From: Pseudoxanthomonas composti
GTDB lineage: Bacteria; Pseudomonadota; Gammaproteobacteria; Xanthomonadales; Xanthomonadaceae
Reading direction: 5' to 3'
DNA: 64,000 bases
NCBI RefSeq assembly: GCF_004122095.1
Contig: NZ_SAWZ01000001.1
Span: forward strand, 682,001-746,000
In this document: piece after piece, positions 1-64,000 of the stretch
How the letters are laid out: each line of letters starts with the position of its first letter
Numbering within the stretch: position 1 is the first letter of the stretch
Notes under the pieces: model-generated
What the model saw: the letters and a program-made list of their open reading frames with translations, nothing else
Told to the model about the DNA's origin: nothing
Databases searched by the model: none
Position numbers and translations under genes: made by a program

Positions 1-313
1 GCGCGCCGCAGCTCATGCATTTGCGGTAATGGCCGCCATCGCGGGCGGTGCGCAGGCGCGAGAGCAGGCCACCGCACTCGCAGCGCTGCTCGCGCCCCTG
101 CGTCCAACGATAGAGATGCCAGCTGACCGAACACGCCCATACGAAGGCAGTCAGCAGCGCGACCAGGCCGATGCCGGCAGCCAGGTAGAAACTCACCCGC
201 GGGCCGATCAGCTCGCCGCTGCGGCTGACGATCTCGGACAGCACGATGCCACCCAGCGCGATCGCCGCTGGCGGCAGGTACATGGTCAGCACCATCTTGG
301 AGACCCGCTTCAT
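1..313 (-). CDS. Partial small membrane protein with C-terminal zinc-ribbon-like cysteines
   Basis: The frame is open from an ATG at 313 to the window edge, so the C-terminus is missing (104 codons visible). A GAGG ribosome site lies six bases before the ATG. The visible protein has two hydrophobic stretches (about residues 8-26 and 43-62), then a soluble tail with CECGG and, about 20 residues on, CMSCG, a four-cysteine pattern typical of a zinc ribbon. I do not recognise the family. It is the last visible gene of the leftward copper operon and lies about 80 bases after the PCu(A)C gene, so a role in metal handling is possible but is only inferred from position. Confidence 0.6.
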   Translation of the reverse strand, partial: MKRVSKMVLTMYLPPAAIALGGIVLSEIVSRSGELIGPRVSFYLAAGIGLVALLTAFVWACSVSWHLYRWTQGREQRCECGGLLSRLRTARDGGHYRKCMSCGA

Positions 314-395
314 GCCATGCCTCACCGCCGAGCCCTTGGTCGCGATCAGCTTGTGGGGCGCAGGATCACGGCCATGTGAGCGGCCCCTGGCGCCC

Positions 396-836
396 TCAGC
401 CGGCGGGGCGCACCGCCACCTGGATCGTGCGGGGCGGCGCTTGCTCGAACCGCAGCGTCAGCGGCACCGTCTCTCCCGCCTGCACCGCCGGCTTGGCATC
501 GAACAGCATCAGGTGGTTGGCCCCTGGGGCGAAGCGCACGCGCTCACCGGGTGGCAGGGTCACCCCTTCCGGCAGCGCGCGCATGCGCATCACCCCGCCC
601 TCGTGACTGACCTGGTGCATCTCGATGCGGCCGAAGCGCGGGCTGGTGATCGCCCTCAGCCGATCGGGCCGGTCGCCGTGCTGCGTGAGCGTCAGGTAGC
701 CGGCCAGCACCGGCGAGGGCGAGGCGCGGATCCAGGCATCGGTCACTTCGACCCCGGCCGATGAGGGCGGCGCGCCGCTACAGGCGCTCAACACAAGGGT
801 CAACAACGACAGCCTCACCAGATTCGTCACACACAT
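396..836 (-). CDS. Copper chaperone PCu(A)C family lipoprotein
   Basis: A 146-residue protein of the PCu(A)C family, periplasmic Cu(I) chaperones that deliver copper to cytochrome oxidase and related targets. The start at 836 is preferred over the longer frame because GGAGG lies eight bases upstream and the resulting N-terminus is a lipoprotein signal ending in a lipobox (LVLSAC). The family Met/His ligands are visible: MHQVSHEGGVMRMR in mid-protein, preceded by the typical DAWIRASP and followed by the GERVRFAPGANHLMLF block. It is encoded downstream of the copper receptor and PepSY protein, which supports a role in moving copper through the periplasm. Confidence 0.88.
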   Translation of the reverse strand: MCVTNLVRLSLLTLVLSACSGAPPSSAGVEVTDAWIRASPSPVLAGYLTLTQHGDRPDRLRAITSPRFGRIEMHQVSHEGGVMRMRALPEGVTLPPGERVRFAPGANHLMLFDAKPAVQAGETVPLTLRFEQAPPRTIQVAVRPAG

Positions 837-873
837 CGCTTCGTCCTCCCGAAGGTTCATCATGATCCCGTGC

Positions 874-2325
874 CTACTGCGTGGCCCGCGCATTGTCGCC
901 TAGCCACCAGCGGTCCAGCGCGGCGATCAGCAGCAGCGATGCGCCCACCAGCGGGAACAGCAGGCCGCCGATCAGCAGCAGGCCGAATATCACCCGCAAC
1001 GTGCCGCGCTCGACCGGCATCGGCGGCACCCCCAGGCCACGCTGCGGGCGCCGCTTCCACCACATCACCGCCCCGCTCACGCACAGCAGCACGATGCCCG
1101 CGCACGCCAGCAGCAGGACGAGCTGGTTGGCAGTGCCGTATTCCTGCCCGAGATGCACGTTGATGCCCCACTCCAGCGCGCGCCCAGCCGGGCCGTAGGC
1201 GTCATAGCCCACATCCAGCAGCACCTGGCCGCTGTACTGGTCCAGGTGCACGACCCGCTGCGCATGCAGGTCGGACGGATAGACCGAGGCGGTGTACACA
1301 CCGTGCGCGCCCCTCGGCAGGGACACGCTGTAGCCGGGCGCTACGCCCAGCGCGTCGAATCGCGCGATCGCCGCATTCAGGCCCATCGCATCGTGCGCCT
1401 GGCCCTGGATGTCGGCCATACCACGCATGTCATGGCCGGCATGCCCGGCATGCGGATCGGGCAGCGTGGAGGCAGGCAGCTGCGCCTGGCGCAGGGACCA
1501 GGCTGGGGTGGTGGTCTGGCCCAGGCGCTGGGTGGACATCGGCACCTCCACGCGCACACCGCGCGGATAGCCAAAATCATGGCCATTGACCCACTGGTTG
1601 ACCTTGGCGCCCCAGAGCACCGACCACGGCATTCCCGTCAGCGCCAGGAACAGCAGCACACCGCCGACCAGCACGCCGGTCACCGCATGCAGGTCGCGCC
1701 AGAACAGACGCTGGGGCGGACGCCCGCGCACCCAGAGCACCCCACCCAGGTCGCCGCGCCCCAACTGGCCCGCGGGCACCTGCGCGGGGTGCGCGACCCG
1801 CGCCCGCGGCCACCACAGGTACACGCCGGTGAGCACCAGGAGGATCGCCCAGCCAGCGGCCAGCTCGATCACCCCGCTGGCGATGGGGCCGAACAGGTCC
1901 AGGCTGTGCAAGCGGCGGATCACGCCGGCCAGCGTGCCGCGATCGGGCAGCTGTCCAAGCACCGCGCCGGTATAGGGATCGACATAGACCACCTCGTGCC
2001 GCGCATCGGGCGTCATCACCGCCACCTCCACGCTGGCATCGTCGGTGGCTGGCGTGGTGTAGCGGAACACCTGGCCTGGCTGCGCGCGCGAGGCCGCCTC
2101 CAGCAGCTGCTGCGGTCGCAGGCGCTCGCGCCCGATGTCCACGACCTTGAGGCGATGGTGGAAGGCCCGGTCCAAGGGCGTCTTGTAGAGATAGGCCGCC
2201 CCGGTCAGCGCCAGCCAGGCGATGACCGGCAGCACCAGCAGGCCGGCGTAGAAATGCCAGCGCCACACCGCGCGGTAGAAGCGCAGTCGGTGTCGCGGCG
2301 CGGTGGACGGGGTCGGTGTGTTCAT
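874..2325 (-). CDS. PepSY-associated transmembrane protein (metal-uptake reductase-like)
   Basis: A 483-residue inner-membrane protein of the PepSY_TM family, usually found beside TonB-dependent receptors and thought to support reductive release or transport of metals. The first membrane helix (FYRAVWRWHFYAGLLVLP) is the characteristic N-terminal segment; further helices lie mid-protein and near the C-terminus, with large periplasmic PepSY loops between. One loop is His/Met rich (HAGHAGHDMRGM), fitting copper. The start at 2325 (AGGAG five bases upstream) is chosen because the longer frame would run into the receptor stop codon at 2378. It is probably co-transcribed with the receptor upstream and the PCu(A)C gene downstream. 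Confidence 0.85.
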   Translation of the reverse strand: MNTPTPSTAPRHRLRFYRAVWRWHFYAGLLVLPVIAWLALTGAAYLYKTPLDRAFHHRLKVVDIGRERLRPQQLLEAASRAQPGQVFRYTTPATDDASVEVAVMTPDARHEVVYVDPYTGAVLGQLPDRGTLAGVIRRLHSLDLFGPIASGVIELAAGWAILLVLTGVYLWWPRARVAHPAQVPAGQLGRGDLGGVLWVRGRPPQRLFWRDLHAVTGVLVGGVLLFLALTGMPWSVLWGAKVNQWVNGHDFGYPRGVRVEVPMSTQRLGQTTTPAWSLRQAQLPASTLPDPHAGHAGHDMRGMADIQGQAHDAMGLNAAIARFDALGVAPGYSVSLPRGAHGVYTASVYPSDLHAQRVVHLDQYSGQVLLDVGYDAYGPAGRALEWGINVHLGQEYGTANQLVLLLACAGIVLLCVSGAVMWWKRRPQRGLGVPPMPVERGTLRVIFGLLLIGGLLFPLVGASLLLIAALDRWWLGDNARATQ

Positions 2326-2377
2326 GGCCGCTCCTGCGCCCGCGCCCGCGACATCCGGTCGCGGGCGCTTGCTGGGG

Positions 2378-4489
2378 TCAATAGACGACATTGAGCTTCA
2401 ACCAGGCCGTGCGGCCGGGCTCGTGGATGCGCACCGGGTCGGCCGGATAGCCGAAGTCCGCACTGCCGGCCAGGTTGAGATGCTCGGCGTAGTCGCGGTC
2501 GAACAGGTTGTCCACGCCAGCGGTCAGTCGCCACGCCTCGCTGATGCGATACCCGGCGTTAAGCGCGAAGGTGGCAAAGCCTGCCGTGGGCCCGAGATCG
2601 CGGCCGGTCACGTTGCCCTGCATTGGTGCGACCCGCGATTGCGCGCTCACCGCGCGCAGCAGGGCGCCGGCCGACCAGCGGCGGCCTTCCCAGCCGGCGC
2701 TCAGCCTGGCTTCCAGCGGCGGCATCTGCGGCAAGGGCGTGCCATCGCTGCGGTTCTCGCCCCAGGCCCAGGCCAGGGTGCTGCCGAGCTTCCAGCCTGA
2801 GGCCGGCCGCAGCTCCACGCCGGCTTCGGCGCCGTGAATGTCGGCATCGACATTGGTCAGCGTGGACGACAGTCCCATCATGCCGCCGGCGCCGTAGGCG
2901 AACAGCAGGTAGTCCTCGATGCGGCCGACGTAGGCCGACACCCACGCATCCAGGCGCTCGCCCTTGTACTGCGCGCCGAGGTCCAGCTGCGTGGTCCTCT
3001 CCGGCCGTGCGGCGGAGAATGCGTTGACCGTGCCCATCGGCCCGCGGTCGGCGGAAAACAGTTCCCAGTAATCGGGCATGCGTTCGGCATGGCCGATGCC
3101 CGCATACCAGGTCAATGGCAGGGTAGAAAGATCCTGCTCGTAACGCGCAAAGCCCGATCCCAGCGTGTGCCGGCGGGTCACGCCGTAGGTGGGGTTGGGC
3201 ATGTCGCTGCCCATGGCCATGGCCATGCCGTCGCCCATGCCCATGGGCTCGCCCATCGACATGCCGCTGATGCTCGCGCGCCGGTCCTGGGCCGCGGCGC
3301 GGTCCAGGCGTGCGCCCAGGATCACGCGCTGGCCCGCGCCCGGATGCAGGGTCAGTTCGGCGAACAGCCCCTGGTTGTCCAGATCCGCATCGCTGGCCCA
3401 GGCCGCGTACGGTCCCAGGTTGGAGGCGCTGCGGCTGCGATGGCGGCTGTCCTGCCAGTCCGCGCCCGCGGTCAAGGCCAGATGCGTCCATGCCCACTCC
3501 AGCGCCAGGCGGCCGCCGCTGGTGCGGCGATCGACGTTGGCGGCCATCGGCATCGGCATGGCCGAATCGGCGTTGGGCGTGCGCAGCGTGTAGTTGTCCA
3601 TGACGTGGTCGGCGTGGTTGTCGTAGACACTGGCCTTGATGGATTCCCACGCACCGGGCAGGTCGGTTTTTTCGAAACGCGCGCCCAGGCTGGTGCGGCG
3701 GAACTGCGCACCGTCCATGCCACGTCCCGCATAACGCGCCAGGCCATCGCCCAGGCCAGCATTGAGCTCCACGACGGTGTGGGCGTCCGGGGTCCAGCCG
3801 AGTGCGGCGTCGGTGTTCCACTTGCGCCATTTCGAGGGCACCACGTTGCCGGCGCCATCGCGGTAATCGTCGGCCTCGGAACGGTTGGCGCTCACGCGCG
3901 CATAGCCGAGCGTGTTGCCGGCGGTGGCTTCCAGGGTCTGGTCGTTGCGGTTGTTGGAGCCGGCCAGCACGCTGGCCCGTGCCTCGACGCCGGGCTGCTC
4001 GAAGTGCGGTGTCTGCCGCTCGAAGCGGACGGTGCCGGCCGAGGCGCCCGGCCCCCACAGCACGGTCTGCGGGCCCTTGACGATGGTCAGCCGGTCGTAG
4101 GTCTCCGGGGCGATATAGCTCAGCGGGTTGTCCATGCGCGCCGGGCAGGCACCGGGCATGGCGCCATCGTTGCTGAGCACGTTCAGGCGCGAGCCGAACA
4201 TGCCGCGCAGCACCGGGTCGCCATTGGTGCCGCCGTTGCGGATGGCGGAAAAGCCGGGGACGGTCTTGAGGTAGTCGGCGCCATCGCTGGCCGGCACCGG
4301 CTGCCGCGGCAACCGCGGATCGGTGCTCCAGGTCAGCGGTGTCACGGGGGCGGCGGTGACCAGCACCGCATCGAGGGTGCGGGCGCCATCGACGGCTTCA
4401 TCGGCCACGGCGAACGACGCCGGCAGCGCGCATGCGCAGCCAAGCGCCAGCCTCGACGGCAGCGTCGAGACGAAGGAAAACACAGGCAT
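2378..4489 (-). CDS. oprC: TonB-dependent copper receptor, OprC/NosA type
   Basis: A 703-residue outer-membrane receptor. After a signal peptide (cleavage near ASFAVA-DE) comes a plug domain with the hallmark PGFSAIRNGGTNGDPVLRGM, followed by MPGACPARMDNP, a Cys/Met segment characteristic of the copper-receptor subfamily, then a beta barrel ending in an aromatic residue (KLNVVY). A strongly Met-rich stretch (MSMGEPMGMGDGMAMAMG) lies near residue 415-435, predicted to be an extracellular loop and a plausible copper-binding patch. It is preceded by a DUF2946 gene and followed by PepSY and PCu(A)C genes. OprC of Pseudomonas aeruginosa is the reference for the function; copper specificity here is inferred from sequence and neighbours. 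Confidence 0.9.
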   Translation of the reverse strand: MPVFSFVSTLPSRLALGCACALPASFAVADEAVDGARTLDAVLVTAAPVTPLTWSTDPRLPRQPVPASDGADYLKTVPGFSAIRNGGTNGDPVLRGMFGSRLNVLSNDGAMPGACPARMDNPLSYIAPETYDRLTIVKGPQTVLWGPGASAGTVRFERQTPHFEQPGVEARASVLAGSNNRNDQTLEATAGNTLGYARVSANRSEADDYRDGAGNVVPSKWRKWNTDAALGWTPDAHTVVELNAGLGDGLARYAGRGMDGAQFRRTSLGARFEKTDLPGAWESIKASVYDNHADHVMDNYTLRTPNADSAMPMPMAANVDRRTSGGRLALEWAWTHLALTAGADWQDSRHRSRSASNLGPYAAWASDADLDNQGLFAELTLHPGAGQRVILGARLDRAAAQDRRASISGMSMGEPMGMGDGMAMAMGSDMPNPTYGVTRRHTLGSGFARYEQDLSTLPLTWYAGIGHAERMPDYWELFSADRGPMGTVNAFSAARPERTTQLDLGAQYKGERLDAWVSAYVGRIEDYLLFAYGAGGMMGLSSTLTNVDADIHGAEAGVELRPASGWKLGSTLAWAWGENRSDGTPLPQMPPLEARLSAGWEGRRWSAGALLRAVSAQSRVAPMQGNVTGRDLGPTAGFATFALNAGYRISEAWRLTAGVDNLFDRDYAEHLNLAGSADFGYPADPVRIHEPGRTAWLKLNVVY

Positions 4490-4547
4490 TGGAAAACACT
4501 CCGGAAAGGCACGGGCGACGCCCGCACCCTTCAGGCACGCGCGCCGG

Positions 4548-5018
4548 TCAGCAAAGCGATGTGGGGCCTATGGCCAGCGGCGGCCCACGCGCGCCCAGGT
4601 GGCCGTGCCAGGCCTGGCCGGTGCGGCCCACCACCTGGACCAGGCGCGGCGCGGGCGCGCGCAACAAGGGCAGGACCAGCAGCGCGAACACCAGCCAGGG
4701 CAGCAGTCGCGCGGCCAACAGGCAGTAGTCGCACTCCACCCCCATCCGGTGACCGGCGTGCGGATCCTGCGCTGGCGCTGCCGCCGGTGATGCGGCCGTC
4801 GCCGGCGGCTCGGCCGCTGCCGCCATCGCCGCGTGATGATGGTGGTGCATCCCTTCCATCGACCCATCGGCTGGCGATGGGGCCCCGAGCGCGGACGAAG
4901 CTGCCGGCAGCACCCCATAAGCCTGCCAGCGACTGATCAACGGCCCGACGATCACCAGCAGCGTGGCCAACACGGCCAGCGCGGCAAACACGGAGAAGGG
5001 GCGGTGGCGAGTGCTCAC
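4548..5018 (-). CDS. DUF2946 family membrane protein, copper operon
   Basis: A 156-residue protein matching DUF2946, a small family regularly encoded next to OprC-type copper receptors. It has an N-terminal membrane helix (about residues 9-28), a periplasmic stretch with a His run (MEGMHHHHHAAM) and HAGHRMGVECDYCLL, then a second helix (LPWLVFALLVLPLLRA). The CDYC pair and His/Met clusters suggest copper binding. It starts the leftward operon and ends 58 bases before the receptor start. Biochemical function is unknown; the metal link is inference from composition and context. Confidence 0.82.
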   Translation of the reverse strand: MSTRHRPFSVFAALAVLATLLVIVGPLISRWQAYGVLPAASSALGAPSPADGSMEGMHHHHHAAMAAAAEPPATAASPAAAPAQDPHAGHRMGVECDYCLLAARLLPWLVFALLVLPLLRAPAPRLVQVVGRTGQAWHGHLGARGPPLAIGPTSLC

Positions 5019-5185
5019 CGGCCAAGTGTAGGCGCTCGGGCCTTCGAGGTCGAAACCGCAGGGTCCCGATCACACGATCTCCACCACGGTGAACGGTGTC
5101 CGGCCGGTCAATCAAGATTCCCCGGGCCTTGCCGATACCGCGGCACAAGCCGGATCACACCAGCACCCACCAGTCAGGATTCGCG

Positions 5186-7147
5186 ATGTCCCAAACCCGC
5201 AGCCGTACGCATTCCCGTTGGTGGCCCTTCTCCCGGCGCCGCGACCTTCAGTCCCAGCTGACCGCGGTCAACCGGGTCATGGCGGTGATCGAGTTCGACC
5301 TGGAGGGCCGCATCCTCCACGCCAACGAGAACTTCCTGTCCATCATGGGCTACCGGCTGGAAGAGGTTCGCGGCCAGCATCACGGCATGTTCGTGCCGCC
5401 CGCAGAGCGCGCCAGCGAGGACTATCGACAGTTCTGGGAAGTCCTGCGCCGGGGCGAGTTCAACGCCGGGCGCTACCGCCGCCTGGGCAAGGACGGCCGC
5501 GAGGTGTGGATCAATGCCTCCTACAACCCGCTGCTGGACAGCGCCGGCAAACCCTACAAGGTGGTCAAGTACGCCACCGACATCAGCCACCAGATGCGCC
5601 AGACCGCAGAGTTCGAGGGCCGCATCGATGCCATCGACAAGGTGATGGCGACGGTCGAGTTCTCGCTGGATGGCACCATCCTCGAGGCCAACCAGAATTT
5701 CCTCGACGCCATGGGCTACCGGCTGGAGGAGGTCCGCGGCAAGCACCACAGCCTGTTCGTGGACCAGGCCACCCGCGGCTCGGAGGAATACCGGCGCTTC
5801 TGGCAGAAGCTGGGCCGCGGCGAGTTCGATGCCGGCCGCTACCAGCGCGTGGGCAAGCACCACCGCCAGGTGTGGATCCAGGCCTCCTACAACCCGGTGT
5901 TCGATGCGTCCGGCCAGCCGTACAAGGTCATCAAGTACGCCACCGACATCACCCAGCAGGTGGTGACCGCCGCCGATGCGCAGGGCCGCATCACTGCCAT
6001 CGACAAGGTGATGGCGGTGATCGAGTTCTCAATGGATGGCCACATCGTCGGCGCCAACGAAAACTTCCTGCAGACCATGGGCTATCGCCTGGAGGAGATC
6101 CGCGGCAAGCATCACGGCATCTTCGTCGATGCCGCCTATCGCACTTCCGAGGAATACAAGCAGTTCTGGAACAAGCTGGGCAGCGGCGCCTTCGATGTGG
6201 GCCGCTACCGCCGCCTGGGCAAGCATGGGCGAGAGGTCTGGATCCAGGCGTCCTACAACCCGATCCTGGATATCGCCGGCCGGCCGTTCAAGGTGGTCAA
6301 GTACGCCACCGACGTCACCGAGCAGGTGCGCTCGGCGCAGGAGATGCGCAACCTGGTGGCCCAGGCCACCGAGATCGCGCAGAACGTGCAGGCCGCCGCC
6401 CGCGACATCGCCTCCAGCAACCAGGACCTGGCCGAGCGTACGGTGTCGCAGTCCAACTTCGTGCGCCAGACCTCAGGATCCATCGAGGAACTGGCCGGTA
6501 CGGTGCGCAGCAACTCCCAGCATGCCGAGGACGCCCGGCGCATGGCCAGCGATTCGGCCGCTGTAGCCCGTCGCGGGGCGCAGGTCATCTCCGATGTCGT
6601 CACCACCACCGCTGGCATCCGCGACGGCAACGATCGCATCGGCCAGATCATCGAGGTCATCGACGGCATCGCCTTCCAGACCAACCTGCTGGCGCTCAAC
6701 GCCGCGGTCGAAGCCGCACGCGCCGGCGAGCAAGGGCGCGGCTTCGCCGTAGTAGCGCAAGAGGTGCGCCACCTGGCCCAGCGCTGCGGTGTGTCGGCAA
6801 AGGAGATCCGCGACCTGATCAGCAATACCGCCGGTCAGGTCAACGATGGCGCACGTCTGGCCGAGCACGCCGGCAGCGTCATGCAGGAAGTGGTCAGGGC
6901 GGTGCTGCAGGTCACCGCCACGGTGGAACAGATCGCCGCAGCCAGCGAGCAGCAGGCCGATGGGGTGCAGAGCGCAAGCCAAGCCCTGCACGCCATCGAT
7001 AGGCAGACCCAGCAGGACGCACGGCTGGTCGAGGAGATCGCAGGTTCCGCCCGCGCGCTGGAAGAGCAGGCCGATGCGCTGTTTTCGCTTGTGGCCGGCC
7101 CGCAAGCGGAAACCCAGACTCCGGCCACCTCTTCGCGCGCGGCCTGA
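5186..7147 (+). CDS. Soluble methyl-accepting chemotaxis protein with three PAS domains
   Basis: A 653-residue transducer. Three tandem PAS domains of about 122 residues occupy roughly residues 20-380; each carries the near-identical core NENFL..MGYRLEE(V/I)RGKHH and ends KYATD(I/V)(S/T). The C-terminal half is an MCP signalling hairpin with the conserved tip [20 protein letters not shown]. No membrane helix or periplasmic domain is present, so it should act in the cytoplasm, as in the BdlA/Aer2-like group. The N-terminus is basic ([15 protein letters not shown]). The start at 5186 has AGGA upstream; a longer frame from 5096 lacks a good site and runs into the divergent promoter region. The ligand is unknown; PAS domains of this kind often bind haem or flavin. 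Confidence 0.92.
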
Positions 7148-7165
7148 GCCTGGCACACACCCGAC

Positions 7166-7189
7166 GGCCACGCCGCGCGTGGCCTTTCT
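7166..7189 (+). terminator. Rho-independent terminator after the triple-PAS transducer
   Basis: A perfect 8-bp stem, GGCCACGC and GCGTGGCC with a 3-base loop, is followed by TTTCT, 18 bases after the transducer stop codon. Confidence 0.7.
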
Positions 7190-7215
7190 GCCATCTCAGT
7201 CCATCGCCCGCAGGT

Positions 7216-7548
7216 TCAGGGCGAGCCTTTCTCGCCCTTGCGCGGCTTGTCGAACAGCACGCGCAGTTCCTCCTTGGCTTCTTCCAGCACCTTCAGCTGG
7301 CGAGCCGGCAGATTGCGCCCGGAGCGATTGATGTAGAACACCAGCATGGACATGGCCGAACGATACGGCGTGGTCCGCTTCTTGTGCGTGCGCTCGGCAG
7401 TGCGCTTGAGTAACCGGGCGATGGAGGCCGGATCCTCGTTCTGGAAGACATCGTCATCGCTGTCTTCGATTTCCTGGCGCTTCTCGTCGGCTTTGGACCA
7501 TTGATCCGTGGATTGCTGCTGCAGCTGGGCAGGTGCGAACTGTGCCAT
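7216..7548 (-). CDS. DUF3175 domain protein
   Basis: A 110-residue, highly charged soluble protein. The central and C-terminal part (ASIARLLKRTAER, then TPYRSAMSMLVFYINRSGRNLP and a lysine-rich helix) matches DUF3175, a small family of unknown function. The N-terminal 40 residues are Gln/Asp/Glu-rich and probably disordered. It is convergent with the transducer gene and monocistronic. No catalytic motif is visible; similar small basic proteins are often nucleic-acid associated, but that is speculation. Confidence 0.75.
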   Translation of the reverse strand: MAQFAPAQLQQQSTDQWSKADEKRQEIEDSDDDVFQNEDPASIARLLKRTAERTHKKRTTPYRSAMSMLVFYINRSGRNLPARQLKVLEEAKEELRVLFDKPRKGEKGSP

Positions 7549-8066
7549 CGTGGCCTCCTGTTGGACGTCTTTCGCGTCATTGGTTCGTAATGCCGTTTAC
7601 GGCGTTCCTCTACGACCTTTCCGATCTGCGCGTGCCGTATGGCAGCGCTCGCCTCCTTGTTGGATCAGATGACCAACATTTATCAAAATAAATGTGCACG
7701 GGTAAATACCTCGCATCCATCACATGAATTATTTTCACTGCATCCACGCATTCACTCCGCTTAATAGCGGCGATTAACTGGGCAGGCATCCGCCAATCAG
7801 ACTTTCGTCGTATCGATAAAAAATCGCGGGCGATCGGCAAAGCATGATCGCCGCGATTTCCACGAAAACGTTTTCTTGCGCAGATGCGGCTTGCAGGCTC
7901 GCAACACACCTCCTGCGATCGAATCGCTTCGCAGGGGACACGGGTGGAGACAGGGCCGTGAACCGCCCACCCCAGACCCGCCCGATGCATCCACACGCGC
8001 CGCATGCAGCGGGGGCGTCAGAATCGAACTTCCATCACACCACGCGCCGCCGCCCCAAGGCCTCTC
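7549..8066. other. AT-richer intergenic region
   Basis: About 500 bases without a convincing gene. From 7660 to 7880 the GC content falls well below that of the surroundings. It contains a small palindrome, CATTTAT-CAAA-ATAAATG (7677-7694), a 12-bp perfect palindrome GAAAACGTTTTC (7864-7875) and the terminator-like structure described separately. Open frames crossing it are unsupported by codon pattern or homology. Confidence 0.5.
7816..7936 (-). ncRNA. Candidate small RNA ending in an orphan terminator
   Basis: On the minus strand three consecutive hairpins can be drawn: CCTGCGA/TCGCAGG (7912-7935), TTGCG/CGCAA (7877-7905), and a final stem AAATCGCGG-CGATC (7821-7859, one bulge) followed directly by six U residues. 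The last is a textbook intrinsic terminator, yet no minus-strand gene precedes it: the gene to the right runs the other way. A short structured transcript is the simplest explanation. The 5' end is not determined and no clear promoter was found. An alternative is a short peptide gene with a TTG start behind AGGAGGTG. Confidence 0.35.
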
Positions 8067-9263
8067 ATGACCCTTCCTGGACCTGACGCGGCCCTGTGCC
8101 ATCCTCCGCGCGGCTTCGCCGAAGCGCTGCGTCTGGAGACCTTGCGCAGCTATCACATCCTGGATACCCCGCAGGAAGCCGCGTTCGACGACCTGACCCG
8201 CATCGCCGCGCACGTCTGCCAGGCGCCGATCGCCCTGGTCAGCCTGGTTGACCGCGACCGCCAATGGTTCAAGAGCGTGCAGGGCCTGGACGAGCGACAG
8301 ACGCCGATCGAGCAGTCGGTGTGCGCGCACGCCATCCTCCAGGACGGTCTGTTCGTGGTGGAAGACACGCTGCAGGACGCGCGATTCGCCGACAACCCGC
8401 TGGTCACCGGCCACCCGCATATGCGGTTCTATGCCGGCGCCCTGCTCAAGACGCCAGACGGCATGCCCCTGGGAACGGTGTGCGTGCTGGACACCCGGCC
8501 GCGCAAGCTCGAAGCCGCCCAGGCGGAGACCTTGCTGGCCCTGGCGCGACAGGCCATGACCCAGATGGAGCTGCGCCGACTGCTGGCGCAGGAGCAGGAG
8601 GCCAGCCACTACCGTGCGCGATTGATGGCCATCGCCGGACACGACCTGAAGACGCCGCTGCGCGCGGCCGCCTATGCGGTGGAAAAGCTGCAGCGCAGCG
8701 CCAGCGACGTGCAACGGCCCATCCTGGAAAGCGCGCGCGAGCACCTGCGCCAGATCGGGCAGGAGTTCCAGGAACTGGCGACGATGGCCGCGGCAGGCGC
8801 CGCGCAAGCCCGTCCCAGCCTTGAGCCGCTGCCGCTGGCCGAAGTCCTGGAGCCGGTCCTGTCCAACTGGCGGCGCCTGGCCGCATCCAAGGGGCTGCAG
8901 CTGCGTTCCGTGCCCACCTCCCTGGTGGTGTGCAGCCACCGCGCCCTGCTGTCCACGCTGCTGGGCAACCTGGTGGGCAACGCGGTCAAGTACACCGAAC
9001 ACGGCCGGGTGCTGGTCGGCTGTCGCCGACGCGGCGACCGGGTGATCGTGGAGGTCATCGACACCGGCATCGGCCTGGACGAGGACGATGCCAGCAAGGT
9101 GTTCAACGCCTTTCGCCAGGCCGACCCGCGCAGCGAGGGACTGGGTGTGGGTCTGTGGATCGTGCACAGCACGGCGCAGACCCTGGAGTGCCCGGTGCAG
9201 GTGCGGTCCCGCAAGGGCGTAGGCAGCCGCTTCAGCGTCAGCCTGACCCTGGCCCCGGCGTAG
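8067..9263 (+). CDS. GAF-domain sensor histidine kinase
   Basis: A 398-residue soluble kinase. Residues about 15-170 form a GAF domain (LDTPQEAAFDDLTRIAAHVC, then DRQWFKSVQGL). A DHp helix follows with the phospho-acceptor box AGHDLKTPLRAA near residue 190, then a HATPase_c domain with N box LLGNLVGNAVKY, G1 box DTGIGLDEDD and F/G2 boxes FRQADPRSEGLGVGLW. No membrane segment or receiver domain is present and no response regulator gene is adjacent, so it is an orphan cytoplasmic kinase. The start at 8067 has AAGG six bases upstream; the longer frame from 8004 has no such site. Confidence 0.88.
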   Translation: MTLPGPDAALCHPPRGFAEALRLETLRSYHILDTPQEAAFDDLTRIAAHVCQAPIALVSLVDRDRQWFKSVQGLDERQTPIEQSVCAHAILQDGLFVVEDTLQDARFADNPLVTGHPHMRFYAGALLKTPDGMPLGTVCVLDTRPRKLEAAQAETLLALARQAMTQMELRRLLAQEQEASHYRARLMAIAGHDLKTPLRAAAYAVEKLQRSASDVQRPILESAREHLRQIGQEFQELATMAAAGAAQARPSLEPLPLAEVLEPVLSNWRRLAASKGLQLRSVPTSLVVCSHRALLSTLLGNLVGNAVKYTEHGRVLVGCRRRGDRVIVEVIDTGIGLDEDDASKVFNAFRQADPRSEGLGVGLWIVHSTAQTLECPVQVRSRKGVGSRFSVSLTLAPA

Positions 9264-9278
9264 GACCCGGCGGGGCGC

Positions 9279-9635
9279 TCAACGCGGCTTTGCGGCCGCG
9301 CTCGCCTTGCCGGTCTTGCGCGGCCTGGGCTTGGGCAGCGGCAGCGCTGCAGCGGTGGCCCGCAGCAGCCGCGACAACACGTCGGATTGCTCGACCGGGT
9401 CGATCAGCAGGTGCGGCCTGGCACCGGGAAACGGGGCGCCCATGGCCTGCTCGGGTTCCAGCAGTGCGTGACCGGCTTCGGTGGACTTGACGAACAGCTG
9501 GTTGTCGCAGACCAGCGCCACCACCTTGCCATCCAGGTACAGCGCATACTCGCCGAACATCTTGCGCCAGCTCAGCGCCGCGTCCAGGCGGGCCTGGCCC
9601 GCGATTTCCTCGATGAAGGAGGGGTCGGCCGCCAT
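9279..9635 (-). CDS. TfoX N-terminal domain protein
   Basis: A 118-residue protein matching the TfoX/Sxy N-terminal domain (SWRKMFGEYALYLDGKVVALVCDNQLFVKST), the domain of competence regulators that act with CRP. Only this domain is present; the usual C-terminal TfoX domain is absent and replaced by a basic Pro/Lys/Arg/Ala tail. Many free-standing TfoX_N proteins are of unknown function, so a role in competence should not be assumed. It lies 10 bases before the end of the CysB-type gene on the same strand, with coding order regulator then this gene, which suggests co-transcription. Confidence 0.82.
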   Translation of the reverse strand: MAADPSFIEEIAGQARLDAALSWRKMFGEYALYLDGKVVALVCDNQLFVKSTEAGHALLEPEQAMGAPFPGARPHLLIDPVEQSDVLSRLLRATAAALPLPKPRPRKTGKASAAAKPR

Positions 9636-9645
9636 CGGCGTGCCT

Positions 9646-10629
9646 TCAGTTGGTGATGGTCTGGGTCAGCGATTCCCAGGTTGGCGGCAGCGGCCAGTCG
9701 GCGTCCTGGTTGCCGTCCATCACCCGCCGCAGGTCGCGCTTGTCCACCTGTGGGGCCAGGGCATGCACCAGGTCCAGCGCATAGTCGCGCAGTACGCGCT
9801 CGCGCGGCAGCACCGCCCAGGCGATGCACTCCTTGATCTCCGCTGGCGCCACCCAGGCGCGCAGGTCGCCATCGCTGGCGTTGATCGCCATCTCCGCCAG
9901 CAGGCCCACGCCCATGCCGGCGCGCACATAGGTCTTGATCAGATCCGCATCCAGCGCGGTCATGGCGATATGCGGCTCCAGCCCGCTCTCGGCGAAGGCA
10001 CGCTGCAGCGAAGAGCCCGGGCGGGTGGAGGACTCGTAGCTCACCAGCGGATAGGCGGCCAGCGTGGCCAGGTCCGGGGCGCGCCGCTGCTGGTCCAGCG
10101 CGTGATCGCGCGGCACCACCACCAGCCGGCGCCAGCGATACAGCGGGATCGCCAGCCCGCCCTGCGGGGTGTCGCCGGAGGTGCTGATGACGGCCATGTC
10201 GGCATCGCCCTGACCCAGCAGATCCAGCGCGTCGCGCTCACCGGCGTGCTGCAGGTGCACGCTGACCTGCGGATAGGCCTGCTTGATCTGCGCCACCGCC
10301 GGCGGCAGCACGAAGCGCGATTGCGTGTGGGTGGTGGCCAGGATCAGCTGGCCGTGCGCCTCGCGCCGCTGGTTGGCGGCGAAGGTGCGGATATTGTTGG
10401 CCTCGGCCAGCACGATGCGCGCCCGCTCGATCACCTCGGCCCCGGCCGGCGTGACCGACTCCAGGCTGCGCCCGCGGCGCACGAACAGCAGGAAGCCCAG
10501 CTCGTCCTCCAACTGCTTGAGCTGCTTGGACAGCCCAGGTTGGGTGGCGTGCACACGCTGGGCGGCCACAGTGATGTTGAACTCCGCATCGGCGATGGCC
10601 ACCAGGTAGCGCAGCTGGGTCAGGGTCAT
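9646..10629 (-). CDS. cysB: CysB-type LysR family transcriptional regulator
   Basis: A 327-residue LysR regulator: N-terminal winged helix (MTLTQLRYLVAIADAEFNITVAAQRVHATQPGLSKQLKQLE), linker helix, and a substrate-binding domain. The wHTH sequence and the ligand-loop TTHTQSRFVLP are typical of CysB/Cbl, where N-acetylserine or sulfate-related ligands are sensed. It is divergent from cysG-cysK across 278 bases, the arrangement expected for the activator of assimilatory sulfur genes. The start at 10629 is the family start; the frame extends further upstream without justification. Confidence 0.88.
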   Translation of the reverse strand: MTLTQLRYLVAIADAEFNITVAAQRVHATQPGLSKQLKQLEDELGFLLFVRRGRSLESVTPAGAEVIERARIVLAEANNIRTFAANQRREAHGQLILATTHTQSRFVLPPAVAQIKQAYPQVSVHLQHAGERDALDLLGQGDADMAVISTSGDTPQGGLAIPLYRWRRLVVVPRDHALDQQRRAPDLATLAAYPLVSYESSTRPGSSLQRAFAESGLEPHIAMTALDADLIKTYVRAGMGVGLLAEMAINASDGDLRAWVAPAEIKECIAWAVLPRERVLRDYALDLVHALAPQVDKRDLRRVMDGNQDADWPLPPTWESLTQTITN

Positions 10630-10907
10630 GCGGGCAATCCCGGCGATGAAGCGTTCAAGGTATCCGTGCACGCGCTGGCCCGACCACGCCCCGCCGCGGC
10701 ACGGCGGCGCACCGTGGATGCGTTGCGCCCCGCAGGCGCCAGGGATGTGATGAAAGGTCGAGCGCACACGACAGATGGCCTGCGACTGTAAGCCACCGAC
10801 CGTCACCAGCATATAACCGAAAGTAATCTGCAGTATCCGATCCACCATTTCCGGGGTGATGGACGCGCCGGTTAGCGTCGGTCCTCTGTCTTTACACCGC
10901 TTCCCTC
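10630..10907. promoter_or_regulatory. Divergent cysB / cysG control region
   Basis: A 278-base gap between divergent genes. The stretch 10812-10845 is AT-rich for this genome (ATATAACCGAAAGTAATC) and is the most plausible place for the cysG promoter and a CysB site. No exact CysB consensus could be asserted by eye. Confidence 0.4.
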
Positions 10908-12374
10908 GTGACCGCATCGTTGCCCCCTGCCGCCCTGTTCCCCCTGTTCGCGGACCTGCGCGGGCGGGCCGTGCGCGTGGTGGGCGGCGGCGCGGTGGCC
11001 GAGCGCAAGATCGAGGCCCTGCTGCACGCCGGCGCCCTGCCCCGCGTGGGCGCGCCGGCCCTGAGCCCGCGCCTGGCGCAGTGGGTCGCCCAGGGTCGTA
11101 TCGCATGGGATTCCGGCAGCTTCACCCCGGCCTGGCTGGACGAGGTGTGGCTGGTGATCGCCGCCACCGACGAGGCCAGCGTCAATCGCGCGGTCGCCGC
11201 CCAGGCCGAAGCGCGCCGGCTGCTGGCCAACGTGGTGGACGATGCCGAGCTGTCCAGCTTCCAGGTGCCGGCCATCGTCGAACGCGGCGAACTGCAGATC
11301 GCCATTTCCAGCGGCGGCCACGCGCCGATGGTTGCGCGCCACCTGCGCCGCCAGTTGGAAACCCTGCTGGACGAGTCCTGGGGTTCGCTGGTGGCCCTGC
11401 TCGGCCGCCAGCGCGCGCGCATCCGGGCGCGTTTTCCGGACATGGGCCAGCGCCGCCGCTTCTTCGAACACCTGCTTGCCGGTGCGGTGCCGCGCCTGCT
11501 GCGCCAGCGCCAGGACGCGGCGGCCGAGACCGAACTGCAGCGCGCCTTGGCCACCGCGGCAGAGGCGCCGTTGGCTGGCACGGTGACGCTGGTGGGCGCC
11601 GGCCCGGGCGATGCGGGCCTGCTGACCCTCAATGCGCTGCGCGCGATGAACCAGGCCGATGTGATCCTGCACGATCGCCTGGTCAGCGCCGAGGTGCTGG
11701 CCATGGCCCGGCGCGATGCGACCCGCATCGAGGTCGGCAAGTCCGCAAAGGGCCATAGCACGCGGCAGGAGGACATCCATGCGCTGATGCTGGAGCACGC
11801 CCGCGCCGGCAAGCGCGTGGTGCGGCTCAAGGGCGGCGACCCATTCGTGTTCGGCCGCGGTGGTGAGGAACTGGAAGTGCTCAAGGCCCATGGCATCGCC
11901 TTCGAGGTGGTGCCGGGCATCACCGCCGCGCTGGCCTGCGCGGCCTACGCCGGCGTCCCGCTCACCCACCGCGACCACGCCCAGGCGGTACGCCTGGTGA
12001 CCGCGCACTGCAAGGACTCCATGGACACCCTGGACTGGCAGGCGCTGGCGCAGGAACGGCAGACGCTTGCCGTGTACATGGGCGTGGCCGGGCTGGAAAC
12101 CTTCCGCGACCGGCTGCTCGCGCACGGCCGCGCCGCCGCCACGCCCTTCGCCCTGGTCGAGAACGGCTCGCAGCGCGAGCAGCGCGTCATCACCGGGACG
12201 TTGGCGGACCTGGCCGAGACCGCGCGCCTGTTCGAGGTCGCCTCGCCCGCGCTGCTGATCCTGGGCGAAGTGGCCGCCCTGGCGCATCCCCTGCACTGGC
12301 ACGGCGCTCCCCCATTGAGTGCCCCGACACAAGCCCGCAACACCCACGCGCCTACCTTGTCGCGCGCGGCCTGA
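10908..12374 (+). CDS. cysG: Siroheme synthase (multifunctional CysG)
   Basis: A 488-residue enzyme making sirohaem for sulfite reductase from uroporphyrinogen III. The N-terminal precorrin-2 dehydrogenase/ferrochelatase domain has the NAD site [11 protein letters not shown] (about residue 24) and ISSGGHAP (about 133), the region of the phosphorylated Ser in Salmonella CysG. The C-terminal uroporphyrinogen-III C-methyltransferase domain begins at [14 protein letters not shown] (about 228) and contains [17 protein letters not shown]. Length is normal for the fused form. It starts with GTG. The gene is 45 bases ahead of cysK and divergent from the CysB-type regulator. Confidence 0.95.
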
Positions 12375-12419
12375 TCCCCACTCACCTATCCCGCGGTTCG
12401 CAACGGAGACCTTCGCACC

Positions 12420-13379
12420 ATGGCCCTCTACGACAACATCCTGGACACCATCGGCAATACGCCGATCGTCAAGCTGAGCCGCCTGGCGCCGGCGCACACC
12501 ACCGTCTATGCCAAGGTCGAGTCGTTCAACCCGGGCGGCTCGGTCAAGGACCGCCTGGCGCTGGCGATCATCCTGGACGCCGAGGCCAAGGGCCTGCTCA
12601 AGCCGGGCGACACGGTGGTGGAGGCGACCTCCGGCAACACCGGCGTGGCCCTGGCCATGGTCTGCGCCGCGCGCGGCTACAAGTTCGTGGCGACCATGGT
12701 GGAGACCTTCTCCATCGAGCGCCGCAAGCTGATGCGCGCCTATGGCGCCAAGGTGATCCTGACCCCGGCCGCCGAGCGCGGCAGCGGCATGGTGCGCAAG
12801 GCCAAGGAGCTGGCCGAACAGCACGGCTGGTTCCTGGCCAGCCAGTTCGCCAACCCGGCCAACCCCGCCTATCACCGCAACACCACCGCTCCGGAAATCC
12901 TGCGCGACTTCGCCGGCAAGCGCCTGGACTTCTTCGTCAGCGGCTGGGGCACCGGCGGCACCCTCACCGGCGTGGGCGAAGTCCTGAAGCTGGCGCGCCC
13001 GGAGACCAAGATCATCGCCACCGAACCGGCCGGCGCGGCCCTGCTCAAGGGCGAGGAGTGGAAGCCGCACAAGATCCAGGGCTGGACCCCGGACTTCGTG
13101 CCCGAGGTGCTCAACCGCGAGGTCTACGACGAGCTGTATACCGTGGACGATACGCGCGCCATCGCCACCTCCCAGCGCCTGGCCGCCGAGGAAGGCATCT
13201 TCGTGGGCATCTCCGCCGGCGCCACCCTGGCCACCGCGCTGGAGGTGGCGGAAAAAGCCGTGCCCGGCTCGGTGATCCTGGCGATGCTGCCCGATACCGG
13301 CGAGCGCTACTTCTCCACGCCGCTATTCGCCGAGGTCAACGAAGGCAGCGACGACGAATGGCTGGCCGGCCTGCCCTGA
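12420..13379 (+). CDS. cysK: Cysteine synthase A
   Basis: A 319-residue PLP enzyme (O-acetylserine sulfhydrylase) that makes L-cysteine from O-acetylserine and sulfide. The PLP lysine is K43 in NPGGSVKDRLA; the phosphate loop TSGNTG lies near residue 70; the glycine loop GTGGTLTGVG is near 180; and ISAGAT follows near 265. Length and full-length similarity are normal for CysK. Co-transcribed with cysG, linking sirohaem for sulfite reduction to sulfide fixation. ATG is preceded by a GGAG site. Confidence 0.96.
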   Translation: MALYDNILDTIGNTPIVKLSRLAPAHTTVYAKVESFNPGGSVKDRLALAIILDAEAKGLLKPGDTVVEATSGNTGVALAMVCAARGYKFVATMVETFSIERRKLMRAYGAKVILTPAAERGSGMVRKAKELAEQHGWFLASQFANPANPAYHRNTTAPEILRDFAGKRLDFFVSGWGTGGTLTGVGEVLKLARPETKIIATEPAGAALLKGEEWKPHKIQGWTPDFVPEVLNREVYDELYTVDDTRAIATSQRLAAEEGIFVGISAGATLATALEVAEKAVPGSVILAMLPDTGERYFSTPLFAEVNEGSDDEWLAGLP

Positions 13380-13400
13380 TCGGTTTTGCACCGCTGCATA

Positions 13401-13434
13401 CGACATCGGCGCCCTGGTGGCGCCGATGTCGTTC
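13401..13434 (+). terminator. Hairpin terminator after cysK
   Basis: A perfect 13-bp stem CGACATCGGCGCC / GGCGCCGATGTCG with loop CTGGT, 21 bases after cysK and between convergent genes. The following T run is short (TTCG), so it may serve both directions. Confidence 0.65.
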
Positions 13435-13448
13435 GAGACGGATGTGAT

Positions 13449-13892
13449 TCAAGACCCCAGCCAGGCCAGCGATTTGAAGCCGGGTCGTAGCGCGTCCTCC
13501 TTCAGCTTTTCACCGATATCGTCGCCCACCGAGATATCGAAGCCATTGAGGCGCCACTTCGGGCCGATATCCGACATGTTGAACTCCAGTCGCGCAGCGC
13601 TTTCCGTCGTGACCAAGAGGTAGACCTGACGGGTGTAGTGCGCACCATAGAGCTCCTCAAGGATCAGGTCGTGGGCTCTCACCTCGCCCAGCCTCATGGC
13701 TTTCAGTCGCGCCCTGAGCAACTCGTTGCTTTCGCTAACATTCGACCTGCTTTGATCGAATAGAAAATCGACAGCTTCCGGGGTCTTGCCCGAGCTGAGA
13801 AGCTCAAAGAACCTCTCCGGGATCTCATTGGGCGATTTGGCCTGCACCGTTCCACACAGCAGCAGGCATCCCAGTAACCAGACAGCTTTCAT
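13449..13892 (-). CDS. Small secreted hypothetical protein
   Basis: A 147-residue protein with a clear Sec signal peptide (MKAVWLLGCLLLCGTVQA-K) and no later membrane segment, so probably periplasmic. The start at 13892 has GGAGG five bases upstream. The mature part is mixed helix/strand with ERFFELLSSGKTPEAVDFLFD near its start and MSDIGPKWRLNGFDIS near its end, the look of an NTF2-like or DUF3887-type fold, but I cannot assign a family. It is convergent with cysK and in line behind the adenosine deaminase gene, separated by 88 bases. Confidence 0.7.
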   Translation of the reverse strand: MKAVWLLGCLLLCGTVQAKSPNEIPERFFELLSSGKTPEAVDFLFDQSRSNVSESNELLRARLKAMRLGEVRAHDLILEELYGAHYTRQVYLLVTTESAARLEFNMSDIGPKWRLNGFDISVGDDIGEKLKEDALRPGFKSLAWLGS

Positions 13893-13980
13893 CCGAACCT
13901 CCATATTCGTTGAAGAAGGACCTCGCCCAGAGGTTACGTCAAGTACATCGGTTGTTGTCCATTCCGGCCAATGACGCGAC

Positions 13981-15588
13981 TCAGCGCGAACGCGAACCCG
14001 ATCCACCACGCCGCGCCCGCGCGTCCTGTGCATGCAGCGCCAGGGTCTCCAGCTCGAACGACGCCAGATCCCGTTCCAGCTGCCATTGCAGCTGCGCCTT
14101 CTCGCTGTTCTGGATCAGATTGGCGCAGGCCGCGTCTGGGTCGGTAAGCGGCCTGGAAAGCGCTGCCGCACAGCTGCCCACCGGCGTGCGGCCATCGCCC
14201 TTCCACAGGCTCTGGCCGGGGATGAAGGCATAGGTCAGGCCATTGCGCACGATCTGCTTGAGCGTGGGGTAATCCAGCTGTTGCTCCTGGACCGCGCGCA
14301 GGTACTCCTGCGTCATGTCGCTGCGCGAGACGCCCTCATCGTCGGTGGACAGCACCACCGGGACGCCAGCCTGCAGATACATGTGCAGCGGATGGTCCGC
14401 GCCTTTCACGCCTAGGATCCCATCGTTGCTGCTGAGGTTGATCTCAACCGCGACCCCATCGCGGGCCATGGCCTGCAGCAGGGCATAGGGCGCATCTTCG
14501 TAGCCGATGTCCACGCCATGGCCGATGCGGCGCGCGCCGGCAGCGACCGCCTCGCGGATGTGGAAGCGCAGCGCCTCCGGCGGCACCAGCCCCAGGGTGA
14601 GTTCGCCGGCATGCAGGGCCAGCGGCACCTGCCGATAGCGCTGGGACAGCGTTCGGAACATCGCCATGTGCAGGCGGTAATCGGCCAGCGCCACCGGGTG
14701 ATCTTCCGGCGCGACGATGTTCACCCCGGCCACGCGCCGCGGATCGGCGTCGGCCAGCGCGTAGCCCATCAGCATCTGCCCGAACACCGCCGCCGGGGGC
14801 AGCACGCGCAGCACATAGGGCATGTAGCGGTAGCGTACCTGGCAGGCCGCACTGGCCGCGGCGGTCTCGCAGCGCAGCAGCGTGCGCACCTTGGCATCGA
14901 GCTGGGCGAACTCATCGCGCGCCTGCGCCACCAGGCCCGGCAGCTGCGCTTCCAGCGGCGCCAGGTTGGCCTGCAGGTCCTGGCCCTGCCAAGGCTGCTC
15001 GGCCGCCAACTTCGCCAGCACGCCGGACTGGGTCGGGTTGGTCATCAATTCAACGTAGGACACGCGGTCGCGCGCGGCCTGTTCCAGGGTGGCGGCGACC
15101 TGTTCGGCCTTGCGCGGATTCAGGGCGTCGAAACGCGCGAAGGTCCTGAAAAACTGGTCGTGCCCGGAGGCAGCGCCTTGCCCGGGCTGGTAGTTGCGCA
15201 TGGACAGTGCATCAACCGTGGCTGCGTACAAGGCGGCATCGCGGGCGGCCAGGCCGCGCGCAGGCACGCGCTCGGCATCGCAGGGCCCGGCCGAGATGGC
15301 GTGGTCGTCGCTGCGCGCCACGCACAGCCCGTCCTCGGCCGCCCAGCGCAGGAAATCCTCGGCATAGATGCTGCCGCCCAGGTGGTTGTGCAGATCGGCG
15401 CCCTTGGGCATGGCCTGCAGCAAGGCGCGCAGCTGCGGCGTGCGCGTGCGGGCCTGGTCCATCAGTGCCGCCACCTGCGCCTGCCGCGGTGCGTCGGCCG
15501 CAGGCCGTGCGGCGGCGGCCGTCGCGTGCAAGGCCAGCGCCAGCGCCAGCCAGTACGCGCACATGCGCGCGCCCTGGATTCTTTTCAC
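13981..15588 (-). CDS. Exported adenosine deaminase family protein
   Basis: A 535-residue metallo-hydrolase of the adenosine/AMP deaminase superfamily. Zinc and catalytic motifs are intact: HNHLGGS near residue 67, HAGE near 330, RIGHGVDI, and STDDEGVSR near 410. A Sec signal peptide (MCAYWLALALALHATAAAA) precedes the domain, so unlike cytosolic Add it should act in the periplasm or outside, as in the ADGF-like group. Length well above 330-residue Add fits that group. It may start at 15588 or at the in-frame ATG at 15564. The likely role is salvage of extracellular nucleosides; exact substrate unproven. Confidence 0.88.
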   Translation of the reverse strand: MKRIQGARMCAYWLALALALHATAAAARPAADAPRQAQVAALMDQARTRTPQLRALLQAMPKGADLHNHLGGSIYAEDFLRWAAEDGLCVARSDDHAISAGPCDAERVPARGLAARDAALYAATVDALSMRNYQPGQGAASGHDQFFRTFARFDALNPRKAEQVAATLEQAARDRVSYVELMTNPTQSGVLAKLAAEQPWQGQDLQANLAPLEAQLPGLVAQARDEFAQLDAKVRTLLRCETAAASAACQVRYRYMPYVLRVLPPAAVFGQMLMGYALADADPRRVAGVNIVAPEDHPVALADYRLHMAMFRTLSQRYRQVPLALHAGELTLGLVPPEALRFHIREAVAAGARRIGHGVDIGYEDAPYALLQAMARDGVAVEINLSSNDGILGVKGADHPLHMYLQAGVPVVLSTDDEGVSRSDMTQEYLRAVQEQQLDYPTLKQIVRNGLTYAFIPGQSLWKGDGRTPVGSCAAALSRPLTDPDAACANLIQNSEKAQLQWQLERDLASFELETLALHAQDARARRGGSGSRSR

Positions 15589-15728
15589 AATCGCCCCCTT
15601 GATCGTGCGTCATGTCGCCACCGTCGGGCGACGTCCCCCGCGGACGACCCGGATGGCCGGCTCGATCGCGCGCTAAGATGGATCGTTATCGAGTCATCAT
15701 GCAGCAGGAAGTCGTGTCGGAAAACAGG

Positions 15729-16223
15729 ATGTCCACCGAGGTTGCACGCAAGGGCGGCAAGGTCCCCTTGCTGGTCCGCACCACCTCGCCCACGCACTTC
15801 GCGCTGGCCCTGCTGGCGGCGCTGGGCCTGCAACGCATCGCGCCGATCCCGTTGCCCGCGCAGGATTCGCAGCAGACCATCCAGGTCATCGGCGGCCTGC
15901 TCGCCGAGCTGGGCCTGGCCGCGGCGGTGGTGTGTTTCGTGTTGTTCGCCTGGCGCAGGACCACATTCATCCCGGAAGGCACGCCCTCGCGCCTGGTGAT
16001 CCAGGGGCCGTACCGGGTCAGCCGCAATCCCATGTACGTCAGCCTGGTCCTGAGCTATGTCGGCCTGGCCGGCGTCCTGCTGCTGCCCTGGGCCCTGGTG
16101 CTGCTGCCCCTGCCGCTGCTGGCGCTGCAACGCGTGCTGATCCCCTTCGAGGAAGCGCGCCTGCGGGCAGAGTTCGGCCGCGACTACGAGCGCTACTGCC
16201 AACGCGTCCGCCGCTGGCTCTGA
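15729..16223 (+). CDS. Isoprenylcysteine carboxyl methyltransferase-like membrane protein
   Basis: About 164 residues with four hydrophobic segments and the C-terminal signature of the ICMT/PEMT fold: GPYRVSRNPMYVSLVLSYVG, then EEARLRAEFGRDYERYCQRVRRWL, which forms the S-adenosylmethionine and membrane-edge site in this family. Bacterial members are usually annotated isoprenylcysteine carboxyl methyltransferase family proteins but act on unknown, probably lipid or small-molecule, substrates. The start is uncertain: ATG codons at 15678, 15699 and 15729 are all in frame and none has a strong ribosome site. It is divergent from the adenosine deaminase gene. Confidence 0.8.
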   Translation: MSTEVARKGGKVPLLVRTTSPTHFALALLAALGLQRIAPIPLPAQDSQQTIQVIGGLLAELGLAAAVVCFVLFAWRRTTFIPEGTPSRLVIQGPYRVSRNPMYVSLVLSYVGLAGVLLLPWALVLLPLPLLALQRVLIPFEEARLRAEFGRDYERYCQRVRRWL

Positions 16224-16226
16224 GTC

Positions 16227-16312
16227 CGCTGGGGTGGATGGCGCTCCACCACCCTCGATCCGCGACACCTCCACCCACGTAGGGTGGATGGCGCTTTCCC
16301 ATCCACCATCGC
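16227..16312. repeat. Two GTAGGGTGGA-type palindromic repeat elements
   Basis: Two related units follow the methyltransferase-like gene: GGGTGGATGGCGCTCCACC-type (16230-16256) and GTAGGGTGGATGGCGC with TCCCATCCACC (16279-16308). Both fold back on themselves. They belong to the same family as the tandem array at 56.76-57.33 kb (GTAGGGTGGA / TCCACCCTAC core). Confidence 0.6.
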
Positions 16313-16438
16313 CAGCTCGAAATCCAAAGGTTGCAACTGCGACCACGCCGCCAAGTGTGCAGGCCCCGCCAACTCATGCTTAGGATGTAGGGCGCCTTGC
16401 CAAAGCCCGCGCACCGACCCTGACCCTCGAGATCGCCG

Positions 16439-17602
16439 ATGCCCTCGCCTCCGCGCCTTTCCACACCTCAGCTTCCACCTCTTTTGCGCTGGTGCACCCT
16501 GCTGTGCCTGTGCCTGGCTGCCCTGCCCGCGGCAGCCCTGGACACCAGCGCCCTGCAGGCGCAGCTGGAAACCCTGCGCGCGGCCGCGCATGCCCCAGGC
16601 GCCTCGGCCGCGATCATGGTCAAGGGCGAGCTGGTCTATAGCGCCGGCGTGGGGCTGGCCGACGTGGAAAACCAGGTCCCGATGACCGGGGCCAGCGTGC
16701 ACAACATCGGCTCGGTCTCCAAGGTGCTGGCCGTGGTGGGCCTGATGCAGCTGGTGGAGCAGGACAAGCTCAAGCTGGATGCGCAGATCCAGGCCTATGC
16801 ACCGTGGTTTCCCCGCAAGCAGGCACCGATCACCGTGCGCCAGATCCTCACCCACACTTCGGGCATCCGTCATTACAAGGACGGCGAGTTCGGCGAGGGC
16901 GATGTGCTGATGTACCGGCAGTGGAACGACATCCAGGCCGCCTCGCAACGCTGGAAGGACGATCCGCTGCTGTTCGACCCGGGCCGCTACTGGAACTATT
17001 CCTCCTACGCCACCAACCTGCTGCAGGCGGCGATGGAGCAGGCCAGCGGCCGGCCGCTGGAAGACTACCTGCGCGCGCAGGTGTGGCAGCCGGCCGGCAT
17101 GACCAGCACCCAGTTCGACATTCCCGCCCGCATCGTGCCGCGCCGCGCCCATGCCTACGAGTACGACAAGGCCACCGGCGCACTGACCAACACGCCGCAG
17201 GAAAACGTCAGCTACAAGTTCGTCGGCGGCGGGGTCATCGCCAGCGACGAGGACATGGTGCGCTTCGGTCATGCGCTCAATGCGGGCAAGCTGCTGGGCA
17301 AGCGCGCCATCGCCGAGATGTACCGGCCGCAGCTGAAGCCGGACATCGAAGCGTTCCCGAATCCGGACGGCAGCCCGGCACGCAAGCCGCCTGTGCAGGC
17401 GCTGATCTGGCGCGTGCAGACCGATGGCGCCGGCCGCCGCTACATGGCGCACAGCGGCAGCGTCAAAGGCACCTATTCCTACCTGGCCAACTACGACCAG
17501 CAGGACGTGGTGGTCGCACTGCACGTCAACGCGCAAGGCGGCGAGCCCGACCTGAAAGGCACGGCCGAGGCGCTGGCGGCCTCGGTGCTTGCCGGCCTCT
17601 GA
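16439..17602 (+). CDS. Exported serine hydrolase, beta-lactamase/D,D-peptidase fold
   Basis: A 387-residue protein with a Sec signal peptide (LLCLCLAALPAAA-LD). The penicillin-recognising fold motifs are complete: S92-V-S-K95, the tyrosine motif Y187-S-S in NYSSYATN, and H-S-G near residue 340. It is a class C-like or D-aminopeptidase-like enzyme rather than a proven beta-lactamase. It is 30 bases ahead of the dgcN-dgcA pair on the same strand, so it may release D-amino-acid-containing peptides from cell-wall material for that pathway; this is inference from context. Confidence 0.85.
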   Translation: MPSPPRLSTPQLPPLLRWCTLLCLCLAALPAAALDTSALQAQLETLRAAAHAPGASAAIMVKGELVYSAGVGLADVENQVPMTGASVHNIGSVSKVLAVVGLMQLVEQDKLKLDAQIQAYAPWFPRKQAPITVRQILTHTSGIRHYKDGEFGEGDVLMYRQWNDIQAASQRWKDDPLLFDPGRYWNYSSYATNLLQAAMEQASGRPLEDYLRAQVWQPAGMTSTQFDIPARIVPRRAHAYEYDKATGALTNTPQENVSYKFVGGGVIASDEDMVRFGHALNAGKLLGKRAIAEMYRPQLKPDIEAFPNPDGSPARKPPVQALIWRVQTDGAGRRYMAHSGSVKGTYSYLANYDQQDVVVALHVNAQGGEPDLKGTAEALAASVLAGL

Positions 17603-17632
17603 ACCCTCCCCCCCGGCTTTAGCGAATCCCAC

Positions 17633-18661
17633 ATGCTCCAGGACACCTCCACGCGCGTGCTGACGCTGCGCAAGCCCTACCTGCTGTTCCTCGGCGAGGA
17701 GACGCTGCCGGTCAAGGCCAAGACCGCCTACGGCCTGCGCGACTGGGTGCCCGAGGCCTGCCTCGGCCAGATCCGCATGCCCGAGGGCACCGTGGACCTG
17801 GGCTTGCCGGCGATGACACCGGCGCAGGCTGCCGCAGCTGGCGCCGGCTCGCTGGTGATCGGCGTGACCCCGCGCGGCGGGCACATCCACCCGGGCTGGC
17901 ACCGCCTGTTGCTGGACGCCGTGGACGCCGGGCTGGACATCGTCAGCGGCCTGCACACGCCCCTGCACGCCGTGCCTGGCCTGGCCCAAGCGGCGGCCCG
18001 CGCCGGCGTCGCGCTGGTGGATGTGCGTAGGCCGCCGGACGACCTGCCACGGGCCACCGGCATCAAGCGCAGCGGCAAGCGCGCCCTGACCGTGGGTACC
18101 GACTGCGCACTGGGCAAGAAGTACACGGCGCTGGCGGTGACCCGGGCGCTGCAGGCCGCCGGCGTGGCGGCGGACTTTCGCGCCACCGGGCAGACCGGGC
18201 TGATGATCGCCGGGCAAGGCATCGCCATCGATGCGGTCGTGGCCGACTTCATCGCCGGTGCCGCCGAGTGCCTGTCGCCCGACAACGCCGCGGACCACTG
18301 GGACGTCATCGAAGGCCAGGGCGCGCTGTTCCATCCCGCCTTCGCTGGCGTCACCCTGGGCTTGCTGCACGGCTCCCAGCCCGACGCGCTGATCCTGTGC
18401 CACGACGCCACGCGTACCCACGTGATGAGCTGGCCGGACTATCCCCTGCCCTCGCTCACCGACGCGGCGCGCCTGTACGAGCAAACCGCGCGCCTGACCA
18501 ACCCGGCCGCGCGGGTGGTGGCCGTCAGCCTCAATACCTCGTCCCTGGACGAGCACGCCGCCGCACGCGCCCTGCAGACGGCCAGCGCCGAGCTTGGCGT
18601 GCCGGCCTTCGACCCGCTGCGCAGCCGGCTGGACGGCGTGGTCGCCGCACTGCTGGCGTGA
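17633..18661 (+). CDS. dgcN: D-glutamate N-acetyltransferase DgcN-like (DUF1611)
   Basis: A 342-residue DUF1611 protein. A P-loop-like motif GTDCALGKKYTAL lies near residue 155 and QTGLMIAGQGIAIDAVVADF near 185, both hallmarks of the family. DgcN of Pseudoalteromonas N-acetylates D-glutamate as the first step of D-glutamate use, and DgcA then racemises the product. Here dgcA starts 2 bases after the dgcN stop, so the pair is translationally linked. Function is assigned by family and pairing. Confidence 0.85.
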   Translation: MLQDTSTRVLTLRKPYLLFLGEETLPVKAKTAYGLRDWVPEACLGQIRMPEGTVDLGLPAMTPAQAAAAGAGSLVIGVTPRGGHIHPGWHRLLLDAVDAGLDIVSGLHTPLHAVPGLAQAAARAGVALVDVRRPPDDLPRATGIKRSGKRALTVGTDCALGKKYTALAVTRALQAAGVAADFRATGQTGLMIAGQGIAIDAVVADFIAGAAECLSPDNAADHWDVIEGQGALFHPAFAGVTLGLLHGSQPDALILCHDATRTHVMSWPDYPLPSLTDAARLYEQTARLTNPAARVVAVSLNTSSLDEHAAARALQTASAELGVPAFDPLRSRLDGVVAALLA

Positions 18662-18663
18662 GC

Positions 18664-19650
18664 ATGCCGCTGCGCACGCTGCGGATTCGCACTCATGCCT
18701 GGCCGCTGAAGGAACCCTTCGCCATCGCCCGCGGCGTGCGCGACAGCGCGCGCGTGGTGATCGTCGAGCTGCGGCAAGGCCAGGCCATCGGCCGCGGCGA
18801 GGCGGGCGGGGTGGCGTATCACGGCGAAACAGCCGAGACGATGCTGGCCCAGCTCGAGGCGGTGCGTGCGGCGGTGGAGGCCGGCTGCCAGCGCGATGCG
18901 CTGCTGGCGCTGCTGCCCGCAGGCGGAGCGCGCCATGCGCTGGATGCGGCGCTGTGGGATCTGGAAGCCAAGCGGGCCTGTACACCGGCCTGGCAGCTTG
19001 CCGGCATCGCACGCTGGGCACCGCTCGCCTCGGCGGTGACCATCGGCATCCGGGATGAGGCCGCCTACGAGACGGCCGCGCGCCAATGCGCCGACTTTCC
19101 CTGGCTCAAGATCAAGGTCGGCGCCGGCGATCCGGTCCCGGCCATCGCCGCCGTGCGCCGCGGCGCCCCGCAGGCGCGCCTGATCGTGGACGCCAACCAG
19201 GCCTGGACGGTGGACGCGCTGGAGCGCCATGCCGCCGCGCTGGCGCCGTTGCGGATCGATCTGCTGGAACAACCCGTGCCCGCCGGGCAGGACGCGGCGC
19301 TGGAACACCTCGACAGCCCGATCCCGCTGTGCGCGGACGAAGCCTTCTGCACGCTCGCCGATCTGCCGCAGATCGCGCGCCGCTACCAGTTCGTCAACAT
19401 CAAGCTGGACAAGACCGGCGGCCTGACCAGCGCCCTTGAACTGGCCGACGCCGCGCGCGCAGCCGGCCTGCGGCTGATGGTGGGTTGCATGCTGGGCGGT
19501 TCGATCTCGATCGCACCGGCGACCCTGCTGGCGCAGCAATGCGAGATCTGCGATCTGGATGGCCCCTGGCTGCAGGCGCAGGACTGGCCGCACGGGGTGA
19601 CCTATCGCAATGGGCTGATGCAGCTGCCCACGCCCGCGCTGTGGGGATAG
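18664..19650 (+). CDS. dgcA: Enolase-superfamily epimerase DgcA-like (N-acetyl-D-glutamate racemase / dipeptide epimerase)
   Basis: A 328-residue enzyme with the enolase superfamily layout: N-terminal capping domain, then a barrel with the acid/base lysine in WLKIKVG, metal ligands in VDANQAW, LLEQPV and CADEAF, and the second lysine in FVNIKLDKTGG. This matches the L-Ala-D/L-Glu epimerase and DgcA group. Its tight coupling to dgcN supports racemisation of N-acetyl-D-glutamate to the L form. The start at 18664 is used because the longer frame lies inside dgcN. Confidence 0.88.
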   Translation: MPLRTLRIRTHAWPLKEPFAIARGVRDSARVVIVELRQGQAIGRGEAGGVAYHGETAETMLAQLEAVRAAVEAGCQRDALLALLPAGGARHALDAALWDLEAKRACTPAWQLAGIARWAPLASAVTIGIRDEAAYETAARQCADFPWLKIKVGAGDPVPAIAAVRRGAPQARLIVDANQAWTVDALERHAAALAPLRIDLLEQPVPAGQDAALEHLDSPIPLCADEAFCTLADLPQIARRYQFVNIKLDKTGGLTSALELADAARAAGLRLMVGCMLGGSISIAPATLLAQQCEICDLDGPWLQAQDWPHGVTYRNGLMQLPTPALWG

Positions 19651-19741
19651 CACGGCCAATCCACCCACCTTGCCTTCTCCCGCGCGGAAGAAGGTGCCCA
19701 ACGCGCGGATGAGGGCCGATGGCCGTGCGCGGCGATGGGCC

Positions 19742-21274
19742 TCATGGCGAATCGGCCGAGCCCACCGACCAGCCCTGGCCCGAACGCGGCTGCGCTGGCC
19801 CGCGCGTTGCCAGCTGCTGGCACAGTTCGCCGATCCGCCCCACGGCGCCCAACAGACGCGGCGTGGGCGCGTTCGCACAGTTCAACCGCAGGTAGTTCAG
19901 CAAATCCGCGCGCGGGGAGAACAGCGGACCGGGGCTGACGCCGATGCCCAACGCCAGTGCAAGGCCATGCACCTCCCGCGCGTCGATCTGGCGCGGCAGT
20001 TCCACCCACAACAGGAAGCCGGCGCGCGGCGCTGAGACACGGGTTCCTTCGGGGAAACTCGCCTGGACCTGTGCGGTGACAGCCCGCAGCGCCTCGGCGA
20101 TGCGTGACTTCAGACGCCGCAGATGACGGTCGTAGTCGCCGCTGGCCAGCACCTCGGCCGCTGCAGCCTCGAGCAGCGGTGCACCTGCCCAGTCCGCCGC
20201 CTGGCGCGCCTGCAGCACTTGCGCCTGGTAACGCCCGGCGGCGATCCAGCCGATGCGCCACCCAGGCGCCAGCGTCTTGGACAGCGAGCTGCAATACAGG
20301 ACGTTGCCGCTGCGATCGAAGGCCTTGCAGGCGGGCGGGCGCTGGTTCTTGCCGGCCAGGTCGCCGTATACGTCGTCCTCGATCAACGGGATGCCCGTGC
20401 GTGCGAGCAGGGCCACCAGTGCTCGCTTGCGCGCGATCGGCATGCTGGCACCGAGCGGGTTCTGCACCGTGGGCGAGGCCAGCACGGCCGCAGGCCGGTG
20501 ACGTTCGATGGCCTCGGCGAGCGGCGCCAGCAGTAAGCCCTCTGCCGGATCGGTGGGGATTTCCAGCGCCCTCAGGCCCAGGTCCTCCAGCAGCAGAAGT
20601 GTGCCGAAGTAGGCCGGGCGCTCGATCGCCACCACATTCCCCGGCCGGCACACCGCACGCAGGGCCAGGCGCAGCGCCTGGGTCGCGCCGGCGACGACGA
20701 CGAGTTCGTCCGGGCCGAAGCGGGCGCCCCACTGCGCCGCCCGCGCCGCGATCTGGCCGCGCAGCTCGGCTCGGCCCGGCGGCAGGCTGTAGCCTTGCCC
20801 ATGCGCTTCCAGCCGGCGCCCCGCGGCCAGCAGCGACCGCTGCAGGGCCGCCGTGGGCAGCCAGGCCGGATCCGGCAGCGCGGCTCCCAAGGGCACCAGA
20901 CGGGCATCGGCGTTGCTGAACAGCGAGCGCGCCACAGCCGACATCGTCACAGGGACCGGACGCTGTGATGGGCGGGAGGACGGTGCGCCCCGGCTCGTGG
21001 TCACTTGCCGGACGAAGTAGCCCGAGCGCGGACGTGCGACGATCAGGCCCTGCGCCTCCAGCGAGCGCAGCGCCTCCAGCGCCGTCGGCAGGCTGACCTG
21101 CTCGCGCTCGGCCAGCTTGCGCGCCGAGATCACCCGCTCGCCGGGACGCAGCGCGCCCGAAGCCAGGGTCTGACGCAACATCTCGGCGATGCGTCGGTAG
21201 TGCGGCAAGGTTAGGCGTGAGGATGGGTCGGCGATTACCATCTGTGCAGTCACGTCTTTCATGGATCTGACCAT
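19742..21274 (-). CDS. MocR-type regulator (GntR wHTH fused to aminotransferase domain)
   Basis: A 510-residue fusion. Residues about 20-95 form a GntR winged helix (YRRIAEMLRQTLASGALRPGERVISARKLAEREQVSLPTALEALRSLEAQGLI shortened here to its start and end). From about 130 it is a class I aminotransferase with the PLP lysine in SSLSKTLAPGWRIGW and the aspartate in IEDDVYGD. MocR proteins bind PLP or aminoacyl-PLP and usually control a neighbouring gene. It is divergent from the arylamine N-acetyltransferase gene by 50 bases, and faces dgcA; either could be a target. Confidence 0.9.
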   Translation of the reverse strand: MVRSMKDVTAQMVIADPSSRLTLPHYRRIAEMLRQTLASGALRPGERVISARKLAEREQVSLPTALEALRSLEAQGLIVARPRSGYFVRQVTTSRGAPSSRPSQRPVPVTMSAVARSLFSNADARLVPLGAALPDPAWLPTAALQRSLLAAGRRLEAHGQGYSLPPGRAELRGQIAARAAQWGARFGPDELVVVAGATQALRLALRAVCRPGNVVAIERPAYFGTLLLLEDLGLRALEIPTDPAEGLLLAPLAEAIERHRPAAVLASPTVQNPLGASMPIARKRALVALLARTGIPLIEDDVYGDLAGKNQRPPACKAFDRSGNVLYCSSLSKTLAPGWRIGWIAAGRYQAQVLQARQAADWAGAPLLEAAAAEVLASGDYDRHLRRLKSRIAEALRAVTAQVQASFPEGTRVSAPRAGFLLWVELPRQIDAREVHGLALALGIGVSPGPLFSPRADLLNYLRLNCANAPTPRLLGAVGRIGELCQQLATRGPAQPRSGQGWSVGSADSP

Positions 21275-21324
21275 ACAGAGGATCCCTTGCTTCGCCCATC
21301 GTGAGACTCCCGACAGGAGCCATC

Positions 21325-22110
21325 ATGTACGCGAGCAACTTCGATCTCCCCAGCTATTTCCAACGCATCGGCTACGCCGGCCAAGCCAGGGCCGATACCG
21401 CCACGCTGCATGCGCTCATGCGCCACCAGTTGTTCTCGGTGCCATTCGAGAACCTGGACGTGCAAGCCGGAAGAATCGTCTCGCTGGTACCGGAAGACAT
21501 TGCCGAGAAGCTGCTGCGGCAGGGCCGTGGCGGCTACTGCTACGAGGTCAACGGGCTGTTTGCCATGGCCTTGTCGGCTGTGGGCATCCCTTACCGCTTC
21601 GTCGCCGCGCGGCCGATGTTCTATCCGGCGCGCCGACCGCGCACCCATATGGCGTTGATCGCAGAGGTCGAAGACCGACGCTGGCTATGCGACCTGGGTT
21701 TCGGCAGCTATGGCATCCGCGCACCGATGGACCTGGACCTGCTCGACATCGACATCGTGCAGGACGGCGATGTCTTCCGCCTCAGCCACGATCCATGCGG
21801 CGAATACGTGCTGCAAGCGAAGGTGGGGGGCCACTGGACCAAGCAGTTCGGCTTCGACCTCTGGCCGCAGGAGTGGGTGGACTTCATGCCGGCCAACCAT
21901 CTCAATTCCACCCATCCCGAGGCGATCTTCGTGCAGAAGCTGCTGATGGTCCGGCATCGTCCGGATGGACGTGTCATCCTTCTTGGCGACACGCTCACGA
22001 ACGTGACGAACGGGCACTCCGAAAAGCGGACATTGACCAGGGAGGAAGTCACGCAGGTGCTGGAAACGCACTTTGGCCTGTCGTTCTTGCGTGCAGGGAT
22101 GAAGGTGTAA
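21325..22110 (+). CDS. nat: Arylamine N-acetyltransferase
   Basis: A 261-residue enzyme that moves acetyl from acetyl-CoA to arylamines or hydrazines. The catalytic triad is intact: C72 in RGGYCYEVNGLF, H108 in THMALI and D123 in LCDLGFG. The start at 21325 has AGGAG six bases upstream; the longer frame from 21301 lies in the short divergent promoter gap. Natural substrates of bacterial NATs vary. The divergent MocR regulator may control it. Confidence 0.93.
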   Translation: MYASNFDLPSYFQRIGYAGQARADTATLHALMRHQLFSVPFENLDVQAGRIVSLVPEDIAEKLLRQGRGGYCYEVNGLFAMALSAVGIPYRFVAARPMFYPARRPRTHMALIAEVEDRRWLCDLGFGSYGIRAPMDLDLLDIDIVQDGDVFRLSHDPCGEYVLQAKVGGHWTKQFGFDLWPQEWVDFMPANHLNSTHPEAIFVQKLLMVRHRPDGRVILLGDTLTNVTNGHSEKRTLTREEVTQVLETHFGLSFLRAGMKV

Positions 22111-22535
22111 GCGAGGCGAGCGGGCATCGGAACGCCGAGGTTAGGCAGTGGGTTTCCGCGGGCACCGGCCACCGTGGCGGCGCCAGTGTCGGGCCAGTGC
22201 TCTGCGGTGCTGGCCAGGCAGATCCGGCGCGACCCGCTTGGCCAGAACATCGAGCAACACACGGACTCTTGCGGGAACCTGTGGACCAGGGCCCACCAAG
22301 ACCGCATGGATCTCGTCCACCGCACCAGCGTCGCAAGGCGCCAGCAAGGTGAGCGCTCTGCCAGGTGCTGACAGGCCCAAGGTCCATGCATGGCGCGACG
22401 CGAGAAACCCGGTGCCAGAGTTCGTGCATGTCGAACAAACCTCTCACGCACTGCCTGCGGACCGGCATATGCTGGCCTGTGCGGGACTGGCGAGCATCGC
22501 CTCCTCGAACAGGTAGAGATCAGCCCGTCTTCGAC
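22111..22535. other. Gene-poor gap containing a degraded LysR gene
   Basis: A 425-base stretch between nat and the IclR gene. Apart from the LysR C-terminal remnant on the minus strand, no open frame is convincing. The IclR promoter should lie near 22440-22530. Confidence 0.45.
22141..22416 (-). pseudogene. C-terminal remnant of a LysR-type regulator
   Basis: The minus strand reads GTGFLASRHAW, then GRALTLLAP, DEIHAVLVGPGP and VPARVRVLLDVLAKR before a stop at 22141. This order is the end of a LysR substrate-binding domain (ligand loop, GRLVRLLP-type strand, IHAVYP-type strand, VRALLDFLA-type last helix). The upstream sequence changes frame and the DNA-binding domain is gone, replaced by the start of the IclR gene region. 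It is a decayed gene rather than a functional short protein. Confidence 0.5.
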
Positions 22536-23261
22536 ATGTCGACAATCGACGAGAACCGACGCATCCAATCGGTCGAGCGCGCGATGGCCTTGCTGGAAGC
22601 CATCGCGGCCGCGGGCGGGCAGGCGCGCCTTGTAGATCTGTCGGGGCAGCTGGCCTTGAGCAAAAGCACGCTGCACGGCTTGCTCAACACGTTGGCGGCG
22701 ATGGGCTACGTGTCGCGCCACGGTACCCGCTACGCCCTTGGATTACGACTTCGCGAGATCGCACAGCCGCTGAGCGATGCCGATGCGTTGCTGCGTACCG
22801 CGTGTGCCCCCGCATTGCAGGAACTGGCGCGGCGCAGCGCCGAGACCTGCTACCTGGCCGTGCCCTGCGGCACGCGCGAATACCTCTACATTGATGCCGT
22901 GGAAGGCCGTCGCAACCTGCGCATGGGCAGCCCGCGCGGGCGCCGCGAGGGGTTGACCACCTCGGCCATCGGCAAGCTGTTCCTCGCCCACGATCCGGGC
23001 CTGGTGCGCAGCCTGCGACGGGCAGGAATGCTGCCGGCCACCCTGGAAGCGGAGCTGCGCACCATCGACAAGGCCGGCTATGCGCTGGACCTGGAAGAAG
23101 CCGAGCCCGGCCTGAACTGTCTGGCACTGCCAGTGCGATTCGAAGGCCGCGTTATGGCCGCGCTCGGTGTTGCCGGGCCTGCGCATCGTCTGCGCAAATC
23201 CGTCCTGTGCAGCCTCGCCACCACCTGCATGCGGGAATTGTTCGGCATGCTCAAACTTTAG
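22536..23261 (+). CDS. IclR family transcriptional regulator
   Basis: A 241-residue regulator: N-terminal winged helix (IQSVERAMALLEAIA, then LSKSTLHGLLNTL) and a C-terminal IclR effector domain with LTTSAIGKLFLA and GLNCLALPVRFEGRVMAALGVAGP. The start at 22536 fits the family; a longer frame from 22365 has no support. It lies upstream of and on the same strand as the HbpS/GlcG-like, MFS and ABM genes, 82 bases away, and is their likely local regulator. Confidence 0.9.
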   Translation: MSTIDENRRIQSVERAMALLEAIAAAGGQARLVDLSGQLALSKSTLHGLLNTLAAMGYVSRHGTRYALGLRLREIAQPLSDADALLRTACAPALQELARRSAETCYLAVPCGTREYLYIDAVEGRRNLRMGSPRGRREGLTTSAIGKLFLAHDPGLVRSLRRAGMLPATLEAELRTIDKAGYALDLEEAEPGLNCLALPVRFEGRVMAALGVAGPAHRLRKSVLCSLATTCMRELFGMLKL

Positions 23262-23343
23262 CGGCCGTTCGGCTGCGGCACCTTCCCGGGTCGATCGCAC
23301 GCCGGGATCATGCAAGCCCCAGCAACTGAAAAGGGGTTTCGGG

Positions 23344-23748
23344 ATGCCTTCTTCCCTGAGCGAATCCACAGTCCAGCAGATCATCGAGCGCGCTCGTACG
23401 CTCGCGAGTGAACAGCATTTTGCCATCAACGTCGCCGTCGTCGACGAGGCCGGCCTGTTGCGCGGCTTCCTGCGGCAGGACGACGCCGTCGCCGGTGCGA
23501 TCGACGTTGCGATCAAGAAGGCGCGCACGGCCGCCTTGTTCCGCACCGACAGCCTGGAGCTGGGCGCGACGGCGCACCCAGGCGGTGCGATCTACACACT
23601 GGAGGCGACCAATGGCGGCCTCATCAGCTTTGGTGGCGGCGTGGTGCTGCGCGACGCACGGGCCCAAGCGATCGGCGCCGTCGGCGTGGCCGGCGCCACG
23701 GTCGAAGCGGATCAGGCCATTGCCTTGCGAGCCGCAGGCCGCGCATGA
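23344..23748 (+). CDS. GlcG/HbpS family haem-binding-like protein (DUF336)
   Basis: A 134-residue protein of the GlcG/HbpS family: VAVVDEAGLLRGFLRQDDA near residue 32, AIKKARTAALF near 55, HPGGAIYTLE near 80 and GAVGVAGATVEADQAIA at the end. Members bind haem or cobalamin-related ligands or occur beside glycolate and aromatic-degradation genes. No signal peptide is present. Its last codons overlap the MFS gene start by 4 bases (ATGA), showing translational coupling. Confidence 0.85.
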   Translation: MPSSLSESTVQQIIERARTLASEQHFAINVAVVDEAGLLRGFLRQDDAVAGAIDVAIKKARTAALFRTDSLELGATAHPGGAIYTLEATNGGLISFGGGVVLRDARAQAIGAVGVAGATVEADQAIALRAAGRA

Positions 23749-24950
23749 GCCCGGCGCATCGCACTCATCCCGGCGTCTGGGCGCTGGCGGTCACGGCGTT
23801 CGCCATCGGCGTGGCCGAGTTCATCGTGGTCGGCATCCTGCCGGCCGTTGCCGACGACCTGGACGTGCCATTGGCGCGCGCCGGTCGGCTGGTCGGGTTC
23901 TATGCGCTGGCGCTGGCGCTGGGCACGCCCATCGTCGTGCTGGCCCTGGCGCGACTGCCACGCAAGCCGCTGCTGTTGGCGCTGGTAGCGGTATTCCTGA
24001 TCGGCAACCTGCTGTCGGCGCTGTCCGCAAGCTACGAACTGCTGCTGACGGGGCGCATCCTGACGGCGCTGGCCCACGGCAGCTTCTTCGCCATCGGCTC
24101 CACCGTCGCGGCGCGGCTCGCGCCCGAGGGCCGGGCCGGCAGCGCCATCGCGGCGATGTTCGCCGGCTTGACCCTGGCGATGGTGATCGGCGTGCCGCTG
24201 GGTAGCCTTGTCGGCAACGCGCTGGGTTGGCGCCTTCCGTTCTTCGCGGTGGCGGCACTGGCGGCATTGGCCTGGCTGGCGACGGCGCAGTGGGTGCCGA
24301 CGCTGCCGACACCGGCGGCCGGACCGGCAGGCGCGCAGTTGGCGTCGCTGACCCGCGTGCCGATCCTGGCGATGATGAGCATCACCGTGCTCGGCTTTGG
24401 CGCCAGCTTTGCCGCCTTTACCTTCATCATGCCGATCCTGACCAAGATCACCGGCTTCTCCACGCAGACGGCCAGCCTGCTCCTGGTGGTGTTCGGCGTC
24501 GCTACCCTGGTCGGCAATCTCGCCGGCGGGCGCTGGGCGTCCAGCCTGGGGTGGACGTTAGCGCTGCGGCGCATGCTGGCCGGACTGCTGGTGGTGCTGC
24601 TGGCCTTGGCCGTGGCACTGCCGTGGCAGTGGGCGATGGTGCCGCTGTTACTCGCCTGGGGCCTGCTCGCCTTCGGCCTGTCGCCGGGTTGCCAAGCCGG
24701 CATGCTTGAGACGGCCCAGCACTGGATACCGCGCGCGGTGGATTTCGCCTCGGCGCTGAACATCTCGGCCTTCAATCTCGGCATCGCCCTGGGGCAGACG
24801 CTGGGCAGCGGCCTGGTCGCACGAGAACAGTTGGCGATGACGCCCTGGGCCGGCGCGGCGCTGGCGCTGCTGGCGCAGGCGCCGCTGTGGTGGCTGGCGC
24901 GCAGGCATGCGCACCGTGCGGGCGAGATCGCGCGACCGCCGGCGGGCTGA
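23745..24950 (+). CDS. MFS transporter, DHA1 drug/sugar efflux type
   Basis: A 401-residue inner-membrane protein with twelve predicted helices. The N-terminal signature GVAEFIVVGILPAVADDL (residues about 20-37) is typical of the AraJ/YdhP/PbuE-like DHA1 efflux group, and GRILTALAHGSFFAIGS is the motif in helix 4. Substrate unknown. It is translationally coupled to the GlcG-like gene and followed after one base by the ABM gene, so the three probably respond together to a small, perhaps aromatic or quinone-like compound. Confidence 0.88.
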   Translation: MSPAHRTHPGVWALAVTAFAIGVAEFIVVGILPAVADDLDVPLARAGRLVGFYALALALGTPIVVLALARLPRKPLLLALVAVFLIGNLLSALSASYELLLTGRILTALAHGSFFAIGSTVAARLAPEGRAGSAIAAMFAGLTLAMVIGVPLGSLVGNALGWRLPFFAVAALAALAWLATAQWVPTLPTPAAGPAGAQLASLTRVPILAMMSITVLGFGASFAAFTFIMPILTKITGFSTQTASLLLVVFGVATLVGNLAGGRWASSLGWTLALRRMLAGLLVVLLALAVALPWQWAMVPLLLAWGLLAFGLSPGCQAGMLETAQHWIPRAVDFASALNISAFNLGIALGQTLGSGLVAREQLAMTPWAGAALALLAQAPLWWLARRHAHRAGEIARPPAG

Positions 24951-24951
24951 C

Positions 24952-25245
24952 ATGCTGGCTGTTAACCTGATCGTGATGCTGCAAGCCTCGGAAGGACGCA
25001 CCAAGGAACTGCACGACAGCCTGCGGACCTTGCGTGAGGCCAGTCTGCTGGAGCCGGGATGCCTGGACTATCGGATCGCCCAAGGACGCCGCTCGCCCCA
25101 CCGCTTCTTCCTGCTGGAGCGCTGGGCCGACGCGCAGGCCCTGTCCCGGCACGAGCGAACGCAGCACTTCCTGGATGGTGTGGCACGCGTGCAGGCGTGC
25201 TGCGATTGCGTGGACGTGCAGCCGATACTGTGGCTGCTGGAATGA
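24952..25245 (+). CDS. Antibiotic biosynthesis monooxygenase (ABM) domain protein
   Basis: A 97-residue protein of the ABM/YgiN fold: MLAVNLIVMLQASEGRTKEL, SLLEPGCLDYRIAQ, FFLLERWADAQALSRHERTQHF. Members are cofactor-free monooxygenases or quinol monooxygenases, acting as dimers. It begins immediately after the MFS stop codon. Confidence 0.82.
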   Translation: MLAVNLIVMLQASEGRTKELHDSLRTLREASLLEPGCLDYRIAQGRRSPHRFFLLERWADAQALSRHERTQHFLDGVARVQACCDCVDVQPILWLLE

Positions 25246-25620
25246 CGATGCGACAGGGAAACGACGATCCCGGATCTGCTTCCGCACCATCCAGCCACTG
25301 CTTGGCCCCATGGACCAGGCGCCGCGCGTCCCGCCGTGTTTCGATGCGGATCGTCGGTCATGACAACACATCCGCGTCATATGGCTGGCGAGAACACAAT
25401 GTCGGCGTGATCGTCAGACAGCGCAACGGCGCCCGGTCAAGTCCCTAGCGAACATCCAAGCGCTCAGTAAATCCACCAAAGCGCGCTCTGCAGACTGCAG
25501 CGCGGCGCACCTTGCGTTTCGATCGTCAGCCAGATGCAGATGGACTCGACTGTGCCGCAAGCGCGCCGAGTTCGTCACCCGCGACTGTTTTCGGCGGCGT
25601 GAGAAGTGAGCGAATCTCGC
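25246..25620. other. Intergenic stretch, nothing recognised
   Basis: A 375-base gap between the convergent ABM and aldolase genes. Reading frames in it have no family features and no repeat or strong terminator was seen. Confidence 0.4.
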
Positions 25621-26625
25621 TCAGCCTTCCCACTTGCCCTGCGCGGCCAAGCCGTTGGCCTTGGCGCGCTCGAACACCAGCGCCTGGGCCTTGGCGACAT
25701 TGCCCTTCAGGTCCTTGGACCACAGCTGCAGCGCGGCCTGCTGCATCGCGCGACCGTAGGAGAAGCTCAGCGGCCAGGGCAGGTTGCCCACGCGATTCAT
25801 CGCGTCCAGGTGCGCGGTGGCGTCCTCGTCGGACTGACCGCCGGACAGGAACACGATTCCCGGCAGGATCGCCGGCACGGTGCTCTTCAGGCACATGATG
25901 GTCGACTCGGCCACCTCCTCCACATCGGCGTCTTCGTCGCAGTCCTTGCCCGGCAGCACCATGGACGCCTTGAGGATGGTGCCTTCCAGCAGCACGCCCT
26001 GCTCGTGCAGCGCGCCGAACAGCGAGCGCAGCGTGGCTTCTGTGACCTCATAGCAGGTCTGGATGTCGTGGTCGCCGTCCATGAGCACCTCCGGCTCCAC
26101 CATCGGCACCAGGCCCTGCTCCTGGCACAGCGCGGCGTAGCGCGCCAGCGCGTGGGCATTGGCCTCGATGCAGGTGCCGGAGGGAATGTCCTCGGCGATG
26201 TTGATGACCGCGCGCCACTTGGCAAAGCGCGCGCCCAGCTTGTAGTACTCCTTCAGCCGATCGCGCAGGCCGTCCAGGCCTTCGGTGACCAGCTCGCCCG
26301 GGCAGCCGGCCAGGGCGGTGGTGCCCTTGTCGACCTTGATGCCGGGAATGATGCCCTGCTTGGCCAGGTAGTTGGCGAACGGCGTGCCGTCCTTGGTGGA
26401 CTGGCGCAGGGTCTCGTCGAACAGGATCGCGCCGGAGATGTGCTGGCTCAGCCTGGGCGTGGTCAGCAGCAGCTCGCGGTAGGCGCGGCGGTTCTCCTCG
26501 GTGTTCTCGATGCCGACGCTGGCAAAGCGCTTGCCGATGGTGGCGGTCGATTCGTCGATGGCGATGATGCCCTTGCCGGGAGCGACCATGGCCTGTGCGG
26601 TTTCGGCCAGCTGTTCGATGCTCAT
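25621..26625 (-). CDS. Class I fructose-bisphosphate aldolase
   Basis: A 334-residue Schiff-base aldolase interconverting fructose 1,6-bisphosphate and the triose phosphates. The lysine forming the Schiff base is K219 in LLEGTILKASMVLPG. Further family blocks are GKGIIAIDESTATIGKR near residue 18, GIIPGIKVDKG near 91, PMVEPEVL near 174 and FLSGGQSDEDA. The start at 26625 matches the family. It is the last gene of the leftward pgk/pyk cluster, completing lower glycolysis or gluconeogenesis. Confidence 0.95.
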   Translation of the reverse strand: MSIEQLAETAQAMVAPGKGIIAIDESTATIGKRFASVGIENTEENRRAYRELLLTTPRLSQHISGAILFDETLRQSTKDGTPFANYLAKQGIIPGIKVDKGTTALAGCPGELVTEGLDGLRDRLKEYYKLGARFAKWRAVINIAEDIPSGTCIEANAHALARYAALCQEQGLVPMVEPEVLMDGDHDIQTCYEVTEATLRSLFGALHEQGVLLEGTILKASMVLPGKDCDEDADVEEVAESTIMCLKSTVPAILPGIVFLSGGQSDEDATAHLDAMNRVGNLPWPLSFSYGRAMQQAALQLWSKDLKGNVAKAQALVFERAKANGLAAQGKWEG

Positions 26626-26720
26626 GCGCGTCCAGTCATACGGAAAATCGGGGACGCCAGTATAGCCCCCGCCCCCGTTCGCCCCGCGCACGCCCCGGCT
26701 TCAGCCACACCGGATGCGGC

Positions 26721-28049
26721 TCAGGCCGCGTCCACGGCGGCCGGATCGATGTCGATCCGCAGGGCGTTGAGCAAGCCGCTCCAGTACGCCGGGTCGCGGG
26801 CATGTTCGCGCACGGACAGCTCCACGTGGCGGCGCAGGCCGGGCAGGCGCCAGGACATCTCCCGCACCACCAGGTACAACTCGGACACGATCTCCCGGTC
26901 GCCCGCCAGCGCGCTGCGTTGGTGGCCCAGCGCGGTCATCGCGCCGGAATCGTGCAAGGCCATTTCGAACTGCACCGACTGCAGTCGCAGGCGCGCGGCC
27001 AGGCGGCGCTCGCTGTCGCTCAGGCTGGACAGACTCTCCAGCAGGGCCGCCTCCTTGCGCGCGCGCTGCAGGCCCTGCAGCACATCGTCGGCGATCCTCT
27101 CAAGCTTGGGCAGATCCACCTCGATCCGCACCTGACGCATGTCCACCCGCAGACGCTCGCTCGCAAGCGCCATCGCATCGCGCGGGAATTGGCCCGGGAT
27201 CAGACGCAAGGCCAGCTGCGCGCGCAGCGCGGCATGGCCTTCGCTGATGAGGATGCCGGCCAGCATGTCGGCGGTGAGCAGCAGACGCCCCAGCGGGGAG
27301 ATGCGGTGCTCGATCAGTCCTCCGGGAAAGCCGGTGCCATCCAGGCGCTCGTGATGCTCGCGGATGGCCAGGATGGCCTGATCTGCGTACACGCCGGCAT
27401 CGCGCAGCAGCGCGGCGCTGACGATGGGATGCACACAGGTGCTGCGCCACTGCTCGAAGCTGAGCTTGCGGGTGTCGCCCTTGAGCGTGGGATCCAGGTA
27501 AAGCTCGCCCAGGTCGCGCATCAGCCCGGCCTGCAGCGCATCGAGCATGATGTTCTCGGCCTTGCCCTGCATCGCCGCCAGCGCGGCGGCGGCCATGCCG
27601 GTGGCCAGCGCGTAGCGCATGGCGGGGCGATCATTGACCGACAGCGTGCAGAGCATGGTCCCGGGCGCACCAGCGAAACGCACGCGGCCGAACAGGGCCA
27701 GGACCTGCTGCGCATTGCGACCGATCAGGCGCGCCAGTGGCTCGCATTCGGCCAGCAGCGCGCGTGCAGCGTCGGCCAGCTCCAGTGCGGTCAGGCCATC
27801 GCGAAAGGCCAGCGTCGATTCCAGCGGCTGCGCAAGCCGCCGCGCCAGCAGTCGCTCGCGGATCTCGGCGGTAACCGGCTGGCCCTGCGTCCACAGCACG
27901 CGGCCCTTGTCGTCGCGGATGTCCTCGCTGGCCACCAGGTCGCGCACCGGCGCCGCATCGATGAACTGATCGACACAGTGAATGTTGGGCCGCTGCGCGA
28001 GCGCCGACGCTTCTTGTTCCAGCCCATCCACCCTGGCCTCCGCCCCCAT
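26721..28049 (-). CDS. HD-GYP-like protein with degenerate HD motif
   Basis: A 442-residue soluble protein. An N-terminal region of about 170 residues precedes an HD-GYP-like core: LMRDLGELYLDP where HDIGK-type residues normally occur, then HPIVSAALL, REHHERLDGTGFPGGL and LLTADMLAGIL. The HHE-DGTGFP loop is well kept but the catalytic His of HD is Arg and the later Asp is lost, so cyclic-di-GMP hydrolysis is doubtful. The C-terminal 120 residues are helical. It sits between pyk and the aldolase gene. Function unknown; a sensory or scaffold role is possible. Confidence 0.75.
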   Translation of the reverse strand: MGAEARVDGLEQEASALAQRPNIHCVDQFIDAAPVRDLVASEDIRDDKGRVLWTQGQPVTAEIRERLLARRLAQPLESTLAFRDGLTALELADAARALLAECEPLARLIGRNAQQVLALFGRVRFAGAPGTMLCTLSVNDRPAMRYALATGMAAAALAAMQGKAENIMLDALQAGLMRDLGELYLDPTLKGDTRKLSFEQWRSTCVHPIVSAALLRDAGVYADQAILAIREHHERLDGTGFPGGLIEHRISPLGRLLLTADMLAGILISEGHAALRAQLALRLIPGQFPRDAMALASERLRVDMRQVRIEVDLPKLERIADDVLQGLQRARKEAALLESLSSLSDSERRLAARLRLQSVQFEMALHDSGAMTALGHQRSALAGDREIVSELYLVVREMSWRLPGLRRHVELSVREHARDPAYWSGLLNALRIDIDPAAVDAA

Positions 28050-28162
28050 CGCCGCGCTCCTGACACCACCTCACAAACCGCGCCCCTCAAGCCGGAGCGC
28101 GGCGTCTCGTGTCAGTAACGGCGGGAACGACGGAAACTTGAATCAGGGCAGCGGGTTGCCCG

Positions 28163-29632
28163 TCACAGTTCGCCAAGCCCGCTGGCGCGACCGTCGGGAC
28201 CAACCTCCAGCAGGCGCAGGGTATTGGTGGCGCCGTGGGTTTCCATGTGCTCGCCGCTGGTGAACACCACCTTGTCGCCGGCCTCCAGGAAATTGGTCTG
28301 CACCAGCAGATGGATCGAGGCGCGCGCGGCCTCGCGTGGGACCATGCCGCGGCTGTCGAAAGCGATGGGGTACACGCCCCGCATCATCGCCATGCGGCGA
28401 CGAGCGCCGTCGTGGCGCGAGAACGCGTACACCGGCACCGAGGAACGGAAGCGCGACAGGAAGCCCGCGGTGCCGCCGGACTCGGTCAGCGCCACCACCC
28501 CGCCCAGGCCGATGTGCTCGGACAGGAACATGGTGGCCATGGCGATGGCATGGTCGGCGCGCTGCAGGTTGCGCTGGGCCGCCTCGAAATCGGTGTCCAT
28601 CTCGAAGGAGCGCTCGGCGCCCACGCAGATGCGGGCCATCGCCTCCACCGCGCGCACCGGATAGGTGCCGGCGGCGGTCTCGGCCGAGAGCATCACCGCA
28701 TCGGTGCCGTCGATGACCGCATTGGCCACGTCCATGACCTCGGCGCGGGTCGGCAGCGGGCTTTCCACCATCGACTGCAGCATCTGGGTGGCGGTGATGA
28801 CCACTTTGTTCTGCTCGATCGACTCGCGGATGATCTGCTTCTGCAGGCCCGGCAGTTCGGCATCGCCGATCTCCACGCCCAGGTCGCCACGAGCGACCAT
28901 GACCACGTCGCTGGCGCCGACGATTTCCTTGAGGTTCTCGATGGCCTCGGTACGCTCGATCTTGGACACCAGGAAGGCGTCGCTGCCGTGCTTGCGGGCG
29001 ATGCTGCGCGCCTCTTCCATGTCCGCGGCATTGCGGCAGAAGGACACGGCGATGAAATCCACGCCGATGTCGGCGGCAATGGCGATCAGCTCGCGGTCGC
29101 GGTCGCTCAGCGCGCCCAGCGACAGGCCGCCACCCTGCTTGTTCAGGCCCTTGCGGTCGGACAGCACGCCGTCGTTGAGCACCTCGGTGACGATGCGCTC
29201 GCCTTCCACCGCGGTGACACGCAGCTGCATCATGCCGTCGTCCAGCAACAGCACGTCGCCGGCCTCCACGTCGCCGGGCAGGCCCAGATAGCTGACACCG
29301 ACCTGCTGGGTGTCGCCGGCCGGGGCGCTGGTGCTGGCGATCAGGTCGAAGCGATCGCCGGTCTTGAGCTGCACCTTGCCTGTGGCAAAGCGCTCGATGC
29401 GGATCTTCGGACCCGGCAGATCGGCCAGGATGCCGACCTCCACGCCCAGCTTGGCGGCAGCGGCGCGCACGGCCTCGGCGCGGTCGCGCTGGCCCTGCGG
29501 GTCGCCGTGCGAGAAGTTCAGGCGAACCACGTTGACGCCAGCCTGCAGGATCGCCTCGAGGACGCCGGGGGCGTCGGTGGCCGGTCCCAGGGTGGCGAGG
29601 ATTTTGGTGCGGCGCTGGCGTGTCTTGGTCAT
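28163..29632 (-). CDS. pyk: Pyruvate kinase
   Basis: A 489-residue enzyme converting phosphoenolpyruvate and ADP to pyruvate and ATP. Signatures: TKILATLGPATD at the start, VNVVRLNFSHG near residue 32, the active-site block KIERTEAIENL near 215, MVARGDLGVEIG near 240 and TATQMLQSM near 275. The start at 29632 has GGAGGGAAG upstream; a longer frame to 29710 is unsupported. It lies in the leftward pgk / HAD / pyk / aldolase cluster. Confidence 0.95.
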   Translation of the reverse strand: MTKTRQRRTKILATLGPATDAPGVLEAILQAGVNVVRLNFSHGDPQGQRDRAEAVRAAAAKLGVEVGILADLPGPKIRIERFATGKVQLKTGDRFDLIASTSAPAGDTQQVGVSYLGLPGDVEAGDVLLLDDGMMQLRVTAVEGERIVTEVLNDGVLSDRKGLNKQGGGLSLGALSDRDRELIAIAADIGVDFIAVSFCRNAADMEEARSIARKHGSDAFLVSKIERTEAIENLKEIVGASDVVMVARGDLGVEIGDAELPGLQKQIIRESIEQNKVVITATQMLQSMVESPLPTRAEVMDVANAVIDGTDAVMLSAETAAGTYPVRAVEAMARICVGAERSFEMDTDFEAAQRNLQRADHAIAMATMFLSEHIGLGGVVALTESGGTAGFLSRFRSSVPVYAFSRHDGARRRMAMMRGVYPIAFDSRGMVPREAARASIHLLVQTNFLEAGDKVVFTSGEHMETHGATNTLRLLEVGPDGRASGLGEL

Positions 29633-29856
29633 GGTCTTCCCTCCGAAGGCGCGCAACCTAGCACAGCTGTCCCAGGGCGCTAGTCGCTCGCCCGTCAAGG
29701 CCGCGTGCACGTCGCGCAGCGGCGAAAAAACTTCCGGAAAATACGGGGTTACGTGCAGCGGCCAGGGACGCGGCCGGTATCACAGTGGTATCGCTTTGGT
29801 CTCGCCGAACCCCGGATTTCCTGCTGCGACGCGGCGAAAGTGGTCTTGCAGCGGTC

Positions 29857-30510
29857 TTACGCCAGCCCGGCGATCAGTTCGCGTAGTGCGGTAGGCGAAT
29901 CGACCGTGTGGCTTGCCCCTGCCTCGGTCAGTTCCTCCACGTCGCCAAAACCCCACAGCACGCCGATGCTGCGCATGCCGTGCTGGGCGGCACCTTCGAT
30001 GTCCATGCGCCGGTCGCCGATCATCACGCAGTCCTCGACCCGCAGCTGCAGGCGGGCCAGCGCCTCGGCGATCAGGTCGACCTTGAAGCGCCGGCTGCCG
30101 TCGTCGCTGGCGCCGATGATCTGTTCGAAGCACTCGCCGAACGGCAGGCCCGCCAAGATCTGCCGCGCCGAGCGCTCGTTCTTGGAGGTCACCACCGCCA
30201 GCCGATGACCGGCGTGCTTCAAGGCCGCGATCAGCTCGGGAATCTGCGGATAGACCGTCAGCTCCTGCCAGCCCAGGGTGTCATAGCGCTGGCGATACAG
30301 CGCCAGCGCCTGCGCGACCTGCTCGGGCGATTCGAACACAGCCTGGAAACTGTCGCGCATGGGCGGACCGATCCAGGACCGCAGCGCGCCCGCCGCGGGC
30401 ACGGGCTGCTGCATCGAGGCGAACACGTGCTGGATGCCGTTGACGATGCCGGGCTCGGAATCGATCAGCGTGCCGTCCAGGTCGAAGAACAAAACGGGGA
30501 GGGGGGACAT
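29857..30510 (-). CDS. HAD superfamily phosphatase, phosphoglycolate phosphatase-like
   Basis: A 217-residue HAD-IA hydrolase. Motif I is FFDLDGTLIDSE at residues about 8-19, motif II VVTSKNERSA near 110, and motif IV CVMIGDRRMDIEGA near 165; the cap domain is helical, as in Gph/PGP. The start at 30510 follows a GGAGCC site. It lies between pgk and pyk behind the pgk terminator. Phosphoglycolate or another small phosphate ester is the likely substrate. Confidence 0.88.
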   Translation of the reverse strand: MSPLPVLFFDLDGTLIDSEPGIVNGIQHVFASMQQPVPAAGALRSWIGPPMRDSFQAVFESPEQVAQALALYRQRYDTLGWQELTVYPQIPELIAALKHAGHRLAVVTSKNERSARQILAGLPFGECFEQIIGASDDGSRRFKVDLIAEALARLQLRVEDCVMIGDRRMDIEGAAQHGMRSIGVLWGFGDVEELTEAGASHTVDSPTALRELIAGLA

Positions 30511-30528
30511 GTTGGCTCCTTGAACAAC

Positions 30529-30573
30529 GAAAAAGCCCGGTCCGGCACGCGTCATGCGTGCCGAACCGGGCTT
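30529..30573 (-). terminator. Strong intrinsic terminator after pgk
   Basis: On the minus strand AGCCCGGTTCGGCACGC pairs with its near-perfect complement across a 5-base loop (one G-T mismatch zone) and is followed by TTTTTC. It lies 35 bases after the pgk stop and 19 bases before the HAD start, so downstream genes need readthrough or their own promoter. Confidence 0.85.
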
Positions 30574-30607
30574 GCGGGATGCCACGCGTCGGGCGCGGCC
30601 GATTGCA

Positions 30608-31780
30608 TCAACCGCGTGCGTCGAGTGCGGCCACCGCAGGCAGGGTCTTGCCTTCCAGGAACTCCAGGAACGCGCCGCCACCGGTGGAGATGTAGGACAC
30701 GGACTCGGCGATGCCGTACTTGTCCACCGCCGCCAGGGTGTCGCCGCCACCGGCGATGGAGAACGCCGGCGAGGCCGCGATGGCGCGCGCCAGGGTCTCG
30801 GTGCCCTTGCCGAAGGCATCGAACTCGAACACGCCGACCGGGCCGTTCCACACCACCGTGCCGGCCTTGGCGATCAGCGCCGCGTAGGCCTGCGCGGTGT
30901 CCGGGCCGATATCCAGGATCAGCTCGTCGGCCTGGACCGCATCGACCGGCCGCACCGTGGCTTCCGCATCGGGCAGGAACTGCTTGGCGACCACCACGTC
31001 GGTCGGCAGCGGGATCTCCGCGCCGCGCGCCTTGGCATCGGCCACGATCTTCCTGGCGGTGTCCAGCAGATCCGGCTCGCACAGCGACTTGCCCACGTCG
31101 TAGCCGGCTGCGGCAATGAAGGTGTTGGCGATGCCGCCACCGACGATGAGCTGGTCGACCTTGCCCACCAGGTTGGACAGCAGCTCCAGCTTGGTGGAGA
31201 CCTTGCTGCCGGCGACGATGGCCAGCAGCGGCTTGGCCGGGTTGTCCAGCGCCTTGCCCAGGGCATCCAGCTCGGCCATCAGCAGCGGGCCGCCGGCGGC
31301 CACCGGCGCGAACTTGATCACCCCGTGGGTGGAGGCCTGGGCGCGGTGCGCGGTGCCGAAGGCGTCCATGACGAACACATCGCACAGGGCCGCGTACTTC
31401 CTGGACAGGGCCTCATCGTCCTTGCCCTCGCCCACGTTCATGCGGCAGTTCTCCAGCAGCACCACCTGGCCGGGTGCGACTTCCACGCCATCGACCCAAT
31501 CGCGCACCAGCGGCACGTCCTGGCCCAGCAGGGCGGTCAGGCGCTGCGCGACCGGCGCCAGCGAATCCTCCTCGGTCCAGGTGCCTTCCTTCGGGCGACC
31601 CAGGTGCGAGGTGACCATCACCGCGGCTCCTTTCTCCAACGCGGCCTTGATGGTGGGCACCGAGGCGAGGATGCGCTGTTCGGAGGTGATCTGGCCCTTG
31701 TCGATCGGCACGTTGAGATCCTGGCGGATCAGCACGCGCTTGCCGGCAAGGTCCAGATCGGTCATGCGGAGGATGGACAT
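30608..31780 (-). CDS. pgk: Phosphoglycerate kinase
   Basis: A 390-residue enzyme. Signatures: [15 protein letters not shown] near residue 13, VTSHLGRP near 56, [12 protein letters not shown] near 112, the hinge region and the C-terminal nucleotide site GGGDTLAAV. Full length is normal. It heads the leftward glycolytic cluster and ends in a strong terminator. Confidence 0.96.
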
Positions 31781-32002
31781 CGGGGGATTCCGTCACCAAA
31801 GGGGTCCCTATTGTCCCGACTGGCCGTCAATGCGGCAAACACGCGGTTCGAGTGGCGTATCGCGCAGGCCTGGTAACGGACTCGCCGGTGGCGTGCCAGG
31901 CATGGACCCGGCGACGCGCGCCGGTGGGAGCTCTGCCCTGGACCGCCCACCGATGGCTCTACCGTGAGAGACCCACTGTTGGCTTTACTTCGAGAGACCC
32001 AC

Positions 32003-32072
32003 TGTGGGAGCGGCTTCAGCCGCGAAGAGGCCTTCCCGATAAAGCCCCTTCGCGTCTGAAGCCGCTCCCACA
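32003..32072. repeat. REP/BIME element, copy A
   Basis: Two inverted arms, TGTGGGAGCGGCTTCAG and CTGAAGCCGCTCCCACA, flank a short spacer with CGCGAAG / CTTCGCG. The same family occurs at 35830 and 48650. A degenerate GAGACCCACTG motif is repeated just upstream (31969 and 31994). Confidence 0.8.
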
Positions 32073-32162
32073 AAAGCGCGTAGTGCCGGAACGCGAATAA
32101 ACACGCAAAGCGGTTCAAAATTGGTCCATCGCCGCCGCACCACGCAGCGGCAATGGCGGCCT

Positions 32163-33128
32163 TCAGCTGTAGTTGGACAACGCCAGCGACAGCAGCGATT
32201 TGGCCTGTTCCCGCAGCGACTTGGGCTCGACGATCTCCGCGTCCGAGCCGTAGTGCAGCACGTCCATCAGCAGTTCGCGCGAGGCGCTGTAGGGGACCTT
32301 GAGTTCGTAGCGGCCATCGGACAGGTAGCGGCCCTGCTGCTTGGAGTGCCACTGCTCGTCGGCGACCCAGCGCGCGGCCTTGGCGCTGAAGACGATCGTG
32401 GCCCAGCCCTTGGGCTCGCCGGAGAAGATGCCGTAGCTGGAGGCCAGGTGCTGGCTCAGCTCTTCCCGGCCCAGGTCGCTGGCGGCTTCCTCCAGTACGC
32501 GCGCATTGCCGATCCGGTCCACGGCGAAGCTGCGCAGCGCCTCGCGGCCGTGGTCCCAGGCGTCCAGGTACCAGTTGTCGCGATAGTGGGTGATGCGCTG
32601 GGGCGAGACCACGCGCCGGGTGCGCTCGTCGGTCGAGCGTGCGCGGTATTCGAACGCCAGCTGCTTGCGCTCGATCACCGCACTGGCCACGCAGCGGAAG
32701 CTGGCCTCGTCCAGCTTGCGGCCGCGGTGCGGGATCACCCGCACGCGCTCGACCGGCCAGCGATCCCCGCCTGCGTGATCGGCCAGCAGGCCCTCGATGC
32801 GCTTCTGCAGCGGCGCCAGCGCACCGGACAGCACCCCGCCGCCGGTGCGCAGCAGCAGCTGCTGAGCCGCAAGCAGCGCGTGCAGTTCATCCGAGCTCAG
32901 CCACAGGCCGGGCAGCTCGAACCGATCGCTCTCGCCGGACTGGTAACGGAACCCCGCTTCGCCATCGCCCTCGATCGGCGCCATCAGCGCATCGCGCAGG
33001 TAGGCCAGGTCCCGGTAGACCGTGGCGCGCGAGCACCCCAGTTCATCCTGCAGGCGCTTGACCGTCACCGGGTAGCGGGCGGCCTTGAGAATGCGGTGGA
33101 GCGCGGTGATGCGTTCGATCTTGTCCAT
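32163..33128 (-). CDS. YafY-type HTH and WYL-domain transcriptional regulator
   Basis: A 321-residue regulator: N-terminal HTH (MDKIERITALHRILKAARYPV, then GCSRATVYRDLAYLRDAL), WYL domain with YRDNWYLDAWDHGREALRSFAVDRI near residue 185, and a C-terminal WCX domain. WYL proteins sense nucleic-acid or nucleotide ligands in several systems. It is divergent from the lipoprotein gene at 33228 and flanked downstream by a REP element. Its targets are not evident. Confidence 0.88.
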   Translation of the reverse strand: MDKIERITALHRILKAARYPVTVKRLQDELGCSRATVYRDLAYLRDALMAPIEGDGEAGFRYQSGESDRFELPGLWLSSDELHALLAAQQLLLRTGGGVLSGALAPLQKRIEGLLADHAGGDRWPVERVRVIPHRGRKLDEASFRCVASAVIERKQLAFEYRARSTDERTRRVVSPQRITHYRDNWYLDAWDHGREALRSFAVDRIGNARVLEEAASDLGREELSQHLASSYGIFSGEPKGWATIVFSAKAARWVADEQWHSKQQGRYLSDGRYELKVPYSASRELLMDVLHYGSDAEIVEPKSLREQAKSLLSLALSNYS

Positions 33129-33227
33129 GCCGGCGATTATGGCCGACCGCCGGTGTGCTTGGCGCCAGCACGGCCCCGCTCAGCCCACGGCTGCGACAAT
33201 GCCGGCCACTTTTTCGTGGAACAGATC

Positions 33228-33923
33228 ATGCGCTTGCGCCTGCTGCCCGGCCTGCTGCTGGCCTCCACCCTGGTCGGGTGTGCCGATCCCGCCCCCGCGC
33301 CCGGTGCGCGCACGGCACCGCCAGCCCCGGCCCCGGCCGCGACGGCTCCCCCGGCCGCCGCCGTCGATACCGACACGCCGACGCCCAGCGCCGGGCCGCC
33401 CGCCGGCCACGATGCCCAGGCCGCCGCCCGCGTGGCCGCGTCCATGGAGCGCTTCGCCAAGGCGCGCAGCTTCCATGCCGAGATGACCCTGGAAGGCAGC
33501 CAGCACGTCGAGCAATCGCTGGATTTCGTCGCCCCGGACCGCTATCGCCTGGTGCTGCCGGCCGGCCCCCAGGTGATCATCGGTTCCACCCTGTACCTGC
33601 AGGCGGCCGGTCGCCTGACCAAGGTGCCGGTGGAGCAGGACCTGCTGACCCAATGGCGCGACCCACTGCAGCTGCAGGCCGCGCGCGGCCACCTGTGGGT
33701 GCAGCCGCAGGGTCAGGACAGCGTGGACGGCGCCTTGTCCCACAAGTACCAGGTGGTCAGCGGCGATCCGCAGCGGCCGGTGGCCTTCGAGTACTGGATC
33801 GACCCGGACGGCCGCCCGCTGCAGCTGCGCCATCGCGGCCAGGGCCAGGCCGGGCCGTACCTGATGACCCTGCGCTACTCGCGGTTGGACGACCCCACGC
33901 TGCAGGTCGCGATCCCCGAATGA
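33228..33923 (+). CDS. Lipoprotein with LolA/LppX-like fold
   Basis: A 231-residue protein with a lipoprotein signal (MRLRLLPGLLLASTLVGC). A Pro/Ala-rich linker of about 50 residues follows, then a domain starting ASMERFAKARSFHAEMTLEG and continuing DFVAPDRYRLVLPAG and VIIGSTLYLQAAGRLTKVPV, the pattern of LolA/LppX-like periplasmic lipid-binding proteins. Specific ligand unknown. The long linker suggests anchoring to a membrane with the domain reaching into the periplasm. Confidence 0.72.
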   Translation: MRLRLLPGLLLASTLVGCADPAPAPGARTAPPAPAPAATAPPAAAVDTDTPTPSAGPPAGHDAQAAARVAASMERFAKARSFHAEMTLEGSQHVEQSLDFVAPDRYRLVLPAGPQVIIGSTLYLQAAGRLTKVPVEQDLLTQWRDPLQLQAARGHLWVQPQGQDSVDGALSHKYQVVSGDPQRPVAFEYWIDPDGRPLQLRHRGQGQAGPYLMTLRYSRLDDPTLQVAIPE

Positions 33924-34089
33924 CCTTCCAGACCCGGCGGCGTTGCCTGGTGCATGCGTGTCAGGCATGACAAAAATCCCATGCTGGACAGTCACTTGCC
34001 TTGCGACACCCCGGTCGCGGGGCTAGACTGGAAGCGCTTCCACCCTCGCCCGCCGAGCTCTCCCGCCCCCACCGTCCGGTTCCTCGCCC

Positions 34090-34962
34090 ATGCCTGCAGC
34101 TGCCCCGTCCGCATTCCTTCACCTGCTGATGTATGCGATGGCACCCGCAACGCCGGTCACCCAGCCCGCCATTCCCGGGACCCAGGTGGCAGTGCAGGCG
34201 CCGGCACCGGTCCAGGTCATGCCGGTGCCGCACGGGCCGTGCAACTGCGAGCCCGCCGACAAGACGCCGGTCATGCGCTCGCCCTGGAGCGGCCGCGGTG
34301 AACTGGGTTTCGCCTCGGCCACGGGCAACAGCACCACCGAAAGCCTCAACACCAAGGCCGGCCTGACCTACGAGGACAGCGACTGGCTGCACAAGCTGAA
34401 CATCGCCGGCCTGCGCGCCAGTTCCGAGTACACCCGCGTGGAAGAGGATGGCCGCGTCGTGCGTGGCCGCCAGGAAACCGCCGAGCGCTACACCCTGTCC
34501 ACCAGCAGCGCGCGCAAGCTGGCCGAGTTCCGCCAGCTGGCCGCGGCCCTGCGTGCGGAAAGCGACGGCTTTGCCAGCTATGACCGCCAGGCGGTCTTCA
34601 GCATCGGCTACGGCACGCGCCTGTGGGACTACGAGAAGTTCCAGCTCGATCTGCAGCTGGGCCCGGGCTACAAGTGGGCGCGACACGCCGACGACAAGGC
34701 GATCGAGGCCGGCTTCATCGGCCGTGGCTACTTCGACATCAGCTACGCGTTGACCCAGAACACCGAGCTCAGCAACACGCTGCTGATCGAGGCCGGCGCG
34801 GAGAACACCTACGGCCAGAACGACTTCGGCGTTTCGGTCTCGATGAACCGCCACCTGGCCCTCAAGGCCGGCTGGCAGGTGCGTCACAACACCCTGGTGG
34901 ACCCCAACCTCAAGACCACCGACACCTTGACCACGATGAACGTGGTCTACACCCTGCGCTAG
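34090..34962 (+). CDS. DUF481 outer-membrane protein, first tandem copy
   Basis: A 290-residue YdiY-type DUF481 barrel protein. After an N-terminal Pro/Ala/Val-rich segment come GRGELGFASATGNSTTESLNTKAGL (start and end shown by GRGELGFASATGNS), repeated amphipathic strands and the terminal DTLTTMNVVYTLR. The predicted signal segment is weak compared with the neighbouring copy and includes Cys-Asn-Cys. Salt-inducible outer-membrane proteins of this family have unknown function. It precedes a paralogue by 100 bases. Confidence 0.8.
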   Translation: MPAAAPSAFLHLLMYAMAPATPVTQPAIPGTQVAVQAPAPVQVMPVPHGPCNCEPADKTPVMRSPWSGRGELGFASATGNSTTESLNTKAGLTYEDSDWLHKLNIAGLRASSEYTRVEEDGRVVRGRQETAERYTLSTSSARKLAEFRQLAAALRAESDGFASYDRQAVFSIGYGTRLWDYEKFQLDLQLGPGYKWARHADDKAIEAGFIGRGYFDISYALTQNTELSNTLLIEAGAENTYGQNDFGVSVSMNRHLALKAGWQVRHNTLVDPNLKTTDTLTTMNVVYTLR

Positions 34963-35062
34963 GTTCGCCTTCTCCGGCGGTCGTGGCACGCCCCGACGCG
35001 GCGGCGTGCCACCACGCGTCCGTATCGCCCCACCATCTTCCATTTCCCAAGAGGAGCACTCC

Positions 35063-35800
35063 ATGCCCCCCAAGTCCTGGCTGCGTCCCGCCGCTACCCT
35101 GCTCGCCCTCGCCACTGCCCTGCCCGTCCTGGCACAGGACAATAAGGACCCCGCGCCTGGCGAGTGGACCGGATCGGCCGAACTGGGCCTGGCCATGGCC
35201 AAGGGCAACAGCGACAGCACCACCCTGGTCGGCAAGTTCAACACCAAGATGCAGGAAGACAAGTGGCGCTACGCCTTCGGCGGCGCGTTCCAATATGCCG
35301 AGGCCGACCAGGAGGAAACCTCGCGTCGCTATGAGCTGTTCACCACGGCTGGCTACAGCATCACCGACCGCAGCTACTGGTTCAGCTCGTTGCGCAACGA
35401 GCGCGACCACTACGCGGTCAACGAGTACCAGTGGACCTATTCGCTGGGTTACGGCATCGACACGATCAAGAACGACCGCACCAAGCTGACCTTTGAAGTC
35501 GGCCCGGGTTACCGCTGGTCCAAGCTGCAGGACCTGCGGGTGCACGAGAACGAACTGATCGCCCGCGGCTTCATGGATTTCTCCCACCAGTTCACCGATA
35601 CCACCTCGGTCTACGACCGCCTGCTGGTCGAGTCCGGCTCGGAGAACACCTTCATCAAGAACGAGCTGGGCGTGCAGGTCAGCATGACCCAGGCCTTGGC
35701 GCTGAAGGTCGGCCTGGAAGCACGCCACAACACCAACACCCTGCCGGACACCAAGAAGACCGACACCCTGACCACCGCCAACGTGGTCTACGCCTTCTGA
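35063..35800 (+). CDS. DUF481 outer-membrane protein, second tandem copy
   Basis: A 245-residue paralogue of the preceding gene. It has a standard Sec signal (LLALATALPVLA-QD), then GEWTGSAELGLAMAKGNSDS, barrel strands and the closing DTLTTANVVYAF with terminal Phe. AGAGGAG lies seven bases before the ATG at 35063. The shared block ALKVG/LKAG..RHNT and terminal strand show tandem duplication. Confidence 0.85.
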   Translation: MPPKSWLRPAATLLALATALPVLAQDNKDPAPGEWTGSAELGLAMAKGNSDSTTLVGKFNTKMQEDKWRYAFGGAFQYAEADQEETSRRYELFTTAGYSITDRSYWFSSLRNERDHYAVNEYQWTYSLGYGIDTIKNDRTKLTFEVGPGYRWSKLQDLRVHENELIARGFMDFSHQFTDTTSVYDRLLVESGSENTFIKNELGVQVSMTQALALKVGLEARHNTNTLPDTKKTDTLTTANVVYAF

Positions 35801-35829
35801 GCCTGCGGCAACAGCGCCCCAGTGACCGC

Positions 35830-35899
35830 TGTGGGAGCCGATTTATCGGCGAAGGGGCTTGCCCGGCAAAGCCCTTCGCGGCCGAAGCCGCTCCCACAA
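35830..35899. repeat. REP/BIME element, copy B
   Basis: TGTGGGAGCCGATTTATCGG and GGCCGAAGCCGCTCCCACA with GCGAAGGGGC / GCCCTTCGC between, of the same family as copies at 32003 and 48650. It lies 30 bases after the second DUF481 gene and may act as its terminator. Confidence 0.8.
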
Positions 35900-35915
35900 A
35901 AGCCAAAGTCAAAGC

Positions 35916-36139
35916 GAAAACCGGGGTCGAAAACCGGGGTCAGAGTGCAGCTTCCGACTCGGGAGGCGGCTCACTTGCAGCCTTCGCCACAGCCACCTCC
36001 GACATCGGGGCGCCGTAGACCAAAGCGTGTTGGAGCTCGCGCGTGCGCTGACTGCGATGCGAGGTCATAGATGAAGCGCACTCCCGACCCCGGCTTCTGC
36101 ACGCGAGGTGCCAGAGAAAGTGCACTCTGACCCCGGTTT
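35916..36139. mobile_element. Possible remnant element bounded by 19-bp inverted repeats
   Basis: AAACCGGGGTCAGAGTGCA at 35931-35949 recurs in perfect inverted form at 36121-36139. The left end also has a 13-bp tandem duplication GAAAACCGGGGTC (35916-35941), and a diverged third copy (GCACTCCCGACCCCGG) is at 36078-36093. Between them the minus strand reads a short 42-codon frame from 36069 whose stop lies in the left repeat. This repeat type often borders REP-associated or IS200-like transposase genes, but no transposase motif survives here. Confidence 0.45.
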
Positions 36140-36144
36140 CTGAC

Positions 36145-37071
36145 TCAGGTGTCCGTGAGCTCCGCCAGCAGCGCATCGGCGCCGTTGGCCAGCAGGGCTT
36201 CGGCGACCTGGTGGCCGAGATTCTCTGGATTGGCGCCGCCGGCTGCCTGGCTGCGCACCTGGCGGCCATCGGCAGCCGAGCCAACCATGCCCATCAGCTG
36301 CAGCGTACCGTCCTGCCACTGCGCCAGGGCGGCGACAGGCACGTGGCAGCTGCCGTGCAGGGCGCGATTCATGGCGCGCTCGGCTTCCACGCAGGCGCGG
36401 GTCGGTGCGTGGTCCAGCGCGGCCAGCAGCGCCAGCATCTGCGCATCGTCGCTGCGCGCTTCGATGGCGATCGCGCCCTGTGCCGGCGCCGGCAGCCAGT
36501 CCGGCGCGATCAGGCGCTGGCCGATCCTGGCCTCCAGCCCCAGGCGCTGCAGGCCCGCGCAGGCCAGCACGATGCCGTCGTAGTGGCCCGTTTCCAGCCT
36601 GGCCAGGCGGGTGTTGATGTTGCCCCGCAGGTCCAGCAGCTGCAGGTCCGGGCGCAGCGCGCGCAGCTGCGCCTGCCGGCGCAGCGAAGAGGTGCCCACG
36701 CGCGCGCCCTGCGGCAGCGACTCCAGGGTCGGGTGGCGCAGTGAGATGAAGGCATCGGCGTAGTCGGCCCGCTCCAGGATGGCCGGCAGCGCGAACGGCC
36801 CTTCCAGCTCCATCGGCACGTCCTTGCACGAGTGCACCGCGCAATCGGCCTCGCCGCGCAACATGGCGTGCTCCAGCTCCTTCAGGAACAGGCCCTTGCC
36901 ACCGATCGCCGCCAAGGAGCGGTCCAGCACCTCATCGCCGCGCGTGCTCATCGGCACCAGCGTCACCTCGATGCCCGGATGCACGCGCCGCAGGCCCTGG
37001 GCCACGTGCTCGGACTGCCACAGCGCGAGCGGGCTCTTACGGGTGGCGATACGGATGGTCTTCATCCGCAT
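36145..37071 (-). CDS. hemC: Porphobilinogen deaminase (hydroxymethylbilane synthase)
   Basis: A 308-residue enzyme building hydroxymethylbilane from four porphobilinogens. Signatures: [14 protein letters not shown] at the start, [11 protein letters not shown] near residue 80, [18 protein letters not shown] near 126, [12 protein letters not shown] near 149, and the dipyrromethane-cofactor cysteine C242 in [10 protein letters not shown]. An alternative start is the ATG at 37065. It follows algR on the same strand by 32 bases, the arrangement also known in Pseudomonas. Confidence 0.95.
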
Positions 37072-37103
37072 AGTATGAAGCCTGCGCCTGCCGGCAGCGG
37101 CTG

Positions 37104-37838
37104 CTAAAGCCCCTTGACCTGTTCGCGCAGCTGCGACAGGGCGCGACGACTGACCTCCAGCGGCGCACGGCCGTGGCGCAGGATCGCATGCGTATGGCCC
37201 TCGCCGTCGCGCCGCAGCTCCACCAGCTCGTGGCGGGCGACCAGGCAGTTGCGATGAATGCGCAGGAAGCGCGGGCCGAACTCATCCTCAAGCGACTTCA
37301 GCGATTCCTCGATCAGGTCCTCGCCGCGCGCGTGGTGCACCACCACGTACTTCTCCTCGGCCTGCAGGTAGTGCACGTCCTCGATCGGAATCAGCCGCAG
37401 GCTGCCGCGCATGCGGGCGCACAGGTGGCTGCGCGGCGCCTTGGCCTGGCCGCTGACCGGCGCCTGGGTCTCGCGCCCGGCCAGCAGGGTGCGGGCGCGC
37501 TCCAGCGCCGAGGCCAGGCGCTCGGGCCGGATCGGCTTCATCAGGTAGTCGATCGCCGCGGCCTCGAAGGCCGACAGCGCGTGCGCGTCGTAGGCGGTGC
37601 AGAAGACCACGGCCGGGCGCGGCTCGAAGGCGGCCAGGTGACGCGCGGCCTCCAGCCCATCCATCCCCGGCATGGCGATATCCAGCAGCACTAGGTCCGG
37701 CTTGTGCTCGGCGCAGGCCTGCAGGGCCTCCAGCCCGTTGTCGGCCTCGGCCACCAGCTCGGTGCCGGCCTGTTCGGCCAGCAGGCTCCGCAGGCGCTCA
37801 CGCGCCAGCGGCTCATCGTCGGCGATCACCACCTTCAT
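37104..37838 (-). CDS. algR: LytTR response regulator, AlgR type
   Basis: A 244-residue regulator. Receiver domain residues 1-120 with phospho-acceptor D53 ([16 protein letters not shown]) and acidic pocket DDE at 7-9; LytTR DNA-binding domain from about 140 ([20 protein letters not shown], then [16 protein letters not shown]). It matches AlgR, which controls alginate, type IV pili or virulence in relatives. The partner kinase gene (algZ/fimS) is not adjacent in this window. Confidence 0.9.
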
Positions 37839-37939
37839 CGCAGCTCCCTCCCGCGGCCTCGACCGGCACCGTCCGTCGGCCCAAGGTTAACCGCCCCATC
37901 GCGCCGGCGTCACCCGCGCCGCCGTGAAGACGCAGGGCC

Positions 37940-38614
37940 TCAGCCCGCGCTGAAGCGTGCGTCCACCCAGCGGGTCAGGTCGGCGATCTGCTCGGCGCAG
38001 ACCTGGTGGGCCATGGGATAGCTGTGCCAGTCCACGCTGTAGCCCGCCTGTTGCAGGGCCTGCGCGCTGGCCTGTCCGGCCGCGAACGGCACCACTGGGT
38101 CGTGACTGCCATGGGCGGCGAAGACCGGCTGTACCGTGGCCGCCTGCGTGCCATAGCGGGCCAGGCCCGCCGGATCGGGCAGATAGGTCGACAGGGCGAT
38201 CAGGCCCGCCAGCGGCTGATGGCGGCGCGTGCCCACCGCCAGGGTAATGGCGCCGCCCTGGGAAAAGCCGGCCAGCAGCACCCGCTGCGGCGGCACGCCA
38301 CGCTCGGCCTCGCGCGCGATCAAGGCCTCCACCTGCTCGACCGAAGCCGCCACGCCCGCCGCGTCGGCGCGCGTGGCGAAGTCCATCCCGGCGATGTCGT
38401 ACCAGGCGCGCATGCGCATGCCGTTGTTGATCGTGACCGGACGCACCGGCGCATGCGGGAACACGAAGCGCAGCGCCGGCCAGCCCGGGCGCAGCAGCTC
38501 CGGCACGATCGGCGCGAAGTCATGGCCATCGGCGCCCAGGCCATGCAGCCACAGCACTGACCAGGTGGGGTTGTGCGCGGTTTCGCGCTCCACGGTCTCC
38601 AGCAACGCGCTCAT
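37940..38614 (-). CDS. Carboxylesterase / acyl-protein thioesterase-like alpha/beta hydrolase
   Basis: A 224-residue cytosolic hydrolase of the phospholipase/carboxylesterase (EstB/APT) family. Nucleophile S118 in LLAGFSQGGAI; Asp in AHGSHDPVVPF; His in YPMAHQVC; oxyanion-hole region LHGLGADGHDF. The start at 38614 has GGAG five bases upstream. Substrate is probably a short or medium chain ester. It is followed by algR, with 101 bases between. Confidence 0.88.
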   Translation of the reverse strand: MSALLETVERETAHNPTWSVLWLHGLGADGHDFAPIVPELLRPGWPALRFVFPHAPVRPVTINNGMRMRAWYDIAGMDFATRADAAGVAASVEQVEALIAREAERGVPPQRVLLAGFSQGGAITLAVGTRRHQPLAGLIALSTYLPDPAGLARYGTQAATVQPVFAAHGSHDPVVPFAAGQASAQALQQAGYSVDWHSYPMAHQVCAEQIADLTRWVDARFSAG

Positions 38615-38656
38615 GCGATCTCCATCATTCAAAGGGTGCGGCAGCGCAGACCGGGA

Positions 38657-38848
38657 TCAGTCGAGCTCGACCATCTCGAAATCGTCCTTGGTCACGCCGC
38701 AATCCGGGCAGGTCCAGGTCTCCGGCACGTCCTCCCAGCGCGTGCCAGGTGCGATGCCTTCCTCGGGCAAGCCGTCGGCTTCGCGGTAGATGAATCCGCA
38801 GACGACGCACATCCAGTTGCGGTAGGCGGAAGCGTCGTGCTCGGGCAT
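38657..38848 (-). CDS. Rubredoxin
   Basis: A 63-residue iron protein with one Fe(Cys)4 site: CVVCG at C14 and C17, and CPDCG near residue 50, with the usual aromatic core ([23 protein letters not shown]). It ends 42 bases before the carboxylesterase start and is probably co-transcribed with it. Rubredoxins donate electrons to alkane hydroxylases or oxidative-stress reductases; no such partner is in the window. Confidence 0.92.
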
Positions 38849-39275
38849 CTGATCGTCACTGGAGTCGGGACGCCCATTGTCACACAGCTTCCCGCGTGCC
38901 CCGGCGGGCATGTCGCGCAAGTGCGATCACCGGAAAGACGACGTCCAGCGATCAACCAGCGACGTGGCGCGCTGTCTGCGATCCCGCGCACAACCCCGCA
39001 GGTGGCGCGGACCTCGGGTAACCGGCGATGCGGGCGATGACACGACTGGCCGGTTGCAGCCTGTGTTCGGCGGATAACGAGGACACGCTGGCGCTGAAGC
39101 CGGCACGGCCGGCGTTGGTCGAAGACGCCGTGCCTTACCTGCACTGGGCACCCCTTGCCGGGTCTCCCCCGCTGGCGGGGGCTGCAGCGCCGTCGACGCA
39201 TCCAGACCGCAGCGCCAGCGACCCAAGCCGGGCCGCTGGCGACTGCGCAATGCGCCTTGGCGCCGATCGCCCGGA
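38849..39275. other. Intergenic stretch without recognised gene
   Basis: About 430 bases between the rubredoxin start and the dipeptidase stop. It contains a hairpin CCCCCGC-TG-GCGGGGG (39166-39181). Frames on both strands lack family features. Confidence 0.4.
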
Positions 39276-40544
39276 TTACTCCAACGCAGCCTTGACCGCA
39301 GCCGGGTCGGCCAGTGACTGCACCTGCTCGATCAGGCGCACGGTATTGCCGCCGAGGATGGCGCGCACCTGTTCGTCCTTGTAGCCCGCGTCCAGCAGCG
39401 CCTGCACCACCTTGGGCAGCGCGGTGATGTCTTCATAGCCGGCCACGCCACCGCCGCCGTCCCAGTCCGCGCCCAGGCCCACATGCTCCCAGCCGGCCAC
39501 CTTGATGATGTGCAGCAGGTGGCGCATGTAGTCGTCGAAGTTGGCCTTCTTGATCTTGTACTTGGCATCCAGCGCGGCGATCTGCGCCATTGCCTGCTTG
39601 CGCGCGTCGGCATCGAGCCCGCGACGGCCACCGAAGGACTGGTAGATCTTGCCCAGCTCGGCCCGATACTCAGGCGTGGCCCCGGTATCGATCAGATAGC
39701 CGCCCAGCGAGTTGACCTGGATCACGCCACCGTGGGCGGCCAGCACCTTCAGCCGCTTGTCGTCCAGGTTGCGCGGGTGCGGGTACACGTCCCAGGCGCC
39801 GCTGTGCGACAGGATGATCGGGGCCTTGGACAGGGCGATCATCTGGTCGAACACTGCCGGCGAGGCGTGCGAGTGGTCCAGGATGATGCCGAGCTTGTTG
39901 GCCTCGATAATCATCTGCCGGCCCTTCTCGGTCAGGCCCTCGCGCGCGGTGACCGCGCCCGGTGCGGTGCCGGCCGAGTCGGCGAAATCGTTGTGGCTGC
40001 CGTGCACCAGCGAGAGCATGCGCAGGCCGGCCTTGTAGTAATAGCTCAGCAGCGTGGGGTCGTGCGAGAGCGGGTAGGCGTTCTCCATGCTGATGTAGAC
40101 CGACTTCTTGCCCTCGGCCTTGATCCGCGCCGCATCGCCGGCCACGGTGGCCAGCTCAAACTTGTCGGGGTTGGCCGCGACCATCTCGCGGATCTCGCCC
40201 AGCCGCTTCAGACCGAAGTCCCGCGCCTTGAGCTTGCCCATCTGGTCCAGTGGCCCCTGGCCGGTGTAGACCACCCAGAAACCGCCATCCAGGCCGCCTT
40301 CGACCATGCGCGGATAGTCGATCTGGCTGCCGTCGCCCTGGAAGGAATGCCGGTCGGTGATCTTCCACCCCGGCTGGCCGAACAGGGCCGGCGTATCCAG
40401 GTGCGTATCCAGGTTGATCGCGCTGGCCTGCAGCGCCCGGGCCTTCTCGGACACCACCACGTCCTTGGCCAGCCCCTGGCCGGACACCCCCACCACGCAT
40501 GCCGCCAGCGCAGCGGCCAGGAACTTCCTCTTCATACCCACCAT
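39276..40544 (-). CDS. Exported membrane dipeptidase (peptidase M19)
   Basis: A 422-residue zinc dipeptidase of the renal dipeptidase family with a Sec signal (MKRKFLAAALAACVVGVSGQGLA). Zinc-site motifs: NLDTHLDTP near residue 45, SMENAYPLS near 150, LVHGSHNDFADS near 180, ILDHSHASP near 224 and LGADWDGGG near 365. Such enzymes cleave dipeptides including those with D-residues. The start at 40544 has GGAG eight bases upstream; 40535 is the alternative. It lies downstream of the Oar-like receptor on the same strand, with two hairpins between. Confidence 0.92.
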   Translation of the reverse strand: MVGMKRKFLAAALAACVVGVSGQGLAKDVVVSEKARALQASAINLDTHLDTPALFGQPGWKITDRHSFQGDGSQIDYPRMVEGGLDGGFWVVYTGQGPLDQMGKLKARDFGLKRLGEIREMVAANPDKFELATVAGDAARIKAEGKKSVYISMENAYPLSHDPTLLSYYYKAGLRMLSLVHGSHNDFADSAGTAPGAVTAREGLTEKGRQMIIEANKLGIILDHSHASPAVFDQMIALSKAPIILSHSGAWDVYPHPRNLDDKRLKVLAAHGGVIQVNSLGGYLIDTGATPEYRAELGKIYQSFGGRRGLDADARKQAMAQIAALDAKYKIKKANFDDYMRHLLHIIKVAGWEHVGLGADWDGGGGVAGYEDITALPKVVQALLDAGYKDEQVRAILGGNTVRLIEQVQSLADPAAVKAALE

Positions 40545-40576
40545 CACTCGTTCTCCCGATTGCGTTGTGGAACAAG

Positions 40577-40605
40577 ACGACGCCGCGGATGTGCCGCGGC
40601 GTCGT
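40577..40605 (-). terminator. Strong hairpin ahead of the dipeptidase gene
   Basis: A perfect 12-bp stem ACGACGCCGCGG / CCGCGGCGTCGT with loop ATGTG, extended by an outer GGAAC/GTTCC pair. It is 33 bases before the dipeptidase ATG and may limit readthrough from the receptor gene. Confidence 0.6.
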
Positions 40606-40630
40606 GGTTCCACTTGAAGTATTCCACGTG

Positions 40631-40653
40631 TCGGCCCCGGTGTCCGGGGCCGA
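40631..40653 (-). terminator. Hairpin after the Oar-like receptor gene
   Basis: A perfect 10-bp stem TCGGCCCCGG / CCGGGGCCGA with a 3-base loop lies 13 bases after the receptor stop codon. No clear U run follows. Confidence 0.55.
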
Positions 40654-40665
40654 TGTTGCAGGTCC

Positions 40666-43600
40666 TTACCAGTCGTAGCTGACGGTCAGGCGCGCGTAGC
40701 GCGGGGTCTGATATGCCACCGGCTGGTTCCACAGCGGGTTCTGCGAACCATCGGGCAATTGCGAGAAAGGATAGATATTGCTCGCAGTCTGCTCGTTGGT
40801 AATGTTGAACGCGTCGAAGCGGAAGGCGAGCTTGCCATCGGCGAAGGAAGGCTTGTAGGTCACGCCCAGGTCCAACTGGGCAATCCAGCCCAGGCGGCCA
40901 CGCGAACCCGGGGGCGACGCCTCACCCTCGCCCGTCGCCGGGTTGTAGCAGAAGCGATATGGGCCGCCGGTGATTGCACTGCTGCCATAACCTGCCGGAT
41001 CAGTGCCGGTGTAGTTGTCGCCGTAGTAGTTGCCCAGGCAGGGCCGCGGAGAACCGGAGATCAGGCTGAAGTTGGACGAGGCGCCCCACTCCGGCGTGAA
41101 CTGGTAGTAGCCATACAGTTTCAACTGATGGCGGTGGTCGTTGGACTGATCGCCATTGACGTGCTCCATCAGCGCTGCGTGGTCCCAGCTCTGCGTCGTG
41201 GAAACCGCCGCCTGGCCCTGATAACTTCCGAGCGCACCGCCCGTGCGCCAGAGGTCCGACCGCAGCTGACCCTCGGTCGTGCCGTAGCTGTGTGACCACA
41301 CATAGTTGGCCTTGGCATACCAGGTGCCGTCGAACGGACGCTCGAAGTTGAACTCCAATGCCGAGTAGTTGCGCTTGAAGCGCGGGAACCCGGCCGCTTC
41401 GCGGCTGACGGAGACTTCATGGAACTGCCCATCAGTGCCGATCACGCCCCAGGTGTTGGTCTGGCCAGGATTGATCAGCGCAGCACCGGAGACCTTTGAC
41501 CAATCGATCGTCACGCCTTGCGCGGCTGCAGCCTCGATCAGAGCGGTATTGGAGACGTCATAATTCTGGTCATCAATACCGGCATTCAAGCGACGGTGCG
41601 TCCCACGCACGCCGAAGACCCAGCCACTCTCCAGCTCCTTGGTGAAACCCAAGATGATCTCATCCTGGTTCTCTCCCTCGATGTCCTTGACTACCGCGGT
41701 ACGAACATCGGCGATGCGGCCGAAGCGCGAGTTCGCCGAAACTGCAGAACCGAGCTGCTGGGAGATGATCGGTGTGCCGTCGGAGTTGATGCCGCTATAG
41801 GTAAAGTAAGTGTCGGTACTGATCGCCGGGGTGAACAAACCTACGGGCGACAGCGGCAGGCCGAGGTAGTAGCGGCCAAGGCTGCCATACACCTTCAGAC
41901 TGGAATCGCCGTTTACGTCCCAGCTGAAGCCCAGGCGCGGCGCCCAGGCATCCTTGACCTCGATATAGGGGTCGCCAAAAGGAGTGTAGTTGGTGAACTC
42001 GTCCTTACGCAGGCCGAGGTTGAGCAATAAATTGTCCGTGACTTGCCACTTATCTTCCACGTAGTAGGCACGCTGCTTGGCCTCATAGGAGTACAAGCTG
42101 GTGTTGACCGAGCGAACAACGTAGTAGCCCTGCGAGCCGTAAACCGGATCCACAAGGCCAGGACTCGGTGCACCGACGCCACCCGCCTCGTTGGCCGACT
42201 GGCTCACCAATCCGCCGGTTGTCAGGCCGTAAGGATCGCGTGTCTGACCGTATGTCCAAGAGTATCCAGGTCCGGGCAGGCTGGTACCGATATTGATGCC
42301 TTCAGATTTTTGGTTGTCGATACCGATGCTGGCTGTGTGATCCCCCAGTCGCCACTCCAGATTCAGCCGTAGATTGTCTTTCTCGTAGGCGCGGTCAGAG
42401 GCGGAAATCGGATCGCGGACTTGCTGCCTTCCCGCGATCGTTCCGCCTCCCGTGTAGGCTGGATTCTGCGCATCCGGGTTAATCACTGGACCATTGGCCG
42501 GATCATAATTGAACGGCGTGACCCGGTCCGGTGTGCGCATCTTTCCGTACAGCGCGGTCACTGTCACCGCGTCACCGAAGTAACCGGTGTACTTGGCAGA
42601 GTTCAGTGTGGGACCGGCTTCTTGCGTGGCCTCGTCCGTGTAGTAAGCCAAGCGCTCACGATTCTTGTAGTCGTAGGTATAGATCTGGCCGCCGGTCTCG
42701 GACTTGTCACCAGCACTGGTGAACTCTAGAAAATGGTCATCTGTAATGTACCAGTCCAGCTTGGCATACCAGCGTCGCTGGGTGTATTCGTAATCTGTCC
42801 AACCACGGTTGAGGCCGACGCCGTTTCGCAACAAATTCGCGCCTGCATCGCGATTGCTTAGAACTCGTACGCCGTCGGACTTGACCTCTTCGCCTGCCAA
42901 GAAGAAGAACAGCCTGTCCTGCAGGATTGGCCCGCCCGCATACACACTGTAGGTCGTCTGGTTGGACTCGGCTTCGCTCTGCGGCTGGTATAGCCCATTG
43001 GCCGAACGAGCAAAGTTGTACGCGGTATTGTTCGTGGATGCCGTTTGGCTGTCGGGACGCCAGTAGATGTCGCGCGGCTTGGCACGTAGGCCGTTGGGCT
43101 CCCAGATCACCGCGGCGCCGAACTTCCATTCATTGGTGCCGCGCTTGCCGATCTGATTGATCACGCCGCCGTTGGAACGACCATATTGCGCGCCGTAGCC
43201 ACCGGTGAATATTTCCTGCTGGTCGATGGCGCCATACGGAAGCGTCAGTCCGCCCAGGCTCCGACTCGGATCGGTCGTATTGAAGCCATTGAGGTAGTAA
43301 GCATTCTCCGAGGCAGCCGATCCACCGAAGCTCGCCAGGGAGCCACCGAGGGGTCCATTGTCGAAGCCGCCGGCGTTGTTGACCACGCCCGGCGCCAGCA
43401 GCGCGATGGCTTCGGCGGTGCGGCCCAGCGGCAGCACCGCCAGCTGCTCGGCGGTGATCACGGTGCGCGTATCCACGCTGGTCACGTCGATCGGGCTGAC
43501 GGCTGAGGCGCTCACCGACACGCCGTCCAGCGTCTGCACGCCGGCACCGGCCGCGGTGCCGGCGGCGAAGGACACATCGGTGGCGGCGCCGACGGTAAGG

Positions 43601-43869
43601 CTGATGTTCTCCCGGGTCTCGACCACCTGGCCGTCGCGCTTGACGATGACCTTGTAGGTGCCCAGCGGCAGGTTGGTCGCCGAGTAACGGCCACGCGCAT
43701 CGACCGGGACCTCGCGGCTGAAGCCGCTGTTGTTTTCCAGCAGGACCGTGGTCCCGGCGGTGTCCGCCACGTTACCGACGATGCTGCCGGAGGTGGACTG
43801 CGCATAGGCGCCCTGTACTGCAAACGTCAACGCAAGCGCCAGCGCGCTCTTGCGGATCAGTCGATTCAT
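40666..43869 (-). CDS. Oar-like TonB-dependent receptor with carboxypeptidase-regulatory-like N-domain
   Basis: A 1067-residue outer-membrane receptor. Signal peptide MNRLIRKSALALALTFAVQGAYA; a carboxypeptidase regulatory-like domain at about 25-105 (GSIVGNVADTAGTTVLLENN, then GRYSATNLPLGTYKVIVKRDG); a plug with PLGRTAEAIALLAPGVV; and a long barrel ending RLTVSYDW. The layout is that of Oar/OmpA-related receptors, common in Xanthomonadaceae and linked to protein or peptide use. A dipeptidase gene follows downstream. A 26-bp composite motif at 44060 lies 191 bases upstream. Ligand unknown. Confidence 0.9.
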   Translation of the reverse strand: MNRLIRKSALALALTFAVQGAYAQSTSGSIVGNVADTAGTTVLLENNSGFSREVPVDARGRYSATNLPLGTYKVIVKRDGQVVETRENISLTVGAATDVSFAAGTAAGAGVQTLDGVSVSASAVSPIDVTSVDTRTVITAEQLAVLPLGRTAEAIALLAPGVVNNAGGFDNGPLGGSLASFGGSAASENAYYLNGFNTTDPSRSLGGLTLPYGAIDQQEIFTGGYGAQYGRSNGGVINQIGKRGTNEWKFGAAVIWEPNGLRAKPRDIYWRPDSQTASTNNTAYNFARSANGLYQPQSEAESNQTTYSVYAGGPILQDRLFFFLAGEEVKSDGVRVLSNRDAGANLLRNGVGLNRGWTDYEYTQRRWYAKLDWYITDDHFLEFTSAGDKSETGGQIYTYDYKNRERLAYYTDEATQEAGPTLNSAKYTGYFGDAVTVTALYGKMRTPDRVTPFNYDPANGPVINPDAQNPAYTGGGTIAGRQQVRDPISASDRAYEKDNLRLNLEWRLGDHTASIGIDNQKSEGINIGTSLPGPGYSWTYGQTRDPYGLTTGGLVSQSANEAGGVGAPSPGLVDPVYGSQGYYVVRSVNTSLYSYEAKQRAYYVEDKWQVTDNLLLNLGLRKDEFTNYTPFGDPYIEVKDAWAPRLGFSWDVNGDSSLKVYGSLGRYYLGLPLSPVGLFTPAISTDTYFTYSGINSDGTPIISQQLGSAVSANSRFGRIADVRTAVVKDIEGENQDEIILGFTKELESGWVFGVRGTHRRLNAGIDDQNYDVSNTALIEAAAAQGVTIDWSKVSGAALINPGQTNTWGVIGTDGQFHEVSVSREAAGFPRFKRNYSALEFNFERPFDGTWYAKANYVWSHSYGTTEGQLRSDLWRTGGALGSYQGQAAVSTTQSWDHAALMEHVNGDQSNDHRHQLKLYGYYQFTPEWGASSNFSLISGSPRPCLGNYYGDNYTGTDPAGYGSSAITGGPYRFCYNPATGEGEASPPGSRGRLGWIAQLDLGVTYKPSFADGKLAFRFDAFNITNEQTASNIYPFSQLPDGSQNPLWNQPVAYQTPRYARLTVSYDW

Positions 43870-44059
43870 TGAGCTTGTTCCCCGAGGTGTGAAGTAAGAC
43901 AAGAAGTGCTTGAAACGTCGGTGCAGGCATTGAAGCTGCGATGGGCGACCCCTCGTGAAAGCTACGCGCAAACTCTTCGTCAGCGCCGTGTCATTAACGA
44001 GATATTTCGGAATGTGTCATGCCAGGGCAACAAGATGGCCGTTTGAGGCCGAATTACGA

Positions 44060-44085
44060 CGGGTAGGTCCCCGCTACCCGGGTAG
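44060..44085 (-). promoter_or_regulatory. CTACCC composite motif upstream of the Oar-like receptor
   Basis: Read in the direction of the receptor gene it is CTACCCGGGTAG, then CGGGG, then ACCTACCCG. The first part is a perfect 12-bp palindrome and the second repeats CTACCC. A matching 26-bp arrangement occurs upstream of the receptor at 53553. A possible promoter (TTGCCC, 17 bases, AAATAT) begins about 30 bases downstream, placing the motif where an activator could bind. It also lies 164 bases upstream of divergent hemL. Confidence 0.55.
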
Positions 44086-44248
44086 TCCGTTCGCACTGAA
44101 ACTGTCTGGAAGATGCCTGGCAACGCGGAAGTCGCGACAATGGCGCCCCACGATGCGCAAATCGCCCAGGCGGCAGCGAGTCGGTTTTGCACGCAACGAT
44201 CATCACAGCGCTTGGCACCGCCAAGACGCGCACCACCAGGATCCCGTC

Positions 44249-45544
44249 ATGAACACCTCGCAGTCCCAGGCCTTGTTTTCCCGCGCCCAGCAGCTCATCC
44301 CCGGCGGGGTCAACTCGCCGGTGCGGGCGTTCAAGTCGGTGGGCGGCGAGCCGTTCTTCGTCCAGCGCGCCGAGGGCGCCTATCTGTACGACGTCGATGG
44401 CAATGGCTATATCGACTATGTCGGCTCCTGGGGGCCGATGATCGCCGGCCACAACCATCCGGCCGTCCGCGAGGCCGTGGCCAGGGCGATCGCCGACGGG
44501 CTGTCATTCGGCGCGCCGTGCCCGGCCGAGGTCGCCATGGCCGAGACCATCACCCGCCTGGTCCCGGCCTGCGAGATGGTGCGCATGGTGAACTCCGGCA
44601 CCGAGGCGACACTGTCCGCCATCCGGCTGGCCCGCGGCGCCACCGGCCGCCAGCGGATCGTCAAGTTCGAAGGCTGCTACCACGGCCACGGCGACTCGTT
44701 CCTGGTCAAGGCCGGCAGCGGCATGCTGACCCTGGGCGTGCCCACCTCCCCCGGCGTGCCGGCCGGCCTGAGCGAGCTGACCTCGACCCTGAGCTACAAC
44801 GACTTCGACGGCGCCACGCAGCTGTTCGAGGAGTTGGGCGGCGAGATCGCCGCGGTGATCATCGAGCCGGTCGTCGGCAACGCCAACTGCATTCCGCCGC
44901 GCGCGGGCTATCTCCAGCACTTGCGCGCACTGTGCACGCAGCACGGCGCCTTGCTGATCTTCGACGAGGTGATGACCGGCTTCCGCGTGGCGCTGGGGGG
45001 CGCCCAGGCGCACTACGGCATCACTCCGGACCTGACCACCTTCGGCAAGATCATCGGCGGCGGCATGCCGGTCGGCGCCTACGGTGGCCGCCGCGCGCTG
45101 ATGCAGCAGATCGCCCCGTCCGGCCCGATCTACCAGGCCGGCACCCTCAGCGGCAATCCGGTGGCGATGGCCGCGGGCCTGGCGATGCTGGAGCTGATCC
45201 AGGCACCAGGCTTCCACGAACGACTCAGCACCACCACCGCGGCCCTGTGCGCGGGGCTGGAAGCGGCGGCCCGCGATGCCGGTGTGGCCGTCACCACCAA
45301 CCAGGTCGGGGCGATGTTCGGCCTGTTCTTCACCGACCAGAAGGTGGAGACCTACGCCCAGGCCACGGCCTGCGATATCGGGGCCTTCAACTGCTTCTTC
45401 CACGCCATGCTCGAACGCGGGGTGTTCCTGGCGCCGTCGGCCTACGAGGCCGGGTTCGTCTCCAGCGCGCACGACGAGGCGGTGATCGAGCGCACCCTGG
45501 CGGCGGCGCGCGAGGCCTTCGTCGAAGTCGCGGGCCGCCGTTGA
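44249..45544 (+). CDS. hemL: Glutamate-1-semialdehyde 2,1-aminomutase
   Basis: A 431-residue PLP enzyme producing 5-aminolevulinate for haem synthesis. PLP lysine K267 in [31 protein letters not shown] near residue 59; [15 protein letters not shown] near 115; GCYHGHGDS near 142; and [11 protein letters not shown] near 237. The start at 44249 matches the family and has AGGA upstream. It is divergent from the Oar-like receptor, with the CTACCC motif between. Confidence 0.96.
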
Positions 45545-45665
45545 TCGGACCGGACGGCGCCAGACTTAACACCCTCTTTGCATTTGGCGGGCCGCTGAAT
45601 TAAGTTTGCGTTAGGTGTCCAGGGACGGGCATGGGCGGGGGCCCTGAAACAAGGCAGACACGGAG

Positions 45666-45687
45666 CGACCGCGCTTTGGCGCGGTCG
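45666..45687. other. Hairpin in the leader of the MalT-type regulator gene
   Basis: A perfect 9-bp stem CGACCGCGC / GCGCGGTCG with loop TTTG, 122 bases after hemL and 75 bases before the regulator start. It lacks a U run, so it is either a weak hemL terminator or a 5' untranslated structure. Confidence 0.4.
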
Positions 45688-45762
45688 GGGCTGCCGTTTC
45701 ACCCGAATTGCCCCTGCAGCACGCGCCAATGGGGATGCCGAACGCCGGGGAAGTCGTCGTCC

Positions 45763-48510
45763 ATGTCCAAAACGGTTGCACTGATCAACCCACGCCTCGC
45801 GCTGGCACGGGAGACTCTGGCACCTGCCGACTGGATTCTGGCCAACAAGCTCGAGCCGCCGCAGCTGCACGTGGATGCCGTGCCGCGCGCGGGATTGCTC
45901 GACCGGCTCGATGCTGGCCTGACCCTGCCCCTGACCCTGCTGCTGGCCCCGCCGGGCTTCGGCAAGACCACCTTGCTGGCCCAGTGGCAGCAGCGGCTGC
46001 GCGAGCACGACCGTGCCAACGTCGCCTGGCTGTCGATGGACGAGGACGACAGCGAGCCCGGCCGATTCCTGTCCTACCTGGCCCTGGCCGTCACCGCGGC
46101 CTGCGCCGAGCCCGGCAACGCGCTGGGCGGCGCGCCGCACTGGCGCGAGCTGGACGTAGCCACCACGCTGGGCACGCTGTTGCGCGTGGTCCGCACGGCG
46201 GCCAAGCCGCTGGTGCTGATCCTGGACGACTACGACCGCGTGCGCAGCCAGGGCGTGGATGACATCGTGACCCGGCTGGTCGAACACGGCGGCGCGCAGC
46301 TGCACGTCCTGGTGGCCACGCGCCGCGCGCCCTCGCTGCCGCTGGCACGCCTGTCCGTGCGCGGTTGCCTGCAACGGCTGGGCGCGCGCGAGCTGGCGCT
46401 GTCCGACGCCGAGACCCGGCAGCTGCTCGGCCCCGACCTGCCGCTGGAAGACGCGCACCTGCTGCGCGAGCAGACAGAGGGCTGGCCTGTCGCGCTGCAG
46501 TTGGCTGCGCTGTGGATCGCCGGCGATGAGCGCCGGCGCGCCGATGTGGCGCGCTTTTCCGGCCGCTCGGTCGGCCTGGCCGCCTACTTGGCCGAACAAG
46601 TGGTCAGCGACCTGGAGCCGGAGCTGCGCGCGTTCCTGCTGGAAACCTCGTGCCTGGAGCGCTTCAACCCGGCCTTGGCCGATGCCGTGCGCCAGCGCCA
46701 CGACAGCGGCCAGCTGCTGGCGCAGCTGCACCACTTCCAGGGCCTGCTGGTGCCGCTGGACAGCGAGCACGAGTGGTTCCGCTATCACCCCTTGTTCGCC
46801 GATTACCTGCATCTGCAGCTGGAACGCGAGCAGCCCCAGCACACCGGCCTGCTGCATGTGCGCGCCGCGCACTGGTATGCCGGCCAGGGCCAGTTGCTCG
46901 ATGCGGTGCGCCATGCGGTGCGCGCGCAGGACGTGCCGCTGGCCGCGCACTACATCGCCCAGGCCGGCAGCTGGCAGATGCTGCTCAACCACGGCGTGGG
47001 CGGGGTGCGCACCCTGCTGCGCCAGTTCGACGCACGCACCATCCGCGACACTCCCGCGCTGAACCTGACCCAGGCCTACCTGCACATGAAGCTGGGCGAG
47101 TTCAGCCACGCCCAGGTCCTGCTGGAGCGCTTTCGCGATTTCCCGCCCGAGCTCCGCACGCCGCTGGAGCGCGACTACACGGTGGTCGTGGCGCTGCTGC
47201 GCGACCTGCTCGACCAGGTCTGTACCAACCCGCATGGCCTGCCGCAGATCGCTGCCCAGGCCGCGGCGCTGGATGAGGACGACCACGTCGGCCGCGGGAC
47301 CCTGCTGTGCATCTGCGCGACCACGGCACTGGGCCGCTGCGATTTCCCCACTGCCGAGCGCCACGCCCGCAACGCCGAGACGGCGATGCTGCAGGCCGGC
47401 AGCGAGATCGGCGCGGCGTATGCGCTGCTGCACCTGGCGCAGTCGCATTTCTATCGCGGCCAGCTGGACAGGGCCGAACAGGTCTATCGACGCGCACTGG
47501 CGGTTTCGTCCCTGCACCAGGGCGCGGACCCGTCGCTGCATGCGGCCTGCGAAGTGCTGCTGGCGCAGGTGCAGTGCGAACGCGGCCGTTATGACGAGGC
47601 CGCCGACCTGCTGCAGACCTCGCTGGAGATCCTAGAGCAGCACGATGGCTGGCTGGACACTTTCGCCGCGGCCTATTCCACGGCGCTGGCGCTGGCCCGC
47701 CAGCGCGATCGCAGCGGGCGTACCAGCTTCGCCCTGATCGAACATATCGAGACGATCGCGGCCAAGCGCCGCCTGGCGCGCCTGTCCGACCTGGCCGTGG
47801 CCTGGCAGCTGGACGTGCTGCTGGACCTGCCCGGCAACGCGGCCTCGGATGCGGCGATCGGCCGCGCTGGCGGGGAAGCGGCCTTTGCCCATGCCCTGGT
47901 CAACGGCCATGGCTGGCGCCAGGCGGCGGCCCTGGGCTTCGCGCTGGCGCGCTGGCACGCCACGGCGGGGCGCAGCGGCCAGGCCCTGGCGCTGTTGCAC
48001 CAGATCGAAACCCTGGCCGAGCGCCAGCAGGACCAGTACCACCTGATCCGCGCCCGCGCCCGCGTGGCCGTGGTGCAGCACCAGCGCGGCGATCTCGATG
48101 CGGCGGTCAAGGCGCTGCGCGATGTCCTGGACCACACTGCCGGGCAGCACGCGTGGCAGGTGGTGCTGGAGATCGGCCTGCCGGCCAAGGCGCTGCTGCG
48201 TGCGGTGCGACAGCACGACCCGGAGGCGGCCACCGGCACCACGCGCGCACTGACCATCCAGGCGTTGCTGGACAAGCTCTCCGACGAATCGCTGGCCACG
48301 CAGCTGTTCAGCGAGCGCGAGCTGGAAGTGCTGGCGCAGCTGGCGCAGGGCCATTCGAACAAGCAGATCGCCCGCGTGCTCTCGCTGTCGGAGAACACGG
48401 TGAAGTTCCACCTGAAGAATCTTTACCGCAAGCTGGAAGCCGGCACCCGCGAAGCGGCGCTGGCCGCCGCGTTGCAACGCGGCCTGATCACCGCGCGTGG
48501 GGCCAACTGA
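45763..48510 (+). CDS. MalT-type LuxR family transcriptional activator (STAND ATPase)
   Basis: A 915-residue regulator. P-loop APPGFGKTT at residues 62-70 and Walker B LVLILDDYDRV near 148 mark an NB-ARC-like ATPase; a winged-helix and a long TPR-like region (about 300-800) follow; the C-terminal LuxR helix-turn-helix is at about 850-910 (SERELEVLAQLAQGHSNKQIARV, shown here by its first half SERELEVLAQLAQGHS). MalT of E. coli is the model: the sensor region binds an inducer and the protein oligomerises on repeated DNA sites. It has no malT-like maltose genes nearby; the nearest candidates for control are the TonB receptors carrying CTACCC motifs. Confidence 0.9.
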   Translation: MSKTVALINPRLALARETLAPADWILANKLEPPQLHVDAVPRAGLLDRLDAGLTLPLTLLLAPPGFGKTTLLAQWQQRLREHDRANVAWLSMDEDDSEPGRFLSYLALAVTAACAEPGNALGGAPHWRELDVATTLGTLLRVVRTAAKPLVLILDDYDRVRSQGVDDIVTRLVEHGGAQLHVLVATRRAPSLPLARLSVRGCLQRLGARELALSDAETRQLLGPDLPLEDAHLLREQTEGWPVALQLAALWIAGDERRRADVARFSGRSVGLAAYLAEQVVSDLEPELRAFLLETSCLERFNPALADAVRQRHDSGQLLAQLHHFQGLLVPLDSEHEWFRYHPLFADYLHLQLEREQPQHTGLLHVRAAHWYAGQGQLLDAVRHAVRAQDVPLAAHYIAQAGSWQMLLNHGVGGVRTLLRQFDARTIRDTPALNLTQAYLHMKLGEFSHAQVLLERFRDFPPELRTPLERDYTVVVALLRDLLDQVCTNPHGLPQIAAQAAALDEDDHVGRGTLLCICATTALGRCDFPTAERHARNAETAMLQAGSEIGAAYALLHLAQSHFYRGQLDRAEQVYRRALAVSSLHQGADPSLHAACEVLLAQVQCERGRYDEAADLLQTSLEILEQHDGWLDTFAAAYSTALALARQRDRSGRTSFALIEHIETIAAKRRLARLSDLAVAWQLDVLLDLPGNAASDAAIGRAGGEAAFAHALVNGHGWRQAAALGFALARWHATAGRSGQALALLHQIETLAERQQDQYHLIRARARVAVVQHQRGDLDAAVKALRDVLDHTAGQHAWQVVLEIGLPAKALLRAVRQHDPEAATGTTRALTIQALLDKLSDESLATQLFSERELEVLAQLAQGHSNKQIARVLSLSENTVKFHLKNLYRKLEAGTREAALAAALQRGLITARGAN

Positions 48511-48649
48511 TCAAGGCGCGCGGTTGCTGGCTGTCGATGCACAGCGGTGCGGTGGCCACATCCGCCCGCAACTGCTGAAGTCCGGCCGGTTCGACCCAGC
48601 GTCTACGGCCGGTGCGGTCGGCAGGGTCAGCTGATCATCGATGCTCTTC

Positions 48650-48737
48650 TGTGGGAGCGGCTCCAGGTGGCCTAGGGCCATCAGCCGCGAAGAGGCTTCC
48701 CCGGTAAAGCCCCTTCGCGGCTAAAGCCGCTCCCACA
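48650..48737. repeat. REP/BIME element, copy C
   Basis: TGTGGGAGCGGCT and AGCCGCTCCCACA arms flank CAGCCGCGAAGAGGC and GCCCCTTCGCGGC, the same family as at 32003 and 35830. Here the left part carries a short insertion (CCAGGTGGCCTAGGGCCAT). Confidence 0.78.
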
Positions 48738-48771
48738 CCTCGACTCCCACACCTCGACTCCCACATCTCGG
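48730..48771. repeat. Short tandem duplication at the REP edge
   Basis: The 14-base unit CTCCCACACCTCGA is present three times in a row, the last copy slightly changed (CTCCCACATCTCGG). It begins in the right arm of REP copy C, suggesting slippage of the REP end. Confidence 0.7.
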
Positions 48772-48942
48772 TTGCCACACTCGAGCAATGGGATCGCCAT
48801 GCGGCGATGATGATCCCGTTCTGTGAATGGAAGTTCATTCGCAGAGTGCAGTCAGGCCAACGTCGGAAGAGACACCACGGCCCGCAAGCGCGGCCCACGG
48901 CCATGTGGACCAGTCAACCCAGTGCAGGCATGCCGGCAAGCC

Positions 48943-49401
48943 TCAGCCGTAGGTCAGCGTGCCCTTCATGACCGCCCAGTGGCCGGGGAAGGAGCAGAAG
49001 AAGGTATAGGCCTCCCCCTTCTTGAGCTTGCTGACCGGGAATTTCACCGTGGTGGATTCGCCGCCACCGATCACCTTGGTGTGCGCGATCACCCGGGTAT
49101 CGTCCGCCGGCAGATAACTCTGCGCCAGCGTGGCCTTCATTCCAGCAGTGGCCACGGCCTGGAAGTCGGAGGTCTTGGCCAGCACCCAGTTGTGGCCCAT
49201 GACATTGGCCGCCAGTTTGCCGCTGTGGGTCAGGGTCAGCGCGACCTCGGTGCAGTCGGCGCCCACGGCCAGGGTCGGCTTGTCGAACTTCATCTGGTCG
49301 TTGCCGCTGATGCTCAGCGCGCAGGTCTTGGCCCATGCGCCTGGCGCCAGGAAAACGGCCGCCACCAGGACCAGGGCGGCAGTGAAACGCGAGTACTTCA
49401 A
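48943..49401 (-). CDS. azu: Azurin (type 1 blue copper protein)
   Basis: A 152-residue precursor of the periplasmic electron carrier azurin. All copper-site residues are present: His in NVMGHNWVL, Cys, His and Met in FFCSFPGHWAVMKGTL; the disulfide cysteines and SGNDQMKFD core also match. A Sec signal (TAALVLVAAVFLAPGAWA) precedes the mature chain. The best start is TTG at 49401 behind GGAG, since no ATG or GTG fits before the signal. It is the last gene of the leftward amine-oxidation cluster, 41 bases after the aminotransferase, and may take electrons from the cytochrome c encoded there. Confidence 0.93.
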   Translation of the reverse strand: MKYSRFTAALVLVAAVFLAPGAWAKTCALSISGNDQMKFDKPTLAVGADCTEVALTLTHSGKLAANVMGHNWVLAKTSDFQAVATAGMKATLAQSYLPADDTRVIAHTKVIGGGESTTVKFPVSKLKKGEAYTFFCSFPGHWAVMKGTLTYG

Positions 49402-49442
49402 AACGAACTCCAGGGTCGGTCTAGGGAAAGGAACGCCAGGCC

Positions 49443-50651
49443 TCAGGCCAGGTGCAAGCTGCCATCGCGGCGTTCGCTCAGCGCGGCCATCTGCGGCTTT
49501 GGCGGCACCGGGCCCAGCTTGCCCGCCGCGACCTGGGCGAAGGCTTGCTTGAAACGCTGCATCTCCTCGGCAGTGCCGATGGTGATGCGCGAGGAGTTGG
49601 GCCACACCGGCCAGCTGCGGCCGACATACACGCCCCAGGTCGCCATGTCGGCCATGAAGGCTTTGGCCGGGCGCTTCACATCGACCATGAAGCAATTGCT
49701 TTCCGACGTCGTGCAGGTGAAGCCCTTCGACTCGAGGAAGGCGATGGTGTCTTTGCGAATGGCGGTATTGGCGCTGCGACGCTGCGGCACCAGCTGCGGA
49801 TCGCGCAGGCTGGCCAGTCCGGCCGCCGCGGCGGTCACCGGCAGACTGTTCATGCTGAAGTACTGCAGCTTCTTCAGCAGATCCGGGCGCGCCACGGCGT
49901 AGCCCAGGCGAATGCCGGCCATCCCGTAGAGCTTGGAGAACGTGCGCAGGATCACCACGTCCTCGCCCTTGGCCACCATGTCCACCGCGCTCACGGCGCT
50001 GTCGGAGAAGTGGATGTAGGCCTCGTCCACCACCAGTACGCTGCCCTTGGGCTTGTGCGCCAGGGCGTAGTCCAGGTCCTTGCGAGTGGTGATCGAGCCG
50101 GTGGGGTTGTTCGGGTTGCAGATGTAAATGACGCCCGCCTTGGGATCGGCCGCGCACATGGCCTGCACGTCGTGGCTGAAGTCCTTGCGCAGCGGGATCT
50201 TGTGCACCGGCGCCTGCTTGCGTGCCGCCGCGCCCCAGCCCTGCTCGAAGGTGGGATCGGCGGTGACCAGCGAGGCCTCCGGCGAGGTGAAGGCCAGCAT
50301 CGTGTAGTCCAGCGGCTCGGTCGAACCGGCATACAGCATGATGTTGTCCGGCTTGACGCCCAGCTGGTCGGCCAGCTCCTGTCGCAGCTCCATCTGCAGC
50401 TCGATCAGGTAACGACCGCCCTGGGGGGTGATCTCGGCCATGGCCTTGCGTGCGGCCGCCGAGGGGCCCTGCGGCGACTCGTTGGCATTGATCAGCACCG
50501 GGCTCAGGCCGGCGCCGACCTGGCCGGCCGCATCCTGCGCGGCCGCGGCCGGAGCCGTGGCCACGCCCAGCAGTGGAGCGCCCACCGTGGCCGCGCCTGC
50601 GGCCAGGGCGGAATGACGAAGGAAATCACGACGCGAGATCGAGGCTTTCAT
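49443..50651 (-). CDS. Tat-exported HisC-like PLP aminotransferase
   Basis: A 402-residue class I/II aminotransferase carrying a twin-arginine signal (MKASISRRDFLRHSALAAGA, followed by an Ala-rich h-region). PLP residues are complete: NPNNPTGSIT near residue 179, DEAYIHF near 209 and the Schiff-base lysine K240 in FSKLYGMAGIRLGY. The N-terminal NANESPQGPS resembles histidinol-phosphate aminotransferases. Export with a bound cofactor fits the Tat route, since PLP is inserted in the cytoplasm. It lies between exported RidA and azurin genes. Its substrate is probably the amine or keto acid handled by the neighbouring oxidase, not histidinol phosphate. Confidence 0.88.
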   Translation of the reverse strand: MKASISRRDFLRHSALAAGAATVGAPLLGVATAPAAAAQDAAGQVGAGLSPVLINANESPQGPSAAARKAMAEITPQGGRYLIELQMELRQELADQLGVKPDNIMLYAGSTEPLDYTMLAFTSPEASLVTADPTFEQGWGAAARKQAPVHKIPLRKDFSHDVQAMCAADPKAGVIYICNPNNPTGSITTRKDLDYALAHKPKGSVLVVDEAYIHFSDSAVSAVDMVAKGEDVVILRTFSKLYGMAGIRLGYAVARPDLLKKLQYFSMNSLPVTAAAAGLASLRDPQLVPQRRSANTAIRKDTIAFLESKGFTCTTSESNCFMVDVKRPAKAFMADMATWGVYVGRSWPVWPNSSRITIGTAEEMQRFKQAFAQVAAGKLGPVPPKPQMAALSERRDGSLHLA

Positions 50652-50678
50652 GCGGTGCACTCCACGTGCGATGACAGG

Positions 50679-51182
50679 TCAGGGACGGACGGCGACGACT
50701 TCGATCTCGATGCGGTAGGCCGGATTGGCCAGCGCGGCGATCTGGAAGGCCGAGCGCGCCGGCAGGTTCATCTGCTTGGCGTCCTTGCCGAAGAACTTGG
50801 TGTAGCTCTTCATGAAACCTGCGAAATCCATCTTGCCGTCGGTCTCCGGGCCACCGACCATGAAGACCTGCATCTTCACCACGTCCTTCATGTCCAGGCC
50901 CATGCCCTGCAGCTGCTTCTGGATGTCGCTGAGCACGCTCATCGCCTGCACTTCGGTATCGCCGTAGGCTTCCAGCGAATCCTTCGGCTTGGACGCGTCG
51001 ACCACGTGCGGGGTCTTGCCGCTGACATACACGGTGGTCTTGCCGGCTGGCACTTCCACCGCCGCGGCGATCGGGAAGTCGCTGCCGGGAATGCCGTGGC
51101 GCTTGACCTCGGCCGCCTGCGACAGCAGCGGCAGGCTCAGCGCGGCGCAGGTCATCAGGGCGGCGGCTTTGGACATCTTCAT
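50679..51182 (-). CDS. Sec-exported RidA/YjgF-family protein
   Basis: A 167-residue RidA-fold protein with an N-terminal signal (MTCAALSLPLLSQA-AE). The imine/enamine deaminase arginine is kept in LPARSAFQIAAL, and the closing strand YRIEIEVVAV carries the usual Glu. Cytosolic RidA is about 128 residues; the extra length is the signal peptide. RidA hydrolyses reactive imines released by PLP enzymes and by flavin amine oxidases, both of which are encoded next to it and exported. It ends 28 bases before the aminotransferase start. Confidence 0.88.
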   Translation of the reverse strand: MKMSKAAALMTCAALSLPLLSQAAEVKRHGIPGSDFPIAAAVEVPAGKTTVYVSGKTPHVVDASKPKDSLEAYGDTEVQAMSVLSDIQKQLQGMGLDMKDVVKMQVFMVGGPETDGKMDFAGFMKSYTKFFGKDAKQMNLPARSAFQIAALANPAYRIEIEVVAVRP

Positions 51183-51248
51183 GTAGGTTTACTCCAGTGC
51201 TTGGGTGGTGTCGCGTGGGTCTGGCTCGGCGCTGCGGCAGGCGGCGCG

Positions 51249-51719
51249 TCAGTCGGTGTCGTCGTGGGCGGCCACGTTGACGCCGCGCAGCGCCTTGACG
51301 TCCTCAAGGCTCAGCGGATCGCTGTAGCTGTTGCCGAAGTGGGTGCGGACGTAGTCGGCGATCTCGACCACCTGCTTGTCAGTGAGCATGCCACGGAAGC
51401 CGGGCATGGCGCCGTTGCCGTCCAGCACCATCATCGCCACGTACGGGCCCGCGGCCAGTTTGGGGTTGTCGGCTAGGGCCGGATACTCGCCGCCGCCCTT
51501 GGCCCCCTCGCCCTTGGCCATGTGGCAGCCCTGGCAAATGGTCGTGTAGATCTGGGGGCCGCTGGCGCTGGAGAAGTCCGGGCCTTCGAAGAAGCCGGTC
51601 GCATCCGAGGTCTGCGCCTGCACCGGCGCGGTGAGCAGGCCCGGCGCCGCCAGCGCGCCGGCGAGGGACAGCACCGCCAGCCCGCGACGCAGCCAGCGGC
51701 GATCGTGTGCAGTATTCAT
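51249..51719 (-). CDS. Periplasmic class I cytochrome c
   Basis: A 156-residue precursor with a basic n-region and signal (LAVLSLAGALAAPGLLTAPVQA). One haem site CQGCH near residue 62 and the axial Met in GAMPGFRGML; a C-terminal helix VVEIADYVRTHFG is typical of small class I cytochromes. Its ATG overlaps the stop codon of the flavin oxidase gene (ATGA), so the two are translationally coupled. In Pseudomonas putida NicA2, a Tat-exported flavin amine oxidase, passes electrons to a co-encoded cytochrome c (CycN); this pair has the same form. Confidence 0.92.
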   Translation of the reverse strand: MNTAHDRRWLRRGLAVLSLAGALAAPGLLTAPVQAQTSDATGFFEGPDFSSASGPQIYTTICQGCHMAKGEGAKGGGEYPALADNPKLAAGPYVAMMVLDGNGAMPGFRGMLTDKQVVEIADYVRTHFGNSYSDPLSLEDVKALRGVNVAAHDDTD

Positions 51720-53326
51720 GCGGCACCTCCCGTGGCCATGACCTTCTTGTGCAGCCGGCCGATCATGTCGTGCGCCGAGAGGATGGCGCCCTCCTGCCAG
51801 GCCGGGATGTAGGAGATGTGCTCGCCCGCCATGGCGATGCGGCCGTCGATCTGCGTGGCCGCGCCGTAATAGCGCTCGCGCAGCTGCTCGGTCCACTGGC
51901 CGAAGCAGCCATGCGTCCACGGCACGCGGTGCCAACCCACCGACACACCGTTGTCGAACTCCTGCTTGTACTGCGGATGGATCTGCGAACCGTACTCGAC
52001 CGCCTTGCGCACGCGCTCTTCCGGCGTATGCGAGGTGTAGTCGAACGCGTTCAGGCCCCAGATATAGGCGCCCAGCAGCACGCCCTTGCCCGGGCTGTGA
52101 TAGTCGGTGCTGGGATAGCTGATGGTGGTGATCGGCAGGTTGGTGTAGCTGATACCGCCGTAGATGGCCTCGTCCTCTTCCCAGAAGCGGCGCTTGAACT
52201 GCAGGCCGACCTTCACCGAGGCCGCGTAGGGCAGCTTGGTGATGGCCTCGGCCATCTCGGCGCCGACCTTGACCGGGATGCGGCTGAGCACCGAGAACGG
52301 AATCGTGCAAACGCACCAGTCGGCCTTGGCGGTCTTGGCCTTGCCGGGGGCGGTGGTGTCCTCGTAGGTGACGGTGACGCCGCGCTCGTCCTGGTCGATC
52401 TCGGTCACACGCGCGTTGTACTCGATCACGCCCGGGCCCAGCTCACGCGCGAAGGCCTTGCCGATCTGGTCCATGCCGCCGACCGGCTGGAACATGGTCG
52501 TCTGCATCTCGTAGTTGTTGCCGGCGGCCAGGGTGGCCCACAAGCGCGAGCGCAGGATGTCCTCCACGCGCATCGGCTTGGAGTGCTCGGGCTTGCCGGA
52601 CACGCCGCCGCCCGGATACTTGGCGAAACCGCGGCGCACGCTGCTCTCCTCGCCCATCACGTAGGACAGGTTGCGATCCAGCGCGCCCCAGTTGCGCAGC
52701 GATTCCAGCAGGATCTCCTGGTCCTCCTTGGTCACGGCCTTGTCCAGCGCGCCCTGCTTGGTGCTCTTGGCCAGCAGCTCGGAGATATGACCCTTGTAGT
52801 CGGCGTCGATCTCGCGGAATCGCTTGGGTTGGCCACCGAAGGCCTCGGTGTTGTGCAGGAAGGCGTTGAAGTTGACCTGGACGAAGGATTCCAGCGGCAC
52901 CTTGAACTGCTTGCAGTAGGACAGCACCGCGCGGTGGTGGTGCGGGATGCGCCACGGGCCGGGGTTGATGTACAGGTTCTTGTCGAAGCCGCAGTGCTGG
53001 GTGGCACCGCCCAGCTCGGTATAGGTATCGCCGCCGTGGATGGACCAGTTGCGGCCGCCGGGGCGTGCGTTGAACTCCAGGATCTTGACCTTGTAGCCGG
53101 CCTTGCGCAGCTCGTAGGCGGCGGTCATGCCGGCCAGTCCTGCGCCCAGCACCAGCACCGTGGCCCCCTTGGGGCTGCCTTGCAGTTTGACCGGCCCGGT
53201 GTAGCTGGATTCGGCCGCCATGCCCAAGCTGGTCATGGCCTGATACATCATCGCGCCGCCTGCCGACAGGCCGATGCGGCCCAGCAGCTGACGGCGCGTC
53301 AGTGCGACACCCGTGTTGTCTTGCAT
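51716..53326 (-). CDS. Tat-exported flavin amine oxidase/dehydrogenase
   Basis: A 536-residue FAD enzyme of the monoamine oxidase superfamily. The N-terminus is a Tat signal (LTRRQLLGRIGLSAGGAMM). The FAD site is VLVLGAGLAGMTAAYELRKAG (GxGxxG) then LEFNARPGGRNWS near residue 80, and the closing FAD motif is RIAMAGEHISYIPAWQEGA. Internal blocks GGATQHCG and TMFQPVGGMDQIGKAF match L-amino-acid and monoamine oxidases. It is followed with a 4-base overlap by a cytochrome c gene, implying that it is a dehydrogenase for that cytochrome. Substrate (a primary amine or amino acid) unknown. Confidence 0.92.
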   Translation of the reverse strand: MQDNTGVALTRRQLLGRIGLSAGGAMMYQAMTSLGMAAESSYTGPVKLQGSPKGATVLVLGAGLAGMTAAYELRKAGYKVKILEFNARPGGRNWSIHGGDTYTELGGATQHCGFDKNLYINPGPWRIPHHHRAVLSYCKQFKVPLESFVQVNFNAFLHNTEAFGGQPKRFREIDADYKGHISELLAKSTKQGALDKAVTKEDQEILLESLRNWGALDRNLSYVMGEESSVRRGFAKYPGGGVSGKPEHSKPMRVEDILRSRLWATLAAGNNYEMQTTMFQPVGGMDQIGKAFARELGPGVIEYNARVTEIDQDERGVTVTYEDTTAPGKAKTAKADWCVCTIPFSVLSRIPVKVGAEMAEAITKLPYAASVKVGLQFKRRFWEEDEAIYGGISYTNLPITTISYPSTDYHSPGKGVLLGAYIWGLNAFDYTSHTPEERVRKAVEYGSQIHPQYKQEFDNGVSVGWHRVPWTHGCFGQWTEQLRERYYGAATQIDGRIAMAGEHISYIPAWQEGAILSAHDMIGRLHKKVMATGGAA

Positions 53327-53552
53327 GAAATTCGTCTTCTTCTGGCGAGCCGCCGCCTGTTCCGCGGGCGACGGCTCGAACTGCGTGGTCCGCACCCCGT
53401 GGCGCTGTCCTCCCTTCCTCGGAAAGATGCCTCGGGCTGGTCTTCGGTTGCCGGTGAAGTATCCGCCACCGCCCCGCCCGCCGCGCCTGGCGCGAGGGGT
53501 GGGTGGGTCGCCGATGGGTAGGGGCGCCCGGTCGGGCGCCCCGGTCAGCCCA
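53327..53552. other. Gap between receptor and oxidase genes with hairpin
   Basis: A 226-base region holding a perfect hairpin GGGGCGCCCG-GT-CGGGCGCCCC (53521-53542) 10 bases after the receptor stop, without a U run. It could attenuate transcription into the oxidase operon or protect the receptor transcript. A separate oxidase promoter may lie near 53340-53480. Confidence 0.5.
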
Positions 53553-56282
53553 TCAGAAGCGGTAGGACACCTTGGCGTAGTAACGCGCACCGAAGTAGCC
53601 GATCGGGCTGCTGGTCAGGTACTCGTTGTTGCCGTTCTGGTAGTTGGCCACGTCGTAGTTCCACACCGCGGACGGGATCTTGTCCGGGTACTTGTTGAAC
53701 ACGTTGTCGCCGCCCACGCTCAGGGTCCAGCGGTCGTCCGGACGGAAGCTCAGGTCGAAACCAGTGAGCGCCATCGTGCCGATCTCCTGCTTGTAGTAGC
53801 GACCGCCATCCAGGGTGACCAAGTCCAGCTGGTCGGCGAACTGCTCATAGCCGGCCAGGCTGGCCACGGTGTACTGCGGCCCATAGATGGACTCGCGCAG
53901 GGTCAGGCTGAACTTCTCCCAGTTGAAGGTGGCCGCCAGGTTGACGCGGTAGCGCGGGCTGTTGTGCTCGATGTCCGAGATCGCCGCCGGGGTGAACATC
54001 GGGATGCTTTCGAAGCCCGGCGCGCGGCCGGCGCGGGTGACCTCGGTCTTGTTGTAGTTGGCCGCCAGCAGCCAGTCGATCGAACCCCACTCGAACGGGG
54101 TCATGTAGTTGGTCACCCAGTCCACGCCGGTGGTCTTGGTGTCCAGCACGTTGCTGAAGAAGCTCAGGTCGATGTTGGCGCGCGCGGTCTGGTCGAAGCT
54201 GCCGCCCGGGGCCGAGGGGTCGTTGGCGTCGCTGATGAAGCCGCCCGCCACCAGGGCCGCACCAAGGATCGGGTCGTAGTTGTCATCCGGCACGCCATCG
54301 CCGTTGGTATCGGCCGGATCGGGCAGGTCGGCGTTCCAGGTACCGGTGTTGCGGCCGGTACGAGTCGCGGCAGACTGAGCGGTGGAGTAGCTGAAAGAGC
54401 CGATGTAGGTGCGGTCCTTGATCTTGATCTGGTAGGCATCCAGGGTCATGGTCAGGTTTTCGAGCGGGCGGAACACCAGGCCCAGCGAGAGGTTCTGGCT
54501 GGTCTCCGGCTTCAGGCCGTTGCCGACCGTGGCGCCGGCCAGGGTGGCGGTGGCGCCGGTCGGGCTGACCTGGATGGCCGAGTAGTACTGCTCGCCCATG
54601 TTCGGCGCACGGAAGCCGGTGCTGACGGTGCCGCGCAGGGCCAGGGCGTCGGAGAAATCGTAGCGCGTGGTCAACTTGCCCACGGCCTTGTCGCCGAAGT
54701 CGCTGTAGTCCTCGTAACGACCTGCCAGATCGACCAGCCACTTGTCGGTCGGGTTGAAGATGGCGTCGGCGAACACGGCGTAGCTATGACGCGAGTAGTC
54801 GCCGGTGCCCAGCGGGTTGTAGCCCGGGAAGGACGAGGCGCCGGCGCCGTAGTAGGAGGCCGGCTCGCCCGGCTCGATGCCGTAGCCATCGCGCTTGTAC
54901 TCCACGCCGGCGTTGAAGGTCATCGGCCGCGCCAGGCCGATCTCGAAATCCTTGGTGACGGCGAAGTCGGTGGTCCACTGGGTCGAATAGAACGTACCGT
55001 CGTAGAAGTCGGTCGGCGATGCGCCGGTGTCCTGCCACAGCGAGAAGTTCATCGAGTTGATCGTGTACACGTCCATCTCGTTGCGGCCGTAGCTGGTGGA
55101 CGCATCCCAGGACCAGTCGCCGAAGTAGCCCTTCAGGCCGGCGGTCAGGTCGTAATCGGTCTCGTCCGACGCCTCGGAAGGATGGAAACCGTAGGGATAC
55201 TTGTGCTTGACCTCGCCGGTGATCGGGTCGACATAGCCGCCGTCCTGCGAGGGACGACGGTAGTTTTCCTCGGACTCGGCGGTCTTCTTGCCGTAGCTGC
55301 CGAAGGCGTAGAACTCCAGGCCATCGCCGAAGTCGTAGCCGGCGTTGAAGGACATGATCTTGCGATGCACTTCTGGCGGGTTGAGCCAGCCGTTCAAGGC
55401 AGGGAAGCGCGGGTTCATCAGCGCGCCCTGGTCGTTTTCCAGACGGCTGATCAGATCGCTACGGCCATTGGCCACCGCATAGCTGCGGCAAGCGGCCTGG
55501 TCGAGCAGGCAGTTGGCATAGCTGGGATTGGAGAAGCGGAAAACCGACTTGCGGTTTTCGACCTCGGCGCTGAGGCTGACGAAGCCGTTGTCGCCACCCA
55601 GGCCCAGGTTGGCGCTCCAGTTGTCGGTGCCGCCACCACCATCGGCAAAACCCGCATAGCCGGCATTGAATTCGCCGCCGTCGCTGTTCTTCTTCAGGAT
55701 GATGTTGATGACGCCGGCGATGGCGTCAGAACCGTACAGTGCGGCGGCGCCGTCGGTCAGCACTTCGATGTGGTCGATGGCCGACTGCGGGATGTAGGAC
55801 AGGTCGGTGGCCATTTCGCCATTGGCGGCCACGGCGAAGTTGGAAGTGACGTGGCGGCGCTTGCCGTTGACCAGGATCAGCGTGTGGTTGGCCGTCAGCG
55901 AACGCAGGCTGGCGTTGAGGGTCTGGCTGGCCATGTCGCCACCGGTCTGGGTGGCGTTGTAGGAGGGAATCTGATTGGCGATGGCGTTCTGCAGGTCCGG
56001 CGCGGCCGAGCGCTTGAGCAGTTCGGGGGTCACCACCTGGATCGGCGCCGGGCTGTCGCTGACGGCCATGTCCATCTTGCGTGTGCCGGTGGAGATCACC
56101 GTGACGTTGTCGAGCGTCTTGGCCTCGTCCTTGACGTCATCGGCCGCGTAGGCCTGCCCGGCGGCGCCCGCGGTCAGCAGCAGGGCCAGGGAAGCGGTCC
56201 GCAGACCGGAGGCATGACGAATTCCATGTACCGCTGCCGAGACAGCGTTGGAGAGCTGGCAGGACCTGATGGGCTTGCGCAT
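53553..56282 (-). CDS. TonB-dependent receptor of the amine-oxidation cluster
   Basis: A 909-residue outer-membrane receptor. A long N-terminal region with a signal (SLALLLTAGAAGQAYA-AD), TonB box-like NVTVISTGTRK near residue 60, plug with LQNAIANQIPSYNATQ and DHIEVLTDGAAALYGSDAIAGVINIILKK, then a barrel ending YYAKVSYRF. It belongs to the large group of receptors without a known siderophore partner. It lies upstream of the exported amine oxidase operon in the same direction, so it may import the substrate. A CTACCC composite motif lies 159 bases upstream. Start at 56282 with GAGG upstream. Confidence 0.92.
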   Translation of the reverse strand: MRKPIRSCQLSNAVSAAVHGIRHASGLRTASLALLLTAGAAGQAYAADDVKDEAKTLDNVTVISTGTRKMDMAVSDSPAPIQVVTPELLKRSAAPDLQNAIANQIPSYNATQTGGDMASQTLNASLRSLTANHTLILVNGKRRHVTSNFAVAANGEMATDLSYIPQSAIDHIEVLTDGAAALYGSDAIAGVINIILKKNSDGGEFNAGYAGFADGGGGTDNWSANLGLGGDNGFVSLSAEVENRKSVFRFSNPSYANCLLDQAACRSYAVANGRSDLISRLENDQGALMNPRFPALNGWLNPPEVHRKIMSFNAGYDFGDGLEFYAFGSYGKKTAESEENYRRPSQDGGYVDPITGEVKHKYPYGFHPSEASDETDYDLTAGLKGYFGDWSWDASTSYGRNEMDVYTINSMNFSLWQDTGASPTDFYDGTFYSTQWTTDFAVTKDFEIGLARPMTFNAGVEYKRDGYGIEPGEPASYYGAGASSFPGYNPLGTGDYSRHSYAVFADAIFNPTDKWLVDLAGRYEDYSDFGDKAVGKLTTRYDFSDALALRGTVSTGFRAPNMGEQYYSAIQVSPTGATATLAGATVGNGLKPETSQNLSLGLVFRPLENLTMTLDAYQIKIKDRTYIGSFSYSTAQSAATRTGRNTGTWNADLPDPADTNGDGVPDDNYDPILGAALVAGGFISDANDPSAPGGSFDQTARANIDLSFFSNVLDTKTTGVDWVTNYMTPFEWGSIDWLLAANYNKTEVTRAGRAPGFESIPMFTPAAISDIEHNSPRYRVNLAATFNWEKFSLTLRESIYGPQYTVASLAGYEQFADQLDLVTLDGGRYYKQEIGTMALTGFDLSFRPDDRWTLSVGGDNVFNKYPDKIPSAVWNYDVANYQNGNNEYLTSSPIGYFGARYYAKVSYRF

Positions 56283-56440
56283 TGACGGAGAACCTCTGAT
56301 GGCAGGAAAGGCTGGTAGGGGCTGCAAAGAGGTCGGCGCGCATGACACGGCACTCCCGTGTCGACCCATCCCTTGGATCGTGTGCTGCACCGCTCGTGGT
56401 CCAAACTAAGGCTTAACAACCACTTCACAGCGCGCTTCCG

Positions 56441-56466
56441 CGGGTAGGTGGCATCACCCTGGGTAG
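56441..56466 (-). promoter_or_regulatory. CTACCC composite motif upstream of the amine-cluster receptor
   Basis: Read toward the receptor it is CTACCCAGGGTG, then ATGCC, then ACCTACCCG: the same length, spacing and order as at 44060. A further isolated CTACCCAG, in opposite orientation, lies at 56499-56506. Confidence 0.55.
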
Positions 56467-56760
56467 GGTCGAACAGCACTCAGCAAGGCGCCACGCAACT
56501 ACCCAGCTCCGCTCGCACGATTACGCTTGCAGCACATGCGCTCACCCCATTGGAGAAGGTTTCATACGCATCGATTTGGACGCATCCGAGGCGAGCAATG
56601 CCGGTGCGGGGAGCGGGGCAACGCTCGGTTTGCGTCGATGCGCGTGCGTGCCTGGGTGAGGCGCCTGTTCGTGCATGCGCGGCCACGCGCTTTGTGGACA
56701 AGGCCAGCGCACGTACGTGCCGTGTAGCGTCGCAGTGAGCCTCTGATCCGATGCTTGAGG
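56467..56760. other. Intergenic stretch between receptor promoter and repeat array
   Basis: About 290 bases with no supported gene. It is rich in GCATGCGC-type words and holds the isolated CTACCCAG site at its left edge. Frames on both strands are short and Arg/Ala-rich. Confidence 0.4.
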
Positions 56761-57332
56761 CGGTGGACAAGCTTCGCGTTGTCCACCCTACGGCGGGATT
56801 GCGCGGGGTGGACAACGCCGAAGCCTTTTCTACACACCGCATCGCCGTGCGCCGCTGGCGCGGTGGACAAGCTTCGCGTTGTCCACCCTACGGCGGGATT
56901 GCGTGGGGCGGACAATGGCGAAGCCTTTTCCGCACACCGCATCGCCACGAGCGCCTGACGCGGTGGACAAGCTTCGCGTTGTCCACCCTACGGTGGGATT
57001 GCGTGGGGTGGACAACGGCGAAGCCTTTTCCGCACACCGCATCGCCACGAGCCTGACGCGGTGGACAAGCTTCGCGTTGTCCACCCTACGGCGGGATTGC
57101 GCGGGGTGGACAACGGCGAAGCCTTTTCTACACACCGCATCGCCGTGAGCCCCTGGCGCGGTGGACAAGCTTCGCGTTGTCCACCCTGCGGCTGGATTGC
57201 GTGGGGTGGACAATGGCGAAGCCTTTTCTACACACCGCATCGCCGTGCACCTCTGGCGTGGTGGACAAGCTTCGCGTTTTCCACCCTACGAAGGGATTGC
57301 GTAGGGTGGAAAACGGCGAAGCCTTTTCCACC
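56761..57332. repeat. Tandem array of six ~100-bp palindromic units
   Basis: Units start at 56761, 56861, 56961, 57059, 57159 and 57259; five are 98-100 bases and the last is about 74. Each begins GGTGGACAAGCTTCGCGTTG then TCCACCCTACG, followed by GGATTGCG, GGGGTGGACAA and GCGAAGCCTTTT, and a less conserved CACACCGCATCGCC tail. Each unit therefore contains a GGTGGACAA/TTGTCCACC hairpin and an overlapping GTCCACCC/GGGTGGAC pairing. The last unit differs in both arms together (TTTTCCACCCTACG with CGTAGGGTGGAAAA, a 14-bp perfect pair). Confidence 0.92.
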
Positions 57333-57337
57333 CGGTG

Positions 57338-57481
57338 TCCGTCGATGACAAGGCCGAAAACGTGGAAGGCGCGCAGGCCGCGGGCCTGCACGCCTTCCAT
57401 TTCACCGATGCGGCGACCTTGCGCGAGGCCTTATCGGACTACGGCCTGTTGCGCGCGGGAACCGGTCAGCCCGCCAGGTAG
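57338..57481 (+). pseudogene. C-terminal remnant of a HAD hydrolase
   Basis: After the array the plus strand reads VDDKAENVEGAQAAGLHAFH, then FTDAATLREALSDYGLLRAG and a stop at 57479-57481. This is motif IV and the end of a HAD-IA hydrolase. Motifs I to III are missing: the frame begins inside the repeat array. The stop overlaps the end of the convergent argD gene by a few bases. The gene appears beheaded by array insertion or expansion, or by an associated deletion. Confidence 0.7.
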
Positions 57482-58689
57482 GCCTGCAGCGCGCGGCGCA
57501 GGCGCGTCAGCCCCTCGGAGAGCTCTTCATCGCTGATGTTCAGCGCCGGTACGAAGCGCAGCACGTCCGGTCCAGCCTGCAGCAGCAACAGGCCTTCGCG
57601 CGCGGCGTGGTCCAGGATGTCCGCGGCCTTGCCCGCGTGGGCCTGGCGCAGGACCGCGCCCAGCATCAGGCCGCGGCCACGCACCTGCGAGAACAGCCCG
57701 AACTCGGCATCCAGGGCGGCGATGCCATCGCGCAGCGCCTGCGACTGGCGTTGCACGTTGGCCGCGATCTCCGGCGAGGCCAGCTTGCGCAGGGCCACGC
57801 GCGCCACCGCTGCGGCCAGCGGGTTGCCGCCGAAGGTGGTGCCGTGGGCACCGAACTGCATCACCTCGGCGACCTTTGCGCCGACCAGCATGGCCCCGAT
57901 GGGAAAACCACCGCCCAGCGCCTTGGCCAGGGTGACGATGTCCGGCTGCACCCCGTCGTGCCAGTGCGCGAACAGCTCGCCGGTGCGGCCCATGCCGCTC
58001 TGGATCTCGTCCAGCACCAACAGGGCATCGTGGCGGTCGCACAGGGCGCGCACCTGGGCCAGGAAACCCTCGGCCGCCGGCACCACGCCGCCCTCGCCCT
58101 GCACCGGCTCCAGCATCACCGCGGCGACATCGCCATGGGCCATGGCCGCTTCCAATTGCGCCAGGTCGTTGAAGTCGACGTAGCGGAAGCCGCCCGGCAG
58201 CGGCTCATAGCCTTCCTGATACTTGGGCTGTGCAGTGGCGGTGACCGCCGCCAGCGTGCGCCCGTGGAAGCTGCCGCGGAAGGTGACGATCACGCGCCGC
58301 TCGGCGCTGCGCCCCTGCCCGGCCGCCCACTTGCGCACCAGCTTGATCGCCGCCTCGTTGGCTTCGGCGCCGGAGTTGCACAGGAACGCGCGGCTGGCAA
58401 AGCGCGAGGCCTCCACCAGCTCCTGCGACAGGCGCAGCGGCGGTTCGCTGTAGAAGACGTTGCTGGTGTGCCACAGCTTGCCGGCCTGTTCGACCAGCGC
58501 GGCGGTCAGGTCCGGATCGTGGTGGCCCAGGCCGCACACGGCGATACCGGCGGACAGGTCGATGTACTCGCGTCCCTCGGTGTCCCACAGGCGCGCGCCC
58601 TGGCCTCGCTCCAGCACCAGTTCGCGCTGGCGGTACACGCTGAGCGTGTACTGCTTGGCGGAGGCGATGAGGTCGGCGGCGGCAGTCAT
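57466..58689 (-). CDS. argD: Acetylornithine/succinyldiaminopimelate aminotransferase
   Basis: A 407-residue class III PLP aminotransferase for arginine (and possibly lysine) synthesis. Motifs: LWDTEGREYIDLSAGIAVCGLGHH near residue 38 (first half shown by LWDTEGREYIDL), FLCNSGAEANEAAIKLVRK near 102, FHGRTLAAVTATAQPKYQ, LVLDEIQSGMGRTG near 225 and the PLP lysine in TLAKALGGGFPIGAM near 255. The start at 58689 matches the family. Other class III enzymes (ornithine or GABA type) are possible but fit less well. It ends the leftward run from 61171. Confidence 0.88.
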   Translation of the reverse strand: MTAAADLIASAKQYTLSVYRQRELVLERGQGARLWDTEGREYIDLSAGIAVCGLGHHDPDLTAALVEQAGKLWHTSNVFYSEPPLRLSQELVEASRFASRAFLCNSGAEANEAAIKLVRKWAAGQGRSAERRVIVTFRGSFHGRTLAAVTATAQPKYQEGYEPLPGGFRYVDFNDLAQLEAAMAHGDVAAVMLEPVQGEGGVVPAAEGFLAQVRALCDRHDALLVLDEIQSGMGRTGELFAHWHDGVQPDIVTLAKALGGGFPIGAMLVGAKVAEVMQFGAHGTTFGGNPLAAAVARVALRKLASPEIAANVQRQSQALRDGIAALDAEFGLFSQVRGRGLMLGAVLRQAHAGKAADILDHAAREGLLLLQAGPDVLRFVPALNISDEELSEGLTRLRRALQAYLAG

Positions 58690-58782
58690 GGCGTTGCATC
58701 CTGTGCGGGAGGGGGTTAAGCCGCGCATTGTCGCCCATCGCTGCGGCCGTGGGGCCATCGGCGCGTCGCGCGCCTGCGCTGC

Positions 58783-59217
58783 TTACCAGCTGCCGGTGTT
58801 GGGCATCGAGGCCCAGGGCTCGGCCGGCGGCAGCGCCGGGCCCTTCTGCAGCAGCTCGATGGAGATGTGGTCGGGGCTGCGCACGAAGGCCATGCGGCCA
58901 TCGCGCGGCGGACGGTTGATGGTCACGCCCATGCCCTGCAGGTGGGCGCACAGCGCGTAGATGTCCTCGACCTCGAAGGCCAGGTGGCCGAAGTTGCGGG
59001 CGCTGCCGTAGTCCTCGACGCTACCATCCTCGGCCGGCCAGTTGTAGGTCAGCTCGATCTCGGCCTGCGGGTTCTCCGGCGCGCCGAAGTACACCAGGGT
59101 GAAGCGCCCGGCCTGGCTGTCCTTACGGCGGGTCTCGCTCAGGCCTAAGCCCTGGGTGAAGAACTTCGAGGTCGCGTCCAGGTCGTGGACGCGGAGCATG
59201 GCGTGCAGGTATTTCAT
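58783..59217 (-). CDS. Glyoxalase I-like VOC protein
   Basis: A 144-residue VOC-fold protein close to lactoylglutathione lyase (GloA): [20 protein letters not shown] at the start, then AEIELTYNW near residue 54, [13 protein letters not shown] near 76 and SIELLQKG near 120. The metal ligands His/Glu/His/Glu expected for GloA are therefore traceable (H in MLRVHD region is shifted, so this one is less sure). A GloA role in methylglyoxal removal is likely. It is 93 bases ahead of argD on the same strand. Confidence 0.85.
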
Positions 59218-59312
59218 GGCGGCATTGGTTCCAGGTAGGCGGATCGGGAGGGCTCGGCCGCGCCTGGCGATGGCGGCGGCTCGAGCGTGCGGCGTGCGGA
59301 CCGTCCTGGCGC

Positions 59313-60140
59313 TCAGTCCAGGAACAGATCCGGAAGCAGCGGCTGGGTCGGATCGACTGCATAGGACGACAGATCGGTGATGCCGGCCTCGGCCAGGACC
59401 TCATCGTCGATGAAGAACCGGCCACAGGTGCTGGCGGCCGGTCGCGTCAGCACGGCATGGGCGGCGTCGGCCATGATCTGGGGCGAGCGCCCGTTGGCCA
59501 CCGACACGCCCGGAATCATGTTGAGCGCATCGGTGGAGATCAGGGTGCGTGGCCACAGCGCATTGACGCCCACCCCGCGCGGGCCGAACTCGGCCGCCAG
59601 CCCCAGCGTCACCAGGCTCATGCCCATCTTGGCCAGGGTGTAACCGGTGTGCGGCCCCCACCACTTCGGGTCCAGAGACGGCGGCGGGCACAGGGTGAGG
59701 ATGTGTGGGTTGGCGCTGTCCAGCAGATGCGGCAGGCAGGCCTGCGCGCACAGGAAACTGCCGCGCGCGTTGACCTGCTGCATCAGGTCGAAGCGCTTGA
59801 TCGGCGTGTCCAGGGTGCCGCGCAGCCAGATCGCGCTGGCGTTGTTGACCAGGATGTCGATACCGCCGAAGGCCTCGACGGTGGCGGCCACCGCCGCCCG
59901 CACCTGGTCCTCCTCGCGGATGTCGCACTTCAGCGCCAGGCCACGGCCGCCGGCGGCCTCCACCGCGGCCGCGGCGCTATGGATGGTGCCGGGCAGCTTG
60001 GGATTGGGCACGGCCGACTTGGCGGCAATGGCCACGTTGGCGCCATCGCGGGCGGCACGCAGGGCGATGGCCAGGCCGATGCCACGCGAGGCACCGGTGA
60101 TGAAGAGGGTCTTGCCGGCAAGGTGGTTCATGACATGCAT
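59313..60140 (-). CDS. HSDL2-like short-chain dehydrogenase/reductase
   Basis: A 275-residue SDR. Rossmann motif [20 protein letters not shown] near residue 13; NAG-equivalent [10 protein letters not shown] near 97; and catalytic YTLAKMGMS near 168. The typical catalytic Ser region is [20 protein letters not shown], resembling hydroxysteroid dehydrogenase-like protein 2, in which activity is not well defined. A start at 60131 (second Met) is equally possible. In the run between a Cys-rich secreted protein and the glyoxalase gene. Confidence 0.88.
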
Positions 60141-60176
60141 CCGATCAGGAAAGAGGGCGACCCATCCGCGCCGGAC

Positions 60177-60512
60177 TCATCGCGCCACGCAGGCATGGGC
60201 CTGGCAGAGGGCCTGAGGACGCGGGCCGGACTGGTTGGCCGCCGGGCACTGGGCATTGCGCAGCAGCTTGGCGTTGCGGCCGACGTACCAGCGCTCCATC
60301 GCCAACTGGTAGCGCGTGCCGACCACGGCCCAGCCCTGGCAGTTGAGGAAGATCACCGCGCACTGCGCGTCGGTGTCGCAGGCGAACCACTCGGCCTGTG
60401 GCCGGGCATCGCGCTTGGGCGCATCGCTCCAGCCGGGCAGCAGGACCAGGCAGGCGGCCAGCACCATCAACACACCTCCGCGCCCAGGCTGGACCCTGCG
60501 GCCTGTGCTCAT
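60177..60512 (-). CDS. Small secreted cysteine-rich hypothetical protein
   Basis: A 111-residue protein with a basic n-region and hydrophobic stretch (VLMVLAACLVLLPGWS), then a mature part with five cysteines in the pattern WFACDTDAQCAVIFLNCQGW, QCPAANQ and ALCQAHACVA. Disulfides in the periplasm are likely. Family not recognised. Its ATG overlaps the stop of the upstream kinase-like gene by 4 bases (ATGA), so expression is coupled. Confidence 0.72.
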   Translation of the reverse strand: MSTGRRVQPGRGGVLMVLAACLVLLPGWSDAPKRDARPQAEWFACDTDAQCAVIFLNCQGWAVVGTRYQLAMERWYVGRNAKLLRNAQCPAANQSGPRPQALCQAHACVAR

Positions 60513-61171
60513 GGCTTGGGCCCTTGTCCCTCGTTGTCCTCCCAGTGCAGCAGGCGCCGGGTGACGAAACGGTAGACCGGTTTGCCGGTGCGGAACCACA
60601 GCTCGCGTACCCAGGAGGTGCGCTTGAGCACCCGCCGCTCCACCGGGGTGATGGCCGCCGGACAGTACATGCGCTTGTGCTTGAGCAGATGGCGCAGGTC
60701 CTCGCGCGCCAGCAGCCGCATCCAGCGCGAACGCGGATGCCCGCGCACGGCCAGCTGGAAATCGATCACCGCTGGAGTGCCATCCTCCTGCACCAGCCAG
60801 TTGGCCTCCTTGGCCAGGTCGTTGTGGGCGATGCCGGCGCGGTGCACGCGCTGTAGCAGACGCCGCGCGCGATGGAAATACGCCACATCGCCACGCGGCG
60901 GTTGCAGGTACATCGGCTGGCCCGGCAGGTAGCCGCGCTCCAGGTGGGTGCCGTCCCAGCGCAACAGCGCCGGGGTGTCGGCCAATCCGTCCAGCTGGCG
61001 CAGCGCGCGGGCCTCGCGCGCGGCCAGCCAGTTCGCCAGCGGTCGCAGCCAGCGCGGCGAGGCGGTCAAATCGCGCAGCACGAACACGCGCTGCCCATCG
61101 TGCACCAGCGCCACGCGCCCGAAGGTGTCGGCCTTCAGTGCCTGCTCGCTGCGGGGGTTCGGGATATCCAC
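60509..61171 (-). CDS. Kinase-like protein, RIO/lipopolysaccharide kinase group
   Basis: A 220-residue protein kinase-like protein. The catalytic loop HNDLAKEANWLV near residue 123 (H-x-D-L ... N) and metal motif VIDFQLA near 143 are present; a glycine-rich loop is not obvious, as in small Kdo/WaaP- or RIO-type kinases. It could phosphorylate a sugar of the lipopolysaccharide core or a protein. It is coupled to the small Cys-rich gene and divergent from the DedA-PAP2 fusion, itself a membrane-lipid enzyme, which suggests an envelope role. Confidence 0.8.
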   Translation of the reverse strand: MDIPNPRSEQALKADTFGRVALVHDGQRVFVLRDLTASPRWLRPLANWLAAREARALRQLDGLADTPALLRWDGTHLERGYLPGQPMYLQPPRGDVAYFHRARRLLQRVHRAGIAHNDLAKEANWLVQEDGTPAVIDFQLAVRGHPRSRWMRLLAREDLRHLLKHKRMYCPAAITPVERRVLKRTSWVRELWFRTGKPVYRFVTRRLLHWEDNEGQGPKP

Positions 61172-61252
61172 CCTGTCATTTTAATGCCGCGCAAGGGGAT
61201 GGCGGACAGCCCGTCAGGCCCAGGTGCATGAACGCCTCCTATACTCCGGCCG

Positions 61253-63247
61253 ATGGATGCCTGGTTCAACGCCCTGCTCGACTGGATTGCCGCCCACCCG
61301 ATCGCTGCTGGCATCGCCGTGTTCGCCATCGCCCTGTCCGATTCGCTGATCATCCTGGGCACCATCGTGCCCGCGCTGCCGCTGCTGTTCGCGGTGGGCG
61401 TGCTGATCGGCCTGGGGGAGCTCTCCGGCCCCTACGCGGTGGTCAGCGCGGCGCTGGGCGCCTTCGTCGGCGATGCGACCAGCTTCTGGGCCGGTCGTCG
61501 CTGGGGCGCGCAGATGCGCAGGATGTGGCCTTTCAGCCGCTTTCCGCAGTTGCTGATCCGCGGCGAGGTGATGTTCCGCCGCAACGCGGTCAAGAGCATC
61601 TTCGTGGCGCGCTTCGTCGGCGCGATCCGGCCCTTCGTCCCGGCCGTGGCCGGCATGCTGCACATGCCGCTGCGCCGCTATGCCCCGGCCAGTGCGCTGG
61701 CCGCGGTGGCCTGGGCGCTGATCTTCCTCGCCCCGGGCTGGATGCTGGGCCAGGCCTACGACGCGGTCGCCGCCGTCGCCGGACGGCTGAGCATCGTGCT
61801 GGGGCTGCTGCTGGTGGCCTTGGCCGCGGTGTGGGCGCTGGTGCTCTACAGCTACCGCTGGTTCGCCGACCACGCCGACAGCCTGTCCACGCGGCTGCTG
61901 GCGTGGTCGCACGCCCATCCGGTGCTGGGCCGCTACTCCATCGGTCTGCTCGACCCGATGCGCCGCGAGTCGCCCTCGCTGGTGGTGCTGGCCATCTCGC
62001 TGATCGCGCTGGGCTGCGTGTGCTTCTTCTTCATCGGCACGGTGATCAACCACGGCGAGCCGCTGTCCATCGACCTGGCGGTGTACGGCCTGATGCACGG
62101 CCTGCGCAATCCGCTGGCCGATGGCCCGCTCTCGGCCATCGCCTCGCTGGGCGATGCGCAGGTGCTGGTCCCGGCCACCGCGGCGGTGATGGCCTACCTG
62201 GTCTGGCGCCGCCGCTGGCTGGCGATCGGGCACTGGGTGGCCGCCATCGGCTTCGGCCTGGCCCTGACTGCCCTGCTGGGGGCAGTGGTGGACATCCCCA
62301 AGCCGCCGCTGGTGGTGCGCGGCTTCGGCTTTCCTTCGATCACGGTGACCTTCACTACCATCACCTTCGGCTTCTTCGCGGTGATGGTGGCGCGCGGAAT
62401 GCCCGGGCGCGACCGCATCTGGCCGTACATGGTGGCCGGCGTGGTGGTGGTGCTGGTGGGCTTTGCGCGCATCTACCTGGGCGCGCACTGGCTCAGCGAC
62501 GTGGTCGGCGGCAGCCTGTTGGGCGGCATGTGGGTGCTGGTGCTGGGCATCGCCTACCGCAGCCGCGCCTACCGGCCGCTGTGGGTCAAGCCACTGGCGT
62601 GGATGTTCTACGGGGTGTTCATCGCCGCCGCGCTCTGGCACGTGCCACGCGCGGCCGGCCCCCTGCTGGCGCGCTTCGATGGCCCGGCGGCCAGCGTGGA
62701 TATCGGTCGCCAGGTCTGGTGGGCCGGCGATTGGCGCACCCTGCCCGGGCGCCGCAACGAGTTCGACGACGCCCACCGCTGGCCGCTGGACGTGCAGGTC
62801 GCCGGGCCACTGGCGCCGCTGCAGACGCGCCTGATCAGCGCCGGCTGGCGCGTGCAGCCGCAGGCCGGCTGGCAGGCCGCGCTGAGCCTGCTGGACAACG
62901 ACGAGAACGGCGCCGACCAGCCGGTGCTTCCGGCCACCGTGGACACCCGCGCCGAGGCGCTGCTGATGCTGCGCGAAGGCCCGCAACCCGGCCAGCGCTA
63001 CGCCTTGCGCCTGTGGGCCACGCCAATCCGCCTGCAGCCCGGCGATGAGCCGGTATGGATCGGCAGTGCGCAGACGCTGGAGCATCGTAAGCTGCTGGGC
63101 CTGATCGGCCTGTGGCGTCCGCTGCCGGAGGCGCAACCGCCGCTGCAGGCGCTGATCGACGCTTCGCAGGGACTGGACCAGGAACTTGCGCCGCATCCGG
63201 AAACCGGACTGCCGGTGCTGCGGCTGCGGACCTTGCCCACGCCCTGA
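61253..63247 (+). CDS. DedA - PAP2 - LssY_C fusion membrane protein
   Basis: A 664-residue protein of three parts. Residues 1-200: DedA domain (DSLIILGTIVPALPLLFAVG, then FVGAIRPFVPAVAGMLHMPL), a membrane flippase-type fold. Residues about 230-450: PAP2-like six-helix domain with DIPKPPLVV, GFPSITVTFTTITFG and RIYLGAHWLSDVVGG. Residues about 455-664: soluble LssY C-terminal domain. The PAP2 core has the third motif (R...H...D) but the usual PSGH is PSIT, so the central His is absent. LssY of Legionella is the nearest named relative. It may move or remodel undecaprenyl or phospholipid phosphates. Confidence 0.88.
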   Translation: MDAWFNALLDWIAAHPIAAGIAVFAIALSDSLIILGTIVPALPLLFAVGVLIGLGELSGPYAVVSAALGAFVGDATSFWAGRRWGAQMRRMWPFSRFPQLLIRGEVMFRRNAVKSIFVARFVGAIRPFVPAVAGMLHMPLRRYAPASALAAVAWALIFLAPGWMLGQAYDAVAAVAGRLSIVLGLLLVALAAVWALVLYSYRWFADHADSLSTRLLAWSHAHPVLGRYSIGLLDPMRRESPSLVVLAISLIALGCVCFFFIGTVINHGEPLSIDLAVYGLMHGLRNPLADGPLSAIASLGDAQVLVPATAAVMAYLVWRRRWLAIGHWVAAIGFGLALTALLGAVVDIPKPPLVVRGFGFPSITVTFTTITFGFFAVMVARGMPGRDRIWPYMVAGVVVVLVGFARIYLGAHWLSDVVGGSLLGGMWVLVLGIAYRSRAYRPLWVKPLAWMFYGVFIAAALWHVPRAAGPLLARFDGPAASVDIGRQVWWAGDWRTLPGRRNEFDDAHRWPLDVQVAGPLAPLQTRLISAGWRVQPQAGWQAALSLLDNDENGADQPVLPATVDTRAEALLMLREGPQPGQRYALRLWATPIRLQPGDEPVWIGSAQTLEHRKLLGLIGLWRPLPEAQPPLQALIDASQGLDQELAPHPETGLPVLRLRTLPTP

Positions 63248-63319
63248 GCTACGCCTCGCAGCTTGTCCCCACGGCGCACCGGCACTTCAGAGCGCCGCTC
63301 CAGGCGGCCCCTGCGCCGG

Positions 63320-63898
63320 TCAATCCATCAGCGACAGCAGCCGGTCCAGCCGGGTATGCACATCGTCTTCCTGCAACACCGCCAGGCGCTGCTGGTCGCT
63401 GAGCGGCAGCAGTTCGGCCAGGCGCCAGCCGACCCAGGCCGCATTGTCGATCTGCTCGGGCGGCAGCGCCGCCGCATCCTGGCCCATGGCCTCGTAGATC
63501 TTCTCCAGCACGGTGGCCATCAGGCCGTGCTCGGCGCGCAGTTCGTCGTCGGCATCCGGCGCGGCCCACGCGATCTCGCCCACCACCAGCCCGTTGTCGC
63601 GCACGCGGGTGCGCAGCACGTGGAAACGCCGGCGCCCGCGCACGCGCAGCGCCAGCAGGCCGTCCTCGCCGGTGTCGAAGTCCTCGATGATCGCCTCGGT
63701 GCCGTAGGCCGCCGGCATTGCCGGGGCGCCAGCCTCCTGGCCATCCAGGATCAGGCAGATGCCGAACCCGGTGCCGGCGCGCCCGCAGTCGCGCACCAGA
63801 TCCAGATAGCGGCGCTCGAACACCCGCAGGCCCAGCGCCGCACCGGGCAGCAGCACGGTGTGCAGCGGGAACAATGGCAGGGTGTCGTGGTCGGCCAT
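63320..63898 (-). CDS. Lon protease substrate-binding (LAN) domain protein
   Basis: A 192-residue stand-alone N-domain of Lon (PUA-like): LPLFPLHTVLLPGAALGLRVFERRYLDLVRD at the start, GTGFGICLI near 43, RVRGRRRFHVLRTR near 85, and a C-terminal helical part ending LDRLLSLMD. There is no ATPase or protease domain. Free-standing members are common and of unknown function. The gene is convergent with the DedA-PAP2 fusion. Confidence 0.88.
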   Translation of the reverse strand: MADHDTLPLFPLHTVLLPGAALGLRVFERRYLDLVRDCGRAGTGFGICLILDGQEAGAPAMPAAYGTEAIIEDFDTGEDGLLALRVRGRRRFHVLRTRVRDNGLVVGEIAWAAPDADDELRAEHGLMATVLEKIYEAMGQDAAALPPEQIDNAAWVGWRLAELLPLSDQQRLAVLQEDDVHTRLDRLLSLMD

Positions 63899-63908
63899 GG
63901 CTCCAGTG

Positions 63909-64000
63909 TAAGGGGCCAGGAGTGAGTGGGGAGAAGTGAGGAGTGAGAGACAGGCCGTGACCGCCTGCGCTCACTCCTCACTCCTCTACGCTCACTCCTG
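63909..64000. repeat. Inverted AGGAGTGAG repeats at the window edge
   Basis: AGGAGTGAG occurs at 63917 and 63939 and its complement CTCACTCCT at 63969, 63977 and 63990, so the region can fold on itself. The element runs off the window end. Confidence 0.6.

What the first reader, a model, noticed from the sequence alone, without database searches (positions are those of the whole stretch)
48943..56282. Complete periplasmic amine-oxidation module: TonB receptor, Tat flavin amine oxidase, cytochrome c, exported RidA, Tat aminotransferase, azurin
Six leftward genes encode proteins that all leave the cytoplasm, by three routes: outer-membrane receptor (Sec), flavin amine oxidase (Tat), cytochrome c (Sec), RidA (Sec), PLP aminotransferase (Tat), azurin (Sec). 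The oxidase stop overlaps the cytochrome c start. Known precedent: NicA2 of Pseudomonas putida, a Tat-exported flavin amine oxidase, uses a co-encoded cytochrome c as acceptor. Inference: this is a periplasmic amine or amino-acid dehydrogenase system with its own electron path (FAD to cytochrome c to azurin), its own imine detoxifier and a transaminase, fed by a dedicated outer-membrane receptor. To my knowledge such a set with both RidA and a PLP enzyme outside the cytoplasm is not a described pathway.
Basis: partly seen in the sequence, partly recalled or inferred. Interest (0 to 1): 0.85.

Follow-up and report, generated by a model that had tools for sequence, protein, structure and literature searches.

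The report
Exported L-amino-acid dehydrogenase operon, extended
A bacterium related to Xanthomonas carries an operon that most likely takes electrons and ammonia from L-amino acids outside its inner membrane; the core of it is already known from a plant endophyte, and what looks new is an exported transaminase and a linked regulator.

Summary
The six genes are there as described, with export-type N-termini. The 'amine oxidase' is not NicA2-like: by sequence and fold it is closest to the L-amino acid oxidase of Rhodococcus opacus (37% identity), so an L-amino-acid enzyme is expected. The core lao-cytochrome c-ridA is described: lao-cccA-ridA of Gluconacetobacter diazotrophicus (PMC5053998), needed there for tryptophan-to-auxin conversion. 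Tat signal plus adjacent cytochrome c predicts a cytochrome-using dehydrogenase (PMC12224317, shown for another lineage). Among 80 related loci cytochrome c adjoins lao in 80 and RidA in 64. The exported PtaA-like aminotransferase adjoins it in 30 of 34 Lysobacterales-type loci and 0 of 46 others. The receptor differs between lineages. Verdict: new variant of a known kind; mechanism inferred.

The parts
53553..56282 (-). TonB-dependent outer-membrane receptor
   Evidence: PF00593 + PF07715; of 80 loci, same-type receptor upstream of the oxidase in 5, a different type in 24, single other types in 2, one downstream, none found in 32, flank too short in 16
51716..53326 (-). Tat-type flavin L-amino acid oxidoreductase (Lao); twin-Arg at residues 11-12
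   Evidence: PF01593; best PDB match 2jae E 1e-89, best fold match 2jae TM 0.74/0.82; R126, K372, Y421, W510 invariant in 27 aligned sequences, window included
51249..51719 (-). Sec-type class I cytochrome c (CQGCH), start overlaps lao stop
   Evidence: PF13442/PF00034; adjoins lao in 80 of 80 loci, CxxCH in 80 of 80
50679..51182 (-). Sec-type Rid imine deaminase, Rid3-like by nearest structures
   Evidence: PF01042; nearest PDB 9bka PSPTO_3006 and 9bkc PFL_1385, both Rid3 in PMC5619798
49443..50651 (-). Tat-type PLP aminotransferase, PtaA/HisC-like
   Evidence: NCBIfam PRK09105 566 bits (cut-off 444), PtaA 427 (cut-off 500, not reached); beside lao in 30 of 34 Lysobacterales-type loci and 0 of 46 others, 3 of these with too short a flank
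48943..49401 (-). azurin (TTG start); resident of the argD-hemL locus, membership in the system not shown
   Evidence: TIGR02695 190 bits, cut-off 105; beside hemL without lao in at least 12 genomes
45763..48510 (+). MalT-type LuxR regulator (AAA, TPR, GerE), convergent with azurin; probable regulator of the operon
   Evidence: domains; in 19 of 20 genomes with the operon and 1 of 178 without; near lao in 30 of 34 Lysobacterales-type loci and 0 of 46 others

Best explanation
A periplasmic L-amino-acid dehydrogenase operon, TBDT-lao-cytC-ridA-aminotransferase, probably under the adjoining MalT-type LuxR. Lao oxidises L-amino acids to imino acids and passes the electrons to its co-encoded cytochrome c and so to the respiratory chain, not to oxygen. 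The exported Rid protein hydrolyses the imine to the 2-oxo acid and ammonia before it can damage PLP. The exported aminotransferase, in the same compartment, uses the 2-oxo acids as amino acceptors, which both regenerates its PLP and lets Lao deaminate, by way of its preferred amino acid, amino compounds it cannot take directly. Shown: gene content, order, family membership, export-type N-termini, conservation. Precedent in print: disruption of the core operon stops Trp-to-IAA conversion in G. diazotrophicus. Inferred: cytochrome as acceptor here, substrate, the transaminase's partner and the regulator's target.
For: Lao is closest to L-amino acid oxidases by sequence and by fold (from a model of moderate confidence, mean pLDDT 68). 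Positions aligned with roLAAO Arg84 and Tyr371 (roles recalled) are R126 and Y421, invariant in 27 aligned sequences. Cytochrome c adjoins lao in 80 of 80 loci and RidA in 64 of 80. In a study that characterised 25 flavin amine oxidoreductases, Tat signal plus adjacent cytochrome c predicted dehydrogenases (PMC12224317). In G. diazotrophicus lao insertions abolish IAA, and the authors cite cytochrome c maturation mutants with 5% IAA (PMC5053998). Rid3 proteins, the nearest structures, remove imines made by an L-amino acid oxidase (PMC5619798). Rid proteins protect PLP enzymes (PMC4433059). Aminotransferase beside lao in 17 of 20 operon genomes of the family, two of them as fragments.
Against: No biochemistry on this clade was found. 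roLAAO is regarded as an oxidase, and the Lys equivalent to the N5-side Lys linked to oxygen use seems present (K372; equivalence by recalled motif), though NicA2 and Pnao keep it too. The Tat-plus-cytochrome rule was shown for NicA2-related lineages, so its use here is an extension. The G. diazotrophicus insertions also lowered cccA and ridA expression and were not complemented, so the phenotype belongs to the cluster. The aminotransferase is missing in 3 of 20 operon genomes and in all 43 testable non-Lysobacterales loci, so the core works without it. RidA is absent beside lao in 15 of 80 loci, 1 more has too short a flank (in L073 a rid gene lies upstream of the receptor instead). In one paralogue of this genome (L087:4330-5934) Y421 is Phe. 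The position aligned with roLAAO Trp426 (recalled) is variable. Orthology with GDI2456 itself was not tested.
Confidence: 0.68

Rival explanations
1. Tryptophan-to-auxin operon: Lao makes indole-3-pyruvate from L-Trp, as in G. diazotrophicus, and the aminotransferase helps or reverses that step.
For: The same core cluster is needed for IAA in G. diazotrophicus, whose authors report the organisation as conserved in Caulobacter and Xanthomonas (PMC5053998); many record names are of genera known as plant-associated (recalled).
Against: No indole-pyruvate decarboxylase among the genes classified here; the R. opacus enzyme takes 39 of 43 tested L-amino acids (stated in PMC5053998). Habitats of the holders were not examined.
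Confidence: 0.2
2. Tailoring system: the aminotransferase, like PtaA on pyoverdine, converts a glutamyl or similar residue of a small peptide or siderophore handled by the TonB receptor, and Lao/RidA supply keto acid acceptors.
For: Closest named equivalog is PtaA (427 bits); PtaA acts in the periplasm on a siderophore and was proposed to serve other pathways (PMC6206403); a TonB receptor heads the operon.
Against: PtaA cut-off not reached; no peptide synthetase among the genes I classified (not searched for elsewhere); receptor type not conserved.
Confidence: 0.12
3. Ordinary secreted L-amino acid oxidase making hydrogen peroxide, with a bystander cytochrome c.
For: The closest structures are named oxidases.
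Against: Cytochrome c adjoins lao in 80 of 80 loci, with overlapping frames in the window; Tat plus cytochrome c predicts dehydrogenase in related lineages (PMC12224317).
Confidence: 0.12
4. First reader's full six-gene module with azurin as a dedicated electron carrier.
For: Azurin adjoins the operon in 19 of 20 operon genomes of the family and follows the aminotransferase by 41 nt with no terminator-like site in the gap.
Against: Azurin lies 5-355 bp from hemL (between match ends) in at least 12 family genomes without the operon, is in 119 of 198 genomes, and is missing beside the operon in Pseudoxanthomonas spadix and sp. GM95 (L007, L008) and in G134.
Confidence: 0.15

Closest known systems
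lao-cccA-ridA operon of Gluconacetobacter diazotrophicus PAL5 (GDI2456-2454; PMC5053998)
   Same: Tat-type, roLAAO-like L-amino acid oxidase with cytochrome c and Rid genes in one operon
   Different: Window adds an exported PtaA-like aminotransferase, a TonB receptor and a MalT-type LuxR; no phenotype known here; sequences not compared
NicA2-CycN-Pnao of Pseudomonas putida S16 and other cytochrome-using flavin amine dehydrogenases (PMC9396064, PMC12224317)
   Same: Tat flavin amine oxidoreductase with adjacent Sec cytochrome c
   Different: Other lineage and expected substrate class: window enzyme is closest to L-amino acid oxidases, and has Rid and aminotransferase partners
Chlamydomonas periplasmic LAO1 with LAO2/RidA (PMC10805672)
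   Same: Extracytoplasmic L-amino acid oxidase paired with a Rid protein
   Different: Eukaryotic, reported to make H2O2; no cytochrome c or aminotransferase partner mentioned in the passages read
PtaA, periplasmic transaminase of Pseudomonas fluorescens (PMC6206403)
   Same: Tat-exported PLP aminotransferase; NCBIfam PtaA model scores 427 bits
   Different: Below the PtaA cut-off of 500; other gene neighbourhood
L-amino acid oxidase of Rhodococcus opacus (PDB 2jae)
   Same: 37% identity over 470 aligned residues, best fold match, Arg84 and Tyr371 equivalents kept
   Different: Regarded as an oxidase; Trp426 equivalent is Phe here (residue roles recalled)

Membership tests
lao-cccA-ridA operon | roLAAO-like flavoenzyme with Tat-type signal | tested here: met
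lao-cccA-ridA operon | cytochrome c and rid genes adjacent on the same strand | tested here: met
lao-cccA-ridA operon | sequence orthology with GDI2456-2454 | not tested
   the G. diazotrophicus sequences were not fetched
lao-cccA-ridA operon | required for amino-acid (Trp) conversion | not testable with these tools
   needs a mutant
cytochrome c-using flavin amine dehydrogenases | Tat signal plus adjacent Sec cytochrome c | tested here: met
cytochrome c-using flavin amine dehydrogenases | slow with O2, fast with own cytochrome c | not testable with these tools
   needs stopped-flow kinetics
NicA2/Pnao lineage | closest relatives are nicotine or amine dehydrogenases | tested here: not met
   the best 16 PDB sequence matches (5ts5 is named amine oxidase there and L-amino acid oxidase) and the best 21 fold matches are L-amino acid oxidases, L-glutamate and L-lysine oxidases included
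PtaA equivalog | score above NCBIfam cut-off 500 | tested here: not met
   427 bits; subfamily PRK09105 met at 566, cut-off 444
Rid imine deaminase (Rid3-like) | active-site Arg (Arg105 of RidA) | tested here: met
   the PAR motif of the window protein aligns with that of PSPTO_3006 and PFL_1385; that this is the catalytic Arg is recalled. By a regular expression 56 of 65 related Rid proteins have the motif; of the 9 others L021 is a truncated frame and 8 were not examined
azurin as part of the system | present at this place only with the operon | tested here: not met

The most novel reading that the evidence does not exclude
A complete periplasmic transdeamination cycle: an exported PLP transaminase funnels amino groups to a cytochrome-linked L-amino-acid dehydrogenase that deaminates them, while an exported Rid protein guards the transaminase's PLP from the imines, so that amino acids are stripped of nitrogen and electrons before their carbon enters the cell.
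Probability: 0.25. Interest if true: 0.62.

Novelty: new variant of a known kind. Interest (0 to 1): 0.42.

Why it matters
It would place a further lineage (L-amino acid oxidase type) among flavin amine oxidoreductases that feed the respiratory chain by cytochrome c. It would also give an exported PLP transaminase a local source of amino acceptor and a local imine guard; how the cofactor is regenerated outside the cytoplasm is left open in the pyoverdine review (PMC6206403). It offers one testable regulator for the operon.

Tried and rejected
NicA2 as precedent by family: rejected as lineage, kept as mechanism. Azurin as module part: not borne out by synteny. A dedicated receptor: weakened, since the receptor type differs between lineages. 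A single clean origin of the operon aminotransferase: the tree needs two changes of the label, and a long-branched stand-alone group (L088, L112, L113) falls among the operon copies, so no claim is made. Promoter and terminator scan: no promoter-like site (1.0 expected), 3 terminator-like sites against 5.4 expected; the two on the operon's strand lie inside the azurin frame; uninformative. PMC9368920 (passages) predicts a Fur box before a nuo-lao gene set in G. diazotrophicus; not used. Searches of print for the extended operon: (listings); no listed title or abstract start joins an exported aminotransferase to lao; one search served the Rid proteins, PtaA. PMC5979572 and the other listed papers were seen in listings only.

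Slips corrected: one search used an azurin query one base out of frame; its hits are ignored and one search replaces it (that query starts six codons inside the signal peptide). The first counts for cytochrome c and RidA used a faulty position filter and are replaced; its aminotransferase, azurin and LuxR counts agree. The dipeptidase query was out of frame, its stops written as X; replaced.
Full report
Anatomy. The window is G000:C1:682001-746000 of a 4.33 Mb genome in 24 contigs; the best related loci are Pseudoxanthomonas. Reading leftwards: TonB-dependent receptor 56282-53553, flavin amine oxidoreductase 53326-51716, cytochrome c 51719-51249 whose ATG overlaps the oxidase stop, Rid protein 51182-50679, aminotransferase 50651-49443, azurin 49401-48943 from a TTG with GGAG before it. 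The oxidase and the aminotransferase have twin-arginine N-termini; the others have Sec-type ones, judged by eye and a crude hydropathy count. On the other strand, convergent with azurin, lies a MalT-type LuxR gene (45763-48510; AAA, TPR and GerE domains), then hemL; argD (NCBIfam) lies upstream of the receptor.

What the oxidase is. Its best PDB match is the L-amino acid oxidase of Rhodococcus opacus (2jae, E 1e-89), 176 identities over 470 aligned residues. The next 15 matches are ancestral, snake-venom, glutamate and fungal L-amino acid oxidases; monoamine oxidase comes 17th. A model (mean pLDDT 68, so moderate) finds the same: 2jae first, TM 0.74/0.82, and L-amino acid oxidases, L-glutamate and L-lysine oxidases included, in the first 21 ranks. 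The Arg and Tyr that bind the substrate carboxylate in roLAAO (Arg84, Tyr371; recalled; the chain index is one lower) align with R126 and Y421. Both are invariant in 27 aligned sequences, as are K372 and W510; with the two further paralogues of this genome added, Y421 is Phe in one (L087:4330-5934) and the other three stay invariant in 29. The position aligned with roLAAO Trp426 (recalled) is Phe here and varies (Ala 13, Phe 12, Tyr 3, Ser 1 of 29). So an L-alpha-amino acid is the expected substrate; which one is not known. NicA2 is a mechanistic parallel, not the nearest relative.

Prior art. The core is described. In Gluconacetobacter diazotrophicus, lao (Tat signal, roLAAO-like), cccA and ridA form a cluster; Tn5 insertions in lao abolish IAA and leave Trp largely unused, with expression of cccA and ridA lowered too and no complementation. 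The authors cite cytochrome c maturation mutants with 5% IAA, suggest that the three proteins work together, suggest a periplasmic place for Lao, and report the organisation as conserved in Caulobacter and Xanthomonas (PMC5053998; abstract and passages). Chlamydomonas has a periplasmic LAO1 with LAO2/RidA (PMC10805672; passages). Tat plus adjacent cytochrome c was found, in a study that characterised 25 enzymes, to predict cytochrome-using dehydrogenases among NicA2-related sequences (PMC12224317; abstract, passages and discussion); what I read of it does not treat the L-amino acid oxidase lineage, and a word search for RidA gave 0. PMC9396064 (passages) gives the NicA2-CycN-Pnao case. PtaA is a Tat-exported PLP transaminase (PMC6206403; passages). 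My literature searches listed no paper seen to join an exported aminotransferase to lao; most subscription journals are not held.

Conservation. The search for related loci kept the best 80 of 170 confirmed relatives. Cytochrome c adjoins lao in 80 of 80. RidA adjoins it in 32 of 34 Lysobacterales-type loci (33 with such names, plus one Gammaproteobacteria MAG, L040) and 32 of 46 others (13 absent, 1 flank too short). The aminotransferase adjoins it in 30 of 34 and 0 of 46 (3 flanks too short); azurin in 29 of 34 and 0 of 46 (6 too short). The LuxR is near it in 30 of 34 and 0 of 46. Some frames are short or broken (aminotransferase in L018, L020, L034; lao in L021 and L025; rid in L021). By five receptor queries, four of them taken from these loci, the receptor upstream is of the window's type in 5 loci, of a different type in 24, of single other types in 2 and downstream in 1; 32 have none and 16 have too little flank. 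A receptor next to lao thus recurs in some lineages, but not the same one.

Family survey. In 198 family genomes lao (E up to 1e-100) occurs in 22, of which 20 are at least 70% identical; two of these (G200, G145) have one stop inside. None of the 8 other genomes of the genus in that set has it. Of the 20, 17 have the aminotransferase beside lao (G279 and G295 as fragments; not G134, G164, G246) and 19 azurin (not G134). In the order, 10 of 121 genomes have lao at E up to 1e-60. This set overlaps with the 80 loci (for example G164 and L009 share a contig length). The operon is therefore patchy.

Azurin and LuxR. Azurin is in 119 of 198 genomes. In at least 12 genomes without lao it lies 5-355 bp from hemL, measured between match ends (the hemL table was cut, so 12 is a lower bound). 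In L089 and L090 the order argD-azurin-hemL is seen without lao, luxR or aminotransferase; L091 shows hemL-azurin at a contig end; five other azurin loci looked at (L092-L096, one of them the second azurin of this genome) have no hemL beside them. So azurin belongs to the place, not demonstrably to the operon. The LuxR behaves the other way: E up to 1e-80 in 20 of 198 genomes, 19 of them among the 20 lao genomes (18 beside the operon, of which G200 in part only; G279 on another contig next to hemL; G295 without) and one, G111 at 31% identity, without lao. Fisher p is 3e-24, not corrected for kinship. In G134, where the operon lacks aminotransferase and azurin, the LuxR still stands beside it at 42% identity (L097). 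It is the best candidate regulator; no test of regulation was possible.

Rid and transaminase. The nearest solved structures of the Rid protein are PSPTO_3006 and PFL_1385, assigned to Rid3 in PMC5619798 and shown there to remove imines that an L-amino acid oxidase makes from Leu, Gln, Phe, Met and His (passages). Rid proteins pre-empt damage to PLP enzymes by 2-aminoacrylate (PMC4433059; passages). A PLP enzyme encoded directly behind rid and exported to the same compartment as an imine producer makes sense in that light; this is inference. The tree of aminotransferases does not give one clean operon clade.

How it most likely works. L-amino acid enters by a porin or the receptor; Lao reduces its FAD and releases the imino acid; electrons go one by one to the cytochrome c and on to the respiratory chain; Rid makes the 2-oxo acid and ammonia; the aminotransferase exchanges amino groups with these 2-oxo acids. 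Every step after the gene content is inferred here, with the precedents named above.

Scale of novelty. The core is known and each part is known; the exported transaminase and the LuxR are the addition. I score it as a new variant of a known kind.

Noticed in passing
L087 4327-8880 (G000:C18, about 250326-254879): Second lao locus in the same genome: two further Lao paralogues with a cytochrome c between them (an order like nicA2-cycN-pnao), a divergent rid gene, and an S9/DPPIV-type peptidase at L087 1320-3731.
   Followed up: partly
L088 6780-8006 (G000:C18): Stand-alone Tat-type aminotransferase, 55% identical to the operon copy; no lao within the 16 kb fetched.
   Followed up: partly
window 56756-57331: Tandem array of a 100-bp unit, 5.7 copies, with GGTGGACAA/TTGTCCACC motifs, between the receptor start and argD.
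   Followed up: no
window 39276-43971: M19 membrane dipeptidase with an export-type N-terminus by eye, and a large receptor-like protein (TonB-receptor-like by eye, not classified by any search) beside hemL; the latter recurs near hemL in 29 of 34 Lysobacterales-type loci. Could supply free amino acids.
   Followed up: no
L018, L020, L021, L034, L025: Short or interrupted aminotransferase, lao or rid frames in some Xanthomonas and one MAG: decay of the operon in places, or assembly errors. Described only.
   Followed up: no
L038: Record named Mycobacterium sp. KBS0706 carries a lao-cytochrome c-rid set much like the Inquilinus loci L041 and L042 in the N-termini; the name may be wrong or the contig foreign.
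   Followed up: no
G111:C1:61180-63858: Only LuxR match at E below 1e-80 in a genome without lao, 31% identical.
   Followed up: no
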